Part shown: positions 1 to 64,000 of the stretch, piece by piece
How the letters are laid out: the number at the start of each line of letters is the position of its first letter
Numbering within the stretch: position 1 is the first letter of the stretch
Virus record (IMG/VR): IMGVR_UViG_3300034198_012226
Coordinates: 1-64,000 of that record
Source: a virus
Reading direction: 5' to 3' (one strand)
DNA: 64,000 nucleotides
Program-made: the position numbers and the translations under genes
The notes under the pieces: model-generated
Database searches by the model: none
Seen by the model: only the letters and a program-made list of their open reading frames with translations
Told to the model about the DNA's origin: nothing

Positions 1-1085
1 ACTTCTGCAAGTGCAAGCACTGCAACAACTGGTTCGAGCCGGACTACTTCGAGCACGTCAAGATTCCGGACTTCAAGGGCGACATCGCCCGCGACATCCT
101 GAAGTCCACCTTCGCCAACCCGTCCTTCCGCTGGCAGGACGCCTATGTCGCCTGCCCGAAGTGCGCCAAGCCCGCCGACCTGTCCGAGCAGTACCGCGAC
201 TGGGTGTGCGAGAACCCGAACGACAAGTACGTCGCTGCCGGGTTCAAGGTCTCGCCCTTCTCGTGCCCGAACATCATCCTGCCGTCGCACCTGGTGCGCG
301 ACTCGGTCAAGTACGAACGGCTGCAAGACTTCTACAACCAGCGCCTGGGCATGGCCCTGGAGGACAAGGAAGCCTCGCTCACCCAGGACGAGCTGCTCAA
401 GCTGCTGATCACGGACGACGTGAGCCTGACCTACCCGATGGTCATGGGCCTGGACATGGGCAACCTGTGCTACTGCACCATCGCCGCCGTGCTGCCGGAC
501 GACCGCCTGATCGTCGTCCACCGCGAGGCGATCCCGCTGTTCAAGGTGTACGAGCGCCGGAAGGAACTTGCCAAGGCGTGGCGTGTCCGGTCGTGCGTCG
601 TTGACCATGGCCCCTACACCGAGACTGTGTACCGGATGCAACAGTCGGACTCCCGCGTGTTCGCGGGCATCTACAACCGCAACCGGAAAGCGGCCGAGAT
701 TTACAAGGTGCGCGACCAGGAGGAAGACAAGGAGGAGGGCAAGCAGTCCTTGCGCGTGGTCAACATCTCGCGGGATCGCGGCTTCGACCAGATCATGGGC
801 CAGATTCGTGCCGGGAAAATCCTGGTCAAGGCCAAGATGGGCGTGGTGCAGGAGCAGCTCCACGAGGACGACGCTCTCTGGATTCGCCACATGCAGGATC
901 AGAAGCGGGTGCGCGAGTACGACGGCGACGAGCTGGTCTTCGTCTGGCGCAAGGTCACCGGCGAGGATCACTCCCACCACAGCCTGCTGTATGCGACCGT
1001 GGCAGCGAAGCTGATGGGCGTGGTCAACAGCGCACCACCTCTCCGGAGCCTGGTGATGAAGTTTAAGCTGAAGAAGAAACCGTGA
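1..1085 (+). CDS. terminase large subunit, C-terminal part (partial at window start)
   Basis: The reading frame is open from base 3 with no start, so the N-terminal ATPase lies outside the window. The visible part begins with a cysteine cluster (CKCKHC, then CPKC about 40 residues later) like the zinc-binding region of lambda gpA-type terminases. It continues into an RNase H-like nuclease domain: GLDMG near base 445 supplies the first acidic residue and VVDHGPYTE near base 600 the second, with a D-H-H cluster near base 965. The enzyme would cut concatemeric DNA and pump it into the prohead. Its place immediately before the portal gene fits. The family assignment rests on motifs and gene order. 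Confidence 0.85.
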   Translation, partial: FCKCKHCNNWFEPDYFEHVKIPDFKGDIARDILKSTFANPSFRWQDAYVACPKCAKPADLSEQYRDWVCENPNDKYVAAGFKVSPFSCPNIILPSHLVRDSVKYERLQDFYNQRLGMALEDKEASLTQDELLKLLITDDVSLTYPMVMGLDMGNLCYCTIAAVLPDDRLIVVHREAIPLFKVYERRKELAKAWRVRSCVVDHGPYTETVYRMQQSDSRVFAGIYNRNRKAAEIYKVRDQEEDKEEGKQSLRVVNISRDRGFDQIMGQIRAGKILVKAKMGVVQEQLHEDDALWIRHMQDQKRVREYDGDELVFVWRKVTGEDHSHHSLLYATVAAKLMGVVNSAPPLRSLVMKFKLKKKP

Positions 1086-1101
1086 TTCTAGGCAACATCC
1101 G

Positions 1102-1110
1102 TGGTAGACT
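1102..1110 (+). promoter_or_regulatory. possible extended -10 element before portal
   Basis: TG-G-TAGACT sits 30 bases before the portal start in the short terminase-portal gap. No convincing -35 is visible, so this is weak. The GGTARRMT core resembles the -10 regions at 10122 and 11055. Confidence 0.25.
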
Positions 1111-1139
1111 GCGGCGAAATTCCCGCAGGAAACTACCAC

Positions 1140-2696
1140 ATGTTCAAACTACCGTTCAAGCTCCCGCGCCTCGGCTTCGGTAGCGGCAAGTCCCAGTACG
1201 CCGAGATCGGCGTACCGAGCATGGCCGCTGCTACCGACCTGCCGTCGCCAGCGGAGCCGAAGATCAAGGGGAAGGCGCAAGCCTACCCGTCCTACGCCAC
1301 ATCAGCCAAGATGTCCCAGTCTCCGATCCCGATCCCGGATCGGCGATTGGCCACGACCGACACCAACACGATCCGCGCCGGGGCCTCGACCTCGAAGGTG
1401 ATCCGCGACTTCGTCGCCGCCTCGCCGGAGTTCTCTGCCGCCGTCTTCACCTACCTGCGGGTGGCGATCACCGGCAACTACAAGGCCATCGCCTACAACC
1501 TGGACGGCACGCCGAACCCGGAAGCCACCAAGTCCCTCCAGCAGGTTATCGCCCGCCTGGACGTGCTGCCCGACTACACCGAGGGCTTCAACGGCGTCGC
1601 CTCGCTCCAGTCCTGCTCCGAATCCCTGGCCAAGGAAATCCTCCAGGAGGGCGCGATGTGCGGCGAGCTGGTGCTGGACAAGACCCGCCTGCCGTCGCGC
1701 ATCCAGCCGATCTCGACCGGGGGCCTGAAGCAGCAGCCGGACAAGAACGGCTACCTGGTGCCCGTGCAAACCGTGGGCGGCAAAGACATCGTCCTGGACA
1801 GCCCTGCCGTCTTCTACGTGTCGCTCGACCAGGACTTGACCCAGGCATACCCGTCGTCGCCGATGGAGCCAGCGATCAAGGCCGTGCTGTTCGCCGAGGC
1901 GTTCATCAACGACCTCCAGCGCGTCATCAAGCGGGCGATCCACCCGCGCCTGGTCGTGACCATCGACTACGAGAAGTTCTTCAAGTCGATCCCCGAGGAC
2001 ATCCAGCAGCAGGAGAACGGCGTCACCGAGTACCAGGACGCGACCCTTGCCTCCGTCCAGCAGATGATCAACGACCTGGGGCCGGACGACGCCCTGGTGC
2101 AGTACGACTTCATCAAGGTGGACTACCTGAACAACGGCAACTCGTCGTTGGCCAACGAGTACACCACCATCAAGGACATCGTGGACTCGAAGCTGGCGTC
2201 GGGCACGAAGACCATGCCAGCCGTCCTGGGCATGGACTCGACCTCGAACGTGGCCTCGACCCAGTCGATGCTGTTCGTGAAGGCCGCAGCCGGAGCTGTC
2301 CAGTTCAAGCTGAACGAGTTCTACAGCCGCCTGCTGACGCTGGCCGTGCGCCTCCTGGGCCACGACGTGTACGTCAAGTTCCGCTACGACACCATCGACC
2401 TCCGTCCAGAGAACGAGGTCGAGGCATTCAAGTCGGCCAAGCAGTCCCGCTGGCTTGAGCTGCTGTCCCTGGGCATGGTCGGCGACGACGAGTGCGTCAT
2501 CGAGCTGACCGGGCACTTGCCACCCGATGGCTACAAACCGCTGTCCGGGACGATGTTCAAGTCCAAGGCAGCAAACACCGACCCCGGCAATGACGGCTCG
2601 TCCAACGGCGGTTCGGCGCTCAACAAGAACACCGACCCCGGCAGCGCAGGCGTCAAAGGCGGCAACACCAAAAAAGACCCTCAGAAGGAGAAGTAA
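1140..2696 (+). CDS. portal protein
   Basis: Predicted 518-residue portal, the dodecameric ring at the capsid vertex through which DNA is packaged and the tail is joined. I chose the ATG at 1140 because AGGAAAC lies just upstream. A GTG at 1101 would add 13 residues but lacks a ribosome binding site. The middle of the protein has the mixed helical clip/stem character of portals, and the C-terminal 50 residues are a Gly/Asn/Lys-rich low-complexity tail containing two NTDPG copies. Position between terminase and capsid protease supports the call. Confidence 0.82.
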   Translation: MFKLPFKLPRLGFGSGKSQYAEIGVPSMAAATDLPSPAEPKIKGKAQAYPSYATSAKMSQSPIPIPDRRLATTDTNTIRAGASTSKVIRDFVAASPEFSAAVFTYLRVAITGNYKAIAYNLDGTPNPEATKSLQQVIARLDVLPDYTEGFNGVASLQSCSESLAKEILQEGAMCGELVLDKTRLPSRIQPISTGGLKQQPDKNGYLVPVQTVGGKDIVLDSPAVFYVSLDQDLTQAYPSSPMEPAIKAVLFAEAFINDLQRVIKRAIHPRLVVTIDYEKFFKSIPEDIQQQENGVTEYQDATLASVQQMINDLGPDDALVQYDFIKVDYLNNGNSSLANEYTTIKDIVDSKLASGTKTMPAVLGMDSTSNVASTQSMLFVKAAAGAVQFKLNEFYSRLLTLAVRLLGHDVYVKFRYDTIDLRPENEVEAFKSAKQSRWLELLSLGMVGDDECVIELTGHLPPDGYKPLSGTMFKSKAANTDPGNDGSSNGGSALNKNTDPGSAGVKGGNTKKDPQKEK

Positions 2697-2698
2697 AG

Positions 2699-3562
2699 AT
2701 GGACAAGAACGCAATGCTGGCAATGGCACTTCCGGACGGCCTGTGGGCTGGTACGGAATCGACCCTACACTCACTGGTGGCCCGCCTGATGGCGATCCAC
2801 GAGCGCCCGATTCCTGAAGCGGCCATGGGCTACAGCTCGGTCACCGCGCAGAAGGAGGAGCCGCCCCCGTACCTGCTCTCGATGCAGGGCAGCATCGCCG
2901 TCATCGACATCAAGGGCGCGATGACCAACGCCACGAGCTGGTGGGACCGCTACGACAAGGTCTCGACCTACCCGGCGATCCGCGAGGCCCTGGTGTACGC
3001 CGCCCAGTCGCCGAGCGTGAAAGGCATCCTGCTTGACATCGAGTCGGGCGGCGGCGCTGTGGCAGGTATGTTCGATACCGCCAACATGATCCGTCACATC
3101 AACGACAACGTGAAGCCTGTCGTGGCCTTCGGCGAGACCATGTTCTCGGCGGCGTACTGCCTGGGCTGCGCGGCTGGCCAGGTGTTCTCCTCGAAGTCGT
3201 CGGGCGTCGGCTCCATCGGCATCATCGCCACCCACATGGACTACTCGAAGATGTATGCCGACATGGGCATCAACGTCACGGTCATGCGCTCGGGCAAATA
3301 CAAGGCCCTGGTCAACCGCTTCGAGCCGCTGACCGACGCTTCCCGCGAGCAGTTCCAGGACGGCATGGACGCGAACTACGACGTGTTCATCGAGCACGTC
3401 GCGTCGATGCGCGACACGACCAAGCAGACCGCCGACAACAAGATGGCCCAGGGCCGTGAGTTCTACGGCCAGGCAGCTCAGGAAGCAGGACTTGTCGATG
3501 CGATCACCTCGTTCGATCAAGTGCTTGCCGCTCTGCAAGAAAGTGTTGACAAGCAACACTAA
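2699..3562 (+). CDS. S49-family prohead protease (SppA/lambda gpC type)
   Basis: This 287-residue protein matches the signal-peptide-peptidase-like serine protease fold that processes phage proheads. The GILLDIESGGGAVAGM block (around residue 105) is the S49 oxyanion region. The nucleophile is the serine in MFSAAY, and the general-base lysine is in MRSGKYKA about 50 residues later. AAGGAG lies 8 bases before the ATG, which follows the portal stop by two bases. In lambda the scaffold is nested in this gene's 3' end, whereas here a separate Ala-rich gene follows and probably plays that part. Confidence 0.88.
   Translation: MDKNAMLAMALPDGLWAGTESTLHSLVARLMAIHERPIPEAAMGYSSVTAQKEEPPPYLLSMQGSIAVIDIKGAMTNATSWWDRYDKVSTYPAIREALVYAAQSPSVKGILLDIESGGGAVAGMFDTANMIRHINDNVKPVVAFGETMFSAAYCLGCAAGQVFSSKSSGVGSIGIIATHMDYSKMYADMGINVTVMRSGKYKALVNRFEPLTDASREQFQDGMDANYDVFIEHVASMRDTTKQTADNKMAQGREFYGQAAQEAGLVDAITSFDQVLAALQESVDKQH
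2765..2779 (-). repeat. dispersed 15-bp motif, site 1
   Basis: CTACACTCACTGGTG inside the protease gene. It differs at one base from the sites before thyA and groES. Only one half matches the consensus well, so this is a weaker copy. Confidence 0.4.
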
Positions 3563-3575
3563 GGTCATCCACAAT
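3546..3575 (+). promoter_or_regulatory. sigma-70-like promoter before scaffold/capsid genes
   Basis: A perfect TTGACA at 3546-3551 is followed after 18 bases by CACAAT. It overlaps the end of the protease gene and would give extra transcripts of the scaffold, decoration and capsid genes, which are needed in high copy. The -10 is imperfect. Confidence 0.45.
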
Positions 3576-3604
3576 TCAACAAAATTTAACTGAGGAAATA
3601 TCCC

Positions 3605-4273
3605 ATGGTACGCAAAGTCTTGAATGTGGCGGCTCTCGCAGCTCTCGCATCCGGCGCTTCCCTCCAAGCGAGCGCCAATTCGGCTCCGGCAGCAACCGCA
3701 CCAGTCGCTGCGTCGGGTGCTTCCCCTGAAGCTGCGGCTGCTGCCGCTGCTGCACAGGCCGCTGCTCCGGCAGCGACCACCGAAGGTACGGGCGGCGCTG
3801 CGCCTGCCGCTGAAGCTGCTGCCGCCCCGGCTGCTGCTCCAGCCGCTGCGGCTGCACCCAGTGTAGCCGCTGCTCCAGCAGCCGCCCCTACCGACGTTAC
3901 GGCCTATCTGCAAGGCCAGATCGCCACCAAGGACGCCGCCCTGCTCGCCGCAGGCGTCGAGACCGCTGCCCTCAAGGCTCGCGTGACCGAGTTCGAGGCG
4001 TCGATGAACGGCCTGATGGAAATCGCCCGTGCTTCCCTGACCAACATGCGCGTCGCCCTCGGCGGTCACAAGACCGACCTGTCGGCGCTGTCCGCAACCG
4101 AACTCCTGGCACAGCACGAAGCTGCGTCCAAGGACTTCGGCAACCAATTCGTTGCTGGTGGTGTTGCTGCTGTTGACGCCGCACAAGAAACGAATGCCAG
4201 CCGTGCGCAGGCTCCGGACTCCCTGGAGATTGCCCGTCTGAACGCTGTCGCTGGCACCCGCAAGCGCAGCTAA
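3605..4273 (+). CDS. Ala-rich capsid scaffold-like protein
   Basis: This 222-residue protein has a basic-hydrophobic N-terminus, then about 75 residues made almost wholly of Ala, Pro and Thr. A helical half beginning near YLQGQIATKDAAL has coiled-coil character. Such C-terminal halves occur as the scaffold part of S49 protease-scaffold fusions, and this gene sits between protease and decoration protein. The N-terminus mimics a signal peptide (KVLNVAALAALASGAS), but head genes of this position are cytoplasmic. GAGGAAATATCCC precedes the ATG. Function is inferred from position and composition. Confidence 0.6.
   Translation: MVRKVLNVAALAALASGASLQASANSAPAATAPVAASGASPEAAAAAAAAQAAAPAATTEGTGGAAPAAEAAAAPAAAPAAAAAPSVAAAPAAAPTDVTAYLQGQIATKDAALLAAGVETAALKARVTEFEASMNGLMEIARASLTNMRVALGGHKTDLSALSATELLAQHEAASKDFGNQFVAGGVAAVDAAQETNASRAQAPDSLEIARLNAVAGTRKRS
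3852..3866 (-). repeat. dispersed 15-bp motif, site 2
   Basis: CTGCACCCAGTGTAG in the Ala-rich part of the scaffold gene. With flanking bases it forms a 19-bp near-perfect inverted repeat, GGCTGCACCCAGTGTAGCC. Confidence 0.75.
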
Positions 4274-4310
4274 ACACCACCACTTCATCCACTTTTATTA
4301 GGAAAGCAAC

Positions 4311-4808
4311 ATGGCAAAGTTCCAAATGAAGCCACTGATCGGCGCGAAAGGCACCACGGTTCGCCTCGGTGCTGGCATCAATCCTGGCGACCGTTTCAAC
4401 GATAAGGAAGCAGGCAAGCTGGTCAAGTTCGTCGGCGACAGCCGTTACGATCTGGCCGCTGCTGGCGACGCAATCGAAGCCCGCGTGATCGCTGTCGATA
4501 CCGCGACCACCGACGGCTATTCGACCGGCTCCATCGACCAGTACGTCGGCGGCGACAACCGCTTCATGACCGTCGTGCTCGACGGCCTGCAAGCCACCCC
4601 TGGCACCGGCACTGTCGCCGTGGGCGACATGGTCGTCGTCGGCTCCGTGGTCGCCAAGGGCACCGCACTGCCTGACCCAGGCCCGAAAGTCTGCAAGGCA
4701 ACCGACCAGGCTGCGGCCAAAGCCGGTAAAGCCGCATGGCGCGTCGTGGCAATCACCAAGGGCAACGGCGCTGTTGGCTCCTTCGCCACCATCGAACGCC
4801 TGTTCTAA
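4311..4808 (+). CDS. head decoration (capsid cement) protein
   Basis: Small, Gly/Val/Ala-rich, predicted all-beta protein of 165 residues directly upstream of the major capsid gene, the usual place of lambda gpD-like stabilising proteins. No motif is diagnostic, so the call depends on position, size and composition. TTAGGAAAGCAAC precedes the ATG. It would bind the outside of the expanded capsid. Confidence 0.6.
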   Translation: MAKFQMKPLIGAKGTTVRLGAGINPGDRFNDKEAGKLVKFVGDSRYDLAAAGDAIEARVIAVDTATTDGYSTGSIDQYVGGDNRFMTVVLDGLQATPGTGTVAVGDMVVVGSVVAKGTALPDPGPKVCKATDQAAAKAGKAAWRVVAITKGNGAVGSFATIERLF

Positions 4809-4832
4809 TACATCACCAGGAGCAATAGAAAA

Positions 4833-6014
4833 ATGGCATCATATCGTGACGCAAGCGGCGCAGTCCACAAGCTCGACATCGCCGTGTCCATGTACCAGCA
4901 GGCGGCTGAACAGGGTCAATCCCTGGAGCAGTTCCTGAACTCGACCTACCCGACCGGCGCAGAGCAGCCTTCGGCGTACACCCAAATCCTTGCCTCGGAA
5001 GGCATCTTCATCGGCGGCAACCGCGAATTCGGCATCCGTTCGGCTTCGGTCAACGAAGTGCTGAACGGCCGTCCGAAAATGGAAGGCGGCGTCATCGTCA
5101 AGGAAGCCGTCCCGGCCTCGCGTATCCTGTTCCCGGCTGCGCTGATGTCCACCATCGAAGACAAGCTGGCGACCGACCTGGAAACCACGCCGAACGCCTT
5201 CGAGCAACTGATCGCGGTCGATGACTCGATCAACCACGACCGCTTCGAGCGCGCCGTGCTGAACTTCAGCCGTCCGGAAGGCGTTCGTTCGCAGACCACC
5301 AGCCAACTGGCCCTGCCGAACACCATGCTGACCATCACGGCCAGCGACCAGAGCCGTCGTATCCCGACCATCGGCCTGGGCCTGGAAATCTCGGAACAAG
5401 CCATGAAGGCAACTTCGATGGACTTGGTCGGCCTGGCACTTGCCCGTCAAGCCGCCACCGAGCGCAACGAGCGTGCCGACCAGTACATCATGTCGCTGCT
5501 CGAAGGCGACACCGACATGGACATGGTTGCCCTGGCCACCATCACCGGCAAGGTCAAGAAGGCCAACTCGTTCGATGCGTCGATCACCCAAGCTGGCGTG
5601 CTGTCGCACAAAGCCTGGATCAAGTGGCTGGCGCTGAACTCGAACAAGCGTCGCATCACCCACGTCATCACCGACCTGGATACCGCGATGGCCATCGAGA
5701 ACCGCACCGGGAAGCCGATCAACACGAACGACAACCCGAACTCGCCGCGTATCGACGCGATCCCGACGATCATGAACCCGTCGTGGGACTTCAACACCAA
5801 AATCTTCATCACGCAGAACCCGGCCTGGCCTGCTGGCACGATCCTGGGCCTGGATCAGCGTTATGGCATCCACCGCGTCAAGTCGCTGACCGCGCAGTAC
5901 GAAGCCATCGAAGCCCTGGTGATGCGCCGCGCCACCCAGATGCGCTTCGACAACGGCGAGATCGTCTACCGCCTGTTTGACGAATCGTTCGAGGTGCTGA
6001 CGCTGACGCTGTAA
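4833..6014 (+). CDS. major capsid protein
   Basis: A 393-residue protein of the expected size for an HK97-fold capsid subunit. It lies after protease, scaffold and decoration genes and before a strong terminator. The C-terminal half (GTILGLDQRYGIHRV onward) has the beta-rich P-domain look of this fold. AGGAG lies 10 bases before the ATG. The N-terminal 50 to 60 residues are helical and could be the part removed by the prohead protease, which is an inference. Confidence 0.78.
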   Translation: MASYRDASGAVHKLDIAVSMYQQAAEQGQSLEQFLNSTYPTGAEQPSAYTQILASEGIFIGGNREFGIRSASVNEVLNGRPKMEGGVIVKEAVPASRILFPAALMSTIEDKLATDLETTPNAFEQLIAVDDSINHDRFERAVLNFSRPEGVRSQTTSQLALPNTMLTITASDQSRRIPTIGLGLEISEQAMKATSMDLVGLALARQAATERNERADQYIMSLLEGDTDMDMVALATITGKVKKANSFDASITQAGVLSHKAWIKWLALNSNKRRITHVITDLDTAMAIENRTGKPINTNDNPNSPRIDAIPTIMNPSWDFNTKIFITQNPAWPAGTILGLDQRYGIHRVKSLTAQYEAIEALVMRRATQMRFDNGEIVYRLFDESFEVLTLTL

Positions 6015-6033
6015 TGCGACAGCCGGCCTGAAG

Positions 6034-6059
6034 AAGGCTCCCTCCGGGGAGCCTTTTTC
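6034..6059 (+). terminator. rho-independent terminator after capsid gene
   Basis: AAGGCTCC and GGAGCCTT pair over a CTCCG loop and are followed by TTTTCT. It separates the head genes from the connector block. Confidence 0.9.
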
Positions 6060-6139
6060 TCGACCAGCACTTGACTCCCGGAAACACTTGCAGCATCCTA
6101 CGACTTTACACAGAACAACCTTTCCACCAGGAACCCATC

Positions 6140-6529
6140 ATGACCAAGACCGCCAAACCAGAAGCCCCGACCGTCGATCTCGCCGCTCAACTCGAAGCCG
6201 ACGCCCAGGCGCAAGCCCAGGCCCAGGCCGAAGCCGAGCAGCTCGAACGCGAGCGCAAGGCTGTTGAAGCCATGGCCAAGGGCGACACCGCCGCCGTGGC
6301 TGTCGCTGCCGTCGAGACCGAAGAAGAACGCATCGCCCGCGTCACCGCCGAGCAGGTTGCTGCCCGCAAGGCCGTGGGCGTGCGCTACTACCTGGCCACC
6401 GGCGACCACCCAATCACCGACCCGGAAACCCTGAAGACCTTCAGCAACGAGCGCCCGACCAAGGCCGAGATGACCGGCTGGATCGAGTTCCAGCTCGCCA
6501 ACGGCAAACTGGCGGTGGACGGGGAGTAA
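6140..6529 (+). CDS. small Ala/Glu/Gln-rich protein, unknown
   Basis: A 129-residue protein with an extended charged helix (repeating AQAQAQAEAE around residues 28 to 40) followed by a compact C-terminal region with YYLATGDHPITDPE. I chose the ATG at 6140 (AGGAACCC upstream) over an in-frame ATG at 6071 that lacks a ribosome binding site. It sits between capsid and connector genes, so a head-completion role is possible, but I do not recognise a family. Confidence 0.6.
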   Translation: MTKTAKPEAPTVDLAAQLEADAQAQAQAQAEAEQLERERKAVEAMAKGDTAAVAVAAVETEEERIARVTAEQVAARKAVGVRYYLATGDHPITDPETLKTFSNERPTKAEMTGWIEFQLANGKLAVDGE

Positions 6530-6532
6530 CCC

Positions 6533-7024
6533 ATGTACCTGCTCGGATTCACCACCCCTGACGACATCCGAGCAGTCCTCGGCGTCAACGACGTGGAGCT
6601 GAAGGACGACACCTTGCTCCTGTCGTTGTACGCCGATCACCTGGCTACGGAGCTGGACGACATCAGCTTGACCCTGGCCTCCAGGTACAAGCAGATCGCC
6701 GAGAAGGCCGAGGAGACGCGCACCGAGGACGAGAAGCGCCTCCTGCGCAGCACCGGCCTGTTCGCCACCTACACCGTCGCCAAGCAGCTCGCGGGCAGCT
6801 TGTCGATGTTCGCTCCGAAGTCGGTCTCGGACAGCAAGGCTGAAGTCTCCCGATTCGCCGATCCCTACAAGGACACGAAGAAGGACATCAAGACCCAGTG
6901 GGAGCTGTACAAGGGCCGCGTCACCGCCGCCCTGAGCGCCCTGGAGACCCTCAACACCCGGTCGGCCCCGCGCACCATCATGCTCGTCTCCACGCCGTCC
7001 GTTGACGCCACGGTGGCCTCATGA
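6533..7024 (+). CDS. head-tail connector (adaptor-like)
   Basis: A 163-residue, mostly helical protein beginning with TTPDDIRAVLGVND, a pattern common in phage adaptor proteins (HK97 gp6-like). It follows the capsid genes, and its stop overlaps the next gene's ATG. It likely forms the ring under the portal. Assignment is by position, size and predicted helicity. Confidence 0.55.
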   Translation: MYLLGFTTPDDIRAVLGVNDVELKDDTLLLSLYADHLATELDDISLTLASRYKQIAEKAEETRTEDEKRLLRSTGLFATYTVAKQLAGSLSMFAPKSVSDSKAEVSRFADPYKDTKKDIKTQWELYKGRVTAALSALETLNTRSAPRTIMLVSTPSVDATVAS

Positions 7025-7899
7025 TGAAGCTCTCGGACGTGGGCCGCGTCTTCGACACCATGACCATCCTGGACGCCTCCGGCAAGACCAGGCCGGTCAA
7101 GGGTCGCATCCTGCCCTACGACGACAACTCGCGGGACAGCCTGTCTGCCGACCGGCGCATCCTCTCGATGGTGCCTGGCACCGCGATTCCGGCCCGCCGC
7201 GTGATCCACGCTGCCGGGGAATACTGGATCGTGGGTCAGGTCACCGCCGACTTCCATGGCGACGAGCCGCTCCGGCAGAAGTACGTGCTGCACCGTGTCG
7301 ATGGTGTGGCGCGGGTGGCCACGTTCGAGCAGGCGATCTCCGGCGTCGGCGGCGTGACAGCGCACGTCGGCCGTCTCTGGATGAAGGACATGAAGGAGCC
7401 GGAGGAGTCCTCCTCGCTCTACGAGTCGTTGCACTTCTACCTCTCGACCACCGAGGACATCCGTGACCAGTCGAAACTGACCGGCCCGTTCCTGGACGGC
7501 GAGGAGACCCACGTACTCATCCACTTCAAATCGAAGTGGCACCTGGTGCGCAACACGTTCGAGTCCGCTGGTGGCTTCCAGGTTGCTGTGGTGGACGAGC
7601 TGCCTGATCCGGTGGCCATCGCCGCCACGATCAATTCGACCGTCTACGACAAGCTGGCCGACAAGAAGGTCGCCACCGGCAAGACCGTACAGGCCCTGAG
7701 CCTGCGCTGGCAGTCCCAGTACACCTACCTGTCGTCCTACTCCACGAAATACGAGGAGGGCGACCGCGTGCTGATGGTGCTGAAATCGGACACTACACCG
7801 ACTGTAGCCGACACCGTCACGCTGCGGGGCCGCACGTTCAAGGTCGTCACGGTACTTGACCAGGCCAACGTCTGGGCCTTGCACCTCCGGCATGTTTAA
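7021..7899 (+). CDS. head-tail joining or neck protein, unknown family
   Basis: This 292-residue protein starts at an ATGATG overlapping the previous stop. It is rich in beta-strand-like segments and has no motif I can name. Two similar-looking halves are possible: each carries a hydrophobic segment followed by a Tyr-rich stretch. Its place between adaptor and gp10-like genes suggests a stopper or neck component. Motif site 3 lies near its 3' end. Confidence 0.5.
   Translation: MMKLSDVGRVFDTMTILDASGKTRPVKGRILPYDDNSRDSLSADRRILSMVPGTAIPARRVIHAAGEYWIVGQVTADFHGDEPLRQKYVLHRVDGVARVATFEQAISGVGGVTAHVGRLWMKDMKEPEESSSLYESLHFYLSTTEDIRDQSKLTGPFLDGEETHVLIHFKSKWHLVRNTFESAGGFQVAVVDELPDPVAIAATINSTVYDKLADKKVATGKTVQALSLRWQSQYTYLSSYSTKYEEGDRVLMVLKSDTTPTVADTVTLRGRTFKVVTVLDQANVWALHLRHV
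7793..7807 (+). repeat. dispersed 15-bp motif, site 3
   Basis: CTACACCGACTGTAG, a copy with both outer halves intact (CTACA and TGTAG). It is read as codons ACT ACA CCG ACT GTA, an unusual run for this genome. Confidence 0.8.
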
Positions 7900-8398
7900 G
7901 GTCACGAACGCCGACCAGGTCTTCAGGGAATGGGACACCTGGCTTGCCCAGGTGGAGGCCGAAGTCATGCGGATCGCCATCGACATGATGTACGTGATGC
8001 TGCGTGAGGCCGCTCTCCGGACTCCGCAGTATTCAGGCGACATGGTGGCCAACTACAACTTGAGCATCAACACCCCTGACGGTTCGTTCTCACCGCACGT
8101 CTTCCCAGAGATGAGGTTCCCGACCGAGAACCCGTTCCAGAAGGAAGACCTCCCGGCAATCATGCACGCGGTCAGCCGCAACGCCGGGAGGCTGGAGAAG
8201 GCCAAGCTCGGTGACACCCTCTGGCTTGCCAACGGCGCAGTCCACGATGACGACGCTTATGCCTGGAAGATCGAGGACGGCTTGCTCAAGCTGCGACCGC
8301 AGAACGCCGGGGGGTACGGCCCGATTCGCAAGACCCGAGATTACATGCAGGCCCACTACCGGCAGATCGGCCGGAGCAACCGAGAGATGTTCAAATGA
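7892..8398 (+). CDS. tail-completion protein (HK97 gp10-like)
   Basis: A 168-residue protein with an N-terminal helix, then LREAALRTPQYSGDMVANY. This T-P-x-x-S/T-G-x-x-x-x-x-Y/W pattern is typical of gp10-like neck proteins. The ATG at 7892 overlaps the previous stop by eight bases. It would cap the tail terminator at the head-tail interface. Confidence 0.62.
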   Translation: MFKVTNADQVFREWDTWLAQVEAEVMRIAIDMMYVMLREAALRTPQYSGDMVANYNLSINTPDGSFSPHVFPEMRFPTENPFQKEDLPAIMHAVSRNAGRLEKAKLGDTLWLANGAVHDDDAYAWKIEDGLLKLRPQNAGGYGPIRKTRDYMQAHYRQIGRSNREMFK

Positions 8399-8838
8399 AC
8401 GTAGTAGACATTCGAGACGCCATCATCAAACACATGAGCCTTCTGGAAGCCAAATGGCAGGCAGAAGGGCGACCCCTGCACGTCGAGCTGGACAACCAGG
8501 ACGACATTGACCTGAACAACCTGCCTGATAACTTCGCGGTGCTCTCCATCGACTGGGGTGAGGTTACTCAAAAGAATGTTGCTTTCAATCCAGATGAGCG
8601 TTACCATGGCAACATTGTGGTCTTTCTCGTGGGAAAGGTCGGCACAGGCACACGCGACCGACTCGTGATCCAGAGCGAGATCATCGAGCACTTCAAATTT
8701 AAGGCGTTCGGCGGGGTTCAAACCCGGCAACCTCAACCAGGTAGAGCGCCCGGTAGATCAGAGAAACAGAGCGGCTGGCACACGATGACGGTCATGTTTC
8801 CTTTCTTCGCAGACTCCGATACAACACCCACTATCTAA
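8395..8838 (+). CDS. tail terminator protein
   Basis: A 147-residue protein of the size and position of lambda gpU-type terminators, which end tail-tube polymerisation. It starts in an ATGA overlap with the previous gene. Its C-terminal half (8560-8830) looks less GC-rich than its neighbours and includes a Pro/Arg/Gln-rich segment, perhaps reflecting exchange. No diagnostic motif. Confidence 0.5.
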   Translation: MNVVDIRDAIIKHMSLLEAKWQAEGRPLHVELDNQDDIDLNNLPDNFAVLSIDWGEVTQKNVAFNPDERYHGNIVVFLVGKVGTGTRDRLVIQSEIIEHFKFKAFGGVQTRQPQPGRAPGRSEKQSGWHTMTVMFPFFADSDTTPTI

Positions 8839-8847
8839 GGATGGAAC

Positions 8848-10050
8848 ATGCCAGAATTTGCATCATCGAACCTCGTTGAGCTGCGGCTCATCGAAGAAAC
8901 CGACTTCGGCGTCACGCCAGCCGGTAACCCAAACAAGCTGCGTATGACCGGCGAATCGCTGTCGTTCTCGATCTCCAAGTCCGAGTCGGCTGAGATCGTG
9001 TCCGACCGCCAGACCACCGACCTGATCGAGACCGGTGCTTCGGCTGCTGGCGGCGTCAACTTCGAGATGTCGTACAAGGAATTCGACACCCTGCTGCGCG
9101 CCGCGCTGATGTCCATCTGGGCACCATACGGTACCAATGGCGTCGGTACTTCGTTCCAGGCCACCACCACGGCCACCACCATCGTCGCAGGCACCGCGCC
9201 GACCGGAAGCTCGTCGTTCACGGGTGCTAACGGCCCCTCGCTTGGCCAGTGGTTCCAGTTCAATTGCGCGGGTCATGCGATGGACAAGAAGTTCTTCCGC
9301 GCCCACAGCTCGACCCCTGCCACGGCCACCACCATCACCCTGGACCCATCAACGCCGTGTGTCGTTGACGCCACCGCCAAGGCCGCTACGGTCTCGACCT
9401 CGCGCTTGACCAACGGCGTTATCAAAAAGTCGTTTACCATCGAGCGTGCTCACCTCGACGTAAACCAGTTCTTCCAGTTCAAGGGCATGGTCCCATCGAA
9501 GATCAACCTGTCGATGTCGTCCGGCGCCATCGTCACCGGCTCTATCGAATTCATGGGCAAGGAAGGCACTCGTTCGAGCGTCACGGCCCTGGGCGGTTCG
9601 CCGATTTCGTCGCAAACCTTCGACGTGATGAACGCCATCACGGGCGTCGGCCAGGTGCTGGAAGGTGGCTCGCCGATGACCGGCACCACGATCAAGAAGC
9701 TCGACCTGTCCATCGACAACACCCTGCGCGGCCAGGACGGCATCGGCATCCGTGGTAACGCCAACATCGGCCTGGGCACCCTGAAGGTCACCGGCTCGAT
9801 GGACGTGTACCTTGCCGATGGCACGCTGTACGACAAGTTCCTGAACAACGTCCGTACCAGCCTGAACTTCGTCCTGAGCGACAACGCCAAGAACGGCTAT
9901 GCCTTCAGCATCCCAGGCATGAAGTTCGGCGACGCCAAGGTCAACGCTGGCTCGAAGGACAGCGACTGCATGATCTCGATCCCGTTCACCGGCCTGAAAG
10001 ACATCGCAACCGGCAAGACGATCTTCATCGACAAGATGGGCGTGGCGTAA
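8848..10050 (+). CDS. major tail tube protein
   Basis: A 400-residue, Thr/Ser/Gly-rich, predicted beta protein just before the tail chaperone genes and ahead of a strong terminator, as expected for the tail tube subunit. The size suggests an extra surface domain. The AATLE-like N-terminus (SSNLVELRLIEETDFGVTP) is typical of tube proteins. AAGGATGGAAC precedes the ATG. Confidence 0.75.
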   Translation: MPEFASSNLVELRLIEETDFGVTPAGNPNKLRMTGESLSFSISKSESAEIVSDRQTTDLIETGASAAGGVNFEMSYKEFDTLLRAALMSIWAPYGTNGVGTSFQATTTATTIVAGTAPTGSSSFTGANGPSLGQWFQFNCAGHAMDKKFFRAHSSTPATATTITLDPSTPCVVDATAKAATVSTSRLTNGVIKKSFTIERAHLDVNQFFQFKGMVPSKINLSMSSGAIVTGSIEFMGKEGTRSSVTALGGSPISSQTFDVMNAITGVGQVLEGGSPMTGTTIKKLDLSIDNTLRGQDGIGIRGNANIGLGTLKVTGSMDVYLADGTLYDKFLNNVRTSLNFVLSDNAKNGYAFSIPGMKFGDAKVNAGSKDSDCMISIPFTGLKDIATGKTIFIDKMGVA

Positions 10051-10066
10051 TCCCCACATCCTGACT

Positions 10067-10096
10067 AAAAAGGCCCTCCGGGGCCTTTTTATTTTT
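10067..10096 (+). terminator. rho-independent terminator after tail tube gene
   Basis: AAAAAGGCCC and GGGCCTTTTT form a hairpin with a tight loop and a T tract. It ends the tube transcript just before a new promoter. Confidence 0.9.
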
Positions 10097-10097
10097 C

Positions 10098-10127
10098 TTG
10101 CTGGAATTGTTTTCCATGGGGTAAGAT
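10098..10127 (+). promoter_or_regulatory. promoter for tail chaperone genes
   Basis: TTGCTG, 18 bases, then TAAGAT, immediately after the terminator and 60 bases before the next start codon. Confidence 0.55.
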
Positions 10128-10186
10128 GCAGCCCTGCATCAGCAAGATGTATTACCTAATCGAATTCACCTACCCGGAGATACACC

Positions 10187-10669
10187 ATGGAAGTCCAAGG
10201 CCAGAACACCACCGTCACCTCGATCAACGCCGCTGTCGCCATCCAGAAGAACGCCTCGGCCGTCCTGGAAATGATCGACATTTTCGATGAGTTCGCCACC
10301 GACGCGGCCCTCGAAACTGGCGGTGCATGGGTCACCTACCGTGGTGCGACCCGCTTCAAGATCGCCCGCGCCAACAACGACCTGTACGGCGCTGCGCTGA
10401 CCAAGGCTATCCAGGAAAACCAGGAAGAACTGAAGAAGGGCACCCCGGAATCGGAAGCCCTGTCCGAGCGCCTGATGCTGGAAGTCATGGCCGAGACCAT
10501 CCTGGTCGGCTTCGAGCACGTCAAGTACAAGCGCCAGCCGGTCGAATACTCGAAGGCCGTCGCCGTCGAGATGCTGGCCCACAATGACTTCCGTCTGTGG
10601 GTGAAGCGCCAGTCGGAAAACCGCGAATACTTCAAGGCTGTCCTGGTCGAAGAAGCCGCAAAAAACTAA
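10187..10669 (+). CDS. tail assembly chaperone G
   Basis: A 160-residue protein located between tail tube and tape measure genes, the invariant place of the G/GT chaperones in long-tailed siphoviruses. It is helical and acidic. Its last codons run over a slippery A AAA AAC directly before the TAA stop, allowing a longer GT product. It would coat the tape measure before tube assembly. Confidence 0.82.
   Translation: MEVQGQNTTVTSINAAVAIQKNASAVLEMIDIFDEFATDAALETGGAWVTYRGATRFKIARANNDLYGAALTKAIQENQEELKKGTPESEALSERLMLEVMAETILVGFEHVKYKRQPVEYSKAVAVEMLAHNDFRLWVKRQSENREYFKAVLVEEAAKN
10660..10666 (+). other. -1 programmed frameshift slippery heptamer
   Basis: A AAA AAC in the G frame (GCA AAA AAC TAA), an X XXY YYZ heptamer of the most efficient bacterial type. 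A -1 slip bypasses the adjacent TAA and enters the T frame at base 666 of this block, with the next codons reading LREHLAWELEW. Confidence 0.88.
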
Positions 10670-11004
10670 GGGAACACCTTGCCTGGGAACTCGAATGGGG
10701 TTCCCACCTGAAGTCGCTTCTGGAGATGCAGGCCACCATGGGGGTCACACCCCTGGCCCTCAAGAAGCGAGTCCTGCTCAAGCCAGGACTCCGCAAGTTC
10801 AAGCTGATGTTCCAAGACCTCTCCGCGCAGCGCCTGTTCAACCAGGCTGGAGTGCAGTCGATCCAGATCAGCGAGATCAAATCCTACCTGGACATCCTGG
10901 GGGAGCGGCGCAAGGAGCATCGCAAGGTGTACCTCCGGATGATCCTCGACATGGATACCGTCTTCATGGACTACGTCCGGAAGAAGATGGAAAAGAACAA
11001 GTAG
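10666..11004 (+). CDS. T extension of the GT tail chaperone (made by -1 frameshift)
   Basis: This open frame has no good start of its own. It is in the -1 frame relative to G and contributes about 112 residues, giving a GT protein near 272 residues. It is helical and basic (LKKRVLLKPGLRKFKL, then RKKMEKNK at the end), as expected for the part that recruits tail tube subunits. The frame ends at the terminator hairpin. Confidence 0.82.
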   Translation, partial: LREHLAWELEWGSHLKSLLEMQATMGVTPLALKKRVLLKPGLRKFKLMFQDLSAQRLFNQAGVQSIQISEIKSYLDILGERRKEHRKVYLRMILDMDTVFMDYVRKKMEKNK

Positions 11005-11026
11005 CCCTCCTCGTGAGGGCTTTTTT
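11004..11026 (+). terminator. rho-independent terminator after GT
   Basis: GCCCTC and GAGGGC pair over CCTCGT and are followed by TTTTTT. The hairpin begins in the stop codon. Confidence 0.9.
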
Positions 11027-11030
11027 ATTG

Positions 11031-11060
11031 CTGCCAGGATAGCTTGCACTCTGGTAAGAT
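11031..11060 (+). promoter_or_regulatory. promoter for tape measure gene
   Basis: CTGCCA, 18 bases, TAAGAT, with TG one base before the -10 (extended type). It lies between the GT terminator and the tape-measure start. Confidence 0.55.
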
Positions 11061-11091
11061 TCGGGAACCACGAAATTCTGCTAGGAAACTC

Positions 11092-14000
11092 ATGAACGAC
11101 GCCATCTCAACTATCGGACTAGGTGTAGACACCAAGCCGGGTCTCGAACACCTCAAGGAGTTGCGTGCCGCTTTCGCCGGTTTGAAGGCCGACGTGAACG
11201 ACCTCAACAACCTGCGGGCGAGCGCAGATGGCCTCGTCGGCGGGGCCGGAAACGCCTCGGCGAAGCTGACTACACTGAGTGCAGAGTTGAAGGCTGCGAA
11301 GGCGCAACTCGCTGAAATGCAGGCCCTGGCGCAGAACGCCTCCCGCACGGAAGTGTCCACTGCCCAGAGCACGGCCCAGGCCGTCATTACCGCCTCGGGC
11401 GGTAAGCTGCGTGCTGTGGTCGAGGACGAGAAGAAGGCGGCTGAGGCCGTCCAGCGGTACGAGAAAGAGAAGACCGCCACGGTCGTGGAGGAGTCGAAGA
11501 AACGCGAGAACCTGGCCAAACTGAACTACTCGGCCAAGTTCGGTAGCGCCTCGTACAGCATGGGGTCGGTCATCCCCGTCGATCAAGCCCAGGGCAAGAT
11601 CATCCAGAAAATGCTGGAGGATCAAGCGCGCATCATGGAGACCAACGCGGCCCGCCGCACGGCCATGGACAAGGCTGTCGAAGCCGAGCACCGCGCCGGG
11701 ATGCTGGCGTCGGCTGCACTGGACGAAGCGACCCGCGAGAAGATGCTCGCGGATCACGCGGCATACCAGGCAAAGAAGATCGCCCTTGACCGTGAGGCCG
11801 AGCTGCGCCACCAGCAGATGATCCTGGAAAGCTCCGTCAAGGACGCCGCCGCCTTGCAGGCCCGCCTGGAGGAGACCCGCCGCTTCATGCAGGCCGAGGC
11901 CAACCTCCAGAACAAGGAAGCCTACGCTCGCAAGCTGGCCGAGCAGGATCAGGAATACAAGCTCCATCTGCTGCGCCAGGAGGAGTACGCCGCACGTCAC
12001 CGTGAGCTGGAAGCGACCTTCCGCGCCGCCGAGGTGGAAGCGAACCGCCTGAAGCTGCTTGCCCAGAACCAGCAGTACCAGCTCCACCTGATGTCCCAAG
12101 CCGAGCACCTGAAGGAGTGGAAGCAGATCCAGGCCCTGATCGCCAATGACGAGCGGGAAGCCAAGCGACTGAAGCTCCTGGAGCAAGATCAGGATTACAA
12201 GCTGCACCTGGCTCGCCAGGCCGAGTATCAGGCGCGTCACCGCGAGCTGGAGGCTACGTTCCGTCAGGCCGACCTGGACGCACAGAAGGCGAACCTGCTG
12301 GCCCAGAATCAGCAGTACCAGCTCCATCTGCTGGCCCAGAGCGAGGCCCTGGCCAAGCACAAAGCTGCACAGCGTGCCATGGTGCAGGACGCCAACTTCA
12401 CGACTGCCCCGTTGTCGAGCCAGGTTCGCACCGTTGGCCGCGCCAAGGCGCTGGTGGACAACGGCCAGGCTGACCTCGCCCGTGACGTGTACGGGCCAGC
12501 AGCAGTTGGTGCTGTAGGCAAGCTGGACGCCATGATCGCCCAGTTGAATGCAACCCAAACGCAGGGCCATGGCATCAAGTCCGAAGCCGCCAAGCGCCAG
12601 CAGCACCTGACCCAGTCGATGAACGACGCCCACTCGGCTGCTCGCGGCCTTGCAGGGGGCCTCGGCCAGCTCTGGGTGACCTGGGGTAGCACCGTGCCGC
12701 TGATCGCTGGCGCGGCCATCTCTGGCTCGATGGCGAAGGTCTTCACGGCGGGTAAGGATGTCGAATTCCAGCTCCAGTTCCTGAAGGCGCTGTCGGACGA
12801 TGTCAAGGCCCCGGACATCAACATGGATGGTTTCATGACCATCACCCAGGGTTCGATGTCCAGCGTCAAGGAGGCCGCGCAGGGTATGCGTGCGCTGGCC
12901 CAGGCTGGCCTCGACCAGAAGTCGGCCCTGGCTGCGCTGCCGGACGTACTTGACCTTGCGGCTATTGGCGAGATGAAGGTCGGCCAGGCCGCGATCACCG
13001 CGACCGGCGTCGTCAACGCATTCGGTCTTTCCATGACCGACATCGGTCGTGTGGGCGACGTGTTTGCCCGCGTCGCTGCGGCGTCGAACACCTCGGTTGC
13101 CGCCATGACCGAGTCGATGAAGCAAGCCTCGACGGTCGGCGACATGTTCGGCCTGACCCTGGAGCAGGCGTCCGCGTCTATCGGCGTGCTGGCACAGCGA
13201 AACATCCTGGGCACCTCGGCCGGTACCGCGCTGACCACCGCGCTGAAGAACATCTACGAGCCGACCGCCAAGGCGAAGGCCGCGCTCGACGCGCTCAACA
13301 TCACGACCGACGATGGTAAGGGTGGTCTGAAGGACTACACCCAGATGATGGACGAGCTGCGCCTGAAGCTCTCCCAGTTGAACGATTCCGACAAGGCTGT
13401 CTTCCTGGGCACCATCTCCGACCAGCGCGGCGCAAAGGCCCTGTCGGCGATCACCAAGAACTACGACGAGTATCTGGATTTCCTGGGCAAGACCACGGAA
13501 GCACAGGACTTTATGAGCAAGGGCACGCTGAAGCTCGAAGACACCGTCCAGGGCGCATTGCAGCGCATGGCTAACACGATGGATCACACCTTCGTGCGCG
13601 GCTTCGAGAAGGCACAGCCTGCGATCCGTGGCGTACTGCGTGAGATGACCGCCATCGCTGGTGACCACTCCCTTGAGGAGTGGATTGCCCGTGGTGCTGT
13701 GGGATTCACCCGCCTGACCGCGACCATTGTTGAACACTCAGGTAAGATTCTGTCCCTGGTCGGCGTGTACATGGGCCTGAAGATCGTCAGCTCGCTGACG
13801 AACGCCTTCGTCGCCTACCGCACCCAAGTTGCGATGGCTACACTGGCTACAGCCGCCAATACCGCAGGCACCCAAGCCAATACTGTCGCCCTCACCATGC
13901 AGGAGCGCGCAGCGGCCATGGTCGGCGCTACGGCCATTCGTTCGGCGGGATTCCTGCGCCTGATGACCGCAGCAGCCGGCCCGCTGTCACTGGTCGTGAT

Positions 14001-17000
14001 GGGCCTGGTGACGGCCTACCAACTCTACAACAGCGAGACCGACGAGGCGGCGAACAATCACAACCGTATCATGAATACGGGCGAGACCATCCTCGACTTC
14101 TACAAGCGCCAGACCTCGAAGCTGCAAGACCTGAACCGCGAGCTGGAGCGTAAGAACGAGCTGGAACGCAACCCGAAGGGCAAGGGCAACGACAAGACCG
14201 AGAACCAGGTCGCCGTCGAGAACGCCCAGGCTACCCTTGCCGAGAAGCGTGCTGCGCTGGCCAAGCTGCCGGAGAAAAGCTACTTCGGCGAGAACGGCAC
14301 CTGGAAGATGAATTCGGGCGCTGCGAAGCAGTACGAGTGGGATCGCTACGCCGCTCTGAAGGAAGTCGAGGCGGCTGAGAAGCGCGTCAACGAGCTGCTG
14401 GAGCAGGGCAAGAAGATCGAGATCGAGCGCGGGCAGTACGTCAAGGACAAGGCTCGCGCCAAAGTCCTGACCGACCGCGACCGTACTGCCGAACAGCTCG
14501 AAGACCTGATCGACGCCGCTGGCGGCGTGAAGGGTGACGGCGGTACCGAAGAAACCCGGAAGATGATCCCGGCCCTCCAGGTGATGCTGGAGCAGACCCG
14601 TGCGAACGACAAAAACTACACTCAGTTTATGCCGTTCATCGAAGGTCTCCGGAGCCAGATCAATCAGCTCAAGCCGAAGATGGGTGACCTGAAGGGCGAC
14701 GGCGATAAGGGTAAGAACGACATCTACCGTGCTGCCCAGGCCAAGCTGGATGGCGAGCTGCAACTTGCCAAGGACACCGAAGCAGGCAAGCTGGCCGATA
14801 CCAAGTCGCGTCTGGCTCGCAACGAAATCGGCGACCTTACCGCCATCGCCCAGAACCTGGAGACCGTGAAGGCTGCGCGCAAGGAAGAACTGCGCATCTT
14901 CAAGGAGAAGGAGGAGCTGGCCGCTCGCCAGGAGAATCGTCGCGCCGATCAGCAGCAGATCAGCAACAAGGGCGATCAGACGAAGCGTGCAGACGAACGC
15001 TCCGACAAGGACGCGAACAACCAGCGCCTGGAGTTGCTGGCCAAGTGGTCTGACGACAGCCTGAAGGTCGAGGCTGACCGTCTGCGCAAGCGTGGCGAGC
15101 TGGTCTCGGCATTCCAGAAGGAGTGGGACGCCAAGAACGGCGGCGAGCTGGCGCGCATCACGGGCGACCTGGACTCGGACAAGGTCAAGCCGGAGGACAA
15201 GGAAGCCCTCCGTAGTCGCAAGTCGTACCTGGAGAACCAGCGCGAGACCGGCACCGACACCGCCAAGTTCGAGGAACTGAGCGACGCCTACGACAAGCTG
15301 ATGTCCGACATGGACGAGAAGCTGGCCAATGTGGCGCAGAAGGCATCGGAGTCGAACGGCTTCCTGTCGGATGTGGGCGCTGTGCAGATGGCCGACGCGA
15401 TCCGGGATAAGACCCTCCCGGCAGCGCAGCAGCTTCAGGCCGAGATGGCGGCTGTCGCCGAGCGCCTGGGCGACAACAAGCTCAAGGCCAACGTCAGCAA
15501 GATGGGCGTCGAACTTGCCAAGGAGGCGAACCGCACCAAGAAGGAGTGGATCGACGCTGGCAAGTCCATCGAGAAGTCCCTGTCCGATGCGTTCGGCAAG
15601 GGTGGCAAGGCCGTTGGTGGCCTGGTCTCGGCCCTCATGAAGCAGAAGGCCGAGCAGAAGGATATTGACGACCAGCTCAAGCGTGCGGTCAAGCAAGACC
15701 CGAAGAAGGAGGCTGAACTCCAGGCCGAAGCTGCCCAGAAGACTGCCCAGGTGCAGCTCTCGTCCTATGGCGAGATGGCCAGCGCCGCCAAGTCGTTCTT
15801 CGATGAGAACTCGAAGGGCTACGAGGCCATGCAAGCCGCCGAGCGTGTGTTCCGTGGCTTCGAGATGGCCATGGCGCTGGAATCGTTCCTGGTGAAGCAG
15901 GGATTCATGTCGGCATGGCTGACCGCGTTCACCACGACCAAGACGGCCGAGGTGGCGGCTGAGACGGCCACCCTGGCACCGACCGTGGCAGTCGAAACGG
16001 CGAAGCAGGGCGTCTTCAGCATCACGGCGCTGGCTGGCGCACTTGCTCTGCCTTTCCCGGCCAACCTGCCAGCGTTCGCTGTCGTCGCGGCTATGCTTGC
16101 GGCCATCGGTATCGCCGTCAGCGGCGGCGGTGGTGGCGGCTCGGCACCGAGCGTGTCGGAGCAGCGCCAGAAGTACCAGGGCACCGGCTACAACTACGAC
16201 CCATCGACCGATCCGAAAGACCTCCCTTACGACTGGGAGCTGAAGAAGTCGGAATCGCTGACCAAGGCCCTGGACGCCCTGAAGGACAACTCGGCCATCG
16301 AGCTGCGCTACTCGTCCAGCCAGCTCATGGCACTGGAGAGCATCAAAGCCGGTATCAGCGGCATGGCCGCGTCGATCACCCAGGCCGCTGGCCTGCGCGG
16401 CACCCGCGCTGACGAGCGTGCCCTGGGCGTCTACGACACCCACAGTAAGCTCGGCTTCAGCAGCTCGTCCACGTCGCTCCAGGACAGCGGTATCGTCTTC
16501 TACAAGACGAACCTGGGCTACGTCATGAACGGTGGTGGTCTGGGTGAGTCGTATGCCCAGATGCAGCACAAGAGCAAGTCGTTCTGGGGCCTGTCGAGCG
16601 ACACCGACAACTACACCGTCAAGGACACCCTTGACCCTACCCTGTCCCGTCAGATGGGCCTGGTGGTCAAGGACATGTACAGCTCGATCTCGAACGCGGC
16701 TGTCGAGTTCGGCCAGGACAAGGCTACGGTTGATCGCCGCCTGGGCAACATGAGCCTGCAACAGGCTGGCCTGAGCTACATCAGTCTGAAGGGCCTGTCG
16801 CAGGAGGACGCACAGAAGGAGCTGGAGGCGATCTTCAGCAACATGGGCGACCAGATGGCACGCGCCATCATGCCTGGTCTGGATGCCTTCGAGCAGGCCG
16901 GTGAGGGCTACTACGGCACCGTGATGCGCGTGTCGTCGTCCATCGAGTCGGCCAACTATACGATGCAGAAGCTCGGCATCGCTGCTGCCGACTTCAACAG

Positions 17001-18822
17001 CGTGGGTAACAAGTCGGGCGACCTCGCCGCCGAGATCGTCCGTACCAGCCTGCTGAACAAGGAACTCCAGACCGGCTACACCACGGGCATCGCCAAGATG
17101 ATGTCCACCATGTCCGGCAGCGCCAGCGAGATGGCCGAGGCGTACACCAAGCTGAACGACGTGCGTCGCACCATGAAGGCCACGGGTGCCCGCAACGTGG
17201 ACGTGACCGATTCTATGGTCAAAGGCGCTGGTGGCCTGGACAACCTGTCCTCGGGCATGGAGACGTACCTGGAGAACTTCTTCGAGGACAGCGAGCGTAA
17301 TGCAGTCAAGGCGTCCCTGCTGAACGACGAGTTCGCCAAGATGGGCCTGACCCTGCCGAATTCGGTCAAGCAGTTCCGTGCCCTGGTGGAAGGTATCGAC
17401 CGCTCGACGGCGGCTGGCCAGACCATGTACGGCACCCTGATCGGCCTGGCCGAGGAGTTCGCCGATCTGGCTGACGACCTGGGTGCAGTCAACCCGGCGA
17501 TCACCAAGCAGCGCACCGAGACCGACAAGCTGATCACGAAGACCGAGGAGTGGCTCGACACCCTGACGAACGCACGCGGCCTGCTGAACGACATCAACTC
17601 GGCACTGAACGACGGCAACCCAGTCGATCAGACGAAGCGGATCGCCGAGCTGCGCAGCCTGCTGTCGTCGGACACCCTGAACTTCGACCAGCAACTGGAG
17701 ATCGCTGGCGAGCTGAAAGACCTGGTGCTGGAGAAGTACCAGGTCGAGAAGGAAAACGCTGAGACCCTGATCGACTTCGGTCGTGAGATGCAGGGCTACG
17801 TCCTGAGCCTGAAGGTGGGCGAGAAGTCGCCGCTGACGAACAAGCAGAAGCTGGAGGAGGCGAACCGCCAATACCAGAGCACGCTGGCTGACACCAAGTC
17901 GGAAGACAAGGACACCCGCGAACAGGCCCAGAGCGAGCTGCAAGGTAAGGCTGACGCCCTGCTCGAACTTGCCCGCACCTACTACGCCAGCTCGCAGAGC
18001 TACACCGAGATTTTCAACAAAATCTCCGGCGAGCTGGACTCGGCAGGCGCTGGCTCGATCAAGAAGGGTTCGGTGCTGGAGGAGCTGGCTAAGGGACAGA
18101 CTGAGGCCCTGATCGACCTGCGCACCCTGGTGTCGCAGATTTACGACAAGGCCGACGACGGCTACAACAAGTCGGCCCAGGCGCTGAATGAGCATCTGGT
18201 TGTCCTCCAGGGCATGTACAACGGCATCAACCTGCTGACCGAGATGCCAGCCCTGCTGCGCTCCCTCCCGGCAGAGCTGGCAGCGAAGATGGCCCTGGGT
18301 GCGAACGTGGACACCAGCGGCCCTTACAACGGCGGCACCGTGACCATGCCTCCTCCGGTCGTCGGCTACTACCCAGGCACCACCGACGGCTACTACGAGC
18401 GCGAGAACGCCTACTCGAAGCCTTCGGACTTGTACTCGGGCATCCCGATGAACCTGGAGAACGAGCTGCGGTGGCAGAACTACAGGATCAACGGCTCCCA
18501 TGCCAACGGACTTGACTATGTGCCGTTTGACGGGTATGTTGCCGAACTGCATCGTGGAGAACGTGTCCTGACGGCAAGTGAAGTTTCCCGGATGGACAAG
18601 GCAAACATGTCCAGCACCCAGAGCTTCAGCCCTGCCGAACGTGATGAGATGGCTAAGGAAATCCGGGAGCTGAAGGAAGTCGTCAGCACCCTGGTCACCG
18701 CCCAGGACGTGAACACGGTGCGAATGATCCAGGCCATGTTCGCCTCCTCGAAGAAGAACGCCGAGGAGGTCGTGGAGGGAACCAAGACCACGGCACCAAC
18801 CCAAAAAGCTAAGGCAGTATGA
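11092..18822 (+). CDS. tail tape measure protein
   Basis: At 2576 residues this is by far the largest gene. I start it at the ATG at 11092 with TAGGAAAC upstream. The N-terminal 400 residues are charged coiled coil with an 81-residue tandem repeat (about residues 280 to 420). Residues 540 to 750 match the conserved tape-measure core (GQAAITATGVVNAFGLS, then LGTSAGTALTTALKN). Hydrophobic stretches near residues 965 and 1640 to 1680 are typical of the segment that enters the host membrane. The C-terminus has the conserved HANGLDYVPFDGYVAELHRG motif. At about 0.15 nm per residue the tail would be near 390 nm, an estimate that assumes a fully helical ruler. Confidence 0.95.
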   Translation: MNDAISTIGLGVDTKPGLEHLKELRAAFAGLKADVNDLNNLRASADGLVGGAGNASAKLTTLSAELKAAKAQLAEMQALAQNASRTEVSTAQSTAQAVITASGGKLRAVVEDEKKAAEAVQRYEKEKTATVVEESKKRENLAKLNYSAKFGSASYSMGSVIPVDQAQGKIIQKMLEDQARIMETNAARRTAMDKAVEAEHRAGMLASAALDEATREKMLADHAAYQAKKIALDREAELRHQQMILESSVKDAAALQARLEETRRFMQAEANLQNKEAYARKLAEQDQEYKLHLLRQEEYAARHRELEATFRAAEVEANRLKLLAQNQQYQLHLMSQAEHLKEWKQIQALIANDEREAKRLKLLEQDQDYKLHLARQAEYQARHRELEATFRQADLDAQKANLLAQNQQYQLHLLAQSEALAKHKAAQRAMVQDANFTTAPLSSQVRTVGRAKALVDNGQADLARDVYGPAAVGAVGKLDAMIAQLNATQTQGHGIKSEAAKRQQHLTQSMNDAHSAARGLAGGLGQLWVTWGSTVPLIAGAAISGSMAKVFTAGKDVEFQLQFLKALSDDVKAPDINMDGFMTITQGSMSSVKEAAQGMRALAQAGLDQKSALAALPDVLDLAAIGEMKVGQAAITATGVVNAFGLSMTDIGRVGDVFARVAAASNTSVAAMTESMKQASTVGDMFGLTLEQASASIGVLAQRNILGTSAGTALTTALKNIYEPTAKAKAALDALNITTDDGKGGLKDYTQMMDELRLKLSQLNDSDKAVFLGTISDQRGAKALSAITKNYDEYLDFLGKTTEAQDFMSKGTLKLEDTVQGALQRMANTMDHTFVRGFEKAQPAIRGVLREMTAIAGDHSLEEWIARGAVGFTRLTATIVEHSGKILSLVGVYMGLKIVSSLTNAFVAYRTQVAMATLATAANTAGTQANTVALTMQERAAAMVGATAIRSAGFLRLMTAAAGPLSLVVMGLVTAYQLYNSETDEAANNHNRIMNTGETILDFYKRQTSKLQDLNRELERKNELERNPKGKGNDKTENQVAVENAQATLAEKRAALAKLPEKSYFGENGTWKMNSGAAKQYEWDRYAALKEVEAAEKRVNELLEQGKKIEIERGQYVKDKARAKVLTDRDRTAEQLEDLIDAAGGVKGDGGTEETRKMIPALQVMLEQTRANDKNYTQFMPFIEGLRSQINQLKPKMGDLKGDGDKGKNDIYRAAQAKLDGELQLAKDTEAGKLADTKSRLARNEIGDLTAIAQNLETVKAARKEELRIFKEKEELAARQENRRADQQQISNKGDQTKRADERSDKDANNQRLELLAKWSDDSLKVEADRLRKRGELVSAFQKEWDAKNGGELARITGDLDSDKVKPEDKEALRSRKSYLENQRETGTDTAKFEELSDAYDKLMSDMDEKLANVAQKASESNGFLSDVGAVQMADAIRDKTLPAAQQLQAEMAAVAERLGDNKLKANVSKMGVELAKEANRTKKEWIDAGKSIEKSLSDAFGKGGKAVGGLVSALMKQKAEQKDIDDQLKRAVKQDPKKEAELQAEAAQKTAQVQLSSYGEMASAAKSFFDENSKGYEAMQAAERVFRGFEMAMALESFLVKQGFMSAWLTAFTTTKTAEVAAETATLAPTVAVETAKQGVFSITALAGALALPFPANLPAFAVVAAMLAAIGIAVSGGGGGGSAPSVSEQRQKYQGTGYNYDPSTDPKDLPYDWELKKSESLTKALDALKDNSAIELRYSSSQLMALESIKAGISGMAASITQAAGLRGTRADERALGVYDTHSKLGFSSSSTSLQDSGIVFYKTNLGYVMNGGGLGESYAQMQHKSKSFWGLSSDTDNYTVKDTLDPTLSRQMGLVVKDMYSSISNAAVEFGQDKATVDRRLGNMSLQQAGLSYISLKGLSQEDAQKELEAIFSNMGDQMARAIMPGLDAFEQAGEGYYGTVMRVSSSIESANYTMQKLGIAAADFNSVGNKSGDLAAEIVRTSLLNKELQTGYTTGIAKMMSTMSGSASEMAEAYTKLNDVRRTMKATGARNVDVTDSMVKGAGGLDNLSSGMETYLENFFEDSERNAVKASLLNDEFAKMGLTLPNSVKQFRALVEGIDRSTAAGQTMYGTLIGLAEEFADLADDLGAVNPAITKQRTETDKLITKTEEWLDTLTNARGLLNDINSALNDGNPVDQTKRIAELRSLLSSDTLNFDQQLEIAGELKDLVLEKYQVEKENAETLIDFGREMQGYVLSLKVGEKSPLTNKQKLEEANRQYQSTLADTKSEDKDTREQAQSELQGKADALLELARTYYASSQSYTEIFNKISGELDSAGAGSIKKGSVLEELAKGQTEALIDLRTLVSQIYDKADDGYNKSAQALNEHLVVLQGMYNGINLLTEMPALLRSLPAELAAKMALGANVDTSGPYNGGTVTMPPPVVGYYPGTTDGYYERENAYSKPSDLYSGIPMNLENELRWQNYRINGSHANGLDYVPFDGYVAELHRGERVLTASEVSRMDKANMSSTQSFSPAERDEMAKEIRELKEVVSTLVTAQDVNTVRMIQAMFASSKKNAEEVVEGTKTTAPTQKAKAV
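11270..11284 (+). repeat. dispersed 15-bp motif, site 4
   Basis: CTACACTGAGTGCAG near the start of the tape measure, one base from the consensus. It encodes ACT ACA CTG AGT GCA. A weaker half copy (GGTGTAG, codons CTA GGT GTA) lies 150 bases before it at 11121. Confidence 0.8.
11929..12357 (+). repeat. in-gene tandem duplication in tape measure
   Basis: Two units offset by 243 bases (81 codons) share EQDQ-YKLHL-RQ-EY-ARHRELEATFR and then LLAQNQQYQLHL. The second unit is slightly shorter at its end. Conservation at the protein level with many synonymous changes suggests an old duplication of a coiled-coil ruler segment. Confidence 0.85.
13838..13852 (+). repeat. dispersed 15-bp motif, site 5
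   Basis: CTACACTGGCTACAG in the tape measure. The left half is perfect, the right half degenerate. It is flanked by GG and CC, giving a longer imperfect inverted repeat. Confidence 0.6.
14616..14630 (+). repeat. dispersed 15-bp motif, site 6
   Basis: CTACACTCAGTTTAT in the tape measure. The left ten bases match site 21 exactly. Confidence 0.6.
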
Positions 18823-20306
18823 TCTCCGATGCGCAATACAGAGAATGGCTGAAGGATGATGAGGGCACCGCCATCCGGTGTGTCCTCATCAAGACGACGG
18901 CCAAGTTCGGCGGGACTGACCAGACCCTCTACCTGTCCAATCTGGGCTACCGAACCGGAGCCGGAGACACCCCGGCCAACACCCAGTACCTGGACGTGGT
19001 ATCGGGCGGCGTCAAGACCAGCGAGAAGGTCAGCATCGAAGGCAAGGTCACGATGTCCTGGGGCACCATCGAGTTCGACAACTCCGATGGTGCGCTGGAC
19101 GACTGGCTCGACGCCGTCTGGAAGAACAACGACATCCAGGTGCTCTACGGCGATTACACCTGGCCGGTGGCCGACTTCAGGCTTGCCTTCACCGGCATCA
19201 ATGGTGAGATCGACGCCAAGGATCGGGACAGGCTGCAACTGCCGGTGGAAGACAAGCTCCGCAAACTGACAACGGCCCTGACCGAGGCGAAGCTCGGGGG
19301 CACCAGCGCCAACAAGGATCGCCTGCGGCCGGTTCTGGTGGGCGAGGCCCACAACTTCGAGCCGCTGCTGATCAACGAGGCCGACCACGAGTACCAGTGG
19401 CATATCGGCCTGGGTGAGCGCGTGATCGAGGTTCGTGACGACGGCGTGCCGATCACGGTGACGACTACACTGGGTACAGGCACCCTCATGCTGGACGGTA
19501 GTCCCGAGGGCCAGATCACGATGAGCGCCCAGGGCGACGCCACGGGCGGCTACTCGAACACCCTGGTTGGTGTCGTCAAGAAGTTGGTCAAGAACTACGG
19601 CAAGGCCGACCGTCGCTTCACGGACGCCGACCTCGACCTGGTGCAACTTGCCAACTTCGACGCTTCGCACCAACAGGCCGTGGGTGAGTATTTCCCCGAT
19701 GGCCCGAAGGTGATCGACGCCTGCCAGAAGATCGCATCGAGCATCGGCGCACAGGTGACCATGTCCCGCGCCGGTCTGTTGCAACTGCTCCAGATCACGT
19801 ACCCGCTCGGCACCCCGACCGTGAACATCACCGTTGACGACATGGTCGAGGGCAGCTTCCGTCCAGTCGGAAAATCGGAGGTGAAGGCTGCGGTCACCCT
19901 GAAGTTCTGCCGCAACTACACGCCCCAGGATCAGCTCGACTCTGGCGTGGTCGAGGCGCACCGCGACATGTTCAAGAAGGAGTGGCTCACCGTCACCCGC
20001 ACGAACGGCACCGTGGCCACCGACCACAAGCTGGACACTGTCCTGGATGAAAGCGACCACGAGGAGTCGTCGCTCCTGGTCGAGAACGATGCGAACAACG
20101 AGGCCGACCGCAGGCTGCTGAACCGCAGCACTGCGCACATGACCTACCAATTCGAGGGCCATGCCCAGTGCCTGACGCTCGAACGCGGCACCATCGTGAA
20201 CCTGACGCACCCCCGCTTCAATCTCTCCGCAGGCAAGACCGCCGTCGTCGTCGGCCTTGACCCTGACTGGCTCAACTCCCGCTGCATCGTACAGGTGATG
20301 GTATAA
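18819..20306 (+). CDS. tail protein following tape measure (distal tail/hub type)
   Basis: A 495-residue protein starting in an ATGA overlap with the tape measure. It is rich in predicted beta strands, with no enzyme motif. Genes in this place build the distal tail ring or baseplate hub that links tube and tip. The segment near residue 60 (VSGGVKTSEKVSIEGKVTMSW) looks like a tube-type beta sandwich. Exact equivalence to a known tail gene is not established. Confidence 0.6.
   Translation: MISDAQYREWLKDDEGTAIRCVLIKTTAKFGGTDQTLYLSNLGYRTGAGDTPANTQYLDVVSGGVKTSEKVSIEGKVTMSWGTIEFDNSDGALDDWLDAVWKNNDIQVLYGDYTWPVADFRLAFTGINGEIDAKDRDRLQLPVEDKLRKLTTALTEAKLGGTSANKDRLRPVLVGEAHNFEPLLINEADHEYQWHIGLGERVIEVRDDGVPITVTTTLGTGTLMLDGSPEGQITMSAQGDATGGYSNTLVGVVKKLVKNYGKADRRFTDADLDLVQLANFDASHQQAVGEYFPDGPKVIDACQKIASSIGAQVTMSRAGLLQLLQITYPLGTPTVNITVDDMVEGSFRPVGKSEVKAAVTLKFCRNYTPQDQLDSGVVEAHRDMFKKEWLTVTRTNGTVATDHKLDTVLDESDHEESSLLVENDANNEADRRLLNRSTAHMTYQFEGHAQCLTLERGTIVNLTHPRFNLSAGKTAVVVGLDPDWLNSRCIVQVMV
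19465..19479 (+). repeat. dispersed 15-bp motif, site 7
   Basis: CTACACTGGGTACAG in the distal tail gene, encoded as ACT ACA CTG GGT ACA. Preceding GA and following GC bases add little symmetry. Confidence 0.65.
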
Positions 20307-23300
20307 ATGGCTGCAATCGTTAATGCGCGTGACGCGCTCCTTCAGGCCCCCGGCACCGTCCGGCTGATCGCCACAGACCTTGAAGACCCGTTGAGCATGT
20401 TCTCGGCGGTCAAGTCGTGGGACTTCCGCAACAGCCTGGAAGGGTGGACTATCGGCGGCGCTGGCAACGTCCTGCGTGCCGACTCGTTCGACCTGTCTTC
20501 TTCCGGCTCCGATCCACAGATCAACAGCCCTGCCCTCACCATCAACGGCGGCTTCTACGACAAGGTGCGCGCTCGCGTGCGCCGCAAAGGCGGCACCGGC
20601 TGGCAGGGTTCGCTCTACTACAAGACGCCTGACCGCCAGACCTTTGAAGAACTGTTCACGAAGCAAGTCACCGACGCTACCGTGAACGGCAACTGGGTCG
20701 TGCTGGAGTGGGACATGGGCGACACCGTCAACTGGACGACCAAGACCATCACACAGATCAGGCTCGACCTGGGCGCGAGCGTCAGCGACGTGTTCGAGAT
20801 CGACTGGATTTCGGTTGGTCGCTATGGCCCGGTCTCCCTGAGCGACCTGGGCTACACGGGTGCGCTAAACGCAACCTATGGTGCTGACTGGGCGACGAAC
20901 GTGAACGGCGCTGGCACTGTGAACCAGGCCATCGCTGACGCCGCTGCTGACGCTTCCGCTGCGGCCACCGACGCTGACGCCGCCTTGACCCGCCTCGGCT
21001 CCATGAGCAACGACGCGGTCATCGACCGCACCGAGAAGCTGGAGATCGTCAAGGAGTGGAAAGTCGTCACCGACGAGCGAGCTGGCATCCAGGCTCGGGC
21101 CGACGAGATGGGCGTCTCCAGGGTCGCCTACGACAATGCCTACTCGGCGCTGTCCACCTACCTGGGCACCCTTGCCTACACCGACTACACGAAGGACAAC
21201 GCGGTCGTGCGCTCGACCTTCAACACGAACTGGGCCACGCTCTACACGCAGCGCCAGCTCCTGTTGAACGCCATCGTCGGAGCCTCAGCCAAGAACGTGT
21301 TCGCGCCGACGCGCACCTGGGACTTTGCTGCCGACGCCGAAGGTTGGGTTGGCGAGTCGGCTACGGCTACCATCACCCAGGGCACCAACTCGATCATCGT
21401 AACGTCCGCTGGAGCCGACCCACGTCTGGGATCGGCTTCAGGACTTGCCCTGGTCGGTTCCCAGAATGACAAATGGCGTATGCGTCTGCGCCGTACCGCT
21501 GGTACGGGCTGGCAGGGTTGCCTCTACTACACCACCACGGCTGGCCCGAACGCCCTGCACGGCTCCTCCTCGTCTTACCAGAAGACCATCGCCACCGACC
21601 CGACCATCGGTGGGGCCTGGACGATCATGGAGTGGGACATGGCGGCATTGACCGCTGGCGGCACCGACTATGTCCTGAGCACCATCGGCCAGGTCAGGTT
21701 CGACCTCGGCGCTTCGGCTTCGGACGTGTTCGAGATCGACTGGATCACGGTCGGCAAACACGGCCCTGCCATCTCGGCTATCGACCTGGCAGCAGCCGCC
21801 AACACCGCGTCCTGGGGTTCCGTCAATGGTAAGCCGCTGGACAGCGAGATCATGAATAGCGAACTCGATCCGAAGTTCGCGGGCCTGGACACGCCGTATC
21901 TGCGGTGGGATTTCGCCAGCAGCGTCGAGGGCTTCAGCTTCTCGACCGCCACCTTGACCCACGACGCCACGGACGGCACCATCGTGTGGACGCCGACCGG
22001 CTCCAACCCCGTGCTGTCGAAAGGCATCCCTGCGGCCAGCAAGTTCAACGGTAAGGACTACACCAGGGTGCGCGCTCGCGTGAAGCGTGTGTCTGGCACC
22101 GGCCCATGGGAAGGCAACCTCTATTACGGCACAGCAGGCCCTGTGGCCACCCACGGTGCTGTCACGTCGGCCTATGCCAGAGTCACGCAACCGGCCAACC
22201 CTGACGACTGGAACATCCTCGAATGGGACATGACCAAGCTGGAAGCCGGGGGCACCGACTGGCTTGATAACATCATCGACATGATCAGGATCGACCTGGT
22301 CAGCAGCAACTCCCCGGCGTCGTCGTGGAAAATCGACTGGGTTGCCATTGGCAAGTTCAACACTGGAGTGTCGCCGACCGAGGTGAAGGGCATCCAGGCT
22401 GACCTGGCCACCTTGACCACCAACTTCAACAGCACGAACGACCGCAATAGCGCCGCCGTCGCGGCTCCGACCATCGCCACCGATGGCACTGCCGTCGATC
22501 ACACGATCCGCACCGATGGTAGCGCCGACATCTCGTTCGAGTGGGCCTGGGCGGGTAACGAAGGCGACATCGACGGCTTCCTGGTGTACGTGTTCCAGCG
22601 GTCGGCAACGGGGGCATACACCTTCGGCACGACCCCGGCTGAAGAAACCGTCTTCACCGTCCCGGCCAACAAGCGTGCGTTCATCCTGACTGGCGCAGCG
22701 GCCAACCTGTACACCACCTTCGGCGTGCAGGCGTATCGCTCGGTGGACAAGGACGTGAATGCTGCGGGCGTTATCAAGTCCACCCTGGTGAAGCCCTCGC
22801 TGGTGGCTGAAAACCCGTACCAGCCCTCATCCAGTGTAGCTTTCGCTGGCAACGTCACCGGCACCATCAACGGCACCGCCGTCGCCACCGTGGTGTCCAA
22901 CGCCTCTGCCGGTAAGACGGCCAACGACGCCCTGCCTGCCATGAACACGGCGATCACCGGCAAGCTGGCCAAGAACGCCAACGACACCATCACCGGCCAG
23001 ATCGCCTTGCAGTCCCAGTACGCCCTCCTGGTCGGCACGGCCAACGACGGCATCTTTTATGGCTCCACCGGCATGTACGGCCGCAAGGGTGGCGTCACCC
23101 AGTTAAGCATTGGAGCGGACGGCACGGCCTACTTCGGCGGCACGCTCGGTGCGAACATTGTTGATGCAGGCAACATCAAGGCCGGAGCTGTCCGTGCGTC
23201 GCACTTGATCATCCAGGGTGACGTGACGAACCTTATCCGCGATCCGCGTTTTGAAGACCCGAACTGGTGGAGTCTGCCAGGCCACAACTACGGTCGTGGC

Positions 23301-24908
23301 GACTGGAGTACCACGCAGACAACCGCCTGGAAGGACAACTGCTCGCTGTATCTGTACAGCACCGGCAACCAGGTCAGGGAGTTCTGGACGAAAGAGATGA
23401 TGATCGAGCCAGGCGCTGAGTATTATTTCGAGTATCAGATCAGTTTTTCCGGCGACTTCGATGGTGATGTGGCGATTCACTGGTACATGCCGATGGTGTC
23501 CTGGTACAACTTCGGCGTGCCGAGTTCGGGCTATGTCTTCTCGGACAATTCTTCGGAGATTCACTACCCGAGCAACAGCCGTGGCTTCAAGCAAGTCACT
23601 GGCAGCGTGTATATTCCAGCCGACCCACGCCTGGTCAAGAGCGCCATCCGTGTGCGCTTCCGCGTCAACACCGGCTCCTTTGAACTCGGCGGCTTCCGCA
23701 TCATTCGCAAGCAGGAAACCGTTACGATCCGCGACGGCGTCATCACGGCTTCCAAGATGAACCTGCCATGGGGCGGCTACATCAACTCGGGCCAGTGGGG
23801 CTTCGACGCGGGTGACGGCTTCTGGCTGCAAGGTGGTGACGACCCTCGCTTCAGTATCGGCGCAGGCAACGCTCGCCTGACGTTCCAGAAATCGACCGGC
23901 GTGCTCAAGATGCGGGGCGCGATTGAAGGTTCGTCTATCCGCACTTCGGCCTTGGGCATCGAATCGGCGCGCATGATCACCGACTGGAACATGACAGCTC
24001 CGTTCGTTATCTTCGACACCGCAGGCAGCTACAACGCCAACGCGACCAGCAAGACGGTCACGCTGACGGACATCTGCGGCCCTGCCTACACCGGGGTCGG
24101 CTATCACTCCAAGCGCCTTGCCAGCTTCCGTAAGGACATCTTCATCAAGGTTACGGTCAACGGCGACTTCGGGTGGGAGAACGTGTACATCGACGTTGAG
24201 TACCACAAAAACGGTGGGTGGAATAACATCGCCAGCACCAGTGCAGACTTCAACTACCGAGCAGGAGTCACCATCGTCGTGCGTTACACCCCATGGTTCG
24301 CCGGTTGGGACTGGATTGCATTCCGAGCACGCACCAGCCAGGGACGCACCTACTCGATCACCATGGAAATCCAGGTATTCAACTTCAACGAAACGACGTT
24401 CAGCGAAAACACCTGCTCCGGCATCAATGGTAGCGACGCAACCTACACGCCACCGCCGCCGACTGAGCGTGAGCCATACTGCGTGGACTTTGAGACCGCA
24501 CGCTTCCCGGATGGCACTTATGTTCGTGATGTCCTGGTGGACGACATGGTCGAATGCTGGAACGAAGACCCGATCAATCCAGCCACCGAATACGCAGCAG
24601 CACTGCGGGTTCGCTTCGGTCATGAGGAGAGTTACCGTATCCGCAGCGAGAGCGGAGCCGAGCTGCTGCAATCGAAGTCCACCCCGATGACCCTGCGCGA
24701 CGGCAGGATGATCTACACCCCGGCGCTCCTGGGTGAGGAAATCCTTGTCAAGCGTGGCAATGACTTCGCATGGGAGCGCGTCGTTACCCTTGAAAACATC
24801 GGCGTCCGCAAGGTCGTCAAGCTGTCTCTCGGCGACCGCACGTTCTTCGCAGGTACCGATCCGGAAGCAACCATTGCAACGCACAACATCCAGCAGATGA
24901 AGCCATGA
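20307..24908 (+). CDS. large tail tip/fibre protein with three repeated beta modules
   Basis: A 1533-residue probable host-recognition protein at the tail tip. It contains three related modules of about 140 to 150 residues (near residues 38-175, 337-489 and 532-688). Each runs WDF---EGW, a long beta region, GTGWQG-LYY or an equivalent, then LEWDM or MEWDM, and ends IDW--VG-(Y/H)GP or a close variant. Between modules 1 and 2 is an Ala-rich helical linker (DAAADASAAATDADAALTRL). The C-terminal third resembles central tail-fibre proteins, with a GNARLTFQKSTGVLKMRG stretch. The modules look like carbohydrate-binding jelly rolls, which is an inference from pattern. Confidence 0.75.
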   Translation: MAAIVNARDALLQAPGTVRLIATDLEDPLSMFSAVKSWDFRNSLEGWTIGGAGNVLRADSFDLSSSGSDPQINSPALTINGGFYDKVRARVRRKGGTGWQGSLYYKTPDRQTFEELFTKQVTDATVNGNWVVLEWDMGDTVNWTTKTITQIRLDLGASVSDVFEIDWISVGRYGPVSLSDLGYTGALNATYGADWATNVNGAGTVNQAIADAAADASAAATDADAALTRLGSMSNDAVIDRTEKLEIVKEWKVVTDERAGIQARADEMGVSRVAYDNAYSALSTYLGTLAYTDYTKDNAVVRSTFNTNWATLYTQRQLLLNAIVGASAKNVFAPTRTWDFAADAEGWVGESATATITQGTNSIIVTSAGADPRLGSASGLALVGSQNDKWRMRLRRTAGTGWQGCLYYTTTAGPNALHGSSSSYQKTIATDPTIGGAWTIMEWDMAALTAGGTDYVLSTIGQVRFDLGASASDVFEIDWITVGKHGPAISAIDLAAAANTASWGSVNGKPLDSEIMNSELDPKFAGLDTPYLRWDFASSVEGFSFSTATLTHDATDGTIVWTPTGSNPVLSKGIPAASKFNGKDYTRVRARVKRVSGTGPWEGNLYYGTAGPVATHGAVTSAYARVTQPANPDDWNILEWDMTKLEAGGTDWLDNIIDMIRIDLVSSNSPASSWKIDWVAIGKFNTGVSPTEVKGIQADLATLTTNFNSTNDRNSAAVAAPTIATDGTAVDHTIRTDGSADISFEWAWAGNEGDIDGFLVYVFQRSATGAYTFGTTPAEETVFTVPANKRAFILTGAAANLYTTFGVQAYRSVDKDVNAAGVIKSTLVKPSLVAENPYQPSSSVAFAGNVTGTINGTAVATVVSNASAGKTANDALPAMNTAITGKLAKNANDTITGQIALQSQYALLVGTANDGIFYGSTGMYGRKGGVTQLSIGADGTAYFGGTLGANIVDAGNIKAGAVRASHLIIQGDVTNLIRDPRFEDPNWWSLPGHNYGRGDWSTTQTTAWKDNCSLYLYSTGNQVREFWTKEMMIEPGAEYYFEYQISFSGDFDGDVAIHWYMPMVSWYNFGVPSSGYVFSDNSSEIHYPSNSRGFKQVTGSVYIPADPRLVKSAIRVRFRVNTGSFELGGFRIIRKQETVTIRDGVITASKMNLPWGGYINSGQWGFDAGDGFWLQGGDDPRFSIGAGNARLTFQKSTGVLKMRGAIEGSSIRTSALGIESARMITDWNMTAPFVIFDTAGSYNANATSKTVTLTDICGPAYTGVGYHSKRLASFRKDIFIKVTVNGDFGWENVYIDVEYHKNGGWNNIASTSADFNYRAGVTIVVRYTPWFAGWDWIAFRARTSQGRTYSITMEIQVFNFNETTFSENTCSGINGSDATYTPPPPTEREPYCVDFETARFPDGTYVRDVLVDDMVECWNEDPINPATEYAAALRVRFGHEESYRIRSESGAELLQSKSTPMTLRDGRMIYTPALLGEEILVKRGNDFAWERVVTLENIGVRKVVKLSLGDRTFFAGTDPEATIATHNIQQMKP
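22825..22839 (-). repeat. dispersed 15-bp motif, site 8
   Basis: CTACACTGGATGAGG on the minus strand within the tail tip gene. Only the CTACACT half is intact. Confidence 0.5.
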
Positions 24909-25618
24909 TGAATGAATTGATGCAACTTATGAGCGGGGGAGCGCCGCTCCCCGAGATGGTTCCAACCGTCATCCCGGAGTACGTTCCCCCTCCACACGGT
25001 ATCAGGGAATTTCCGGTGTCCAGGCAGTTCTGCGAGGTAGAGCGGACGACTCGAAACGTGCTGACCACATTCATGCAGGCGAGCACTCCCGAGGACACCG
25101 ACGACACGTACTTCGTGGCCACCGACCCGCCACTTGACCTGGACGCCACGCCACGTAGGCGTATGACCCAGGTTTTGCGCCACATCGGCGGCACTGAAGT
25201 CGGGTGGGAGGAGACCTTGACCCTGGGGCAGATGATCGAGGCGGCTGTGGCCGAGACCTACGTCGATGTCGATAAGGTCTACACCGACGCCGTTGGGAAC
25301 CGCACCATGGAGTACACCATCGCCGAAGCCGAGGCCAGGGCCTACCTGGCGGCTGAAGTGAAGCCGGAGTCCGTGTCGTCGTTTATAGAGGGGCCTGCCC
25401 TCAGCAACCCGACCGGCGAGGTGCAGAGCTACGAGTGGGCCAGCCAGCAGATCGTGGAGCGGGCTGATGCCCTGAAATGGGCAGTGGGACGTTTGCGGGA
25501 AGTAAGGATGGCCAGGCAGAAAGACATGCGGGCGGCTACCAGTGAGATGGAGCTTGCCATGGCCGTCGCCACCTGGATGGATTTCATCAGGTGGATCAGA
25601 GGGGTGTTGGGAATCTGA
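24905..25618 (+). CDS. tail tip accessory protein, unknown
   Basis: A 237-residue acidic protein overlapping the end of the tip gene (ATGATG at 24905). Its N-terminal 50 residues are Pro-rich (VPTVIPEYVPPPHG) and the rest mostly helical. I recognise no family. Tight coupling to the tip gene suggests a structural or chaperone role at the tail tip. Confidence 0.6.
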   Translation: MMNELMQLMSGGAPLPEMVPTVIPEYVPPPHGIREFPVSRQFCEVERTTRNVLTTFMQASTPEDTDDTYFVATDPPLDLDATPRRRMTQVLRHIGGTEVGWEETLTLGQMIEAAVAETYVDVDKVYTDAVGNRTMEYTIAEAEARAYLAAEVKPESVSSFIEGPALSNPTGEVQSYEWASQQIVERADALKWAVGRLREVRMARQKDMRAATSEMELAMAVATWMDFIRWIRGVLGI

Positions 25619-25620
25619 GA

Positions 25621-25635
25621 CTGCACTCAGTGTAG
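25621..25635 (-). repeat. dispersed 15-bp motif, site 9 (intergenic)
   Basis: CTGCACTCAGTGTAG starts two bases after a stop codon. Both halves are intact apart from one transition, and GACTGCACT also resembles the left flank of other copies. Confidence 0.85.
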
Positions 25636-25701
25636 GCAGGAGAAGGTGGCGCGAACTGATGACTTGAAGTAATATTGGCCAAAGTCAACAAGGAGTTCAC
25701 C

Positions 25702-26193
25702 ATGGCAAAGTTTCGCGCCGCCTTCTACAAAGGTATCAGGCCAGGCATCGCTGGCATCTACAGTCACGCCGTCCAGAAGTGGGAGCGCGGCGAATACAGT
25801 CACGTCGAGCTGGTCTTCTCGGATGGGATGTCGGCCTCGGCATCGTTCACCGACAAGGGCGTCCGGTTCAAGCAGATCGACTACACCAAGGTCGAGGACT
25901 GGGACTTCATCGAGCTGCCGGCCGAATTGGAAGCCGGTGCCCGCCAATGGTTCGTGGATCACGACGGCGAGAAGTACGACCTCCAGGGGAACTTCCACTT
26001 GCTGATCGGCTTCATCCCCGAGGATCGCAACCGCAAGTTCTGTTCCGAGGCCGCTGGCTACGCCCTGGGCTTCCCTGAAGCCTGGCGCTTCGGCCCGAAC
26101 TGCCTGGCAGCTATCCTGCGCAACCCCAACCTGCGCGCCGTCATGCTCGGTGCGAAGGATCAAACCTTTGGAATCCCATGGCAGCACGGCTAA
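25702..26193 (+). CDS. permuted NlpC/P60-like papain-fold protein
   Basis: A 163-residue protein with EYSHVELVFSDG near residue 35 and FCSEAAGYALG near residue 115. A histidine preceding the cysteine is the order of permuted NlpC/P60 (YiiX-like) cysteine hydrolases. It may help the tail pass the cell wall or be processed into the tip. The ATG at 25702 has AAGGAG upstream. The next gene starts inside its end in another frame. Catalysis is not certain. Confidence 0.68.
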   Translation: MAKFRAAFYKGIRPGIAGIYSHAVQKWERGEYSHVELVFSDGMSASASFTDKGVRFKQIDYTKVEDWDFIELPAELEAGARQWFVDHDGEKYDLQGNFHLLIGFIPEDRNRKFCSEAAGYALGFPEAWRFGPNCLAAILRNPNLRAVMLGAKDQTFGIPWQHG

Positions 26194-28628
26194 GAATTGT
26201 CGCCAAGAATCTGGCGAAAAGCGCCAGCATCGTGGCCACCAGCGAGGTGGGCAACATGCTCGCCTCGAACCTGAAGAAGCCCTCCAAGAACTCGGTCTGG
26301 CGTGCCTCGGGCAAGCTGGCCACCTTGACCCTGTCCTGGGGGGCCGCTGTCGTCCTGAGCGCCCTGGCACTGCCACACTGCAACCTGTCGCCGACCGCAC
26401 AGATGCGCGTGCGCGCCACGACCGAGGTCTCGACCACCAACCTACTGCCCAACAGCGACGGGCCGGTCTGGACTTCGCCAGCGTTCGGTGGCGTCGGCGA
26501 CGCCCCAGGCTTCGGCTATTTCGCCCAGTCGATCCAGTTCCCGTCTACCAAGAGCGTTGACCTGTACCTGTACAGGAACGCCACTATCGCGGTCGGAACT
26601 TCGGCCACCTTCTCCTGCTTCGTGAAAATGGACGACGGCACCGCGCCGGTCGTTGGCTACAGCAACACCACGGGCGATTTCCGCATCGTGGTGGCCAACT
26701 CCGCGATCACCAGCAGCACGCTGGTCACGATCCAGAACCTGGGCGGCGGTGTCTACAGGGTCACCGGAACCCTGGCCAGCGGTAACGGCGCAAGTTCCAA
26801 CTTCGGCATCGTCACCTATGCAACCCAGAGCGGCAAGGCTTTCCGCGTCACCGGCTACCAACTCGAATACGGCACGGTGGCCACGAGCTACTACCCGTCG
26901 AATGACACCTTCACGTCACGCTCGGGCAACGCCACCTATATCGGCGACGATGGCCTGATCAAGACCGCTGCAACCGGCGTGGCCCGTATGCAGTACGCAC
27001 CGTTCGACATGGCAGCGCCGCCGCACCTGTTGCTGGAGGATGCTGCCTCGAACTTCACGCGAGGCTCTGCCACCTTGACCACCGCGCACTCCTGGACGCA
27101 CAGCGGCGTGACAGTCGCTGCCGCGACCGGCAAGTTCTATCGTGGCCTCCAGTACCAGAAGATCAGCAAGACCACGACGGCGGCAGCACAGTCGGCCCGC
27201 AGCAATGCGGTGACCACCTCCGCTGGTGCCACGCTGACCTCGTCGTTCGCCATCCGAGCCGACGCTGCGACCAGCGCGGACTTCGGCCAATACGACAACA
27301 CTGCTGCCACCTTCGGCACCGCCGCAGAGAGCATCGCTGCCATCGTTGAAGGCCCCGGCACCATCACGACCGTCCAGGCTGGTCTGTTCCGGATCAGCGG
27401 CCTGTCGGCGACCGAGGACACCATCGTCCAATGCACCAGCTTCTACCCAGTGAACTCCTCGGTCACCCTGAACATCTACCCAGGCAGCAGCGTCTCGGTG
27501 TCGGCTACCGACTCCGTCCTGGTGACCCGTGTGCAGACCGAGTACGGTGCCAAGTTCGATGGCACCGACCTGGTCACCAACGGTGCATTCACCACAGACT
27601 TGACCGGCTGGACGCTGACGCAGCCTACTGGCGGCACGGTGACCTGGAGTTCGGGTACGGCCTCCCTGGTCAGCGACGGCGTCGGTATCCCGATCATCGA
27701 CCGCAGCATTACAACCGTGGCGAACCGGACGTACACCTTGACCTTCTCGTCCACGACGAGTGCGCTCCAGGCATCGGTCGGCACCACGGCGCGTGCGACG
27801 AACCTGGCGAACTTGGCCAACTCCATCGTCGGCAACAACACGCTGACCTTCACGGCCACCGGCACCACGACCTATCTGTCGTTCCGCAAACCGGCAGCGG
27901 GTACCTCTGTCCTGGACAACGTCGTGGTCAAGGCTCACGCCCTGGTGCCGTTCGTGACCTCATACATCGCCACGACGACGGCCACCGGCACCAGGAACCG
28001 TGACGCGCATACCACAGCCCTGGGCACCCGTCCCGAGGGCTACATGGACACCTGGCAGAACTACGGAGTGGACACCGGCTGGCAGACGGCGTGCGCTGCC
28101 CCTGGCATCACCCCGGAAGGTATGGACGACATCGTGGGTGCCAGCGCCTACGCCTACGGTGGAGGCAACACGGCGCGGGCATGGTTCCCGCCAGTGGCGG
28201 TGAAGGGCGTGTCGGTTTCGATCAGCGATCCGGACAACGTGCAGGGTTATGTGGAAGCGGCGATGCTGGTGGTGGGGGAATATTGGTCTCCGGCCAGGAA
28301 TCCGTCGTGGGGGAACGGCCTCACTCCGATTGATCGGAGCAAGAACACGGTGACGGAAGGCGGGACACTGAAGTCTGACCGGAGAACACGGTCGAAGAAG
28401 TTGTCCGTGAACTTGAACAACATGGAGGAGGCTGATCGGTCGTACATGGCTGACCTGCTGCTGCGGTGTGGCATCACCGAGCCGATCTTCTTCTGCCTGT
28501 TCCCCGAGTCGGACGACCCGAAGCTGGAGCAGCACTACACGATCATGGGCAAGGTTTCCACCTTGTCAGCAATGACGATGCCTTATTGGAATGCTGCCAA
28601 CTCACCACTTGAGCTGGAGCAAGTCTGA
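26178..28628 (+). CDS. minor tail protein with inserted beta (CBM-like) domains
   Basis: An 816-residue protein. The first 60 residues are basic and then hydrophobic (LATLTLSWGAAVVLSALAL). The long middle contains at least two Ser/Thr/Gly-rich sandwich modules, including VTNGAFTTDLTGWTL, a typical start of CBM4/9-like folds. The last 190 residues (GVDTGWQTACAAPG onward) look like a separate minor tail protein domain ending in a compact core. A structural protein with receptor-binding inserts is the likely reading. The start overlaps the previous gene by 16 bases. Confidence 0.65.
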   Translation: MAARLRIVAKNLAKSASIVATSEVGNMLASNLKKPSKNSVWRASGKLATLTLSWGAAVVLSALALPHCNLSPTAQMRVRATTEVSTTNLLPNSDGPVWTSPAFGGVGDAPGFGYFAQSIQFPSTKSVDLYLYRNATIAVGTSATFSCFVKMDDGTAPVVGYSNTTGDFRIVVANSAITSSTLVTIQNLGGGVYRVTGTLASGNGASSNFGIVTYATQSGKAFRVTGYQLEYGTVATSYYPSNDTFTSRSGNATYIGDDGLIKTAATGVARMQYAPFDMAAPPHLLLEDAASNFTRGSATLTTAHSWTHSGVTVAAATGKFYRGLQYQKISKTTTAAAQSARSNAVTTSAGATLTSSFAIRADAATSADFGQYDNTAATFGTAAESIAAIVEGPGTITTVQAGLFRISGLSATEDTIVQCTSFYPVNSSVTLNIYPGSSVSVSATDSVLVTRVQTEYGAKFDGTDLVTNGAFTTDLTGWTLTQPTGGTVTWSSGTASLVSDGVGIPIIDRSITTVANRTYTLTFSSTTSALQASVGTTARATNLANLANSIVGNNTLTFTATGTTTYLSFRKPAAGTSVLDNVVVKAHALVPFVTSYIATTTATGTRNRDAHTTALGTRPEGYMDTWQNYGVDTGWQTACAAPGITPEGMDDIVGASAYAYGGGNTARAWFPPVAVKGVSVSISDPDNVQGYVEAAMLVVGEYWSPARNPSWGNGLTPIDRSKNTVTEGGTLKSDRRTRSKKLSVNLNNMEEADRSYMADLLLRCGITEPIFFCLFPESDDPKLEQHYTIMGKVSTLSAMTMPYWNAANSPLELEQV

Positions 28629-28630
28629 CC

Positions 28631-28645
28631 CTAAAGTCAGTGTAG
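28631..28645 (-). repeat. dispersed 15-bp motif, site 10 (intergenic)
   Basis: CTAAAGTCAGTGTAG begins two bases after the stop of the minor tail gene and abuts a terminator. The placement is the same as at site 9, immediately after a stop codon. Confidence 0.75.
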
Positions 28646-28650
28646 TCAGG

Positions 28651-28672
28651 AGGCCCTTCGGGGCCTTTTTTG
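28651..28672 (+). terminator. rho-independent terminator after minor tail gene
   Basis: AGGCCC, TTCG, GGGCCT, then TTTTTG. The UUCG-type tetraloop makes it very stable. Confidence 0.92.
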
Positions 28673-28701
28673 TTGCTTGTAGGAACTCGCCGATATACAA
28701 T
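28673..28701 (+). promoter_or_regulatory. promoter for lysis genes
   Basis: TTGCTT, 17 bases, TACAAT, directly after the terminator and 26 bases ahead of the next ATG. Confidence 0.5.
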
Positions 28702-28726
28702 TGCCGCAAATCAACGGACAATATCT

Positions 28727-29053
28727 ATGGACATTCAACCGCCAGACGGTACTTCAATTTGGACACTGGGTGCTGGTGCGGCGGGGGCATTGCTCTACCT
28801 GCGCAAGTTCCTCAGCCGACAGGGTGTGGACATCAAAAAAGACAGCGCAGAGGCCAATCTTATCCAGACGCTCCAGGAGGAGCGGGATAAGGCAATGGCA
28901 GCGGCTGAGAAGGCTTGGGAGACTCGTGCCGAGGACGCCAAGCTGATCGGCGAGCTGACCAGTGAGGTGCGCGCATTACGGGCACAAGTCGCGGAAATGC
29001 GCGCTGTCATGGAACGGATCACAAATGCAAACCAAGCTACTCCAGCCGCGTGA
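28727..29053 (+). CDS. small membrane-anchored coiled-coil protein (lysis-associated)
   Basis: A 108-residue protein with one predicted membrane segment near residues 10 to 28 (TLGAGAAGALLYLRKFL) followed by about 70 residues of charged coiled coil. It overlaps the endolysin start by 29 bases. This architecture is common next to endolysins and could be a holin partner or an inner-membrane spanin-like protein. No sequence motif decides. The ribosome binding site is weak. Confidence 0.55.
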   Translation: MDIQPPDGTSIWTLGAGAAGALLYLRKFLSRQGVDIKKDSAEANLIQTLQEERDKAMAAAEKAWETRAEDAKLIGELTSEVRALRAQVAEMRAVMERITNANQATPAA

Positions 29054-29603
29054 CCTGGTAGCCGCAGCCTTCGAGCTGGAGTGCGAAGTCGCCGCCATCC
29101 AGGCGGTCTGCGAGGTCGAGGCACCTCGCGGCGGCTTCGCCAACGGCGTCTGCCTGACCCTATTCGAGGGTCACATCTTCCACAAGTACACGAAGGGCCG
29201 CTTCGCCGAGAAGTACCCGACGATCTCGTACAAGTCCTGGACAACGCAGCACTACGGGAAGACCCCGGCCAAAGAGCGTGAGCGACTTGCCCTGGCCATG
29301 ACCCTGGACATGAACGCCGCTTTGATGAGCGCCTCCTGGGGCAAGTTCCAGATCATGGGCTTCAACTTCGCCCTGTGCGGCTACACCAATGTGGTGGACT
29401 TCGTCCGAGACATGGAGTTCTCGGAAGACGCACAGCTCGACGCCTTTGTCGAGTACATCAAGAACGTGGGCTTGGCCGACGAGTTGCAGGAGCACCGCTG
29501 GCACGACTTCGCCAGGAAGTACAACGGGCCGGAGTACATGAAGAACAAGTACGCCGACAAGCTGGAAGCGGCCTACAAAAAGCACCTTGCCTCGGGGATA
29601 TAA
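29025..29603 (+). CDS. endolysin, N-acetylmuramidase family
   Basis: A 192-residue single-domain lysin of the N-acetylmuramidase (DUF3380, PF11860) type. AAIQAVCEVEAPRGGF carries the catalytic glutamate, LFEGHIFHKYT follows, and SASWGKFQIMGFNF and QLDAFVEYI complete the signature. It would hydrolyse peptidoglycan glycan strands. It has no signal peptide, so it needs a holin, and one is encoded at 33333. I start it at the ATG at 29025. Confidence 0.92.
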   Translation: MQTKLLQPRDLVAAAFELECEVAAIQAVCEVEAPRGGFANGVCLTLFEGHIFHKYTKGRFAEKYPTISYKSWTTQHYGKTPAKERERLALAMTLDMNAALMSASWGKFQIMGFNFALCGYTNVVDFVRDMEFSEDAQLDAFVEYIKNVGLADELQEHRWHDFARKYNGPEYMKNKYADKLEAAYKKHLASGI

Positions 29604-29604
29604 C

Positions 29605-29634
29605 TTTACGGCAGGAAACTCGTCAGCTTATAAT
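29605..29634 (+). promoter_or_regulatory. promoter for fibre-accessory operon
   Basis: TTTACG, 18 bases, then a perfect TATAAT, starting two bases after the endolysin stop. The best consensus -10 on the plus strand, with the one at 33304. Confidence 0.7.
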
Positions 29635-29659
29635 CAGGAAATACTTGACGGGTAACAAC

Positions 29660-30004
29660 ATGCCAGCAGCCCCACTCGACCTGGAAGTCGATCAGTTCGC
29701 CGCCTTCCGGAAGACCTCTTTCTACCTCGACGCCGACCGCCAGCCCATCGACATGACGGGCTGGACTGGTCACATGCAGATCAGGACGCCAACCGGCGAA
29801 CTGGTCTACGACCTGTCCACGGCCACCGGCACCATCTCCCTCGGCGCGGACGGCGCTGTCAAGCTGTCGATCCCGGCCGTTGACACCGCCAAGTTCAAGT
29901 TCGTGAAGGCCGAGTACGACCTGGTCGTGACGCCGCCGTCGCAACCGCCCTACCGCCTGCTCGTGGGTGAGGTGACCTTGTCCAGGGGCGTGACCCGGCC
30001 ATGA
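29660..30004 (+). CDS. tail-associated beta protein, unknown
   Basis: A 114-residue protein patterned like an Ig-type or BppU N-terminal domain: DQFAAFRKTSFYLDADRQPIDMTGWTGHMQIRT, then AEYDLVVTPPSQ and LVGEVTLSRGVTRP. Such domains often attach fibres to baseplates. The call rests on pattern only. It shares an ATGA overlap with the next gene. Confidence 0.6.
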   Translation: MPAAPLDLEVDQFAAFRKTSFYLDADRQPIDMTGWTGHMQIRTPTGELVYDLSTATGTISLGADGAVKLSIPAVDTAKFKFVKAEYDLVVTPPSQPPYRLLVGEVTLSRGVTRP

Positions 30005-30519
30005 CCGACTGCAACCACATCATCGAAGTCGTCCAGGAGCAGATCGGCACCGTTGTCGATGTCCAGGATCGCACGCTGGTCGATGTCCAGGAGGTCACCT
30101 ACATCATCGCCGACGCGAAGATGGGGCCTCCGGGGCCGCAGGGCCTGCCTGGCAATTCGTCGGGCCTGTTCGTGGCCAAGGCCGCTGCCAACCTGTCTGG
30201 GCACCGCGTTGTGCTGCTCAACGCCGACCGGAAGCTGGAGTACGGAAGCTGCGACCAGGAGGCCGACATGGACAGGATCATCGGCGTCACCAATGCCGCT
30301 GCCGAGGCCAACATGGACTGCCCTGTCGTCTCCAGCGGCGAGATGGTCGAGAACACCTGGGCATGGGATGTCACCTTGCCCGTGTACCTGGGCACGAACG
30401 GCACCTTGACGCAAGTTCCTCCGGAAGCGCCGGGTGCCAAGTTCTGCATGGTGGTGGGGTTCCCGATCTCCAGCACCTCGATTTTCATCAAACCTCGGGA
30501 ACCCATCCTCATCTCTTAA
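30001..30519 (+). CDS. tail fibre-like protein with short collagen motif
   Basis: A 172-residue protein with a strand-rich N-terminus repeating V-D-V-Q (VVDVQDRTLVDVQEV), then GPPGPQGLPG, a short collagen-like trimerisation segment. A beta-rich C-terminal domain follows. Short collagen repeats are common in trimeric phage fibres. The C-terminal domain resembles those of phage proteins that carry exchangeable surface modules. Confidence 0.65.
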   Translation: MTDCNHIIEVVQEQIGTVVDVQDRTLVDVQEVTYIIADAKMGPPGPQGLPGNSSGLFVAKAAANLSGHRVVLLNADRKLEYGSCDQEADMDRIIGVTNAAAEANMDCPVVSSGEMVENTWAWDVTLPVYLGTNGTLTQVPPEAPGAKFCMVVGFPISSTSIFIKPREPILIS

Positions 30520-30531
30520 AGGTAAAGCACC

Positions 30532-31140
30532 ATGGCAAACTCGGTAACAAAATTCCTGAAGCAAGCAGGAGGCCGTTTGGCCGAAGTCTTCGCTGTCGTC
30601 TCGTCGGCGGGTGCCGCTGACGCCGACAAAATCCCGGCGCTGAACGGCTCGGGCGTACTCGATCCAACCCTGCTGAACGCCAAAGCGTCTTCGGCTGGCG
30701 CAGGCGATGCCAACAAGGTGGTCATGCTCGGCGCTGACGGCAAGATCGACTCGACCATGTTCAACGCCTCGGGCAACTCGAACTCGAAGGATATGACGAC
30801 CTCGGAAGCCCTGTCCGCTGGCAACTGGGTCAACATCCACGACGTGAGCGGTTCCGCTCGCGTGCGCAAGGCCGATGCAGCCTCGCCAGGCAAGCCGGTG
30901 ATGGGCTACGTCCTTGCCGCTGCGGCCTCCGGTGCTACCGTCAAAGTGTACTTCGAGGGCGAGAACACTGGCGTGTCCGGCATGACCGCTGGCGACGTGT
31001 ACCTGTCGGCGACTACACCGGGTGCAGGCCAGGCAGAATCGCCAACCGGCGTGGGCGTCCTGAGCCAGTTCATCGGCGTCGCCACCTCGGCCACCTCGGT
31101 CAACTACCAGCCAGGCCCTGTGGTCGTGCAGGCAGGCTGA
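30532..31140 (+). CDS. fibre-associated beta-solenoid-like protein
   Basis: A 202-residue protein with a repeated pattern near residues 25 to 80: ADADKIPALNGSGVLDPTLLN and then GDANKVVMLGADGKIDSTMFN. Repeats of this kind (D-A-x-K-x-x-x-L-x-x-x-G) occur in head and tail fibres of many phages. The C-terminal half is predicted beta and includes motif site 11. AAAGGTAAAGC precedes the ATG. It is probably part of the adsorption apparatus. Confidence 0.6.
   Translation: MANSVTKFLKQAGGRLAEVFAVVSSAGAADADKIPALNGSGVLDPTLLNAKASSAGAGDANKVVMLGADGKIDSTMFNASGNSNSKDMTTSEALSAGNWVNIHDVSGSARVRKADAASPGKPVMGYVLAAAASGATVKVYFEGENTGVSGMTAGDVYLSATTPGAGQAESPTGVGVLSQFIGVATSATSVNYQPGPVVVQAG
31013..31027 (+). repeat. 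dispersed 15-bp motif, site 11
   Basis: CTACACCGGGTGCAG within the fibre-associated gene, read as ACT ACA CCG GGT GCA. Both half sites are recognisable. Confidence 0.78.
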
Positions 31141-31142
31141 TC

Positions 31143-31529
31143 ATGAGCGCCCCTAGCCTGAAGGTGACCGAGTACCGGAGCCACGCTGACAGCCCGCTCA
31201 CGACCTTGTCCATCGAGCCGGGGGCGGTTGTCGTCACCATGTTGTTTGACCAGCCGAACTCCCACACTCGGCTGCACAGCCACACGTTCGACCACTGGAT
31301 GGAGGTCGTGAGCGGCACCGTCCTCATCGAGCTGGATGGTGTGCGCAGCATCAGGCGTGCGGGGGAGCGTTACCTGGTCGAGGCCCACAAACGCCACAGC
31401 GTGGTTCCCTTGTCCCTTGACGCCCTTGTCCGCTGCGTACACGAGAACCCTCAAGTCCATCCAGACAACGTAGACCCTCACCTCGGCGTCCCGTATGAAT
31501 GGGTCGGACGCCTGACCGAGATCGAATAA
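31143..31529 (+). CDS. cupin-domain protein
   Basis: A 128-residue single cupin barrel. Motif 1 is RLHSHTFDHWMEVVSGTVLI (two His, one Glu and the Gly turn), and motif 2 is EAHKRHSVVPLSLDALVRC, so the metal-binding residues appear intact. It lies between fibre genes, overlapping the next one at TAATG. It may be a metal-binding trimerisation or sugar-binding part of the fibre or an accessory enzyme. The reaction, if any, cannot be read from sequence. Confidence 0.78.
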   Translation: MSAPSLKVTEYRSHADSPLTTLSIEPGAVVVTMLFDQPNSHTRLHSHTFDHWMEVVSGTVLIELDGVRSIRRAGERYLVEAHKRHSVVPLSLDALVRCVHENPQVHPDNVDPHLGVPYEWVGRLTEIE

Positions 31530-32488
31530 TGCAACGCGCAAACTTTGTAGAAGAAACAGCAGTCTCCATTGCCGGAACCAACGGCAATGGCGATGTCACG
31601 CTGACGCCGGTTTATGGCTACCCGTCGATTGAACGAGCACTCGGCACCGGCACCGTGTTCATCCCCTACGTCATCGAAGACACCTACAACTTCAAGATGG
31701 AGAGCGGGCTTGGCAAGGTGGTCGGGGGTGTGCTCACGCGCCTGAAGCCGCAGACCACCTGGGACGCCGCGACCGACACCTACAACAACTTTGCACCAGC
31801 TCCCCTGGAGTTCGGCAGCAATCCCGAACCTGGCAGCATCCGGGTGCGTATCGCTCTCACGGCAGAAAACTCCCCGCCGCTGCACCCCGGCATGGTCAAC
31901 GCTGGACTCAGCACCGAAGCCTGGAACCAGTACCCTATCAGCCCGCACCTCGGCGCGCAAACCGGCAGTGGTGCAGGTGTCAGTTCAAGTCCCGGTACGG
32001 AGTTCCACACCTACTACAGGCTGGACTACGGCGGCAGGCTCACGGGCTTGCAGATCGACCTGACCGGGAGCTATGCCAACTCGATCATCCGGCTGGCAGT
32101 GTATGACATCGGGCCTGATGCCTTGCCTTCCCGGAAGCTGGCACAAACGCACAACATCGACGCGAGCACTACCGGCCTGCGGACGCTGAACGATCCGAGC
32201 TTGTGGGTGCATGGTCAGAACGTATTCCTGAACCCAGGCTGGTACACCGTCATGTATCAGACGAGCTACGGTATCTCCGTGCGCGGACTCCTGAACGGCA
32301 ACTCGGCGGGCACTGGCCCTAGCCCTCTCGGCCGTACCGGGCCTAGCTACGCGGGTTACAAGACGACCTTGACCAACTTCAGGTCGAACGGTGCTGCCTG
32401 GGAGGAGCTTCCGGCAGAGTTCGTTCCGGGTGCCATGGGCATCATGGGTGCGCAGATTGCTTGGGTAGGTATGAGGGTACAACCATGA
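31529..32488 (+). CDS. putative receptor-binding tail fibre protein
   Basis: A 319-residue protein starting in a TAATG overlap. The N-terminus is strand-rich, and the C-terminal 180 residues form a Gly/Ser/Tyr-rich domain (TYYRLDYGGRLTGLQIDLTG, then NPGWYTVMYQTSYGISVRG) like a jelly roll with exposed aromatics. Being followed by a DUF4376-like assembly protein suggests it is the exchangeable host-recognition fibre. No enzymatic motif. Confidence 0.62.
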   Translation: MQRANFVEETAVSIAGTNGNGDVTLTPVYGYPSIERALGTGTVFIPYVIEDTYNFKMESGLGKVVGGVLTRLKPQTTWDAATDTYNNFAPAPLEFGSNPEPGSIRVRIALTAENSPPLHPGMVNAGLSTEAWNQYPISPHLGAQTGSGAGVSSSPGTEFHTYYRLDYGGRLTGLQIDLTGSYANSIIRLAVYDIGPDALPSRKLAQTHNIDASTTGLRTLNDPSLWVHGQNVFLNPGWYTVMYQTSYGISVRGLLNGNSAGTGPSPLGRTGPSYAGYKTTLTNFRSNGAAWEELPAEFVPGAMGIMGAQIAWVGMRVQP

Positions 32489-32985
32489 TCGACTACATCG
32501 AGAAGGGCGCGGGGCTGCATGAGGCCATTCGCCAAGCTGGCCACTGGCTGCGCCAGGAGAACGGAGAGTGGGTCTCCTCCAACGACGAGCTGGTGCAGCT
32601 CATCATCAACGACTACTCGCTCGTGCAGGCGCGTGCGCGCAAGTGCGCTGAGGTGACGGCACACGCCAAGGTGTTGCGGGACAAGGTCGTGTCCACCATC
32701 AGCCCAGGCGAGATGGCGAGCTGGTCGCTGAAGGCCCTGGAGGCGACCAAGTTCAGCGCCAGCGGCAATGCCGCTGACTGCCCCATGCTGTCGCTGGAGG
32801 CCCAGGCCCGCAACATCCCACTTGCCGACCTGGTGGCCAAGGTGCATGGCAACACGCAGAGGTTCAGCATGGCCGAGGCCATGATCGGTGGTACCGATGG
32901 ACGCCACCGTGACACCATTACCGCGCTGGACGACTTCGAGGCCATCAACAACTACGACTTCAGCTCCGGCTGGCCGGTGGTGTAA
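32485..32985 (+). CDS. tail fibre assembly protein (DUF4376-like)
   Basis: A 166-residue protein whose C-terminal region (GEMASWSLKALEATKFSASG, then CPMLSLEAQARNIPLADLVAKV and GGTDGRHRDTITAL) follows the DUF4376 pattern found in phage tail fibre assembly genes. It starts in an ATGA overlap with the fibre gene. It likely helps fold or load the fibre. Confidence 0.68.
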   Translation: MIDYIEKGAGLHEAIRQAGHWLRQENGEWVSSNDELVQLIINDYSLVQARARKCAEVTAHAKVLRDKVVSTISPGEMASWSLKALEATKFSASGNAADCPMLSLEAQARNIPLADLVAKVHGNTQRFSMAEAMIGGTDGRHRDTITALDDFEAINNYDFSSGWPVV

Positions 32986-33279
32986 GTGAGCTTCGGACGG
33001 TCGTCATTCGGCAGCATCCCATTTGGCCTCAATGCCTATGTGGTGGAGCAGCCGCCCCTGGAGGGTGGCCACCGCGCCATCATTCTGATGGGCGGCGTGC
33101 TGCACCAGATTCCCGACGACCAGATCGGCCTGGGATGGGAACCCGTCACCTTGTGGCGTGGCCAGCTCGTGGAGTATGACCTGACCAAGTTCCTCCAGGC
33201 CGGGGAGCTTGGCATCCCGCTGATCTTCCTGGACGGCAGGCTCCAGACCTTGCCTGAAGGCGAGAACCTGATTCTCTGA
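32986..33279 (+). CDS. small fibre-cluster protein, unknown
   Basis: A 97-residue protein beginning with GTG, whose N-terminus (FGRSSFGSIPFG) is typical of small proteins encoded with phage tail fibres. The rest is a compact beta pattern (HRAIILMGGVLHQIPDDQIG). It directly abuts the assembly gene. Confidence 0.6.
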   Translation: MSFGRSSFGSIPFGLNAYVVEQPPLEGGHRAIILMGGVLHQIPDDQIGLGWEPVTLWRGQLVEYDLTKFLQAGELGIPLIFLDGRLQTLPEGENLIL

Positions 33280-33309
33280 TTGCCAGACGAGTTTCCGTGT
33301 GGATATAAT
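33280..33309 (+). promoter_or_regulatory. promoter for holin gene
   Basis: TTGCCA, 18 bases, TATAAT, in the 53-base gap before the holin. It is among the clearest promoters in the window. Confidence 0.7.
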
Positions 33310-33332
33310 GGCTCCAATTTCTGGAGAGCAAC

Positions 33333-33875
33333 ATGGACAAGAACGACGTTTTGGATTTTGCGAAGAAGGCCATCCCCTGGATCGGGGCGGCGGCTACCGG
33401 CAATGTGCCGGTGCTGGTCGCAATGGCTTCGCAGGCAGTCAGCGATGCGCTCGGCGTCAAGGTCGAGGCTACACCGACTGCAATCGCGGAAGCAGTGGCA
33501 GGCGCGACACCTGAACAGATGATCGCGCTGAAGGCGGCAGAGAACGACTTCGCGCTGAAGATGCGCGAACTCAACTACAAGGAAGTGACCGAGCTGTACG
33601 CTTCAGAGGTGGCCGACCGCAATGGTGCGCGGGAGCGCGAGGCGAAGGTCAACGACCACACCAACCGCAACCTGGCGTACCTGGTCATCGGTGCGTTCAT
33701 CGCCATGGTGGCCTGCACCCTGATGGGCTGGACGAAGGCCGAGTCGGTCATGGCGGGCACGCTGATCGGCTACCTGTCGGCGAAGGCCGAACAGGTGCTG
33801 TCGTACTACTTCGGCAGCACGCGAGGCAGCTCGCGGAAGACGGAATTGCTGGCGTCGAAGACGCCGACAAAATAG
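33333..33875 (+). CDS. holin, 3-TM/GTA type
   Basis: A 180-residue protein: a short hydrophobic N-terminal helix (IPWIGAAATGNVPVLVAMAS), a charged middle, then two membrane segments near residues 110-130 and 134-150. The C-terminal motif YYFGSTRGSSRKTELL is characteristic of the gene-transfer-agent holin family (PF11351). It would permeabilise the inner membrane for the endolysin. It has its own promoter and is the last rightward gene. Confidence 0.85.
   Translation: MDKNDVLDFAKKAIPWIGAAATGNVPVLVAMASQAVSDALGVKVEATPTAIAEAVAGATPEQMIALKAAENDFALKMRELNYKEVTELYASEVADRNGAREREAKVNDHTNRNLAYLVIGAFIAMVACTLMGWTKAESVMAGTLIGYLSAKAEQVLSYYFGSTRGSSRKTELLASKTPTK
33469..33483 (+). repeat. dispersed 15-bp motif, site 12
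   Basis: CTACACCGACTGCAA in the holin gene, identical to site 20 in the helicase gene. Confidence 0.72.
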
Positions 33876-33914
33876 GGATTGCAACTCAGGAGGAGGTGAT
33901 TCTCTATCTAGGTC

Positions 33915-33938
33915 GAGGCCCCGTAAGGGGCCTTTACC
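33915..33938 (+). terminator. terminator at the junction of the two modules
   Basis: GAGGCCCC, GTAA, GGGGCCT, then TTACC. It ends rightward transcription after the holin. The T tract is short. It overlaps the end of the restored HNH reading frame on the other strand. Confidence 0.75.
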
Positions 33939-33980
33939 TTATGGTGAAGCTATTCCGCTTCGCTCGGTTTGCTACCTGGG

Positions 33981-34487
33981 TCAAGACCTGGAAGTTATTC
34001 CACACACATGAAGTCCGCAGACGAGGTCTCCACGAAGTGGTATGACATGATCCACCTCCCAGGGTTCGCCAGTCAGCACCTCAAGCCGAATAGCTAGGTC
34101 ACAGGCTTCGTAGAATACAAGGTCAGTCAACTCGGACGACCAAGGCATCACGGCCCGCTTCCTGGCGGCTCGCCGCTTGGAGCTATACCTGCGAACAGCG
34201 TCGGGATTTTCCCGCTTATATCGCCTACAGGTCTCACGGTGGGCTTCCTTCTGCTCGACCGTTGCAGACGACTTGTACCTGTTCCGGATAGCCGCTGACT
34301 TCTCTGGGTTCTCCTGTGCCCAACGAACCCTGCGGGCGGTCTCATGAACCTTATTTTCCTGGGCCTTGGCAGACCGGCGAAGCCTGGCGCAAGGTTTGCA
34401 GGCACTGCTATACCCACTGCTCTGGCTCTTGTCCACGTAGAACGACTCGAAGGGTAGAACCTGCTTGCAGGCATAGCAGTTTTTCAC
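33981..34487 (-). CDS. HNH endonuclease, frameshifted near the 3' end
   Basis: A 168-residue frame starting with GTG. It has an N-terminal CxxC...CxxC zinc ribbon (CYACKQ, CKPC), a basic middle and the HNH core WEVDHVIPLRGDLVCGLHV. The reading frame then leaves the family pattern. Removing one GT repeat unit from GTGTGTGG at 34005-34012 continues it as WNNFQVLTQVANRAKRNSF and moves the stop to 33934, exactly the expected family end. It is probably a free-standing homing-type endonuclease disabled, or altered, by slippage. It is the last gene of the leftward module. Confidence 0.8.
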   Translation of the reverse strand: MKNCYACKQVLPFESFYVDKSQSSGYSSACKPCARLRRSAKAQENKVHETARRVRWAQENPEKSAAIRNRYKSSATVEQKEAHRETCRRYKRENPDAVRRYSSKRRAARKRAVMPWSSELTDLVFYEACDLAIRLEVLTGEPWEVDHVIPLRGDLVCGLHVCGITSRS

Positions 34488-34489
34488 GA

Positions 34490-34690
34490 TTAGCTCGCTT
34501 CCTGTGGATCGGTGGGCAGCGGCTCCAATTGATCCGGCCCGTAGATGTGCAGTAGCCCCGCAGGCTCGTCCATCTCGAAGACGTACCGCTCAAACCCTTT
34601 CAGGGTCGTGAACACGCCGACGATGGTGCCGTGGCACTGGTAACTGCCGCCGACCTTCTGGACGCGGTCTCGATCTTTAAACTTAGGCAC
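34490..34690 (-). CDS. small SH3-like phage protein, unknown
   Basis: A 66-residue protein with a GTG start (AAGGAG upstream) inside the end of thyA. It is a short all-beta pattern, FKDRDRVQKVGGSYQCHGTI then FERYVFEMDEP and LLHIYGPDQLEPL, as in KOW/SH3-like small proteins. Function unknown. Confidence 0.65.
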   Translation of the reverse strand: MPKFKDRDRVQKVGGSYQCHGTIVGVFTTLKGFERYVFEMDEPAGLLHIYGPDQLEPLPTDPQEAS

Positions 34691-35648
34691 TAGGAATCTC
34701 CTTGTTGGTAACGGTTGTGGCCATCGGCACCTTGTCCGACTTGAGCCGGTATGGATTATAGCCGTCCAGGACGATCAGGCTGTGATCGACAGCGGCCAGG
34801 CCATTGGCATCGACACCGTACAAGTCCTGCCCCAGGAACAGATGGGGGAAGGGCTTCTCCTCTTTGGTGACGGCGATGTCGAGCTGCTCCTGCACGGCAT
34901 CGAACGCCTTGTTGTAGATGTGAGTGTCGTCCAGGTGGTGCGTCAGCCAGCGCGGTTTCAGGCCGGTCGCCGCCGCCACCAGGTGGAGCAGCAGCGCCGC
35001 CCCGGCGATATTCATCGGCACACCCAGGAACATGTCCGACGACCGCTGGTAGAACGACATGTTCAGCTCACCGGCAGCGACGTTGACCTGGAAGCGGTAT
35101 AAGACGTGGCAAGGTGGCAGACACATCTCGGCGAAATGGTCAGGGCGCCAGGCCGAGAGCACGATGCGGCGGCTGTACGGGTCGTTGCGGATCATGTCCA
35201 GGACAACTTGCACCTGGTCGATGCTCTCGTCAACCACCGTGAACAGCGGCTCGTCTGCCGTGTTCTCGTACTCGTGGAGGGTATGAGCCTCCCAGTGCCT
35301 CCACTGGTAACCGTACGCCTTGCCCATGTCGCCAGGGCCTTTGCGGTGCGGGCTGGCCAGCCAGTCGGCATTGCCGTTGGCGTCCTTCTCCCACCACTTG
35401 CAGCCGATGGCAGCGAAGTCGGCGCTGTTGGTGTAGCCGCGCAGGAAGCCGACGATCTCGCCACGGATGCCGGGGAAGTACAGCTCTTTCGACCACGGTG
35501 CCGGGAAGCCGTTGTTCATGTCGAAGCGCATGATCGAGCCGTAGGGCAAGGTCAGTGCCCACTGGTCGGTGCGGTTGTCCTGGCGGTAGCCGGTGGCCAT
35601 GACCTCGCCCAGGAGCATGTGGTATTGGTGCATGGAAGTGTCAAGCAT
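34683..35648 (-). CDS. thyA: thymidylate synthase (ThyA-type)
   Basis: A 321-residue folate-dependent synthase that makes dTMP from dUMP, or possibly a relative that makes 5-hydroxymethyl-dUMP. The catalytic cysteine is in LPPCHVLYRFQV, the phosphate-binding arginine region in DPYSRRIVLSAW, and YQRSSDMFLGVPMNIAGAAL holds the substrate-binding Asn, which specifies a uracil substrate. DDTHIYNKA follows. I start it at the ATG at 35648 with GGAG six bases upstream. That GGAG is the end of motif site 13. Confidence 0.92.
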   Translation of the reverse strand: MLDTSMHQYHMLLGEVMATGYRQDNRTDQWALTLPYGSIMRFDMNNGFPAPWSKELYFPGIRGEIVGFLRGYTNSADFAAIGCKWWEKDANGNADWLASPHRKGPGDMGKAYGYQWRHWEAHTLHEYENTADEPLFTVVDESIDQVQVVLDMIRNDPYSRRIVLSAWRPDHFAEMCLPPCHVLYRFQVNVAAGELNMSFYQRSSDMFLGVPMNIAGAALLLHLVAAATGLKPRWLTHHLDDTHIYNKAFDAVQEQLDIAVTKEEKPFPHLFLGQDLYGVDANGLAAVDHSLIVLDGYNPYRLKSDKVPMATTVTNKEIPSA

Positions 35649-36195
35649 TGAAGTCTCCAGTGAGTGTAGGGAGTTGGATATGGGTCCTGGTACCCCGGCA
35701 GGAGTTCCAGGTGTTCTTGGTGCCGCCTTCAGCAGGGACGATACCCGAGGCGAACGTGTAGGCAAGCAACTGCTCACACGCTGCCACCTTGGCGTTGCGG
35801 GCGAACATGCCGCTGTGGCCGCGCCGAAGTGGCTCCATCGTGACCGCAGCACCGCCACAGATCGCCGCAACGATGTCCGCGAAGGTGTTTCGGCTGATGG
35901 TCCGGCTGAACCGGATATGGTAGTAGTTCGAGATGGAACCTGCCGAAGGCCCGCCTCCGGCCTCCTCGAACTTGTGGGTGAATGGTGCGGGCAGGTGCAG
36001 TGCCAGGCGGGAGGCGTGGCCACGCAGGTACAGCTCCACCGCGAGGTGGTCTGCCCAGGCCGCACCGCCCGACACAAGGTGAGACCCTACAGGGACACGG
36101 GCGACGGCGTCAGCCACCATCCAGTCCCAGAGGGCGCGGGTCATCGGCTTGGTCTTGTCGCGGCCAGCCGTCCCGATGATAGCGATGCGATCCAT
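35641..36195 (-). CDS. SLOG-superfamily (DUF2493/YspA-like) nucleotide-binding protein
   Basis: A 184-residue Rossmann-like protein. IIGTAGRDKTKPM at the start and VSGGAAWADHLAVELYL near residue 40 are the paired glycine motifs of the SLOG fold, which binds nucleotides or nucleotide derivatives. Its stop overlaps the thyA start by eight bases, suggesting coupling. The role in phage nucleotide metabolism or signalling is inferred. Confidence 0.72.
   Translation of the reverse strand: MDRIAIIGTAGRDKTKPMTRALWDWMVADAVARVPVGSHLVSGGAAWADHLAVELYLRGHASRLALHLPAPFTHKFEEAGGGPSAGSISNYYHIRFSRTISRNTFADIVAAICGGAAVTMEPLRRGHSGMFARNAKVAACEQLLAYTFASGIVPAEGGTKNTWNSCRGTRTHIQLPTLTGDFNA
35655..35669 (-). repeat. 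dispersed 15-bp motif, site 13, over thyA ribosome binding site
   Basis: CTACACTCACTGGAG on the minus strand. Its last four bases are the thyA Shine-Dalgarno sequence. Identical in sequence and placement to site 18 before groES. Confidence 0.8.
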
Positions 36196-36197
36196 GC

Positions 36198-38303
36198 TTA
36201 CACCATGATCACGTTGTCGGCCACCGCCTCGGCAGCAGCTTCGTGGGTGACCAGGAGGGTCTGCGGGAAGCCGGCCGATGCGATGAAGCCCATCAGCGAC
36301 GCCGTGCGGTCATCGTCGCAAGCCGAGGTGGCCTCGTCCAGGACAAGGAACGAGCAGTCCGGGATGAAGGTCTTGAGCATGGCCACGCGGATCGAGAAGC
36401 CCAGGAGGTCAAGTGCGCTGCCGGACAGGCCCTCTGCCGGACGACCGTTGACCAGGAAGCCCTTGGTGCCCTTGGTCACGACCGACTGCTCGCCGCGCAT
36501 CTGGCTGAACATGACCGAGACCGAGGTCAGCACCACGGCCCACAGCTCGGCGGCGACGACTGGCCGCGCTGCCTTGACCTTCTTGACCAGCGTGTTGTTG
36601 AACTCCAGCTCCCGGCGCTCCTCGCGGCGCTCCTCCAGATCGACCTTGACCTGGGCGAACTGGCGCTCGGCGATCCGGAACTCGGCCAGGCCACGGGCCT
36701 TGACGGTTTCCAGGGCCTGGAGTTCTTCACGGCCCTCGCGCAGTGCCGTGCGCAGCTCGACCACCTTCGTGTCAGCCATCGCCTTGGCGTGCTGGAGTTC
36801 GGCGAGATCGACCGGCACCGGCACCGCCGCCTTCAGTTGCGAGACCAGCAGCTCGTCCGAGGCGATGGCTTCGTCAGCGACAGCCAGGCGGGCAACAGCG
36901 GCCTGCTTCTTCACCAGCGCGGCCTTCAGCTCGGCGAGCTGGCGGGCCATCTCGGTCGTCGGTGCCGGTGCCGATGGCGCTGCACCCTTCCAGGTGATGC
37001 GCGGCGGGACGTACTGCTCGTCCACCTCGACGTACTGGGCGTGGCGCTGGAGGAACGCATTGAACGGCGCGGCGCTGGCCAGGACGGCTTCCAAGTCCTT
37101 CAGCTCCTCGGCAGCTTCGGTGCCCTGGGCCACCAGGGTGGCACGCTCGGCGGTCATGGTAGCGATGCTGGCGTCCAGCTCGGCGTTCTTCTTGGCCACG
37201 TCAGGGAACTGGGACAAGTCCTGCTGGCAGAAGCCACAGATGGACGAGGTCGTCTTCTGGGACTCAGCCACCTTGATCTTCGTGTTCAGGTCGCTGACCT
37301 TCTCGCGCAGCTCCTGCACCTTGGCACGGCTGGAAGCGATTGCAGCCTCCAGGGAGGGCTTGCCTTCGTCCCACTCGACTTCCACCGTGGGCAGCTTAGA
37401 AAACGCCGTGTGGGCCGATCTGCGGGCTTCCTGGGCCTGTTCGTCACGGATGCCTTCCTCCAGCAGCGGGATGCGGCGCTCATCCACCTCGACGGCAGCA
37501 GTGACGGCGTCCTGGTCACGAGCGTACTTCTTCCGCTCCAGGGCACCCTGCGCGGCCTCCAGGCTGGCCAGGGCACGGGTGCGAACGTCGGCAGCGGCCT
37601 TCTGCTCGGTGTAGTCGTCGTTCGCCTTCTTCGCCACCTCCTCGGCCATGGTCAAGGTGCGTTGCAGGCCCTGGTCGGCGTGCGACAGGGCGCTGATCTT
37701 CGCATCGACCTCGGTCGTATCGGGTGGCGTCGGGCCACCGGCTTCGAGCTTGGCTTCCAGGTCGCTGACTTCGTTGTCCAGCTTCGTGGTCGGGCCGGTG
37801 GTCAGGCGCTCGTTGAAGGCGTCCATCAGGCGGTCGAACAAGTCCATGCCCGACATGTCTTCGATGTACTGGGAGATCGCCGTGGGGCCAGCCTGCAAGG
37901 CACCGCGGAGTTCACCTTGCGGGGCGAACATCAGCTTCATCGCGGTCTGGGCATCGGCACCCAGGAGGGCCGAGGCGAACTTGCTGACCTCGTCCTGGCC
38001 GGTGACGGTGCCGCCGTCGTGCAGGCACTCGGCACCGTTCTTGTGCCGGGTGAAGCTGTACATGCTGTCGCCCTTCTTCATCACCAGGGTGACCTTGGCC
38101 TCCTTCTCGGCCAGGCCGTAGGTGACCATCTCGGCCAGCGGCAGCGGCATCGCCTTGATGCCCCACAGGGCGTAGGCGATGGCCAGCAGCAGGGAGGTTT
38201 TGCCGCCCTCGTTCGGGCCGCGCACAGCGTTCAGGCCATTGGAAAACACGATGGTGCGGTCAACGTGTTTGCGCCAGTTCTTCATGTGGAGGGAGATCAG
38301 CAT
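36198..38303 (-). CDS. SbcC/Rad50-like ATPase (gp46 type)
   Basis: A 701-residue SMC-like ATPase. Walker A is GPNEGGKTS near residue 30, long coiled-coil arms follow, and the zinc hook CGFC is near residue 350. The ABC signature LSGSALDLLGFSIR and Walker B FLVLDEATSACDDD lie near the C-terminus. With SbcD it forms a nuclease that opens DNA ends and hairpins and may degrade host DNA or process replication ends. The start overlaps the SbcD stop (ATG inside its last codons). Confidence 0.93.
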   Translation of the reverse strand: MLISLHMKNWRKHVDRTIVFSNGLNAVRGPNEGGKTSLLLAIAYALWGIKAMPLPLAEMVTYGLAEKEAKVTLVMKKGDSMYSFTRHKNGAECLHDGGTVTGQDEVSKFASALLGADAQTAMKLMFAPQGELRGALQAGPTAISQYIEDMSGMDLFDRLMDAFNERLTTGPTTKLDNEVSDLEAKLEAGGPTPPDTTEVDAKISALSHADQGLQRTLTMAEEVAKKANDDYTEQKAAADVRTRALASLEAAQGALERKKYARDQDAVTAAVEVDERRIPLLEEGIRDEQAQEARRSAHTAFSKLPTVEVEWDEGKPSLEAAIASSRAKVQELREKVSDLNTKIKVAESQKTTSSICGFCQQDLSQFPDVAKKNAELDASIATMTAERATLVAQGTEAAEELKDLEAVLASAAPFNAFLQRHAQYVEVDEQYVPPRITWKGAAPSAPAPTTEMARQLAELKAALVKKQAAVARLAVADEAIASDELLVSQLKAAVPVPVDLAELQHAKAMADTKVVELRTALREGREELQALETVKARGLAEFRIAERQFAQVKVDLEERREERRELEFNNTLVKKVKAARPVVAAELWAVVLTSVSVMFSQMRGEQSVVTKGTKGFLVNGRPAEGLSGSALDLLGFSIRVAMLKTFIPDCSFLVLDEATSACDDDRTASLMGFIASAGFPQTLLVTHEAAAEAVADNVIMV

Positions 38304-39430
38304 TTTCCTTCTTCCTTCTTTTCTGCGGGTTCGAGCATTTTGTGGACGACTTCGGCTTCAGGCTTGGTCAGCTTGGCGCACAGCGACTTGAGCACGTCCA
38401 CCTTCTGGAGGCTCTCGATGTTCACCTGGGCCATCTCACTGACACCGGCAATGCCCGACACGTTGACCGAGTTGGTGACGATCAGGGCCTTGCTGTTCTG
38501 GCGGTAGCGAGCGACAGCGTTCATCACGTCGGCAGCTTCGGCGGCGGTGGCGGTGCCCTCGATCCGGACGAACCTACACTGGGTAGGGGCAAGGTCCGTC
38601 CAGTTCATGACGGCGAAGTCGCCCTCAGCCTGCCAGGTCGGCTCTGGCAGGGCACGGATCGTGACCGTGGTCTGCTCGGTGCCGAAGTCCTCCTGAGTCT
38701 CGATGAAGTGGGCGAACTTCTTGCCGTCCTTCTGGGCCTGGCCATGGGCAAGGCAGTCGGCAATCGAGGTTGGCCACTGGTTGCCCAGGATGATGACCTG
38801 GCCAGCCATGGCGGTGCGGCGCTGGTGCTCGTGGGCGAAGACCAGCGTCCAGCCCGACTTGATCAGGGCACGCGCCCACTCCTCGCTCACGTTCAGCGAG
38901 TGGTCGGATTCGACGGCGAAGTTGTTGTCGAAGTTGGCGTGCAGCAGGAGGAGGCCAGGCTCGGTGACATCCTCCAGGGCGCGGCGCAGCTCGACATCGA
39001 AAGCGTCCTGGTTCAAGCAGTGTGGGATCACCCATACTTTGTGGCCGATCTGCTCCAGACCCTTGTCGCGGACGTTGACCTGGGCCGGGAAGTTGGCGGT
39101 CAGCAGGGCGCACAGCATGGCGAACGAGCTGGTGCGCTGGCTGTTCTTGGCGATGTCGTGGTTGCCCAGGACGAGGTCGAGGATGCGCTCACGGTCAGCG
39201 GAGAGCCAGGCGTGCAGGATCATGTACAGGGCCAGGAGCTGGCCGGAGTCCACGTCGAATGCGTCGAACAGGTCGCCGTTGACAATCAGTTCCTTGTACG
39301 CCTGGATCAGCTTCTCCAGCTCGTCCAGCAGGTACTGCTGGATCGCGGCGCGGGTGGCGAGGGTGGTGCCGGTGGTACGCACGGCACCGATGTGAACGTC
39401 GTTCAAGACGAGGGCATTAACTTGGCGCAT
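38297..39430 (-). CDS. SbcD/Mre11-like nuclease (gp47 type)
   Basis: A 377-residue metallophosphatase with the ordered motifs DVHIG, GDLFDAFD, GNHD, a histidine in LLLLHAN, and AHEHQRR. These form the two-metal site of Mre11-family nucleases. I start it at the ATG at 39430 with AAGGA upstream, overlapping the previous gene. It is the partner of the SbcC-like gene just downstream. Confidence 0.92.
   Translation of the reverse strand: MRQVNALVLNDVHIGAVRTTGTTLATRAAIQQYLLDELEKLIQAYKELIVNGDLFDAFDVDSGQLLALYMILHAWLSADRERILDLVLGNHDIAKNSQRTSSFAMLCALLTANFPAQVNVRDKGLEQIGHKVWVIPHCLNQDAFDVELRRALEDVTEPGLLLLHANFDNNFAVESDHSLNVSEEWARALIKSGWTLVFAHEHQRRTAMAGQVIILGNQWPTSIADCLAHGQAQKDGKKFAHFIETQEDFGTEQTTVTIRALPEPTWQAEGDFAVMNWTDLAPTQCRFVRIEGTATAAEAADVMNAVARYRQNSKALIVTNSVNVSGIAGVSEMAQVNIESLQKVDVLKSLCAKLTKPEAEVVHKMLEPAEKKEEGKC
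38574..38588 (+). repeat. dispersed 15-bp motif, site 14
   Basis: CTACACTGGGTAGGG in the SbcD-like gene. On the coding strand it needs the rare codons TGT AGG, and the right half is degenerate. Confidence 0.6.
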
Positions 39431-39755
39431 TGTCCTTCTCCAGGTAGATTTCGATGTGCTTCTTGATGATGTCGGCGTGGCAGCGGCGTGGCGCACAGGT
39501 GCAGGCCAGGGCAAGGTGCTCGCCCCGGCGCACCCGCTCGACCAGCTCCAGGAACGCGGTCTTGGCGACGTTGTCCTTGTGGGCCAGGCGGGCGAGCAGC
39601 CAGGGTTCGTACCGATCCACCATCATCCCGCGCTGGCTCTCCGTCATGATGCGGAACGGATTACCCAGGGCGGTCGGACGGCCAACGTACACGGCCACCT
39701 CGGGGAGGCGGGCCTGGGTCGTGGCCTTGTTGATGACGCGGACGGTGCCGACCAT
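39417..39755 (-). CDS. DUF4326 protein
   Basis: A 112-residue protein with the DUF4326 signature: VAVYVGRPTALGNPF near residue 20 and LACTCAPRRCHADII near residue 90. The Cys/His cluster could bind a metal. Such genes occur in many phages near DNA metabolism genes, without a known function. The start (TAATG) overlaps the ligase stop. Confidence 0.8.
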   Translation of the reverse strand: MVGTVRVINKATTQARLPEVAVYVGRPTALGNPFRIMTESQRGMMVDRYEPWLLARLAHKDNVAKTAFLELVERVRRGEHLALACTCAPRRCHADIIKKHIEIYLEKDNAPS

Positions 39756-40708
39756 TACATGTCTTCCTTCGAGCGCAGGCACTGGAAGGTCGGGAAGCGC
39801 GGCTTGGTGAAGTTGCCGGTGCCCTTGTTGAACACCTTGTACTTGCCGATCTGACCCTTGTAGATCGCGTCGAAATTCTCGAAGCCGTCCTTGGCTTCCT
39901 TCTTCGTCAGCTTACCGGCTGCGACCTTGATCGGTTGCTTGGTCTCCAGGTCGTAGCCGAGGAAGGCACCGATCTCACCGTTCGGCACCATACCGGCCTT
40001 GGCGCTGCTGCGCTCGGTCTGGCCCAGGGAGTTCTTCTTGGCCTCGTTCTGGTTGGTCTCACCCTCCTCGCAGCCGGTGATCATGAACTCGCGCTCCTCG
40101 AAACGCTTGAAGCGCAGGAAGGACATCTCCTTGGCCGTGGCACGGCCGAACTTGTAGGGTGCCTGCATGGAGCGACCGATCAGACCCTCGTGACCTTCAT
40201 CGTCGGCGCGATCCCACAGCGCCAGCAGCTCCTCCTTGTTCTGGACGATGTGCATCTCGGCCATCTCGAAGCGGTCTTCAGGCGGGAGCGCCGCGACACG
40301 GGCCTTGGCCAGGTTGTAGCGGTCGATGTAGGGCAAGGTCGGATCGGTGAAGTCATCGAATACGTAGAAGTGGGCATCCACGTCCACGAACTTGCCTTCC
40401 TTCGGCTTGTCGCTGCGGCGGGAGAAGCCACCGCTCGACACGCTAATGCAGTTCGTCGCCAGAGGGTCGCCCACGATGCCTTCGGAATCGAAGCCGAAGT
40501 GGCGCGGCTTGTTGAAGCGTTCCTGGAGCACCGGGTTCTTGTGCAAGTCCATGCTGCGCCCGAAGTTGCCGTTGGCGTGCAGGGTGCGGACGCCGTCGTA
40601 CTTGATGAACATGGCCATCGGGTACGGCAGACTGTCGAGCTGCGATTCGTCAACGTCGCAGGCCAGCATGGGTTTGAATTTTGGATGGGAGGGGTGAACC
40701 AGTTTCAT
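39755..40708 (-). CDS. ATP-dependent DNA ligase
   Basis: A 317-residue nucleotidyltransferase-type ligase. Motif I is IKYDGVR with the lysine that takes AMP. Motif III-like DAHFYVFDDF, motif IV EGLIGR and motif V FLRFKRF follow in order. An OB-fold C-terminal domain follows after residue 210. It is a compact, T7-like size. It would seal nicks during replication and recombination. Confidence 0.88.
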   Translation of the reverse strand: MKLVHPSHPKFKPMLACDVDESQLDSLPYPMAMFIKYDGVRTLHANGNFGRSMDLHKNPVLQERFNKPRHFGFDSEGIVGDPLATNCISVSSGGFSRRSDKPKEGKFVDVDAHFYVFDDFTDPTLPYIDRYNLAKARVAALPPEDRFEMAEMHIVQNKEELLALWDRADDEGHEGLIGRSMQAPYKFGRATAKEMSFLRFKRFEEREFMITGCEEGETNQNEAKKNSLGQTERSSAKAGMVPNGEIGAFLGYDLETKQPIKVAAGKLTKKEAKDGFENFDAIYKGQIGKYKVFNKGTGNFTKPRFPTFQCLRSKEDM

Positions 40709-40725
40709 TTTTATGTTCCTTCAGG

Positions 40726-40755
40726 TTGAATAAGAGGCCCCTCGAAAGGGGCCTC
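40726..40755 (-). terminator. terminator after ribonucleotide reductase gene
   Basis: GAGGCCCC and GGGGCCTC pair over TTTCGA and are followed on the minus strand by TTATT. It lies in the gap before the ligase gene. Confidence 0.8.
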
Positions 40756-40823
40756 AGCTACTTCAGTCGTGGAGCATTCCACAGATTGATCGGCGGGAGT
40801 TTCATCTCCGGCCAGTCAGGCTT

Positions 40824-42764
40824 TCAGAGGATTTCGCACACCCCTGCGGTGCAGGCCAGCTCGCGCACTTTGACGGAGGTGTCATCGCGCTCGAACTCGG
40901 CCAGGGCGTCCCAGTCGAAGGCTGGCATACGGGCCAGCAGCGCCTCGTATTCTTCCTTCGTACACTCGGTGTAGGGTGCCTGGCGATAGGTGTGATCGCT
41001 GTGCGGCAGGAACGAGACACCGGCCAGCTTGTCGAAGTTCTGGTACACCCAGTCGCCGACAGCCATCCACTCGTGATCACGCACGTAGATCGTGTTCGAC
41101 ACGTTGTGCTCCGACCAGTAGGTCTGGAACATCAGGTAGTGTTCGAGCTGCTGAATCGCGGTACGGTCGTTGCGGAAGACCGACTTGGCTGGCGCCTTGA
41201 CCGGGAAGCTGAACACGTCCGTGGTCTCGGGCTTGTTGACGCAGGATTCGACCGGGAAGCCGAGCTTGTGCATGAGCTGCGCCAGCGGGTCTTTCTTGTC
41301 GCCGCGAACGGTACGGATGTAATACTCGGCATAACGCTCGTGCTTGCCGCTGGCGCTGTCCACCAGTTGCGAGACGGTGCCGGAAGGCTTGACGGTCGTG
41401 ATAGCCACGGACTGGTTGATGCCGAGCTTCGCGGCCCATTCCTTGTTCACTTCGATGGCGTACAGCTTCAGCTCGGTCAGCCAGGCTTTGGCTTCGTCGG
41501 AGACGTAGGCAAGGACTTCGTGATCCATGATGCCGGTCAGCGACACGCCCAGGAGGCGTTCTTCTTCCTGGTTCGCCTTCCATTCCGGACGGACGTAGCG
41601 GAAGTCGGTGAGCATCGACTGGTAGGTGCCCATGATGACAGCGACGCGAACCTTTTCCTTGACATCGGCAAGGGTGTCGCCGTGGCGCAGGACGACCTCG
41701 GACAGGTTGCACAGGCCCTTGCTGCGCAGGGCGATCTCGGCGCACGGGTTGGTGCCGACGACTTGGCTGGCATCGCGGCGGCCGGATTCCAGGGCCTTGT
41801 TGATCACGGCCTGGCGGTTGAAGATACCGCGCTCGCCGGACTTCGATTCGATCAGCGACAGCCATTCCTTCATGAACAGCTCCATCGACGGGCGTTCGGT
41901 GTAGGCGGCGCTGTTGTTGGCCAGGGCACGGTGCGGGTTGGTGTTCCACCACTGGCCGTTCTTCGCGCCGCGCATCCGGTCATCGGACAGGTTCGACAGC
42001 GAGATCAGGGCACTGCGGCGCACACCACCGACGACGACGATGTCTGCGATCTTGCAAGTCAGATCGTGGCATTCGATGGAGGTGAGCTTGCGGCCCACGG
42101 CATTGGAGAAGGTCTCGACCGCGAAGTTGAACAGGTCGATCAGGGGTTGCGGGCCGGAGGCGCGACCACCGAAGGTCTTCAGCTTGGCACCGTGAGGACG
42201 GACGCCCGAGACATCCCACTTCGGGATGTAGCCTTCGTACAGGTAGGCCAGGAGCTGACGGAAGGCATCCGACCAGCCGCCCTTACTGTCGCGCACCTTG
42301 ATCGTGTGGTCGATCTTGGTCAGCTTATCGACGGTCTCGACGTGCTGGACACCATCGGTGCCGGTGACGATGCGAGCGCCGATGATCGGCAGCTTGGTCA
42401 CGAACTGGCGCTCGACCGAGAAGCCGACGCCGGTACCGCACATGCTGATGTACAGGATTTCATCGAAAGCGCGGACGTTGTCGATGGCGACGAAGGAACA
42501 GTTGAAGCCCGCCATCGGGTCACGTTCCAGCGCAGGGCCAGCGGTCATCAGGGCACGCATCGAAGGCATGGCCTTCAGATTCAGGATCGCGTCGTAGATT
42601 TCGTCGGCGGGGTAGTGGGCGAATTTGCCGTAGAAGTAATCGACGTATCGCTTGACCGTTTCCGGCCAGGTTTCGCGGCGACCGAGATCGTCACGCCAGC
42701 GGGCGTAGCGGCTTTTGTGGACATACTCCTGCAATGGAGTGGGGAGGTGGGCTGAGGCGGTCAT
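40824..42764 (-). CDS. class II (B12-dependent) ribonucleotide reductase, monomeric type
   Basis: A 646-residue single-chain reductase that makes deoxyribonucleotides with adenosylcobalamin. Active-site cysteines are in FNCSFVA (near residue 89) and LCNLSEV, and the thiyl-radical cysteine is in TNPCAEI. The C-terminal CTAGVC is the external-reductant pair. There is no ATP-cone at the N-terminus and no NrdB-like gene nearby, which fits the monomeric class II form. The start has AGGAAACC upstream and its own promoter. Confidence 0.9.
   Translation of the reverse strand: MTASAHLPTPLQEYVHKSRYARWRDDLGRRETWPETVKRYVDYFYGKFAHYPADEIYDAILNLKAMPSMRALMTAGPALERDPMAGFNCSFVAIDNVRAFDEILYISMCGTGVGFSVERQFVTKLPIIGARIVTGTDGVQHVETVDKLTKIDHTIKVRDSKGGWSDAFRQLLAYLYEGYIPKWDVSGVRPHGAKLKTFGGRASGPQPLIDLFNFAVETFSNAVGRKLTSIECHDLTCKIADIVVVGGVRRSALISLSNLSDDRMRGAKNGQWWNTNPHRALANNSAAYTERPSMELFMKEWLSLIESKSGERGIFNRQAVINKALESGRRDASQVVGTNPCAEIALRSKGLCNLSEVVLRHGDTLADVKEKVRVAVIMGTYQSMLTDFRYVRPEWKANQEEERLLGVSLTGIMDHEVLAYVSDEAKAWLTELKLYAIEVNKEWAAKLGINQSVAITTVKPSGTVSQLVDSASGKHERYAEYYIRTVRGDKKDPLAQLMHKLGFPVESCVNKPETTDVFSFPVKAPAKSVFRNDRTAIQQLEHYLMFQTYWSEHNVSNTIYVRDHEWMAVGDWVYQNFDKLAGVSFLPHSDHTYRQAPYTECTKEEYEALLARMPAFDWDALAEFERDDTSVKVRELACTAGVCEIL
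40960..40974 (+). repeat. dispersed 15-bp motif, site 15
   Basis: GTACACTCGGTGTAG in the reductase gene, containing a perfect TACAC-TCG-GTGTA inverted repeat. Confidence 0.72.
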
Positions 42765-42794
42765 GGTTTCCTATTTGGGAGCTTGGTATCGGAA

Positions 42795-42817
42795 GCCCCG
42801 CGACATTGCGCGGGGGC
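42795..42817 (-). other. hairpin in reductase leader
   Basis: GCCCCGCG and CGCGGGGGC pair over ACATTG. It falls at the expected 5' end of the reductase transcript and may stabilise the message, or it may end the upstream transcript. No T tract follows. Confidence 0.55.
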
Positions 42818-42821
42818 ACTA

Positions 42822-42851
42822 ATTTTACACTGGCAAGTTGCCTCGTGGCAC
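42822..42851 (-). promoter_or_regulatory. possible promoter for ribonucleotide reductase
   Basis: On the minus strand GTGCCA, 18 bases, TAAAAT. It has the same -35 type and spacing as the plus-strand promoters at 11031 and 33280. The bases around it include a half copy of the 15-bp motif (TTACACTGG). Confidence 0.45.
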
Positions 42852-43381
42852 TAGGTCATCGGAAAGAATCCGGTTGACTGTAACGCGGCCTTTGCTGTAG
42901 GAAATTCGGGGCAATCCCGCATGTCCCAGGAGGTGACGCCGGACTCGAAGTATTCGACCGGGGCGACCCGCCACATGCCGGTGGCCTTGAACAACACCAG
43001 GACGAAAGGATCGGCACCGGCCATGGCAAGTTTGCGCAGGTTCGGGAGCTGATCCAGAGCGTCCTTGGACAGCAGGTAGCTGCCGTTCTTGGTCTTGTGC
43101 TCCGTGGACTTGACCTCCAGCGGGATCGAGACTCGGCGCAGCTCGGGGTGCCGGTACCAGATGTAGAAGTCAGCGATGGCCGACTTCATCCGGCCCATGG
43201 CAGCTCGGGCATCTGGCGGTCGATCCCAGGCGAAAGCGGCCAGGTTGTTCCACTCGGTGAGCACCTCGATCACCAGCTTCTCGGCCGTCTTGCCGCGTTG
43301 GCCGACCTCCTCTTTCTTGATCGGCTTCGGCCTGGCGATGGCACTGGCACCGAGGACGCGGGGTTTCTTCATTCCGACCAT
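42851..43381 (-). CDS. PD-(D/E)xK nuclease, Holliday-junction resolvase-like
   Basis: A 176-residue protein with the nuclease core IADFYIW, then IPLEVKST (D ... E-x-K) and a following QLPNLRKLAMAGADPFVLVLFK segment, as in RecU/VRR-like resolvases. A basic N-terminus (KKPRVLG---ARPKPIKKEE) could bind DNA. It would trim or resolve branched DNA. Overlaps the upstream gene by 13 bases. Confidence 0.72.
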   Translation of the reverse strand: MVGMKKPRVLGASAIARPKPIKKEEVGQRGKTAEKLVIEVLTEWNNLAAFAWDRPPDARAAMGRMKSAIADFYIWYRHPELRRVSIPLEVKSTEHKTKNGSYLLSKDALDQLPNLRKLAMAGADPFVLVLFKATGMWRVAPVEYFESGVTSWDMRDCPEFPTAKAALQSTGFFPMT

Positions 43382-43755
43382 GGTGGCCCCTCTTTCTTCG
43401 CGGGGTGACCTTCAGGCAGCATGGCCTGGGCCACCTTCTGCGCCGCCTTCTTTCGCCCGCCACCCTTCTGTGCCGGTGGCGTCCAGGTCGGCCCCATGAT
43501 GCGAACCAGGGACTCGGTGTTGAGGGTGTCTTTCCAGGCCGGAGGTGGCAGGCCATTGGCCATGGCCACCACGTCCTCCAGGTGGCAGGCGATGATGCCT
43601 TCCTTCGCACCTTTCACATGCGCCGAACGGTTCTTCGAGAAAGGCCACCAGTTGACCATGGTGGCGCTGCCGGTGACCTGGAAATGGCCGGGACTCGGCT
43701 CTTTCAGCTCGACTCCGAGCTGCTTCAGTGCCGAGCGAATCTGCTCGTCGTTCAT
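43369..43755 (-). CDS. small protein, unknown, coupled to DNA polymerase
   Basis: A 128-residue protein starting in an ATGA overlap with the polymerase stop and with GGAGG upstream. The segment MVNWWPFSKNRSAHVKGAKEG resembles small phage proteins that start with a short basic-aromatic patch. The C-terminus is Lys/Gly/Ala-rich. Function unknown. Confidence 0.6.
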   Translation of the reverse strand: MNDEQIRSALKQLGVELKEPSPGHFQVTGSATMVNWWPFSKNRSAHVKGAKEGIIACHLEDVVAMANGLPPPAWKDTLNTESLVRIMGPTWTPPAQKGGGRKKAAQKVAQAMLPEGHPAKKEGPPWSE

Positions 43756-46037
43756 GCTGCCTCCAACATGGTTGCCTTGGCCTTGCTGAACACCTCGTCC
43801 AGCGCCGCCTTGATGTTTTCTTCGATGAACCAGTCGCCGCATTCGATCTGCTCGCCGAAGTTCGGGCCGAGGGAGATCGAGGACATGCAAGGGACGGTCA
43901 TGTCGTGGTACTGCTTCGTCATGCACTCGTGGATGATGCGGATCGCTTCCACGGCGTGATCCTTGTGGATCGAGAAAACCAGCTCGTCGTGAATCGGCGC
44001 GATGAAGCGGCAGTCGAAGTCGAACAGCACGCCGCTGTCCCAGACACGAGCCATGGCAAGTTTGGTCTGCTCTGCCGACGAACCCTGGATTTCAAAGTTC
44101 GGACCTTGACGACCGGCCTTGTTCGCGGTCGAGCGATCCTGCAACAGCTTGGCCAGGTGGCGACGGGCACCCATCAGGGTCATGGCGTAGCCGGTCTCCT
44201 CGACACGGGCACGCACGCTGTCCTTCCACTCGGTCACGCCGGGGAACATCTTCTCGCGGGCATCCAGGAAGTCCTGGGCGTCCTTCACCGGGATCACAAT
44301 CGTGTACGCCAGGGTCAGCGCCTGGGCGTCATACTGTGCGCCGAAGTTCACGTTCTTCGCCACCTTGCGGAGGTCGTCGGCCATCTTGGCGATGGCTTCC
44401 TCGTCCCACTTGCGCAGCTTGATGAAGACGGTGTATTCGATCTCCTCGGCGGTGCCGGTGAAGTTGGCCGCGCCGACCATCGACTTCAGCTCCTCAACCT
44501 TGTCCTTGCCCCACTTCTTGAGCATGGCACCGGCAGCGGTGATGGAGTGCGGGTCTTTCAGGTTGTCGCCGATGTAGCAGGCGAGCATGTTGCGATCCTG
44601 GGACATGTGGGCCGCGAGCCTCAGCTCCTGACCCGAGAAGTCCAGCGACACGATCACGGCGTCCTTGTGGTGCGGCACGATGATCTCGCGCACCTTGATG
44701 CCTTCACCCTTCTTCGGGAGCTGCTGCAAGTTCGGGCCGGACGACGAGTAGCGGCGCGTCACCGTCGCGCACTGATTCATGGACGAGTGCAGCTTGCCGT
44801 CCTTCCAGTGCTTCAGGTACGGGTACGGGTTGTAGTACAGGCCGCGCTTCGTCATGACCTTCTTCATCGCGGAGATGCAGTTCAGGATCACTTCGAGGTC
44901 GGGGTCTTTGTCCTTGTCGTACAGCAGGGCGAAGTCGATGGCGGTGTCGTCGGTGGACGCTTTCGTCCGCACCAGTGCCCACTCCTCCGGCGAGAGCTGT
45001 GGCTCCTCGCCAGCCATCAGGAACTTCTTGAATTTGCTGACGGCCTTCACCAGGTCGCGGTTGAACTTGTAGTTGTCCTCGGTCAGCGCCGACGTGACGC
45101 GGATCGGCAGCTTCAGGATGTCGTACATGAAGACCTTCATCTTCTTGGCCGACTTCACGTCGATGGCAGGCTCGGACTTGTACTTGTTGAACAGCAGGCT
45201 GTTGATGTAGCGGACATCGCCGCGCTCGACCGCATCGCAGAAGTTGGCAAGTCCTGCGTCGCTGCCGTCCGTGCCCGACTCGGTCATGATGTCCATGGCC
45301 AGGACGTTCAGCTTGTGCTTCTTCGACGTGGGCCGGAAGCCGAACAGGTCTTCGCAGGCGTCCTTCACGGTGGCGTTGGTGCATTCCGTGAACGGCTTCC
45401 AGAGCTGATCCAGGATGCCCTTCTGCACCAGGACATCAGTCAGTGTAGCCCTGGCCCTCTCGAAGGCTTTGTCGTCCTCGCGCTCCAGTTGCTTGAGGCG
45501 CTCGACCGAGACGTTACAGCCCTGGACATACGAGTGTGCGGTCATGTAGGCAGGCTTCACCTCGACCTGTTCGTACACGCCCATGGTCTTCTCGATCTCC
45601 ATCACGAGGCCATAGAAGTTGTAGAGCGCAGCGGTGCAGATGGTGTCGTCGGCACCGTAGGCCAGCACGTCCTCGGCTTCCAGCTCGTTCATGCGGTACT
45701 GCTTGGAGACGATGCGATCCTTGAACGCCATCTTCAGCTCGTGCATGTCCTCGTAGCCGTGCTTCTCAAGGGCCTGCTTCTGCTTCTTCGGCGGCATCTC
45801 GGCGATGCGGTCGATGTTGATCTTCCAGGTATCCTCCACGATCTTGCCGCCCACTGGCAAGTCGTAGAGCCGGCCGGTCTTGGTCGTCACTTCCTTGTAC
45901 GAGACCTGGTCGTAGTTCAGCCAGAGCTTGGAATTCTGCTTCAGGCCATTGCTCCAGTTCTCGTCCACGTAGGACGACATGATCTTCGTGTCGTGGGCGT
46001 TCGACATGAAGCCACGGTAATCGGCGGCACCCATCAC
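43752..46037 (-). CDS. DNA polymerase, family A: rear half of 3'-5' exonuclease plus polymerase domain
   Basis: This 761-residue protein begins inside an exonuclease fold. SNAHDTKIMSSYVDEN matches the DT--M-SYL part of PolA, and EDVLAYGADDTICT is motif Exo III (YxxxD). The polymerase domain has motif A SLDFSGQELRLAAH, motif B KNVNFGAQYD (Asp in place of the usual second Gly) and motif C APIHDELVF. The front half of the exonuclease is at the end of the gene at 47240, three genes upstream. The two chains presumably assemble. Confidence 0.92.
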   Translation of the reverse strand: MMGAADYRGFMSNAHDTKIMSSYVDENWSNGLKQNSKLWLNYDQVSYKEVTTKTGRLYDLPVGGKIVEDTWKINIDRIAEMPPKKQKQALEKHGYEDMHELKMAFKDRIVSKQYRMNELEAEDVLAYGADDTICTAALYNFYGLVMEIEKTMGVYEQVEVKPAYMTAHSYVQGCNVSVERLKQLEREDDKAFERARATLTDVLVQKGILDQLWKPFTECTNATVKDACEDLFGFRPTSKKHKLNVLAMDIMTESGTDGSDAGLANFCDAVERGDVRYINSLLFNKYKSEPAIDVKSAKKMKVFMYDILKLPIRVTSALTEDNYKFNRDLVKAVSKFKKFLMAGEEPQLSPEEWALVRTKASTDDTAIDFALLYDKDKDPDLEVILNCISAMKKVMTKRGLYYNPYPYLKHWKDGKLHSSMNQCATVTRRYSSSGPNLQQLPKKGEGIKVREIIVPHHKDAVIVSLDFSGQELRLAAHMSQDRNMLACYIGDNLKDPHSITAAGAMLKKWGKDKVEELKSMVGAANFTGTAEEIEYTVFIKLRKWDEEAIAKMADDLRKVAKNVNFGAQYDAQALTLAYTIVIPVKDAQDFLDAREKMFPGVTEWKDSVRARVEETGYAMTLMGARRHLAKLLQDRSTANKAGRQGPNFEIQGSSAEQTKLAMARVWDSGVLFDFDCRFIAPIHDELVFSIHKDHAVEAIRIIHECMTKQYHDMTVPCMSSISLGPNFGEQIECGDWFIEENIKAALDEVFSKAKATMLEAA
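45434..45448 (-). repeat. dispersed 15-bp motif, site 16
   Basis: CTACACTGACTGATG on the coding strand of the polymerase gene, read as GCT ACA CTG ACT GAT. Left half intact. Confidence 0.6.
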
Positions 46038-46639
46038 TGGCCTCCCTTTACGTGGTCACGGATCAAGCCGGTCACCATGGCCGCGTCCTCGGCACCCAGG
46101 TCGCGGCGGCGTGCGGCGCTGACGATCTCGATGATGCGGGACAGGCGGTACGGCAGCTTCCAGCGGTCGATCACTTCCATGGCCGTCAGACGCGCCACGC
46201 GGCGCTCCACGGGCCTCACGACCGTTTCCGGCTCTGGCTCCCACCCGCCGCGCCTGAGCACATCCACGGCCTCCTCCGGCGAAAGCACGGGGGCTACGAC
46301 CAGCTCGGCCACGACCGAGTCCGTTGGGGCTTTCTCCGCTGCGATCAGTTCGCGCTCGGGTTCCGGTGCCGGTGCCAGGTTGGCGTGGGTCGGGGCTTCG
46401 TCAAGGCGATGCCCGCCGACCGTGTGGGTGTACAGCGAGAAGAAGACGTAGAAGAAACGACCGTTGCCGCCCTTGACCGAGACGCGGTTGATGCGCCGGT
46501 CGTCAAACAGTTCCTTGGTCGCAGCCTTCAGGTCTTCAACGTCGAACATGTGCATGTCCTCGGCCATGACCGTCATGGGCACGCCGTTACGCATACTGTC
46601 CAGATAGTCAACGATATTTTTGTGGATGTCGGTCATCAT
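46034..46639 (-). CDS. unknown protein between polymerase halves
   Basis: A 201-residue protein. Residues 1 to 75 look like a small winged-helix domain (IVDYLDSMRNGVPMTVMAEDM, then a strand pair ending in YVFFSLYTH). A Pro/Glu-rich linker and a helical C-terminal region follow. It is not a homing endonuclease by any motif I can see. It overlaps its neighbours by a few bases on both sides. Confidence 0.6.
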   Translation of the reverse strand: MMTDIHKNIVDYLDSMRNGVPMTVMAEDMHMFDVEDLKAATKELFDDRRINRVSVKGGNGRFFYVFFSLYTHTVGGHRLDEAPTHANLAPAPEPERELIAAEKAPTDSVVAELVVAPVLSPEEAVDVLRRGGWEPEPETVVRPVERRVARLTAMEVIDRWKLPYRLSRIIEIVSAARRRDLGAEDAAMVTGLIRDHVKGGQ

Positions 46640-46863
46640 TTCTCCAGCAGCGCACGGAACTTGCGCTTGCAGATGGTGCAGTTGTTGTGACTGTTGTGCT
46701 TGTCGTTCTCAGTGGTGCCGGTCAGCCTCGACCAGTTGCCACAGACCGACCGGCCATTCGCTTTGATGAGGTGCCACCTGGCCCTGCCGTTGGGAGCACC
46801 AGGCTTCCACCACCCGAGGAACCCCTCGGGCAGCGGGGCATCGTTGAATTCGGTATCGGTCAC
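46636..46863 (-). CDS. small zinc-finger-like protein
   Basis: A 75-residue protein with a GTG start (AAGGA upstream). A single cysteine in SVCGNW and the pair in NNCTICKRKF, with nearby histidines (NDKHNSHNN), suggest a single zinc site. Function unknown. Confidence 0.6.
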   Translation of the reverse strand: MTDTEFNDAPLPEGFLGWWKPGAPNGRARWHLIKANGRSVCGNWSRLTGTTENDKHNSHNNCTICKRKFRALLEK

Positions 46864-46865
46864 GA

Positions 46866-47243
46866 CTAGTCCTTCGTCACGATGGTTTCGGTGTGCTGCT
46901 CGGTCTTCGTGCAGTTCTTACCGCAGGACTTCTTCACCTCGTAGTTCCGGTCGGTCGTGACCATACCGGCGCAGCGGGTGAAGTAGTGCTCCTTGCTGCC
47001 AGCCGTGAAGGCATACACCTTGCAGCCGTCAGCCTCGCGGATCACATGCGGGATTCGGGCACGGCGCTCGGCTTCGGCGGTGGCGCGGCGCTTCGCCTCG
47101 GCTTCCGGCGTGGTCTCGCAGTAGGTGATCGCCGACAGGACGACCACAACGACCCCGAAACCAGCCGCCAGAGACTTGTCCCGCCACATGCCCAGGCCCA
47201 TGATCACCAGGCCGATAGCGACTCCGATCAGTGGCCCGTTCAT
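46866..47243 (-). CDS. small membrane protein
   Basis: A 125-residue protein. Two predicted membrane segments (LIGVAIGLVIMGLGMW, GFGVVVVVLSAITYC) are followed by a soluble domain with four cysteines (DGCKVYAF, FTRCAG, SCGKNC). I start it at 47243, an ATGA overlap with the upstream gene. A GTG-less longer start at 47252 is less likely. Function unknown. Confidence 0.6.
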   Translation of the reverse strand: MNGPLIGVAIGLVIMGLGMWRDKSLAAGFGVVVVVLSAITYCETTPEAEAKRRATAEAERRARIPHVIREADGCKVYAFTAGSKEHYFTRCAGMVTTDRNYEVKKSCGKNCTKTEQHTETIVTKD

Positions 47244-48601
47244 TCGTCGCACTCCTGGAGTGGGCCGAGCTGCGCCATGATGATCGGCAGCTCGAAGGAC
47301 ACGTTCTGGATCGCCTTGACCTTCGACTTGGGCAAGGCTTCGAGCACCTGCTTGGCCTGGGCCTTGCTGATGTTCTTGATCTTGTCCGTCTCGCGGTGAT
47401 TGACCGTGAAGAAGCAGGTGTACTGCATGTTGCGACCGAACGTCAGCGAGAACGAAGTCAGCTCGGCACCGAACACGTCAACCGATTCAGCATCCTTGGA
47501 CTCGTTGGACTTGGTCTTGGCCGTCTCCAGCCACTGCTCGGCGGTGTCGGTGGCACTGGTCTCGATGTCGAACGAGATGAACGGGGATTCGCTGATGTGC
47601 TGCTTCATCCAGTCGAACGCTTGCTGGAAGTTCGCGGCGTGTACCAGGCGCACCGCACCGGCCCAGTGATTCAGGCGTTCGTCCTGGATCAGGCCACGCG
47701 GCTTGACCATGCCTGGCGTCCATTGCAGCGGCCTGCGCACGGTGTTCACCAGGTTCGGGTACAGCCTGGCACAGCGATACGACTTGTAGACCATCTCGCG
47801 GTTGTCCAGGATTTTCTGAAGCGGCTTGAAGTTCGGCACGTCTTCTTCGAGGGCGCTCAACTGCTTCGTCAGGATCAACTGCTCGATGGTGGCAAGGTCG
47901 TTGTCGTCGTAGTTGCAGAGGAAGTCCAGCCAGGTCTTTTCGCCGAAGCCCTTGGCACCGGGAATCTTGTCGCCGGTGTCGCCGACGATGGCTTTGTAGA
48001 TCGGGACGTAGCGGCAAGCGAACGGGCCGTATGGGTTCTCGACCACGCGCTGACCCTTGCTCTGCTTCCAGATCGTCACGTCCTTAGTCAGTGTAGTCCC
48101 GTCCGACAGTGCCGTCGCCAAGTCGCCGTCGTTGGAGTCGATGATCTTCTCGCCGTCCAGGTGCATACACAGGTACATGATCACGTCGTCGGCCTCGATA
48201 CCGTCCTGGGTGACCGCGATGGCACCGAGCGAGGTGAAGACCTGGATGATCATGTCGCGCAGCTTCTGGAACTCGATGTACGCCTCGTCGGGGCGATCAC
48301 GACCGGCTTTGTACTGCGGCAGGATGTTCTGGCGCATCAGCTTGCTGTTCAAGCCTTCGACCACCAGGATCATGTCCATCGGCCCCATCTCGAACTGGTT
48401 CAGCACCGAGACGAAGTGGTTGATCAGGTTCTCGTAGCCGTACTGGGCGCTGTTGACCAGCACCTTCTTCGGCTCGGGCTTCGGATTCTTTTCGGTAGGC
48501 TCAGGGGTGAACATCACTTCGATGCCGAACTCCTTGTCCTTACCCGCCAGGAGGGCCGTCCACAGCATGGACGACATGTCAACGATCAGGCGCTTTCGCA
48601 T
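47240..48601 (-). CDS. 5'-3' exonuclease (FEN/PIN) fused to front half of PolA 3'-5' exonuclease
   Basis: A 453-residue protein. Residues 1 to about 290 form a 5' nuclease: LIVDMSSM, GIEADDVIM, IIDSNDGDL and the helix-hairpin-helix VGDTGDKIPGAKGFGEKT. Residues 345 onward begin a DnaQ-like 3'-5' exonuclease with Exo I SFDIETSATD and Exo II IQNVSFELPI (Glu where Asp is usual). The fold then stops, and its remainder starts the gene at 43752. Together the two genes equal a three-domain PolA. Confidence 0.9.
   Translation of the reverse strand: MRKRLIVDMSSMLWTALLAGKDKEFGIEVMFTPEPTEKNPKPEPKKVLVNSAQYGYENLINHFVSVLNQFEMGPMDMILVVEGLNSKLMRQNILPQYKAGRDRPDEAYIEFQKLRDMIIQVFTSLGAIAVTQDGIEADDVIMYLCMHLDGEKIIDSNDGDLATALSDGTTLTKDVTIWKQSKGQRVVENPYGPFACRYVPIYKAIVGDTGDKIPGAKGFGEKTWLDFLCNYDDNDLATIEQLILTKQLSALEEDVPNFKPLQKILDNREMVYKSYRCARLYPNLVNTVRRPLQWTPGMVKPRGLIQDERLNHWAGAVRLVHAANFQQAFDWMKQHISESPFISFDIETSATDTAEQWLETAKTKSNESKDAESVDVFGAELTSFSLTFGRNMQYTCFFTVNHRETDKIKNISKAQAKQVLEALPKSKVKAIQNVSFELPIIMAQLGPLQECDE
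48082..48096 (-). repeat. dispersed 15-bp motif, site 17
   Basis: CTACACTGACTAAGG on the coding strand of the 5' exonuclease gene, read as ACT ACA CTG ACT AAG. Confidence 0.6.
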
Positions 48602-48618
48602 TTCTTTTCTCCAAGTTT

Positions 48619-48639
48619 AGGGCCGCTGTTTGCGGCCCT
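48619..48639 (-). terminator. hairpin after DksA/TraR-like gene
   Basis: AGGGCCGC and GCGGCCCT pair over five bases. It is followed by TAAACTT rather than a T tract, so it is either a weak terminator or a processing site. Confidence 0.5.
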
Positions 48640-48643
48640 GGTT

Positions 48644-48943
48644 TCAACGTCGTTTTGGTTCTCGCTTGGACTGGCAGTCCACGCAGCGTATCCGGCCCAT
48701 CTCCATCCGGAGGCGGGGGAGCGGCTCGCCGCAGTCGTCCTCGACGCAGTCGGGGATCGGGAAGACGCCGGTCGCTTCGTCCTTGCGCTGATAAATCCAG
48801 CCGCCCTCGCCGTCAGGGATGCGCTCAGGCTGCGACGCCTCGCGGGCACGCTTGACGTGCTCGGCGGTGTCGCGCATGGCGATCTCGGTGCCACGGTCGA
48901 TGTCGTCGGTGCGGCTCATGTCGCCGAATTCGTCCATGCTCAT
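48644..48943 (-). CDS. DksA/TraR-type zinc finger protein
   Basis: A 99-residue protein with an N-terminal helix ending in an acidic patch and the C4 zinc finger DCVEDDCGEPLPRLR...IRCVDCQSKRE typical of TraR/DksA proteins. These bind the secondary channel of RNA polymerase and reprogram transcription. The first residues MSMDEFGDMSRTDDIDRG fit the TraR N-terminal helix. It probably adjusts host transcription. Confidence 0.85.
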   Translation of the reverse strand: MSMDEFGDMSRTDDIDRGTEIAMRDTAEHVKRAREASQPERIPDGEGGWIYQRKDEATGVFPIPDCVEDDCGEPLPRLRMEMGRIRCVDCQSKREPKRR

Positions 48944-49614
48944 GGCTGGAACCCTCCGATGCAGGTGCCGTTGTCGGTGCCGATGCGCAGGCCACCGCTG
49001 AAGGGGATCGAGATGCCGTGGACATAGGCGTCCCTGGCCTGGACACCCGAAACGGTGTTGACGCCAGCGATGGCCGCAGCAGTGCGCTGGCCGATCTGGG
49101 AGGCGATAATGCTGCCACTGACGGTCAGACCACCAGGACCGACCTGGAAGGACATGGCGGGCTTTTCCTGGGTCACCAGGACGTGGTCGCCGATGGTGTA
49201 GTGCTTCGGCTTGCGATCCGCATACTGGGCTTCCAGCTTCGGGATCAGGTGGTTCCAGTCGTTCAGACCGGCGACGACCTTGGTGCCATTGAACTGGCGG
49301 TCGTCAATCAGGGTGCCGCAGACCTTGGCGTCGATGATGATGGCAAGGCAGGCCAGGCAGTTGCCCAGGTGCGGGGTGCCATCTTCAGGATCGGTCTCCT
49401 CGCCTTCCCACCACTTGTAGCCGTGGCGAATGAATGCGTCGAAGTAGATCGAGGCGTAGACCGGGGTGGCACGCCAGTTGGTGCGGCCATACTTGGTCTT
49501 GCCTGCGAACAGCGCCATAGCGCCCTGGAGGATCGCCGAGACTGGGAACAGAGCCAGGGGCGGCTTGGTGCGACCGATCAGGTCTTTGGGATTGCGTGGA
49601 TCAGGGGTTGTCAT
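48940..49614 (-). CDS. dATP/dGTP diphosphohydrolase-like (DUF5664/MazZ-type) protein
   Basis: A 224-residue protein whose first 110 residues (NPKDLIGRTKPPLALFPVS, then KYGRTNWRATPVYASIYFDA, WWEGEETDPEDGTPHLGNCLAC) match the N-terminal domain of phage dATP/dGTP diphosphohydrolases of the MazZ type. It would hydrolyse dATP or dGTP to the monophosphate. The C-terminal 100 residues are a separate Gly-rich region. I start it at 49614 and not at 49734, because the longer start runs through the promoter and hairpin leader. Confidence 0.75.
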   Translation of the reverse strand: MTTPDPRNPKDLIGRTKPPLALFPVSAILQGAMALFAGKTKYGRTNWRATPVYASIYFDAFIRHGYKWWEGEETDPEDGTPHLGNCLACLAIIIDAKVCGTLIDDRQFNGTKVVAGLNDWNHLIPKLEAQYADRKPKHYTIGDHVLVTQEKPAMSFQVGPGGLTVSGSIIASQIGQRTAAAIAGVNTVSGVQARDAYVHGISIPFSGGLRIGTDNGTCIGGFQP

Positions 49615-49630
49615 TATTTCTTCTCGTCTC

Positions 49631-49693
49631 GGGTAATAAAAATCGCGGCCGAAATTCCCGTAGGAATCGTTGCCGCGAGGAAGCATATTACCC
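49631..49693 (-). promoter_or_regulatory. nested hairpin leader with terminator-like stem
   Basis: Three nested inverted repeats: GGGTAAT with ATTACCC outside, CGCGGC with GCCGCG inside, and an AATTCC/GGAAT core. On the minus strand the middle stem is followed by ATTTTTATT, as in an intrinsic terminator. It lies between the promoter at 49685 and the start codon at 49614. Confidence 0.6.
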
Positions 49694-49712
49694 GAATTTT
49701 TCTTCAGTGCAA
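49685..49712 (-). promoter_or_regulatory. promoter for diphosphohydrolase operon
   Basis: Minus strand TTGCAC, 16 bases, TAATAT. The -10 is part of the outer inverted repeat of the leader. Confidence 0.5.
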
Positions 49713-49718
49713 GGGCTT

Positions 49719-50009
49719 TCAGCGTGTACGCCACACTCGGACGCCGTCCTGCTCGCCCTTGTCTTCCTGCCCAGGCACGACCTCGGCCAGGCTGCGGATC
49801 GTGAAGTCCTTGCCATGGCCCTTGTCGGACTTCTTGTAGCGTGTGATGGCCGAGTTGATCGTGTTCGTGTTCGCCCCGGCGATGAAGAACGAGTGCTCAA
49901 CTTCCATCGAGTCGAACGGGTAGATCGGGCGGCGACCGCCGTGATGCGGGATCGGCGGGATGGGCACGCCGGACTGGACGATGACCGTGCCAGCTTCGTG
50001 ATTAGACAT
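49719..50009 (-). CDS. small conserved-type phage protein, unknown
   Basis: A 96-residue protein with VPIPPIPHHGGRRPIYPFDSMEVEHSFFIAG, a Pro-rich then YPFDSMEVGDSF-like pattern that recurs in small phage proteins, and INSAITRYKKSDKGHGKDFTIRS, which resembles a small DNA- or RNA-binding fold. AAGGAG precedes the ATG. Function not known. Confidence 0.62.
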   Translation of the reverse strand: MSNHEAGTVIVQSGVPIPPIPHHGGRRPIYPFDSMEVEHSFFIAGANTNTINSAITRYKKSDKGHGKDFTIRSLAEVVPGQEDKGEQDGVRVWRTR

Positions 50010-50730
50010 TCGGTTTCTCCTTCAAAATGATGTGTGGATGCAACAGCTTGACGCTGTAGGCCAGGTCGGAATCGACCCCTTCGCCATCCTGGCGCTGGAG
50101 CCACTGCCAGAACGATACAGGCACTTCTTCGAGAGGCTTGCCCTTGTACTTGGCCGAGAACGGCATGACGGCGACCCTGGTCGGCTGGTACTGATAGTCC
50201 AGCAGCTCACGGACGGTCATGCCGGTCTCGCGGACGATCAGGCGCAGGAGATCGACGGTGTCCTCGACATCATCAAGTGCCGAGTGCGAGGTGCCGTCCC
50301 GGCGACCCAGGCCGAACATGAACTTGAGCGTGGCCAGCTTGTGGTTCTCGGCCTCGGGCCAGACCTTGCGAGCCAGGCGCAAGGTGCAAAGAGCCACCGA
50401 GTTCGGCCCGAACTTGTGCTTGACCTTCGGGAAATCGAACGGCGCATTGTGGCAGACGATGATCGTATCCACACCCTCGAAATGCCCGTCGAGCACCTGG
50501 TCGAAGTATTCGTCCAGGGTCGGCTCATTGGCGACCATCTCGTTGGTGATCCGGTGAACACCCATGGCACCGAACGAGATTTTGACCTCGGGGTCGATCA
50601 GCGAACGAAGGCGATGCACCTCGTGCAAGGTGTCTTCGTCCAGCTCAATGATGCCGATCTCACAGACACCGACAGGTTCTTCGAGGCCGGAGGTTTCGGT
50701 GTCGAGGACGACGAGCTTTTCGAGTTCCAT
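50002..50730 (-). CDS. DnaQ-like 3'-5' exonuclease (DEDDh)
   Basis: A 242-residue protein with Exo I VVLDTETSGLEE, Exo II VCHNAPFDFPK and Exo III TSHSALDDVEDT in order, the DEDDh set of proofreading exonucleases. The fold covers residues 5 to 170, and the last 70 residues (YKGKPLEEVPVSFWQWL onward) are the quorum-of-three type domain seen in phage exonucleases. It overlaps groES by a TGATG. It may proofread in trans or degrade DNA or RNA ends. Confidence 0.9.
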   Translation of the reverse strand: MELEKLVVLDTETSGLEEPVGVCEIGIIELDEDTLHEVHRLRSLIDPEVKISFGAMGVHRITNEMVANEPTLDEYFDQVLDGHFEGVDTIIVCHNAPFDFPKVKHKFGPNSVALCTLRLARKVWPEAENHKLATLKFMFGLGRRDGTSHSALDDVEDTVDLLRLIVRETGMTVRELLDYQYQPTRVAVMPFSAKYKGKPLEEVPVSFWQWLQRQDGEGVDSDLAYSVKLLHPHIILKEKPNV

Positions 50731-50993
50731 CAGCCCTCCACGACAGCCAGGATGTCGTCGCTCTGCACGACCAGGAAGTCTTCGCCTTCGACCTTGATCG
50801 ACTGGCCGCTGTAGATGCCGAAGATGATGGTGTCGCCGACACCGACCTCGGTCACGCCAGCGCCAACGGCGACGATGGTGCCCTGGTCGTGCTGCTGTTT
50901 CGTCGGGGCCGACAGGATGATGCCCGAGGCGGTCTGGGTTTCAGGGGCGATGCGTTTGACGACGATGCGTCCGGCAAGTGGTTTCAGGTTCAT
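50730..50993 (-). CDS. GroES-like co-chaperonin
   Basis: An 87-residue protein with the full co-chaperonin pattern: LKPLAGRIVVKRI, the mobile-loop SGIIL, GTIVAVGAG, VGDTIIFG, VEGEDFLVV and DDILAVVE. It would cap the host GroEL, as T4 gp31 does, to fold phage proteins such as the capsid subunit. It is slightly shorter than the 97-residue E. coli protein. Its ribosome binding site lies at the end of motif site 18. Confidence 0.93.
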   Translation of the reverse strand: MNLKPLAGRIVVKRIAPETQTASGIILSAPTKQQHDQGTIVAVGAGVTEVGVGDTIIFGIYSGQSIKVEGEDFLVVQSDDILAVVEG

Positions 50994-50999
50994 TCAGGA

Positions 51000-51014
51000 C
51001 TCCAGTGAGTGTAG
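51000..51014 (-). repeat. dispersed 15-bp motif, site 18, over groES ribosome binding site
   Basis: CTACACTCACTGGAG on the minus strand, with GGAG as the Shine-Dalgarno of the groES-like gene. Confidence 0.8.
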
Positions 51015-51021
51015 TGGTCAG

Positions 51022-51047
51022 AGAAAAGGCCCCACGAGGGGGCCTTT
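51022..51047 (-). terminator. terminator after the 51.1-kb gene
   Basis: AAGGCCCC and GGGGCC pair over CTCGT, with TTTTCTCT following on the minus strand. It isolates the upstream gene from groES. Confidence 0.88.
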
Positions 51048-51068
51048 CCGTTTTACAGCAGCAGCCGA

Positions 51069-51944
51069 TTACTTGGCGTCGAAGTTGATCAGGGCGAAAG
51101 TCTTGTTGCCGCCCTTCTGCTTCGACTGGCGGCAGACGACGATGTCGCTTGCCTCGACCGTACCGCGTTGCACCTTGATGCCATGCGTCACCTGGTGGCG
51201 GGTGAACAGGGCGCGGGATTGCGGCGGCACTTGCAGCGCGACGATCTCGAAGTCTTCCGGCGCGATGTCGGCGTCGTTGGCGTAGGTCAGGAAACCGTAG
51301 ATGGTCTGGTATTCCTTCAGCGCCGCGTCCTTGTAGCCGTGCAGTTCCTTCAGCTCGCCGATGTAGGCTTGAACGGACATGCCGTTGTCGTCGCCCGACG
51401 AGTCGATGGTCTTGCCGTCCAGCGAGTAGCGGACGTGCTTCTTGGCCGCTTCGTCGTCGGTGCCAGGCGAGGCCACGAAACGAGCGTTGTACGACATGAC
51501 TTCGATCTTGATGGTCTTGCCCAGGTCACGGCCGGTGTCATCGCTGAAACCATCCAGACCCACGGTCACGCGGGGGAATGTGTTGAAGTCGAGGGAACCC
51601 GGCTCGAAGACGTTTTCTTTATCCGAGAGGTGTCCGACGAATTTCTTGGAGACCGCCAGCGCGCCCTTTTCCTTGGCGATTGCAACCGCCGTGGTCGTGG
51701 CTTCCTTGACCGCTTCAGCCGATGGGCGGGTCGCCTCACGGGTGTCGGCGGCGGCGTCGGCTTCCGAGCCAGGTTCCAGGTGTGTGGTCGATGCAGGTGC
51801 CGATTCAGCGTTGTCGAGGACGGCGCCAGCCAGCACGTCAGCCGGTTTGTCCATCACTGCGGTTTCGGTACCGGCTTCCATTTCCTCGAACTTGGTGTCG
51901 GTTGCTTGTGCTGCTGCTGCTTGGGTTTTTTTGCTCAGTGCCAT
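51069..51944 (-). CDS. acidic two-part protein, unknown (possible ssDNA-binding protein)
   Basis: A 291-residue protein. The N-terminal 80 residues are Ala/Glu/Thr-rich and disordered-looking. The C-terminal 190 residues form a mixed, mostly beta region (FNTFPRVTVGLDG, IEVMSYNARFVASPG, FEIVALQVPPQSRALF). I start it at 51944 (TGGAGC upstream). It has its own strong promoter, a structured leader and its own terminator, so it may be abundant, which suits an ssDNA-binding protein. No family motif supports that, so the function is a guess. Confidence 0.55.
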   Translation of the reverse strand: MALSKKTQAAAAQATDTKFEEMEAGTETAVMDKPADVLAGAVLDNAESAPASTTHLEPGSEADAAADTREATRPSAEAVKEATTTAVAIAKEKGALAVSKKFVGHLSDKENVFEPGSLDFNTFPRVTVGLDGFSDDTGRDLGKTIKIEVMSYNARFVASPGTDDEAAKKHVRYSLDGKTIDSSGDDNGMSVQAYIGELKELHGYKDAALKEYQTIYGFLTYANDADIAPEDFEIVALQVPPQSRALFTRHQVTHGIKVQRGTVEASDIVVCRQSKQKGGNKTFALINFDAK

Positions 51945-51981
51945 TTGAAGCTCCATTTAAGGTTGCATTGCCATTGTCAGT

Positions 51982-52006
51982 CTGCATAGACGGAATGCCT
52001 ATACAG
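51982..52006 (-). promoter_or_regulatory. leader hairpin 2 of the 51.1-kb gene
   Basis: CTGCATAG and CTATACAG (one mismatch) flank a nine-base loop, about 40 bases before the start codon. ATTCCGT is repeated in and beside it. Confidence 0.5.
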
Positions 52007-52034
52007 TCGTAATCACGGAATGTGATCACTAAAT

Positions 52035-52061
52035 GAACCGTTCTTTTTGGAAGTACGGTTC
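52035..52061 (-). promoter_or_regulatory. leader hairpin 1 of the 51.1-kb gene
   Basis: GAACCGT and ACGGTTC, a perfect 7-bp inverted repeat with a 13-base loop, lie directly after the promoter. It could be an operator or an mRNA-stabilising hairpin. A GTGATCAC palindrome follows at 52022-52029. Confidence 0.55.
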
Positions 52062-52070
52062 AGGGGTACT

Positions 52071-52099
52071 ACTCTAACTGCTCTATTTACGGAAGTCAA
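52071..52099 (-). promoter_or_regulatory. promoter for the 51.1-kb gene
   Basis: Minus strand TTGACT, 17 bases, TAGAGT. The spacing is ideal and it lies in the only sizeable gap of the leftward module. Confidence 0.72.
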
Positions 52100-52107
52100 C
52101 ACCTGTT

Positions 52108-54954
52108 TTACCGGCGTTGTTTGAATTCTTCCACGTTGTCCTTCGCAAGGTGCGTCACGCTGAACTCGAAGACGGCGGTCGATGCCGAATCCTTCAGCGG
52201 CGACTCGCTGCACAGGGTGTCCACTGTGCCTGGGTAGGTGGACATGGCGTTGAAGTACGCCTCGAAGCTGTCGTACAGCACCTCCTCGCCGAGCGACCGC
52301 TTGTGCTTGACGTACTTGGTGAAGCAGTTCCGCAGGCGCAGGAACAGCGCATTGCCGTCCACCACGTAGTCCTCGCCCTCCAGGAGCTGGACGCTCTCGT
52401 TGTCGCCGTAACGCGACAGGAAAGCCATGGCGTCGAGCACCTTGGCGGCTTCGGACACGACCTTCGGGATCAAGGTCTCGGCGGTGTCGGTGACAGCTTC
52501 CTTCATCGCCCTGAAGTCGTCATCGAACTCGTTGCCGAAGACCTCGCGCATCATGAGCTGGCCGAAGTCCAAGCCGGTCAGCAGCACCGCGACGTTGTAC
52601 AGCGGCCGGTCGTTGTCGTCGGCCTTGCTGCCCACCTTGGAACGCACCACCTCCATGTTCCGTTCGATCTGCTTGCGCAGGCCGTCAGGTGGCATGGCGC
52701 GGGCACCGTCGATGCAGCGGCGACCGAGCATCGACAGGTACTGGCGGTTGGCCTGGCAGTAGACGAACTTCTCGCGGCGATCCTTCTTGCCCTCCTTGGT
52801 GATCGGCACAGCCACGCAGCGGTCAAGGATCGCGGTCTGGCTGATGATCGCCTCGCCCATGACCACCATCGGCGAGCGGTTCGAGACACGGGTCAGCATC
52901 AGCTTGCTCTGGCCGGTCGTGGAGCTGACCGAACCCTTGCCGATGGTGTCGCCGTTGTAGTTCGAGCGCAGGATGCCCTTCGACTTCTCCAGCAGGCGCT
53001 TGTCCATCTCACGCGGCTTGTACTCCTCCAGGATGAACGGCATCGAGCCGGAGCACGTCGCCATTTCCTCGAACACGAACTTGGTCGAGTCCAGGGCCGA
53101 CGACATCAGCGGCTCCTGGTGGAAGTAGTGGAGCCGCGCCAGCAGCTTGATCGTCTCGGACTTGCCGGAGCCTGCCGGGCCGTACACCTGGAGGAAGGGG
53201 TACTTGTTGTACAGGTGCCGGATCATCTGGGACAGGAAGGTGGACAGCATGAAGCCGAACACCCGCGCCACCACCTCGCGCTTGTTGATCTGGAACAGGT
53301 TGCGGAAGAACTCCCGAGCCTCCTCGCTGTCCTCCAGCTCCGGTGCCATGCGCAAGTCCGTCCGGAACTGCAAGTCGTCCGTCATGCTGCCAGTCAGCCT
53401 GTAGTTGATACCCAGGCTGCTGGTGACGCCGAACTGGTCGGCCCAGATGATGTCGGTCTCGCCTGTCGGGGTGGTGACCAGGTCGATGCCCTCCCTGCGG
53501 ACGGTATAGACTTGCTGATTGTTTTTCATGGTACGGACTCGGAAGATGTCGGCCAACGCGCCGATCTGGGCGTCGGTCAAAGCGATGTTGCAGCTACCTG
53601 CACTCAGTGTAAATTTCAAAAAACTGCTGCGGGATGCGAAGGCGTCCATCCCGATAATTTTCGGCCGGCTCGGGCCACCTTCGATGCTCACGTCCACTTC
53701 GTAGCCGTGGACTTCCCCGGTCACCAGGTCGAGGAGCTGCTTCGGGTTGGCCAGGCCCAGGGCCGAAGCCTTGAGCACCTGGCCATCCTTCTTGATGTAG
53801 ATGCCGCTGCCGGTGACACGGATGCCCTGGGACAGCGAGAACTCCTCCTCCTCGGCCAGCACCTCGTCGCCGCCTTCCTCCTCGGCGATGGCACCCATGT
53901 CCAGGTCGGGCGCTCGCACGTCCTTGTCCATCAGGTGCTTGATGCCGCCGACCGAGAACGAGTACCCAGGGTTCCCGTTCATGTAGGCGTACATCCTGGA
54001 CAGCTCGCGGCGGCGCTTCACCGGGTTGCCGTAACGGTCGCTGTTGCCCTGGTGGTTCTGGATCAGGCCAGCGCACGCCTCCAGGAACTCGTCCTCCTTC
54101 ATGTTCATCGCGTGGGCCGCGATGGCAAGTTGGGTGGCGATGGCCTGGAAGCCCACGTCGCCGTTCAGGTACTCGCCGTTCATGACCGCCAGCAGCGTCG
54201 GGGGAATCTTCCCGCCGAAGCTGGCCAGGATGTTCTGGTCGGCCTTTGCGTTCTTCCGGCGCTTGAGGGCCTGGTCGATCTTGGTCTGGGCCTTAGCGAA
54301 GATCAGACCCAGGTCAGGGTTGTACGTCGCCGGGTTCGGCGGTGCCATGTGGCGCGGCGTCGAGCACAGCGTCTGGTACTGCTCCAGGGTCAGGTTCAGG
54401 GCCTCCTCGACCGTGATCTGTACCTTGTGGCGACCAGTGCCCTTGCCGTCCTTCTGGCGCTCGATGTTCTTGACCCGCCACATACGGCCCTTCTTGGCCG
54501 AGTAGATGTTCAAGTCGAGCGTGTCCACGAACAGCTCGTTGGCCATCTCGCGGTAGATCAGCGGCAGCGCAGGCATCCCGCGAGGGGGCACCTTCGACAT
54601 GAACATGTTCGGGTTGAACTCGATGTGGAAGCCCCGACCGCCCGTGATGAACAGCGCGAGCTGTTCCAAGTCCACGTTCTGGTCGTCGCGCAGGTTGGCC
54701 AGCAGCTTCTTGAACTGGGCGATGACGTTCTCCGCGTCCTCGTCGTCCAGGTCAATGTAAAAAGGCCCACGATAGTGAACCTTTGCCAGCTCGTCAGCAG
54801 TCAGCTCGGTCTCGAAGCTGTTGTCGGTGTCGAGGACGGTGACGAAGGCGGGGCGCTTGTCCTTGATGACACGCTCGCGCTCGCTGGCCAAGCCCAGGAA
54901 CCACTTCCCGTCGCCCTCGTGCGTCTTCTTGTATTGGAAATACCAGGTTGTCAC
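52108..54954 (-). CDS. primase-helicase (AEP primase fused to SF3/D5-like ATPase)
   Basis: A 948-residue two-domain replication protein. The N-terminal half carries an archaeo-eukaryotic primase core with PFYIDLDDED (the metal DxD) near residue 70 and FITGGRGFHIEF near residue 105. The C-terminal half has Walker A VYGPAGSGKSE near residue 595 and a Walker B-like MPFILEEYK, as in phage helicase domains. It would make primers and unwind DNA. I start it at GTG 54954, with GGGAGG four bases upstream and overlapping the stop of a 21-codon ORF. Confidence 0.85.
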   Translation of the reverse strand: MTTWYFQYKKTHEGDGKWFLGLASERERVIKDKRPAFVTVLDTDNSFETELTADELAKVHYRGPFYIDLDDEDAENVIAQFKKLLANLRDDQNVDLEQLALFITGGRGFHIEFNPNMFMSKVPPRGMPALPLIYREMANELFVDTLDLNIYSAKKGRMWRVKNIERQKDGKGTGRHKVQITVEEALNLTLEQYQTLCSTPRHMAPPNPATYNPDLGLIFAKAQTKIDQALKRRKNAKADQNILASFGGKIPPTLLAVMNGEYLNGDVGFQAIATQLAIAAHAMNMKEDEFLEACAGLIQNHQGNSDRYGNPVKRRRELSRMYAYMNGNPGYSFSVGGIKHLMDKDVRAPDLDMGAIAEEEGGDEVLAEEEEFSLSQGIRVTGSGIYIKKDGQVLKASALGLANPKQLLDLVTGEVHGYEVDVSIEGGPSRPKIIGMDAFASRSSFLKFTLSAGSCNIALTDAQIGALADIFRVRTMKNNQQVYTVRREGIDLVTTPTGETDIIWADQFGVTSSLGINYRLTGSMTDDLQFRTDLRMAPELEDSEEAREFFRNLFQINKREVVARVFGFMLSTFLSQMIRHLYNKYPFLQVYGPAGSGKSETIKLLARLHYFHQEPLMSSALDSTKFVFEEMATCSGSMPFILEEYKPREMDKRLLEKSKGILRSNYNGDTIGKGSVSSTTGQSKLMLTRVSNRSPMVVMGEAIISQTAILDRCVAVPITKEGKKDRREKFVYCQANRQYLSMLGRRCIDGARAMPPDGLRKQIERNMEVVRSKVGSKADDNDRPLYNVAVLLTGLDFGQLMMREVFGNEFDDDFRAMKEAVTDTAETLIPKVVSEAAKVLDAMAFLSRYGDNESVQLLEGEDYVVDGNALFLRLRNCFTKYVKHKRSLGEEVLYDSFEAYFNAMSTYPGTVDTLCSESPLKDSASTAVFEFSVTHLAKDNVEEFKQRR
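53598..53612 (-). repeat. dispersed 15-bp motif, site 19
   Basis: CTGCACTCAGTGTAA in the primase-helicase gene. On the coding strand it is ACA CTG AGT GCA GGT, all low-use codons except CTG. Confidence 0.75.
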
Positions 54955-55016
54955 ATGCCCTCCCAGGGGGCAGGCGACATGGAGCAACCGCAGTGTGCGG
55001 TCTTGATGGCGCTCAT
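54951..55016 (-). CDS. 21-codon leader ORF coupled to primase-helicase
   Basis: ATG with AAGGGG six bases upstream, 21 codons, ending in TGA that overlaps the GTG start of the primase-helicase. The peptide contains AHCGCSMS and ends PWEGM. The arrangement suggests translational coupling or a leader peptide. Whether the peptide itself matters is unknown. Confidence 0.5.
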   Translation of the reverse strand: MSAIKTAHCGCSMSPAPWEGM

Positions 55017-55026
55017 GCTGAACCCC

Positions 55027-55554
55027 TTAATTATTGATCAACGTCAGATTTACTTCTGGGTACAGCGCCCGGAAGTTCGCAGGGGTTTCCACTGCGGTGA
55101 CTCCGGAGCTGTAGTAGTCGGCCTTCGACCGCACCTTGATGAGTGCTTGGAACGACATGGCCCGTTTGATACCACCGCGAACGCTCTGGGCGTCCCAGTG
55201 GACTCGTTGTTTTGGCGGCACAGACACGAAGGCGTCGTAGTGGAACAGACGCTTCGGGATGTACGTCACAGTCATGACCTGGCGGGTGCCGAGGTCTTCC
55301 AGCGTGATCTCCGCGCCGGACTCTGCATTGGCGTGGAAACCCCGGACTTTGATCTGGGTGAGGATTTTGGGAGCGCGGTGACCACCGGCTGCGTCGAGTC
55401 CGTCAGGCTTGTACACGACGAAGATGCGGTCGATGAAGCACTGCTCCACCTTCAGGTGCTGGAAGTCGGCGCAGACCTCGCGGTCGGGCGACTCCATGCG
55501 TTTGAACAAGTCTTCCAGCGAGGCCGCGTCGGACAGGTTAAAGGGGGAACTCAT
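55027..55554 (-). CDS. unknown protein upstream of primase
   Basis: A 175-residue protein starting at 55554 (GGAGA upstream) and preceded by a promoter. The sequence is mixed, with a strand-rich middle (ILTQIKVRGFHANAESGAEI, RQVMTVTYIPKRLFHYDAFV). I see no motif. It precedes the 21-codon leader and primase-helicase. Confidence 0.58.
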   Translation of the reverse strand: MSSPFNLSDAASLEDLFKRMESPDREVCADFQHLKVEQCFIDRIFVVYKPDGLDAAGGHRAPKILTQIKVRGFHANAESGAEITLEDLGTRQVMTVTYIPKRLFHYDAFVSVPPKQRVHWDAQSVRGGIKRAMSFQALIKVRSKADYYSSGVTAVETPANFRALYPEVNLTLINN

Positions 55555-55588
55555 GCTGCATCTCCGGTCAGGTTTCTTCGAGGAAGCA

Positions 55589-55618
55589 ATTCTACGAGGA
55601 AACAAGTCCGGAGGTAAA
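55589..55618 (-). promoter_or_regulatory. promoter between helicase and the 55.0-kb gene
   Basis: Minus strand TTTACC, 18 bases, TAGAAT. The layout closely matches the plus-strand promoter at 29605 (TTTACG, 18, TATAAT). Confidence 0.6.
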
Positions 55619-55624
55619 GCACAA

Positions 55625-57046
55625 TCAGCGCCCGAACAGCGCGTCCCGAATGTCCTTGTGGTTTCTTACCACACGGTTGACCAGCTCGTCCTTCTTCATG
55701 AGGATGTCGAGCAGTCGGAGCTGGATGGTGCCCTCGGCGATCCCCACCCGGATATGCACCTTGCGCTTCTGGCCATTCCGGTACACCCGGCCCACAGCCT
55801 GCTCGAACTGGGTCGGGATCAGCGGCGCTTCCATGAACAGCACGTCCGAGCAGCAGTCCTGGAGGTTCAAGCCGTAGCCCGCCGACTGCACCTGGGCCAC
55901 CAGCACCCGGCACTTCGGATCGGTCATGAAGCGGTCGATGTTCTTCTGCTGCTGACCGGCGCTGATGTCGCCGAACACGGCCACCGACCCGTGCTTCCGG
56001 GTGTGCTCGGTGACGTGGCGGCTGGTCAGCTTGTAGTTCGTGAAGATGATCAACTTCTTGTGGTGGCCACCGGCATCCAGCTCCTCCTGCTCGGCCTCCA
56101 GGTCTTCGAGTACCTGGTCGATCAGGTCGAAGCCAGCGGACAGGTTCGCCGGGTCGTCGCTGAAGTGGTCGTAGTTCATGACCAACTGCTGGAGTGCGTG
56201 CCAGAGCCGGGTCGTCTGGGTGGCATCGAACTTGTGACCGTCCTCGTACTCCAGCAGCTTCTCCTCGGCGAGCTGGTGGTACAGCTTCATGTGCTTGGGG
56301 TCAAGCTCATAGTGCATCGGCGAGTACGTGATGTCCGGCAGCTCGGTCAACACGTCCTCCTTCAGGATACGCACCGAGTTCACCCGCATGTTCTTGTTGA
56401 GCATGTCGAGGTTCTTGTACGTCTGGGGAATCCCGAAGAAGTCGTAGGTATCGACGTGGATGCCTTCGTACTGCGTGTAGCTGCGGTAGATCGAGGGGGC
56501 CAGCAGCTTGACGTAAGCGTAGCCGTCCAGGATTTTGGCGAGCGGGGTGCCGGTGAGGAGCATCAGGTGGCCGGTCATGCTGAAGTCGCGCACCCGCTGA
56601 TAGTTCTTCGACTCGTAGTTCTTGACGGCGGTCGCCTCGTCGGCGATGACGCAAGTCCTCTCGTGGTCGAAGGCCATGCAGATGCGGTCGTAATCCCGCT
56701 TGAAGATGTCGTAGCTCATCAGGATGAAGTCGGTCTCGAACGTCATCGCTGCGCGCTTCTTCGGCGACCCGGCGTAGATCATCGCCGTGACACCTCGGAT
56801 GCTCTTGAGCCAACGGTACCAGGCCATCAGCAGGATCGGCGGCATCAGCACGATCACCCTGTCGATCTCCCCAACCTCCTTCTTGTAGAGGGCGCTGACA
56901 GTGGACGTTGCCGTCTTGCCTACACCGACTGCAAGGTAGTGCCCGGTCTTCTGCCGTGGGGCCAAAGCATCGACCGTCTGGATTTGATAACCGTAGAGGG
57001 TGAAAGGCAAGCCGTACCGGCTCGCCACGAGTTCATAGGGGGTCAT
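55625..57046 (-). CDS. SF2 helicase, SNF2/DEAD-like
   Basis: A 473-residue helicase. Motif I is VGVGKTATS, motif II IADEAT, motif III LLTGTP and motif VI QAVGRVYRNGQ, with SAGYGLNLQ as motif V. FGYQIQTVDAL-like residues near 20 resemble the Q motif. The pattern is that of SNF2-type ATPases used by phages in recombination or replication restart. Motif site 20 lies over the Walker A codons. Confidence 0.9.
   Translation of the reverse strand: MTPYELVASRYGLPFTLYGYQIQTVDALAPRQKTGHYLAVGVGKTATSTVSALYKKEVGEIDRVIVLMPPILLMAWYRWLKSIRGVTAMIYAGSPKKRAAMTFETDFILMSYDIFKRDYDRICMAFDHERTCVIADEATAVKNYESKNYQRVRDFSMTGHLMLLTGTPLAKILDGYAYVKLLAPSIYRSYTQYEGIHVDTYDFFGIPQTYKNLDMLNKNMRVNSVRILKEDVLTELPDITYSPMHYELDPKHMKLYHQLAEEKLLEYEDGHKFDATQTTRLWHALQQLVMNYDHFSDDPANLSAGFDLIDQVLEDLEAEQEELDAGGHHKKLIIFTNYKLTSRHVTEHTRKHGSVAVFGDISAGQQQKNIDRFMTDPKCRVLVAQVQSAGYGLNLQDCCSDVLFMEAPLIPTQFEQAVGRVYRNGQKRKVHIRVGIAEGTIQLRLLDILMKKDELVNRVVRNHKDIRDALFGR
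56920..56934 (+). repeat. dispersed 15-bp motif, site 20
   Basis: CTACACCGACTGCAA lies over the Walker A codons of the helicase (coding strand GCA GTC GGT GTA GGC). The same 15 bases occur at site 12. Confidence 0.75.
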
Positions 57047-57047
57047 T

Positions 57048-57530
57048 TTAGTACCTCACTCCGAGAAGTTGCGCAAAATCACTAGATTCTGCACTGCAAC
57101 GGAGGAGTCGTGCAAGGTCAATCTTGGCTGAAGCCTCGATTGTTGCGACCTTGGAGATCACGATGTCGATCCAGTTGGGAATCGTCCGGACATGGGGAAG
57201 GTTCGCCCAGGGCATCTGGGTCAACGCATTCATGAACACCGTGGGGTGTTGCTTTAGCGCGTCGCGCAGGCCGGGAAACAGTTCCCTGCAATTGGCGCCG
57301 TTCAGCGCCGCTTGCGAAGTGTAGAGCGCAGCGAGGTCACGGTTGACCAGAACGTGGGCATAATCGTCCGACGATGGGTCTCGGTGATCCTCGATGCTCT
57401 CACACGACAAGTACAGCAAATTCCACAACTGGACATCGTCGCGGCAGCTTATGCCCAGCCCCAGATGGGGCCTGGCATACCGGCTCGGGGGAACCGGAGA
57501 GTAGCAGAGCTGGCCACTAATCTTAATCAT
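57048..57530 (-). CDS. unknown protein
   Basis: A 160-residue mostly helical protein starting in an ATGA overlap with the dUTPase gene. It carries MPWANLPHVRTIPNWIDIVIS near its middle. I recognise no family. It precedes the helicase by one base, so the two are probably co-translated. Confidence 0.6.
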   Translation of the reverse strand: MIKISGQLCYSPVPPSRYARPHLGLGISCRDDVQLWNLLYLSCESIEDHRDPSSDDYAHVLVNRDLAALYTSQAALNGANCRELFPGLRDALKQHPTVFMNALTQMPWANLPHVRTIPNWIDIVISKVATIEASAKIDLARLLRCSAESSDFAQLLGVRY

Positions 57531-58342
57531 ACACTAACTTTTTCCATTCCGGTGCTGCCGAAACCGCCCGAGCCGCGCTCGGTCTGTTCCAAATCAGTCA
57601 CAACTTCCCAGTTCGGGATGATGACCGGCACCACCATGAACTGGGCAATGCGATCCATCGGCTTGACCGTGAAGCTGGCCTGGCCACGGTTTTCGAGGAT
57701 GACGCCGAGTTCCCCGGTGTAGCCGCTGTCGATCAGGCCAGGGCCGTTGGCGACCGCCACCAGGAACTTGTTGGCCAGGCCGCTGCGAGACATCACGTAG
57801 CCTGCGGTGCCGGGGGCGAGCTTCACGGCGATGCCGGTCATGATCAGCAGCTTGCTGCCCGGTTCGATGACGGTCGGCTCGGTCACCGACGAGGCCACCA
57901 GGTCGAACGCGGCGTCGCCAGGCTTGGCGTAGGCAAGCTGCACCTCGGGGTTGATGAACTTGACCTTGAAGGGCAAGTCCGAATTGGCGTGAGCCGGACG
58001 GATCGTGACGCCGCTCGGGGTCAGGAAGTTCGCAGGGGTGCCGTCCTGGTAGTCGAAGGAGCCGTCGCCCAGGACGATCAGGGCAGGCTTCGCAGTGGCC
58101 ACGGTGGCAGCGTCGGCCATCTCAGCCTTCTCGAAACGAAAGCCGCCCTTCTTGATCGCGGTGTTGACGAACACACCGACGCTCTGGGCCTGGCACAGTT
58201 CGAGGAACGTGTTGACCGGCACGTCGAAGTATTTGTAGGTGCCGCCCTTCATCTGGAGGTAAAGGTCGGTGCCATCGTGGACGGCGCGTTGGATGTTCGA
58301 TGAGTTGCGGAATTCGACTACACTCAGTGTTGGGTTGTTCAC
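57527..58342 (-). CDS. KTSC-domain/dUTPase fusion
   Basis: A 271-residue protein with a GTG start (AGGAG upstream). Residues 15 to 70 match the KTSC domain pattern (YKYFDVPVNTFLELCQAQSVG). The trimeric dUTPase domain from about residue 115 has the five motifs: DAAFDLVAS, MSRSGLANK, GLIDSGYTGELG, DRIAQFMV and RGSGGFGSTG. It hydrolyses dUTP to dUMP, feeding thymidylate synthase and keeping uracil out of DNA. The 45-residue linker between domains is Ala/Thr-rich. Confidence 0.9.
   Translation of the reverse strand: MNNPTLSVVEFRNSSNIQRAVHDGTDLYLQMKGGTYKYFDVPVNTFLELCQAQSVGVFVNTAIKKGGFRFEKAEMADAATVATAKPALIVLGDGSFDYQDGTPANFLTPSGVTIRPAHANSDLPFKVKFINPEVQLAYAKPGDAAFDLVASSVTEPTVIEPGSKLLIMTGIAVKLAPGTAGYVMSRSGLANKFLVAVANGPGLIDSGYTGELGVILENRGQASFTVKPMDRIAQFMVVPVIIPNWEVVTDLEQTERGSGGFGSTGMEKVSV
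58318..58332 (+). repeat. dispersed 15-bp motif, site 21
   Basis: CTACACTCAGTGTTG in codons 4 to 9 of the dUTPase gene (coding strand ACA CTG AGT GTA). Twelve central bases, CACTCAGTGT plus flanks, recur at sites 9, 19 and 22. Confidence 0.82.
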
Positions 58343-58343
58343 T

Positions 58344-58601
58344 TCACTCTCCTTGAGAATTGCGGCCGTGCTTTCGGTTGATGTCGGCCATTGTTTGGGA
58401 CGGAGACCGAGGGTCGGCCTCCGTGTCTTTCTTGATCGCGCCACGGGTGTCCTGCTCGAACCACTGGACGCACCCCTCACGGGTGATCGTCACGATCTGG
58501 GTGTCTACACGCAGGAGCACCCCGGCGATGTCAGCTTCCGGATTGGTCCGGAGTAGCTGGTCCAGCTTCTGCGTGGCCAGCCTCGTCAACTTGGGGTCCA
58601 T
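58344..58601 (-). CDS. small protein, unknown
   Basis: An 85-residue protein with AAGGTGG upstream of the ATG at 58601. It overlaps the end of the upstream gene by 71 bases in another frame. It has a helix then a short strand pair (IAGVLLRVDTQIVTITREG) and a charged C-terminus. Function unknown. Confidence 0.6.
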   Translation of the reverse strand: MDPKLTRLATQKLDQLLRTNPEADIAGVLLRVDTQIVTITREGCVQWFEQDTRGAIKKDTEADPRSPSQTMADINRKHGRNSQGE

Positions 58602-59073
58602 CGGCCACCTTCGGCTTATACAGTGGGTCAGCCCCGATGTAGATCGCCTCGGGGGCTTCTGGGTAATTGCGACGGATGTAGTCGAAGTCACCTTCGTTCC
58701 ACCTGCGGAGGAGATCTACCTTCTCGTCATCGTCGTCCATAAAGCTGCCCTCACCCCCCAGGATGAACTGGATGATGGCTACGGCTGCGTCAGTGCCTGT
58801 GTAGCTGACCACCGGGGCCTGTCCCTGCTTCATCCGATAGTCGTTGGCACGCTGGAAGGCGTTGCTCGCTGCGTCCATGACCTGGGCGTCGGTGCCCAGG
58901 GCAGTGGCCATGTAGACGAAGTGCTCGACCACATCAGCAAGGGTCTTCTCCGGGGTGGCCGGAACCCTGGCCAGCGGTGAGTTGCTACGGTAGTCACCCT
59001 TGGTACTGCCGCCGCCCTCAAACTTGAACGTGAATTGGACGCGCACGTCCTTGAATTTATCGCTCACGATCAA
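58531..59073 (-). CDS. unknown protein after ParB-like gene
   Basis: A 180-residue protein starting at TTG 59073 or GTG 59067 (AGAAGG upstream in both cases) and overlapping the ParB-like stop. The N-terminus is beta-like (VRVQFTFKFEGG), the middle helical (VEHFVYMATALGTDAQVMDAA), and it has an acidic segment GSFMDDDDEKVD. No family is recognised. Confidence 0.58.
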   Translation of the reverse strand: MIVSDKFKDVRVQFTFKFEGGGSTKGDYRSNSPLARVPATPEKTLADVVEHFVYMATALGTDAQVMDAASNAFQRANDYRMKQGQAPVVSYTGTDAAVAIIQFILGGEGSFMDDDDEKVDLLRRWNEGDFDYIRRNYPEAPEAIYIGADPLYKPKVADGPQVDEAGHAEAGPATPDQSGS

Positions 59074-60107
59074 GCAGCCTTCTGCTGTGGGGTGGCCACG
59101 CCAGCGCGTTCAGCAGCGATGGCTTCCTCGATCTCCGGGGTGAACTTGTCCTGGAGCTGGAGCATCAGCTTAATCGCCGCGCCGGTCAACTCCACCGGGT
59201 ACATCTCGGTGTCCACGATATTGCGCGGCTTCTTGATCTTGTCCGGCAAGGCGAAGGCAAGGTCACGCGCCGTCTTGGCCTGGGCTTCCTGGCGCTTCTT
59301 CAGGGCCTTGGCTGCGGCCTTCGCAGCGGCCTCCTGTTCGGCTTTCTGGGCGGCGGTGACACTTCCCTCGTCCTCGCCCTCGTTTTCGCCGCCTGCGTCG
59401 TTCTGGGCGGTCTGCTCGTGCTTCGGCGTGACCTTGGTCTCACCCTTGCCCGCAGCCTTGTCCAGCGCGGCCATGATTTCTTCGTAGGCTTTCTCGCCGT
59501 GCTTCTTGTGGTACTTGACCGCTTCCTCGGCGGCGATCTTGTTGGCGCGCACCAGAGCCTTCACGTCGTCCGGCAGCTTCGAGATCACGATCAGACGGTC
59601 GATCCAGCCGACCGACTTGTTCAGTTCCTTGGCGATCTCCTCACGGGTGCAGCCGTCTTCACGGTACCAGATCGTGTGGTCAGCCTGTTCGATTGGCGTG
59701 AGGTGCTCGCCCTGGTTGGCCTTGAAGGACAGGCTGCGGGCCTGGCGTTCGGTGCCGGTGAAGCGGATCACTTCGTATTCGGTGATGCCCTTCTCGCCGC
59801 GTTCACGCATGGCTTTGTCAGCGCGGCACGCTGCGGTGTAGCGGCACTCGCCGTCAACGATCTCGGCGGTGTTGCCGTCCATGGCCATGCGGACGATTGG
59901 GAGCGGGACGAAGTCGCCAGCCTCGTAGGCAGCTTGCAGCTCGGCGATCTTGGCCTGGGTCTCGGGCTTTTGCAGATCGCGGGGGTTGAAGCCCTGCTTG
60001 ACGCTGATGCGATTCAGCGGCAGCTTGAGGTGCTCGGCCTTCTTCACGTCTTCGTTCTCACGCTCGAACTCGCGGAAGTTTTTGGCTGGCTTGGTATTTG
60101 CGGACAT
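59070..60107 (-). CDS. ParB-like DNA-binding protein
   Basis: A 345-residue protein with the ParB/Srx N-terminal domain. LNRISVKQGFNPRDL is box I-like, and DGECRYTAACRA corresponds to the GExRxxA nucleotide-binding motif of CTP-dependent ParB proteins. A helix-turn-helix follows near residues 145 to 180 (CTREEIAKELNKSVGWIDRL). The C-terminal 130 residues are a charged, Ala-rich helix and end. No ParA gene is present in the window. It is a candidate reader of the dispersed 15-bp motif. Confidence 0.85.
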   Translation of the reverse strand: MSANTKPAKNFREFERENEDVKKAEHLKLPLNRISVKQGFNPRDLQKPETQAKIAELQAAYEAGDFVPLPIVRMAMDGNTAEIVDGECRYTAACRADKAMRERGEKGITEYEVIRFTGTERQARSLSFKANQGEHLTPIEQADHTIWYREDGCTREEIAKELNKSVGWIDRLIVISKLPDDVKALVRANKIAAEEAVKYHKKHGEKAYEEIMAALDKAAGKGETKVTPKHEQTAQNDAGGENEGEDEGSVTAAQKAEQEAAAKAAAKALKKRQEAQAKTARDLAFALPDKIKKPRNIVDTEMYPVELTGAAIKLMLQLQDKFTPEIEEAIAAERAGVATPQQKAA

Positions 60108-60163
60108 GGTGGTATCTCTCATGATTTGAGGTTGGATGGGTACTGCGGGAAGGGTGCTGCGGG

Positions 60164-60385
60164 TTACTGCTTGGACTGGCTGTCCGGAACGTCGGGATCG
60201 AACTCCACGAAGTAACCGTTGCCCTCGACACGCTTCTTCTCGTGGCACTGGGACGGTTTGAAATCGTGGGTGCCCATCAGGACGAAGCACAGGGCATTGG
60301 CAAGTCGCAGTGCCCTGGTACGGCTGCTTGGGTAGTAGTGCTTGACCACCTTATCGTCCGAGCGTCCGAAGTGGATGGCGTACAT
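60164..60385 (-). CDS. small protein, unknown
   Basis: A 73-residue basic protein with GAGGAAACCC before the ATG. YAIHFGRSDDKVVKHYYPS and GNGYFVEFDPDVP suggest a compact beta fold. No family recognised. It follows a terminator on the leftward strand. Confidence 0.6.
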   Translation of the reverse strand: MYAIHFGRSDDKVVKHYYPSSRTRALRLANALCFVLMGTHDFKPSQCHEKKRVEGNGYFVEFDPDVPDSQSKQ

Positions 60386-60403
60386 GGGTTTCCTCGGTAG
60401 GGC

Positions 60404-60433
60404 TGAAAAAAGACCACCCGGTGAGGGGTGGTC
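60404..60433 (-). terminator. terminator after the 60.5-kb gene
   Basis: GACCACCC and GGGTGGTC pair over five bases and are followed by TTTTTTC on the minus strand. Confidence 0.92.
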
Positions 60434-60465
60434 GAAAGTCCAAAACTAGGGATGTCCTGAAAGAG

Positions 60466-60480
60466 ACGCACTCAGTGTAG
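60466..60480 (-). repeat. dispersed 15-bp motif, site 22 (intergenic)
   Basis: ACGCACTCAGTGTAG in the gap upstream of a terminator. It is enclosed by ATGTCCT (60452) and AGGACAT (60479), a 7-bp inverted repeat. Confidence 0.8.
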
Positions 60481-60499
60481 GACATTCCTGCCGGAAAGT

Positions 60500-60727
60500 C
60501 TAGCGACCGGCTGCAATGGACGTGACGGAGGCCACACCATTATCGGCTGGAGCAGGCTCCAGGCGGCGCACGCGGGCCTTCAGGGTCTGCACCTGGGCAG
60601 TCCAGTGTTCGAGTGCGGCCTGGGCTTCCAGGAGGTCGAGCTGCGCCTGGTGGTGCTGGTCGGCGGCGACCTGGGCGACCGGCGTGCGACCAAACTTGGC
60701 GGTGAGCCATGCGATGAGGTTTTTCAT
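60500..60727 (-). CDS. small coiled-coil protein, unknown
   Basis: A 75-residue protein with AAGGAACCC before the ATG. It begins with a short amphipathic helix (MKNLIAWLTAKFG) and continues as a helix rich in Ala, Gln and Leu (LDLLEAQAALEHWTAQVQTLKARVRRL). Such small proteins often oligomerise. Function unknown. Confidence 0.6.
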   Translation of the reverse strand: MKNLIAWLTAKFGRTPVAQVAADQHHQAQLDLLEAQAALEHWTAQVQTLKARVRRLEPAPADNGVASVTSIAAGR

Positions 60728-61020
60728 TTGGGTTCCTTGTTGTACTTCCGGTTCAAGATGGCCACGATTTCCAGGGCCTCGTACTTGCGGTGCCAGCCGC
60801 GCCGCACGGCGACGTTGTAGTGCGGGTGGTGGCGGCGCGGCACGTCGGGACGGGCCACGATTTTGATGACGCGGTTCGGCTCGCGTCCGAACACATACCA
60901 GCCAGGCCCCTCGGCAGGCGAGCGATCCACGAAGAACTCCTCCGTGAAGCTGCGCTCTACGCCATAGCGGGTGTCGGTCATGGCGTACTCGGTTGGGGTC
61001 TCGGTCTTCCACTTAGGCAT
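60724..61020 (-). CDS. unknown protein
   Basis: A 98-residue protein with overlaps on both sides. The pattern GPGWYVFGREPNRVIKIV, then HPHYNVAVRRGWHRKYEAL, suggests a small basic beta-rich domain. No family recognised. Confidence 0.58.
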   Translation of the reverse strand: MPKWKTETPTEYAMTDTRYGVERSFTEEFFVDRSPAEGPGWYVFGREPNRVIKIVARPDVPRRHHPHYNVAVRRGWHRKYEALEIVAILNRKYNKEPK

Positions 61021-61708
61021 GGGGCTTCTCCTGTTTCAGTTCAATGACGCGCTGCGCCACCTTGAAGCGAGCGCCGTGGACTGTGAACCCGACGATGGCC
61101 TTGCGATTCGGGTCTTGACAGAGCTGGCACACCGAGCACGTCATGTACTCGACGGTCTGGGCAGGGCACACCGTGATCTTGCGGCCGGCTGGTGTCGTCT
61201 TCCCTTTCCAGCCTCGCGGCAGCATGGTCACGACCGGGCCTACACCCAGTGCAGCCAGCTCGTCGGCTTCCTCGACGGTGTCAGCCGAGAGGTTGACCGT
61301 GAAGCCGAGCTGGTTGGCGAGCTGCACCACGCGCTGGTTGTGCGGCGTCATCGGGTAGTGGGTGTAGGTGAAGCCCCGACGCCCTACGTTCGCTGCGGTC
61401 AGGCCAGCCAGGTAGAACTCGTCAATGACGTTGTCGGTGCCGATGAGATCGCCAGCCTGGTTGTGACGCCAGATTTGGTTCTTCTTCAGCTCCTTGATCC
61501 GGAACAGGAAGCCGTCCCAGGTGTAGCCCTTCTCACCACGGGTCACCTTGTCCCAGTGGATTTTCATGGGGAAGTTGTCGGCGTAGCAGCCGTTCCCCTT
61601 CAGTTGGCAAGCGTCGGGGCAAGTCTGTCGCCCCGACGTGGAGACCGGGATCGGCCCCGTCTTGCTGTTGCCCGACTCGCGCCGGAAGTACACCGTGATT
61701 TCGGTCAT
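61013..61708 (-). CDS. cysteine-rich protein (phage family, unknown)
   Basis: A 231-residue protein. Cysteines cluster in TCPDACQLKGNGCYADNF near residue 30 and in TVCPAQTVEYMTCSVCQLCQ near residue 185, eight in all, as if binding metal or an Fe-S cluster. The pattern is found in phage proteins that superficially resemble radical-SAM relatives, but the CxxxCxxC motif is not intact here. The middle has LTAANVGRRGFTYTHYPMTP. Confidence 0.55.
   Translation of the reverse strand: MTEITVYFRRESGNSKTGPIPVSTSGRQTCPDACQLKGNGCYADNFPMKIHWDKVTRGEKGYTWDGFLFRIKELKKNQIWRHNQAGDLIGTDNVIDEFYLAGLTAANVGRRGFTYTHYPMTPHNQRVVQLANQLGFTVNLSADTVEEADELAALGVGPVVTMLPRGWKGKTTPAGRKITVCPAQTVEYMTCSVCQLCQDPNRKAIVGFTVHGARFKVAQRVIELKQEKPHA
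61240..61254 (+). repeat. dispersed 15-bp motif, site 23
   Basis: CTACACCCAGTGCAG in the cysteine-rich gene. With flanks it is GGCCTACACCCAGTGCAGCC, an inverted repeat like that at site 2 on the other strand. Confidence 0.8.
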
Positions 61709-61721
61709 TGCTTTCCTTTCG

Positions 61722-61738
61722 CCCCGCTATGTGCGGGG
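61722..61738 (-). other. intergenic hairpin
   Basis: CCCCGC and GCGGGG pair over five bases between two leftward genes, without a T tract. It could be a weak terminator or a processing site. Confidence 0.45.
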
Positions 61739-61750
61739 TCGTTGCGGGTG

Positions 61751-62575
61751 CTAGGCACCCTTGGTGAAGAATTTGCGGGAGTCGTAGTTCAGGGTGACGC
61801 CGTCGCGGTGCGTGAGGCCGGTGGCGCTGTCGTTGTGCTTGAACACGACCAGCCAATCGTACTTGCCCTTGATGACGCTGTAGCCGGTGTTCGCCCAGTA
61901 GACGGTGTCTCCGGCCTCGACCCGCTGCTTGATCTCGTCCACGGTCATGCCGACCTTGTGCTGGAGGCGCTTCCGGTAGGAGTCCTCGACGGCGTCCTCG
62001 TACTTGTCCCACGACTGCTTCGAGAGCTGCTGGCCGCAGTGAGACATGCAGCGGTACTGCTGGCCGTCAGGAACGATGTGGAAGCCGTCTTCTTCGAGAC
62101 GCTCCTGCATGAACTCGGTGCGCAGCCAGGAGGCCGGGACGCCGTAGGCGAGGTAGTCACCGCTGTCGTCCAGGTTCCCGGCGTTCGGCACGCACGGGGA
62201 GCAGCGACCGCACTCGGTCAGGACAGGCGACTCGAACACGTACAGGTGCTGTGCGCCGCCGAGCCAGGACGTGCGGTACTTGACGCCTTCGTGCTCGCCT
62301 TCGTAGATCGGCTCGTTTGGTTCATAGCTGTCGTTGAAGTCCTGCTTGATCTGGTCTTCATCGAACTCAGGCGGCTCGCCGTCGTTGTCCTCGGCAGCTT
62401 CGACCAGGGCGTCGTGGGCACGCTTCATCTCGGCCAGGTGGTCTTCCCAGGCCGACTCGTAGTGCGCGTCCTTGCCGTGCTTGTAGCACAGGTCGTCCCA
62501 CAGGTCAGGGTCGATGCCGAAGGCATGGATGTAGCCGTAGGCGAAGCCGGTTTGGGGGTGGAGGTTGGCAAACAT
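61751..62575 (-). CDS. unknown acidic protein
   Basis: A 274-residue acidic protein with a strand-rich C-terminal half. Two cysteine pairs, TECGRCSPCVP near residue 120 and RCMSHCGQQ near residue 175, suggest metal binding. The C-terminal segment GDTVYWANTGYSVIKGKYDW resembles a small SH3-like domain. No family recognised. Confidence 0.58.
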   Translation of the reverse strand: MFANLHPQTGFAYGYIHAFGIDPDLWDDLCYKHGKDAHYESAWEDHLAEMKRAHDALVEAAEDNDGEPPEFDEDQIKQDFNDSYEPNEPIYEGEHEGVKYRTSWLGGAQHLYVFESPVLTECGRCSPCVPNAGNLDDSGDYLAYGVPASWLRTEFMQERLEEDGFHIVPDGQQYRCMSHCGQQLSKQSWDKYEDAVEDSYRKRLQHKVGMTVDEIKQRVEAGDTVYWANTGYSVIKGKYDWLVVFKHNDSATGLTHRDGVTLNYDSRKFFTKGA

Positions 62576-63255
62576 TAGCGCATCCCCCCGAACATCCGAC
62601 CCAGGGCCTCGCCGATCATGTCCTCGGCCCGCTTCTGCTTGGCCTTCTCCATCTTGGCAAGTACGGCCGGGGTTGGCGGCTCGATCTCGTACTCGTGGTT
62701 GTTCAGCACCTCGACCATGCGGTCGGCGACCTTCAGGTGCATCTCGCTCTTGTCGATCATGCCCTGGACTTCGGACATGACGCTGGCCATCAGGCCCGCC
62801 GCCTGGTTCTCGCCGGTCTTCGCGGTCGTGCGCTTCATGGCCTTCTCGATCTTGTCCCGCATCTTGACGTGGCCGTCGCGCTCCTCCTTCGTGTCGCGGT
62901 GGATTTCGCGCACCTTGCCGGTGATCTCGTCCAGGATGTCGGTGTGTTCGACGTACTCGGTGTCCCGGATGATGAGGGCGATCACGTTGCGCAGCGCCTG
63001 CATCGCGGTGGAGTTGATCTTCTCCTCCTCGGTGGCGCGGCCATCGTGGCGGTAGGTGCCGGTGGCGTCGTAGCGGGTACGGCGCTCGATGTCGGACAGC
63101 ACGTCGTAGGCTTCCTGGATCATCTGGAAGCGCATCTTGTCGCCGTCAGGCTTGTCGGGGTGGTGCTGCTGCGCCAGCTTGCGGTATGCCTTCTTGATTT
63201 CGGCCTTGCTCGCGTCGCGGGCTACACCGAGTGTTTCGTACAGATCGTGTTCCAT
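62575..63255 (-). CDS. J-domain (DnaJ-like) protein
   Basis: A 226-residue protein. Residues 1 to 65 are a clear J domain with the HPD motif in [10 protein letters not shown] and the helix II and III pattern ([23 protein letters not shown]). The rest is helical and charged, without the zinc or substrate domains of DnaJ, so it may recruit host DnaK to a phage target. Motif site 24 lies over codons 7 to 11. I start it at 63255 (AAGGG upstream). Confidence 0.85.
63222..63236 (+). repeat. dispersed 15-bp motif, site 24
   Basis: CTACACCGAGTGTTT in the first codons of the J-domain gene (ACA CTC GGT GTA GCC), an unusual codon run for this genome. Confidence 0.78.
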
Positions 63256-63257
63256 GC

Positions 63258-63428
63258 TCAACCCTTCTTGAGTTGTTGGTAAGCCTGCGTGATGACGTGC
63301 CGCATTTTGCGACCCGAGATGATCACGCAGTTATCGGAGGTGCGGGTGGCCTGCCACCCTGGCTTGGTGCATTTGACTATGACGCCGAGCTGCACCAGCT
63401 CTCGACGCATTTGGGTCACGTCCGGCAT
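63258..63428 (-). CDS. 56-residue protein, unknown
   Basis: A small gene in the gap between the 63.4-kb frame and the J-domain gene, with TGATG overlaps on both ends. It encodes 56 residues ([19 protein letters not shown], then [13 protein letters not shown]). CRNS-like short beta then helix. The coupling to both neighbours supports it as a real gene. Confidence 0.6.
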
Positions 63429-64000
63429 CAGGTTCGATTCCGGCGCTTGGACTTCTTGGCCAGCTTCTTCTTGGCCCGATTCTCGGCGCTGCGGTACTTC
63501 TTGTTGTTGCCGTAACGCTGCGGTGTACCGGCCCAGGTCTGGAACGGTGGCGGTGCCGGTGCCGGGGAGGATTCCCAGGCCGTTGCCGCTTCTCCCCAGG
63601 AGGCAAGTGCTGCGGTGGCCAGCACCGACGCTATGCCAGCCTTGTTGAAGCTCCTGCCGATCCTGGAACCTCCGGTGACGACCATGGTGCGGTCATGCAC
63701 GCGCTGCATTGCTTCGGAGTCGTAGACGATCCTGGTAACTGCGCTCCGGATGTACTCCACGTCGTGAGGAATCTCGGCCCCGTGGAACTTGCCGTCCAGG
63801 ATTCGGATCGGCGGGCCTTCCGGCCTGATCGAAGCGATCCTGGCCTCCAGGTCGCTGAAGTCCATGGCTTCGACCCGCCTCGCCCACTCCTCGCGGCTGA
63901 TGCCCCAGTATTCCGGGGTGTCCATGCCGAGGGTGCAGACCATCGGCTCACCGAGCGGCACCTCGTGGAAGTTGGGCATGTCGCCCGGTGGCCACTCCAT
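63428..64000 (-). CDS. unknown protein, reaching the window edge
   Basis: At least 190 residues. The frame is still open at the last base, so the true start may lie outside. The N-terminal half has several DUF-like motifs that I cannot assign (MDTPEYWGISREEWARRVEA). The C-terminal third is Ala/Pro-rich and ends in a strongly basic tail (RAKKKLAKKSKRRNRT), which may bind nucleic acid. Function unknown. Confidence 0.6.
   Translation of the reverse strand: MEWPPGDMPNFHEVPLGEPMVCTLGMDTPEYWGISREEWARRVEAMDFSDLEARIASIRPEGPPIRILDGKFHGAEIPHDVEYIRSAVTRIVYDSEAMQRVHDRTMVVTGGSRIGRSFNKAGIASVLATAALASWGEAATAWESSPAPAPPPFQTWAGTPQRYGNNKKYRSAENRAKKKLAKKSKRRNRT

Follow-up and report, generated by a model that had tools for sequence, protein, structure and literature searches.

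Noc, the nucleoid occlusion protein of Bacillus, is a member of the ParB family and spreads from 16-bp sites (NBS) that are scattered around the chromosome (PMC8429893). It is a bacterial protein, bound to the membrane via an N-terminal amphipathic helix. KorB of the IncP plasmid RK2, a DNA-binding clamp of the same family, acts on several dispersed operators of one mobile genome; the operator OB is described as a 16-bp sequence, and KorB is a sliding clamp that can silence from operators located at a distance (PMC11790492). Operators of KorB are tied to promoters and to KorA. The ParB-parS systems of chromosomes and plasmids likewise combine a protein of this family with palindromic sites. 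Among phages, the stoperators of cluster A are many protein-binding sites dispersed in the genome, the motif of which varies with the cognate protein; they are asymmetric and directional, and are bound by an unrelated monomeric repressor of temperate phages (PMC9283540, PMC6550527). Several hundred known phages encode ParB-type proteins, mostly with unclear use.

The phage genome described here shares with Noc/NBS a ParB-family protein and sites scattered over the whole genome. A Noc structure (7ol9) is the best Foldseek match of this protein, which also displays a sub-cut-off match to the Noc model TIGR04285. Differences are that the genome is viral, that the sites lie about 2.8 kb apart, and that the sequence word is another one. 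The first helix of the phage protein, NFREFERENEDV, appears charged, a judgement made by eye only and without a dedicated predictor. With KorB it shares the protein family and the dispersed sites on one mobile genome, but the phage sites are mostly located inside genes and evenly spaced. The protein family (TIGR00180, phrog_1033) and the palindromic sites connect it to ParB-parS, whereas no ParA has been detected in the phage and its sites are unclustered. The motif copies do not show the stoperator pattern of an asymmetric site in one main orientation to transcription.

A further palindrome, TTTGGTCTSAGACCAAA, is present in the Vibrio phages PS14A.1, 264E42.1 and SHOU24 (records MW824431, positions 1-26000, MW824417 and KF623293), which are distant relatives by capsid and portal. 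This palindrome of 13-17 bp has the same CTSAG centre, and occurs within 2 mismatches of the core in 39, 39 and 15 copies, respectively, versus 1-2 expected. In PS14A.1, in contrast to the array described here, the copies are intergenic and mostly precede a start codon by about 25-55 bp; the palindrome may possibly represent an operator or leader element. No phrog_1033 gene was found in these Vibrio phages, except that in two of them a DGQHR/DndB-looking protein matches weakly. Based on their intergenic position, the PS14A.1 palindromes were set apart and not regarded as the same type of array.

The phage and its relatives

The window, i.e. the whole stretch of DNA that was analysed, comprises the first 64,000 bases of a virus record of 86,481 bases (the phage G000). 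The phage is tailed; its left part encodes capsid, portal and tail proteins on the plus strand, and the minus strand carries the replication genes (DNA polymerase, primase, helicase, ribonucleotide reductase, thymidylate synthase). A search of this genome for a tyrosine integrase gave no match. Distant cultured relatives, with about 30% identity in portal and capsid protein, are the Pseudomonas phages PMBT3, Lana and UAntarctica, and Vibrio phages such as SHOU24 and PS14A.1. Two further relatives were used for comparison: G001 (86,761 b), with DNA about 75% identical (mostly 65-84% in aligned blocks), and the more distant G009 (84,785 b), a capsid-matched genome from IMG/VR. The contig G002 is the same virus as G000 (99.997% identical) and was excluded from the evidence. 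Three fragments (G010-G012; capsid 53-56% identical) of only a few kb each contain neither CACTNAGTG nor ParB, and are uninformative for a link between motif and ParB. Positions 81650-81950 of the phage display multiple alignments to the G001 contig near 16.4-16.7 kb, which suggests a short internally repetitive element.

The motif and its sites

A first-pass annotation of the window had pointed to copies of a motif inside genes that are written in off-preference codons, and had taken this as direct evidence for selection on the DNA sequence. The consensus derived from a position matrix is CTACACT-S-AGTGTAG (written as a duplex in the form CTACACTGAGTGTAG), a palindrome of 13-15 bp with one central base. 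In the whole phage, 33 sites score above 9 and 31 above 13, with thresholds of our own choice. A blind scan of all palindromes of the form 6+gap+6 ranks TACACT-N-AGTGTA at the top in this genome (15 copies vs. 0.8 expected), and the motif has 23 matches, compared to a mean of 1.9 (max 15) for scrambled palindromes of equal composition. In a simple scan for the 13-mer that allows 3 mismatches, the motif hardly stands out (50 vs. 31 expected). The commonest form of a site has one perfect half and one weaker half. Both strands are represented among the 23 of 31 copies that lie fully within genes, and 16 of these 23 use the reading phase NCT ACA CYG RGT GYA G, which avoids stop codons at the price of strongly disfavoured codons. 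The eight intergenic copies amount to a mild enrichment outside genes (P=0.008). The copies in the window are as follows (no strand is assigned to a copy; the sign gives the strand of the gene).

2765-2779: motif copy in gene 2699-3562(+); kept at the orthologous position in G001
3852-3866: motif copy in gene 3605-4273(+); kept in G001
7793-7807: motif copy in gene 7021-7899(+), codons ACT ACA CCG ACT GTA; named in the first-pass annotation; kept in G001
11270-11284: motif copy in the tape-measure-sized gene 11092-18822(+); G001 has a site at the corresponding place, where the alignment is broken
13838-13852: weaker motif copy in gene 11092-18822(+)
14616-14630: motif copy in gene 11092-18822(+)
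19465-19479: motif copy in gene 18819-20306(+); kept in G001
21176-21190: weak motif copy in gene 20307-24908(+); codons ordinary, may be chance
25621-25635: motif copy, intergenic
28631-28645: motif copy, intergenic; kept in G001
31013-31027: motif copy in gene 30577-31140(+)
33469-33483: motif copy in gene 33333-33875(+)
35655-35669: motif copy in gene 35641-36195(-)
38574-38588: motif copy in gene 38297-39430(-); kept in G001, where it is stronger
40960-40974: motif copy in the ribonucleotide reductase gene 40824-42764(-); kept in G001
45434-45448: motif copy in the DNA polymerase gene 43752-46034(-); kept in G001
48082-48096: weak motif copy in gene 47240-48601(-); missing at the orthologous place in G001
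51000-51014: motif copy, intergenic; G001 site 114 bp away
53598-53612: motif copy in the primase-type gene 52108-54954(-); kept in G001
56920-56934: motif copy in the helicase gene 55625-57046(-); identical in G001
58318-58332: motif copy at the 5' end of gene 57527-58342(-); kept in G001
60466-60480: motif copy, intergenic, upstream of both the small gene 60164-60385(-) and the adjoining ParB-like gene
61240-61254: motif copy in gene 61013-61708(-)
63222-63236: motif copy in the J-domain-like gene 62575-63255(-); missing at the aligned place in G001

Codon usage and selection on the DNA word

The first-pass annotation had cited six in-gene copies, all of which are located at the coordinates and in the reading frames that it gave, and had named codon usage equal to the gene average as the outcome that would refute its claim. 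The codon preferences are as it described: relative adaptiveness is 1.0 for ACC, GTC, GCC and GGC, compared to.09 for ACT,.05 for ACA,.07 for GTA,.10 for AGT,.22 for GCA and.28 for GGT. The mean ln(w) is -1.26 at the 23 in-gene copies, whereas the gene mean is -0.39; the median percentile of the copies is 1%, and 21 of them fall within the lowest 10% of the windows of their own gene; the refuting outcome did not occur. The remaining two (centres 21183 and 67650) contain no rare codons. At chance matches to scrambled palindromes, codon adaptation is merely mildly low (-0.46).

However, low codon quality alone is circular evidence, since in a GC-rich genome any match to a word of higher AT content brings rarer codons with it. 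Off-preference codons by themselves are thus insufficient as proof, and selection was therefore tested separately. Synonymous-codon shuffles (200) that preserved every protein and the overall codon usage yield 0.57 coding copies on average and 2 at most, versus 16 observed (up to 3 mismatches to the 15-mer). With a matrix learnt solely on G000, the relative G001 displays 15 coding sites compared to 0.88 in its own shuffles, and G009, analysed with its own matrix, has 20 compared to 1.33. The other check, on synonymous constraint in homologous genes, was run against G001 and limited to codons with an unchanged amino acid and the third base inside the motif: 33 of 42 such codons are identical, whereas the same codons outside the motif would give 17.8 (sd 2.9). 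The corresponding count for rare codons at the motif is 24 of 30, versus 9.2 expected. The claim of selection is hence supported by shuffles and conservation, although not by the codon argument alone. As far as sequence can establish it, selection maintains this DNA word within genes of either strand, and core phage genes pay a measurable codon cost for a function at the DNA level.

Spacing, orientation and turnover

The sites of the phage are separated by a mean gap of 2.8 kb with a CV of 0.50, versus about 0.95 for random placement, and none of 5000 simulations is as even. G001 has 28 sites above 13 (mean gap 3.1 kb, CV 0.41), again with 0 of 5000 random placements as even, and the sites of G009 (mean gap 2.83 kb, CV 0.57) are also spaced more evenly than random (P=0.0004). 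Evenness holds at three score thresholds; the weakest case is G001 at the strictest one (P=0.047).

Among 16 alignable sites, 13 are at the same position in G001, and substitutions often keep the palindrome. The remaining G001 sites are located elsewhere, e.g. 114 bp away. In minus-strand genes the stronger half of the site faces either way about equally often (5 vs. 4), while in plus-strand genes 9 of 11 share one direction. Taken together, the regular intervals, the absence of a consistent orientation and the turnover of site positions between relatives fit even coverage of the genome better than the switching of particular promoters. In the open-licence literature, we found no previous report of a phage with a ParB-type array at even spacing.

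A ParB-like gene as the proposed reader

The KorB operator has as its core a palindrome of 13 bp centred on S. The motif, likewise 13 bp with one base at its centre, resembles this operator, which prompted the search for a ParB-family gene. The phage encodes such a protein together with a small neighbour.

59070-60107, minus strand: ParB/Noc/KorB-like protein of 345 aa, proposed binder of the motif (phrog_1033, TIGR00180, TIGR04285, Foldseek)
60164-60385, minus strand: 73-aa protein adjoining the ParB-like gene; among the relatives, only in the three motif-bearing phages

The 345-aa protein matches phrog_1033 (ParB-like) with E=3.9e-39. Matches to TIGR00180 (4.6e-9, under the trusted cut-off) and to the Noc model (1.3e-6, under cut-off) are weaker, and those to HTH_ParB (PF17762, 2.8e-4) and KorB (PF08535, 4.1e-4) are both just under cut-off. 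Foldseek lists Noc (7ol9, E 1.9e-9) and KorB (8qa9, 1.2e-8) at the top, and ParB as well, starting from a low-confidence model: the AF2 prediction is poor (pLDDT 55), with block means of 69-88 in residues 31-110 and values mostly below 60 in the HTH. The assignment of the HTH consequently rests on the PF17762 and PF08535 matches and not on the model. With this qualification, an N-terminal ParB-CTPase fold and a central HTH are predicted to be present in the protein.

Residues R88 (the arginine of GxRR) and N130 (the asparagine of ENxxR) appear to be kept in G000, G001 and G009, and align with R89 and N121 of Noc, which are needed for CTP (PMC8429893). In the CTPase motif ENxxR of ParB, the glutamate is replaced by alanine and the last arginine is not kept either. 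Use of CTP by the ParB-like protein is uncertain because of the missing glutamate. The protein of G001 is 71% identical in alignment. Bacterial genomes with a close ParB yielded a single remote match.

Co-occurrence of the array and the ParB-like gene

As a predictive test, 25 capsid-matched relatives from IMG/VR were searched for phrog_1033. The sole carrier among them is G009, with a protein 35% identical to that of G000. A blind palindrome scan of this genome yields CACACT-N-AGTGTG, with 28 copies versus 1.0 expected (P about 1e-30), which was refined to TCMCACT-N-AGTGKGA with 30 sites. In duplex form this is TCCCACTCAGTGGGA. Both arrays have the same core, architecture, number and spacing, and differ in the outer palindrome bases. 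The region of the recognition helix is near identical between G000 and G001, which have the same motif, and changed in G009, where the motif is changed.

The core CACTNAGTG is present in 5, 7 and 23 copies in the three carriers, compared to 0-1 copies in the ParB-lacking PMBT3, Lana, UAntarctica, G016-G019, G030 and G031. A ParB-like gene was not detected in PMBT3, Lana, UAntarctica and SHOU24. Of those genes common to the three carriers and absent from ParB-lacking relatives, only the ParB-like gene has a recognisable DNA-binding domain, if a gene for an HNH/AP2-like protein (see below) is left aside. Only three phages support this association, and two of these are close relatives. The reverse does not hold: an array was sought in 12 phages with ParB homologs of greater distance, and none was found in FoX1, EhrS_59, KP591P1, PHB09, PCA1 and Sf11. 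Palindrome signals in Amjad_SA (a local repeat) and 9NA (which looks like one) were rejected as arrays. As many phages with a phrog_1033 homolog lack an array, the gene does not imply the array.

Proposed function and alternative explanations

Based on this dataset, we hypothesize that a phage-encoded ParB-family protein binds the motif copies, about 30 sites across the whole genome, from which clamps are loaded evenly along it. In the absence of binding data we consider this reading reasonably probable, no more. That the motif is recognized by the phage's own ParB-like protein is likely, again without binding data, and even clamp loading is the inferred and still untested function that fits best. 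Dimers of the protein would dock at the motif sites, would probably bind CTP and close into clamps, and may then slide into the 2.8 kb between sites, all inferred from analogy with ParB, Noc and KorB. The presumed outcome is a phage genome that is covered as a whole inside the cell. What such a coat is used for is a guess: it might keep the phage genome compact and separate, shield it, or silence genes over long range. The broader picture, of a virulent-type phage with a chromatin-like system in which a ParB-family clamp covers the genome from about 30 even sites, and in which these sites override codon preference in essential genes, is tentative and may well be wrong. An in-gene, evenly spaced array that accompanies a phage's ParB-like gene and changes with it suggests a concrete and testable role for such proteins, i.e. 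even loading over a viral genome.

The intergenic enrichment (8 of 31) speaks against this explanation, as it would equally be expected from gene regulation. The sites may alternatively be operators of a long-range silencer or repressor, with the ParB-like protein acting like KorB of RK2 or a stoperator repressor, and coverage not being the point. KorB is among the closest structural matches, one of the eight intergenic sites is located upstream of the ParB-like gene itself, and the stoperators of cluster A mycobacteriophages are likewise dispersed binding sites (PMC6550527, PMC9283540). However, most sites lie within genes and away from gene starts, their positions turn over between relatives while the spacing stays even, and stoperators are asymmetric and mostly in one orientation, whereas the motif copies are palindromic. 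A role as lysogenic repressor is without support because no tyrosine integrase was found. Silencing as the main purpose thus appears unlikely, albeit a possibility to be taken seriously.

The motif might also be read by another protein, either of the phage or of the host. The HNH/AP2-like gene 78805-79518(-), beyond the window and near the start of the minus-strand gene block, is a candidate: it is common to the three motif phages and partly present in two Vibrio phages with a different S-centred palindrome, and its PHROG matches are HNH endonucleases. Domains of the HNH/AP2 type usually read asymmetric sites, though, and the PS14A.1 palindromes, intergenic and just upstream of gene starts, form a different pattern. 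A host reader would not predict that the motif accompanies the phage's own ParB-like gene among relatives. We consider either reader improbable.

The ParB-family gene and the palindromic sites could also indicate plasmid-like parABS partition with many centromeres, in a phage living as a phage-plasmid. Very little credence can be given to this idea, as no ParA-type ATPase (AAA_31) was matched in G000, G001 and G009, and about 30 sites are spread genome-wide without a cluster; a convincing deviant Walker motif was not seen in the gene set either, while a partner other than ParA is not excluded. That the motif acts as an RNA hairpin in transcripts (a signal for processing, stability or termination) is hardly credible, although a stem of 6 bp closed by a loop of 3 bases is possible in some copies, since across 59 sites complementarity between the halves does not exceed that of independent half-sites (pair 3:13: 23, with 31 expected; pair 6:10: 32, with 38 expected), G-U pairs are not favoured, and halves that do not covary fit a protein dimer on DNA and not a hairpin.

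Palindromes in other phages

A blind palindrome scan combined with synonymous shuffles provides a simple route to such arrays elsewhere. In an exact-pattern scan of viral contigs, the matches that were followed were mostly single, and one other turned out to be a repetitive gene. Several long relatives without ParB are enriched in other palindromes. G030 is rich in TACGTA-NN-TACGTA (23 vs. 0.9 expected), which remains unexplained, and G016 and G017 display ATATGTACATAT (13 vs. 0.6) and CTGTAATTACAG (19 vs. 1.9). The Agrobacterium phages OLIVR4 (MT234341, 26394-40886) and 7-7-1 (JQ312117), both with a ParB-like gene, have 11 and 5 matches to TACAAATSATTTGTA, nearly all in one region; the copies in OLIVR4 are clustered and mostly intergenic. 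In Vibrio phage 1.055.O (MG592435), which also has a ParB-like gene, there are 27 matches to ACYGTTNNAACRGT, many of them clustered near one end.
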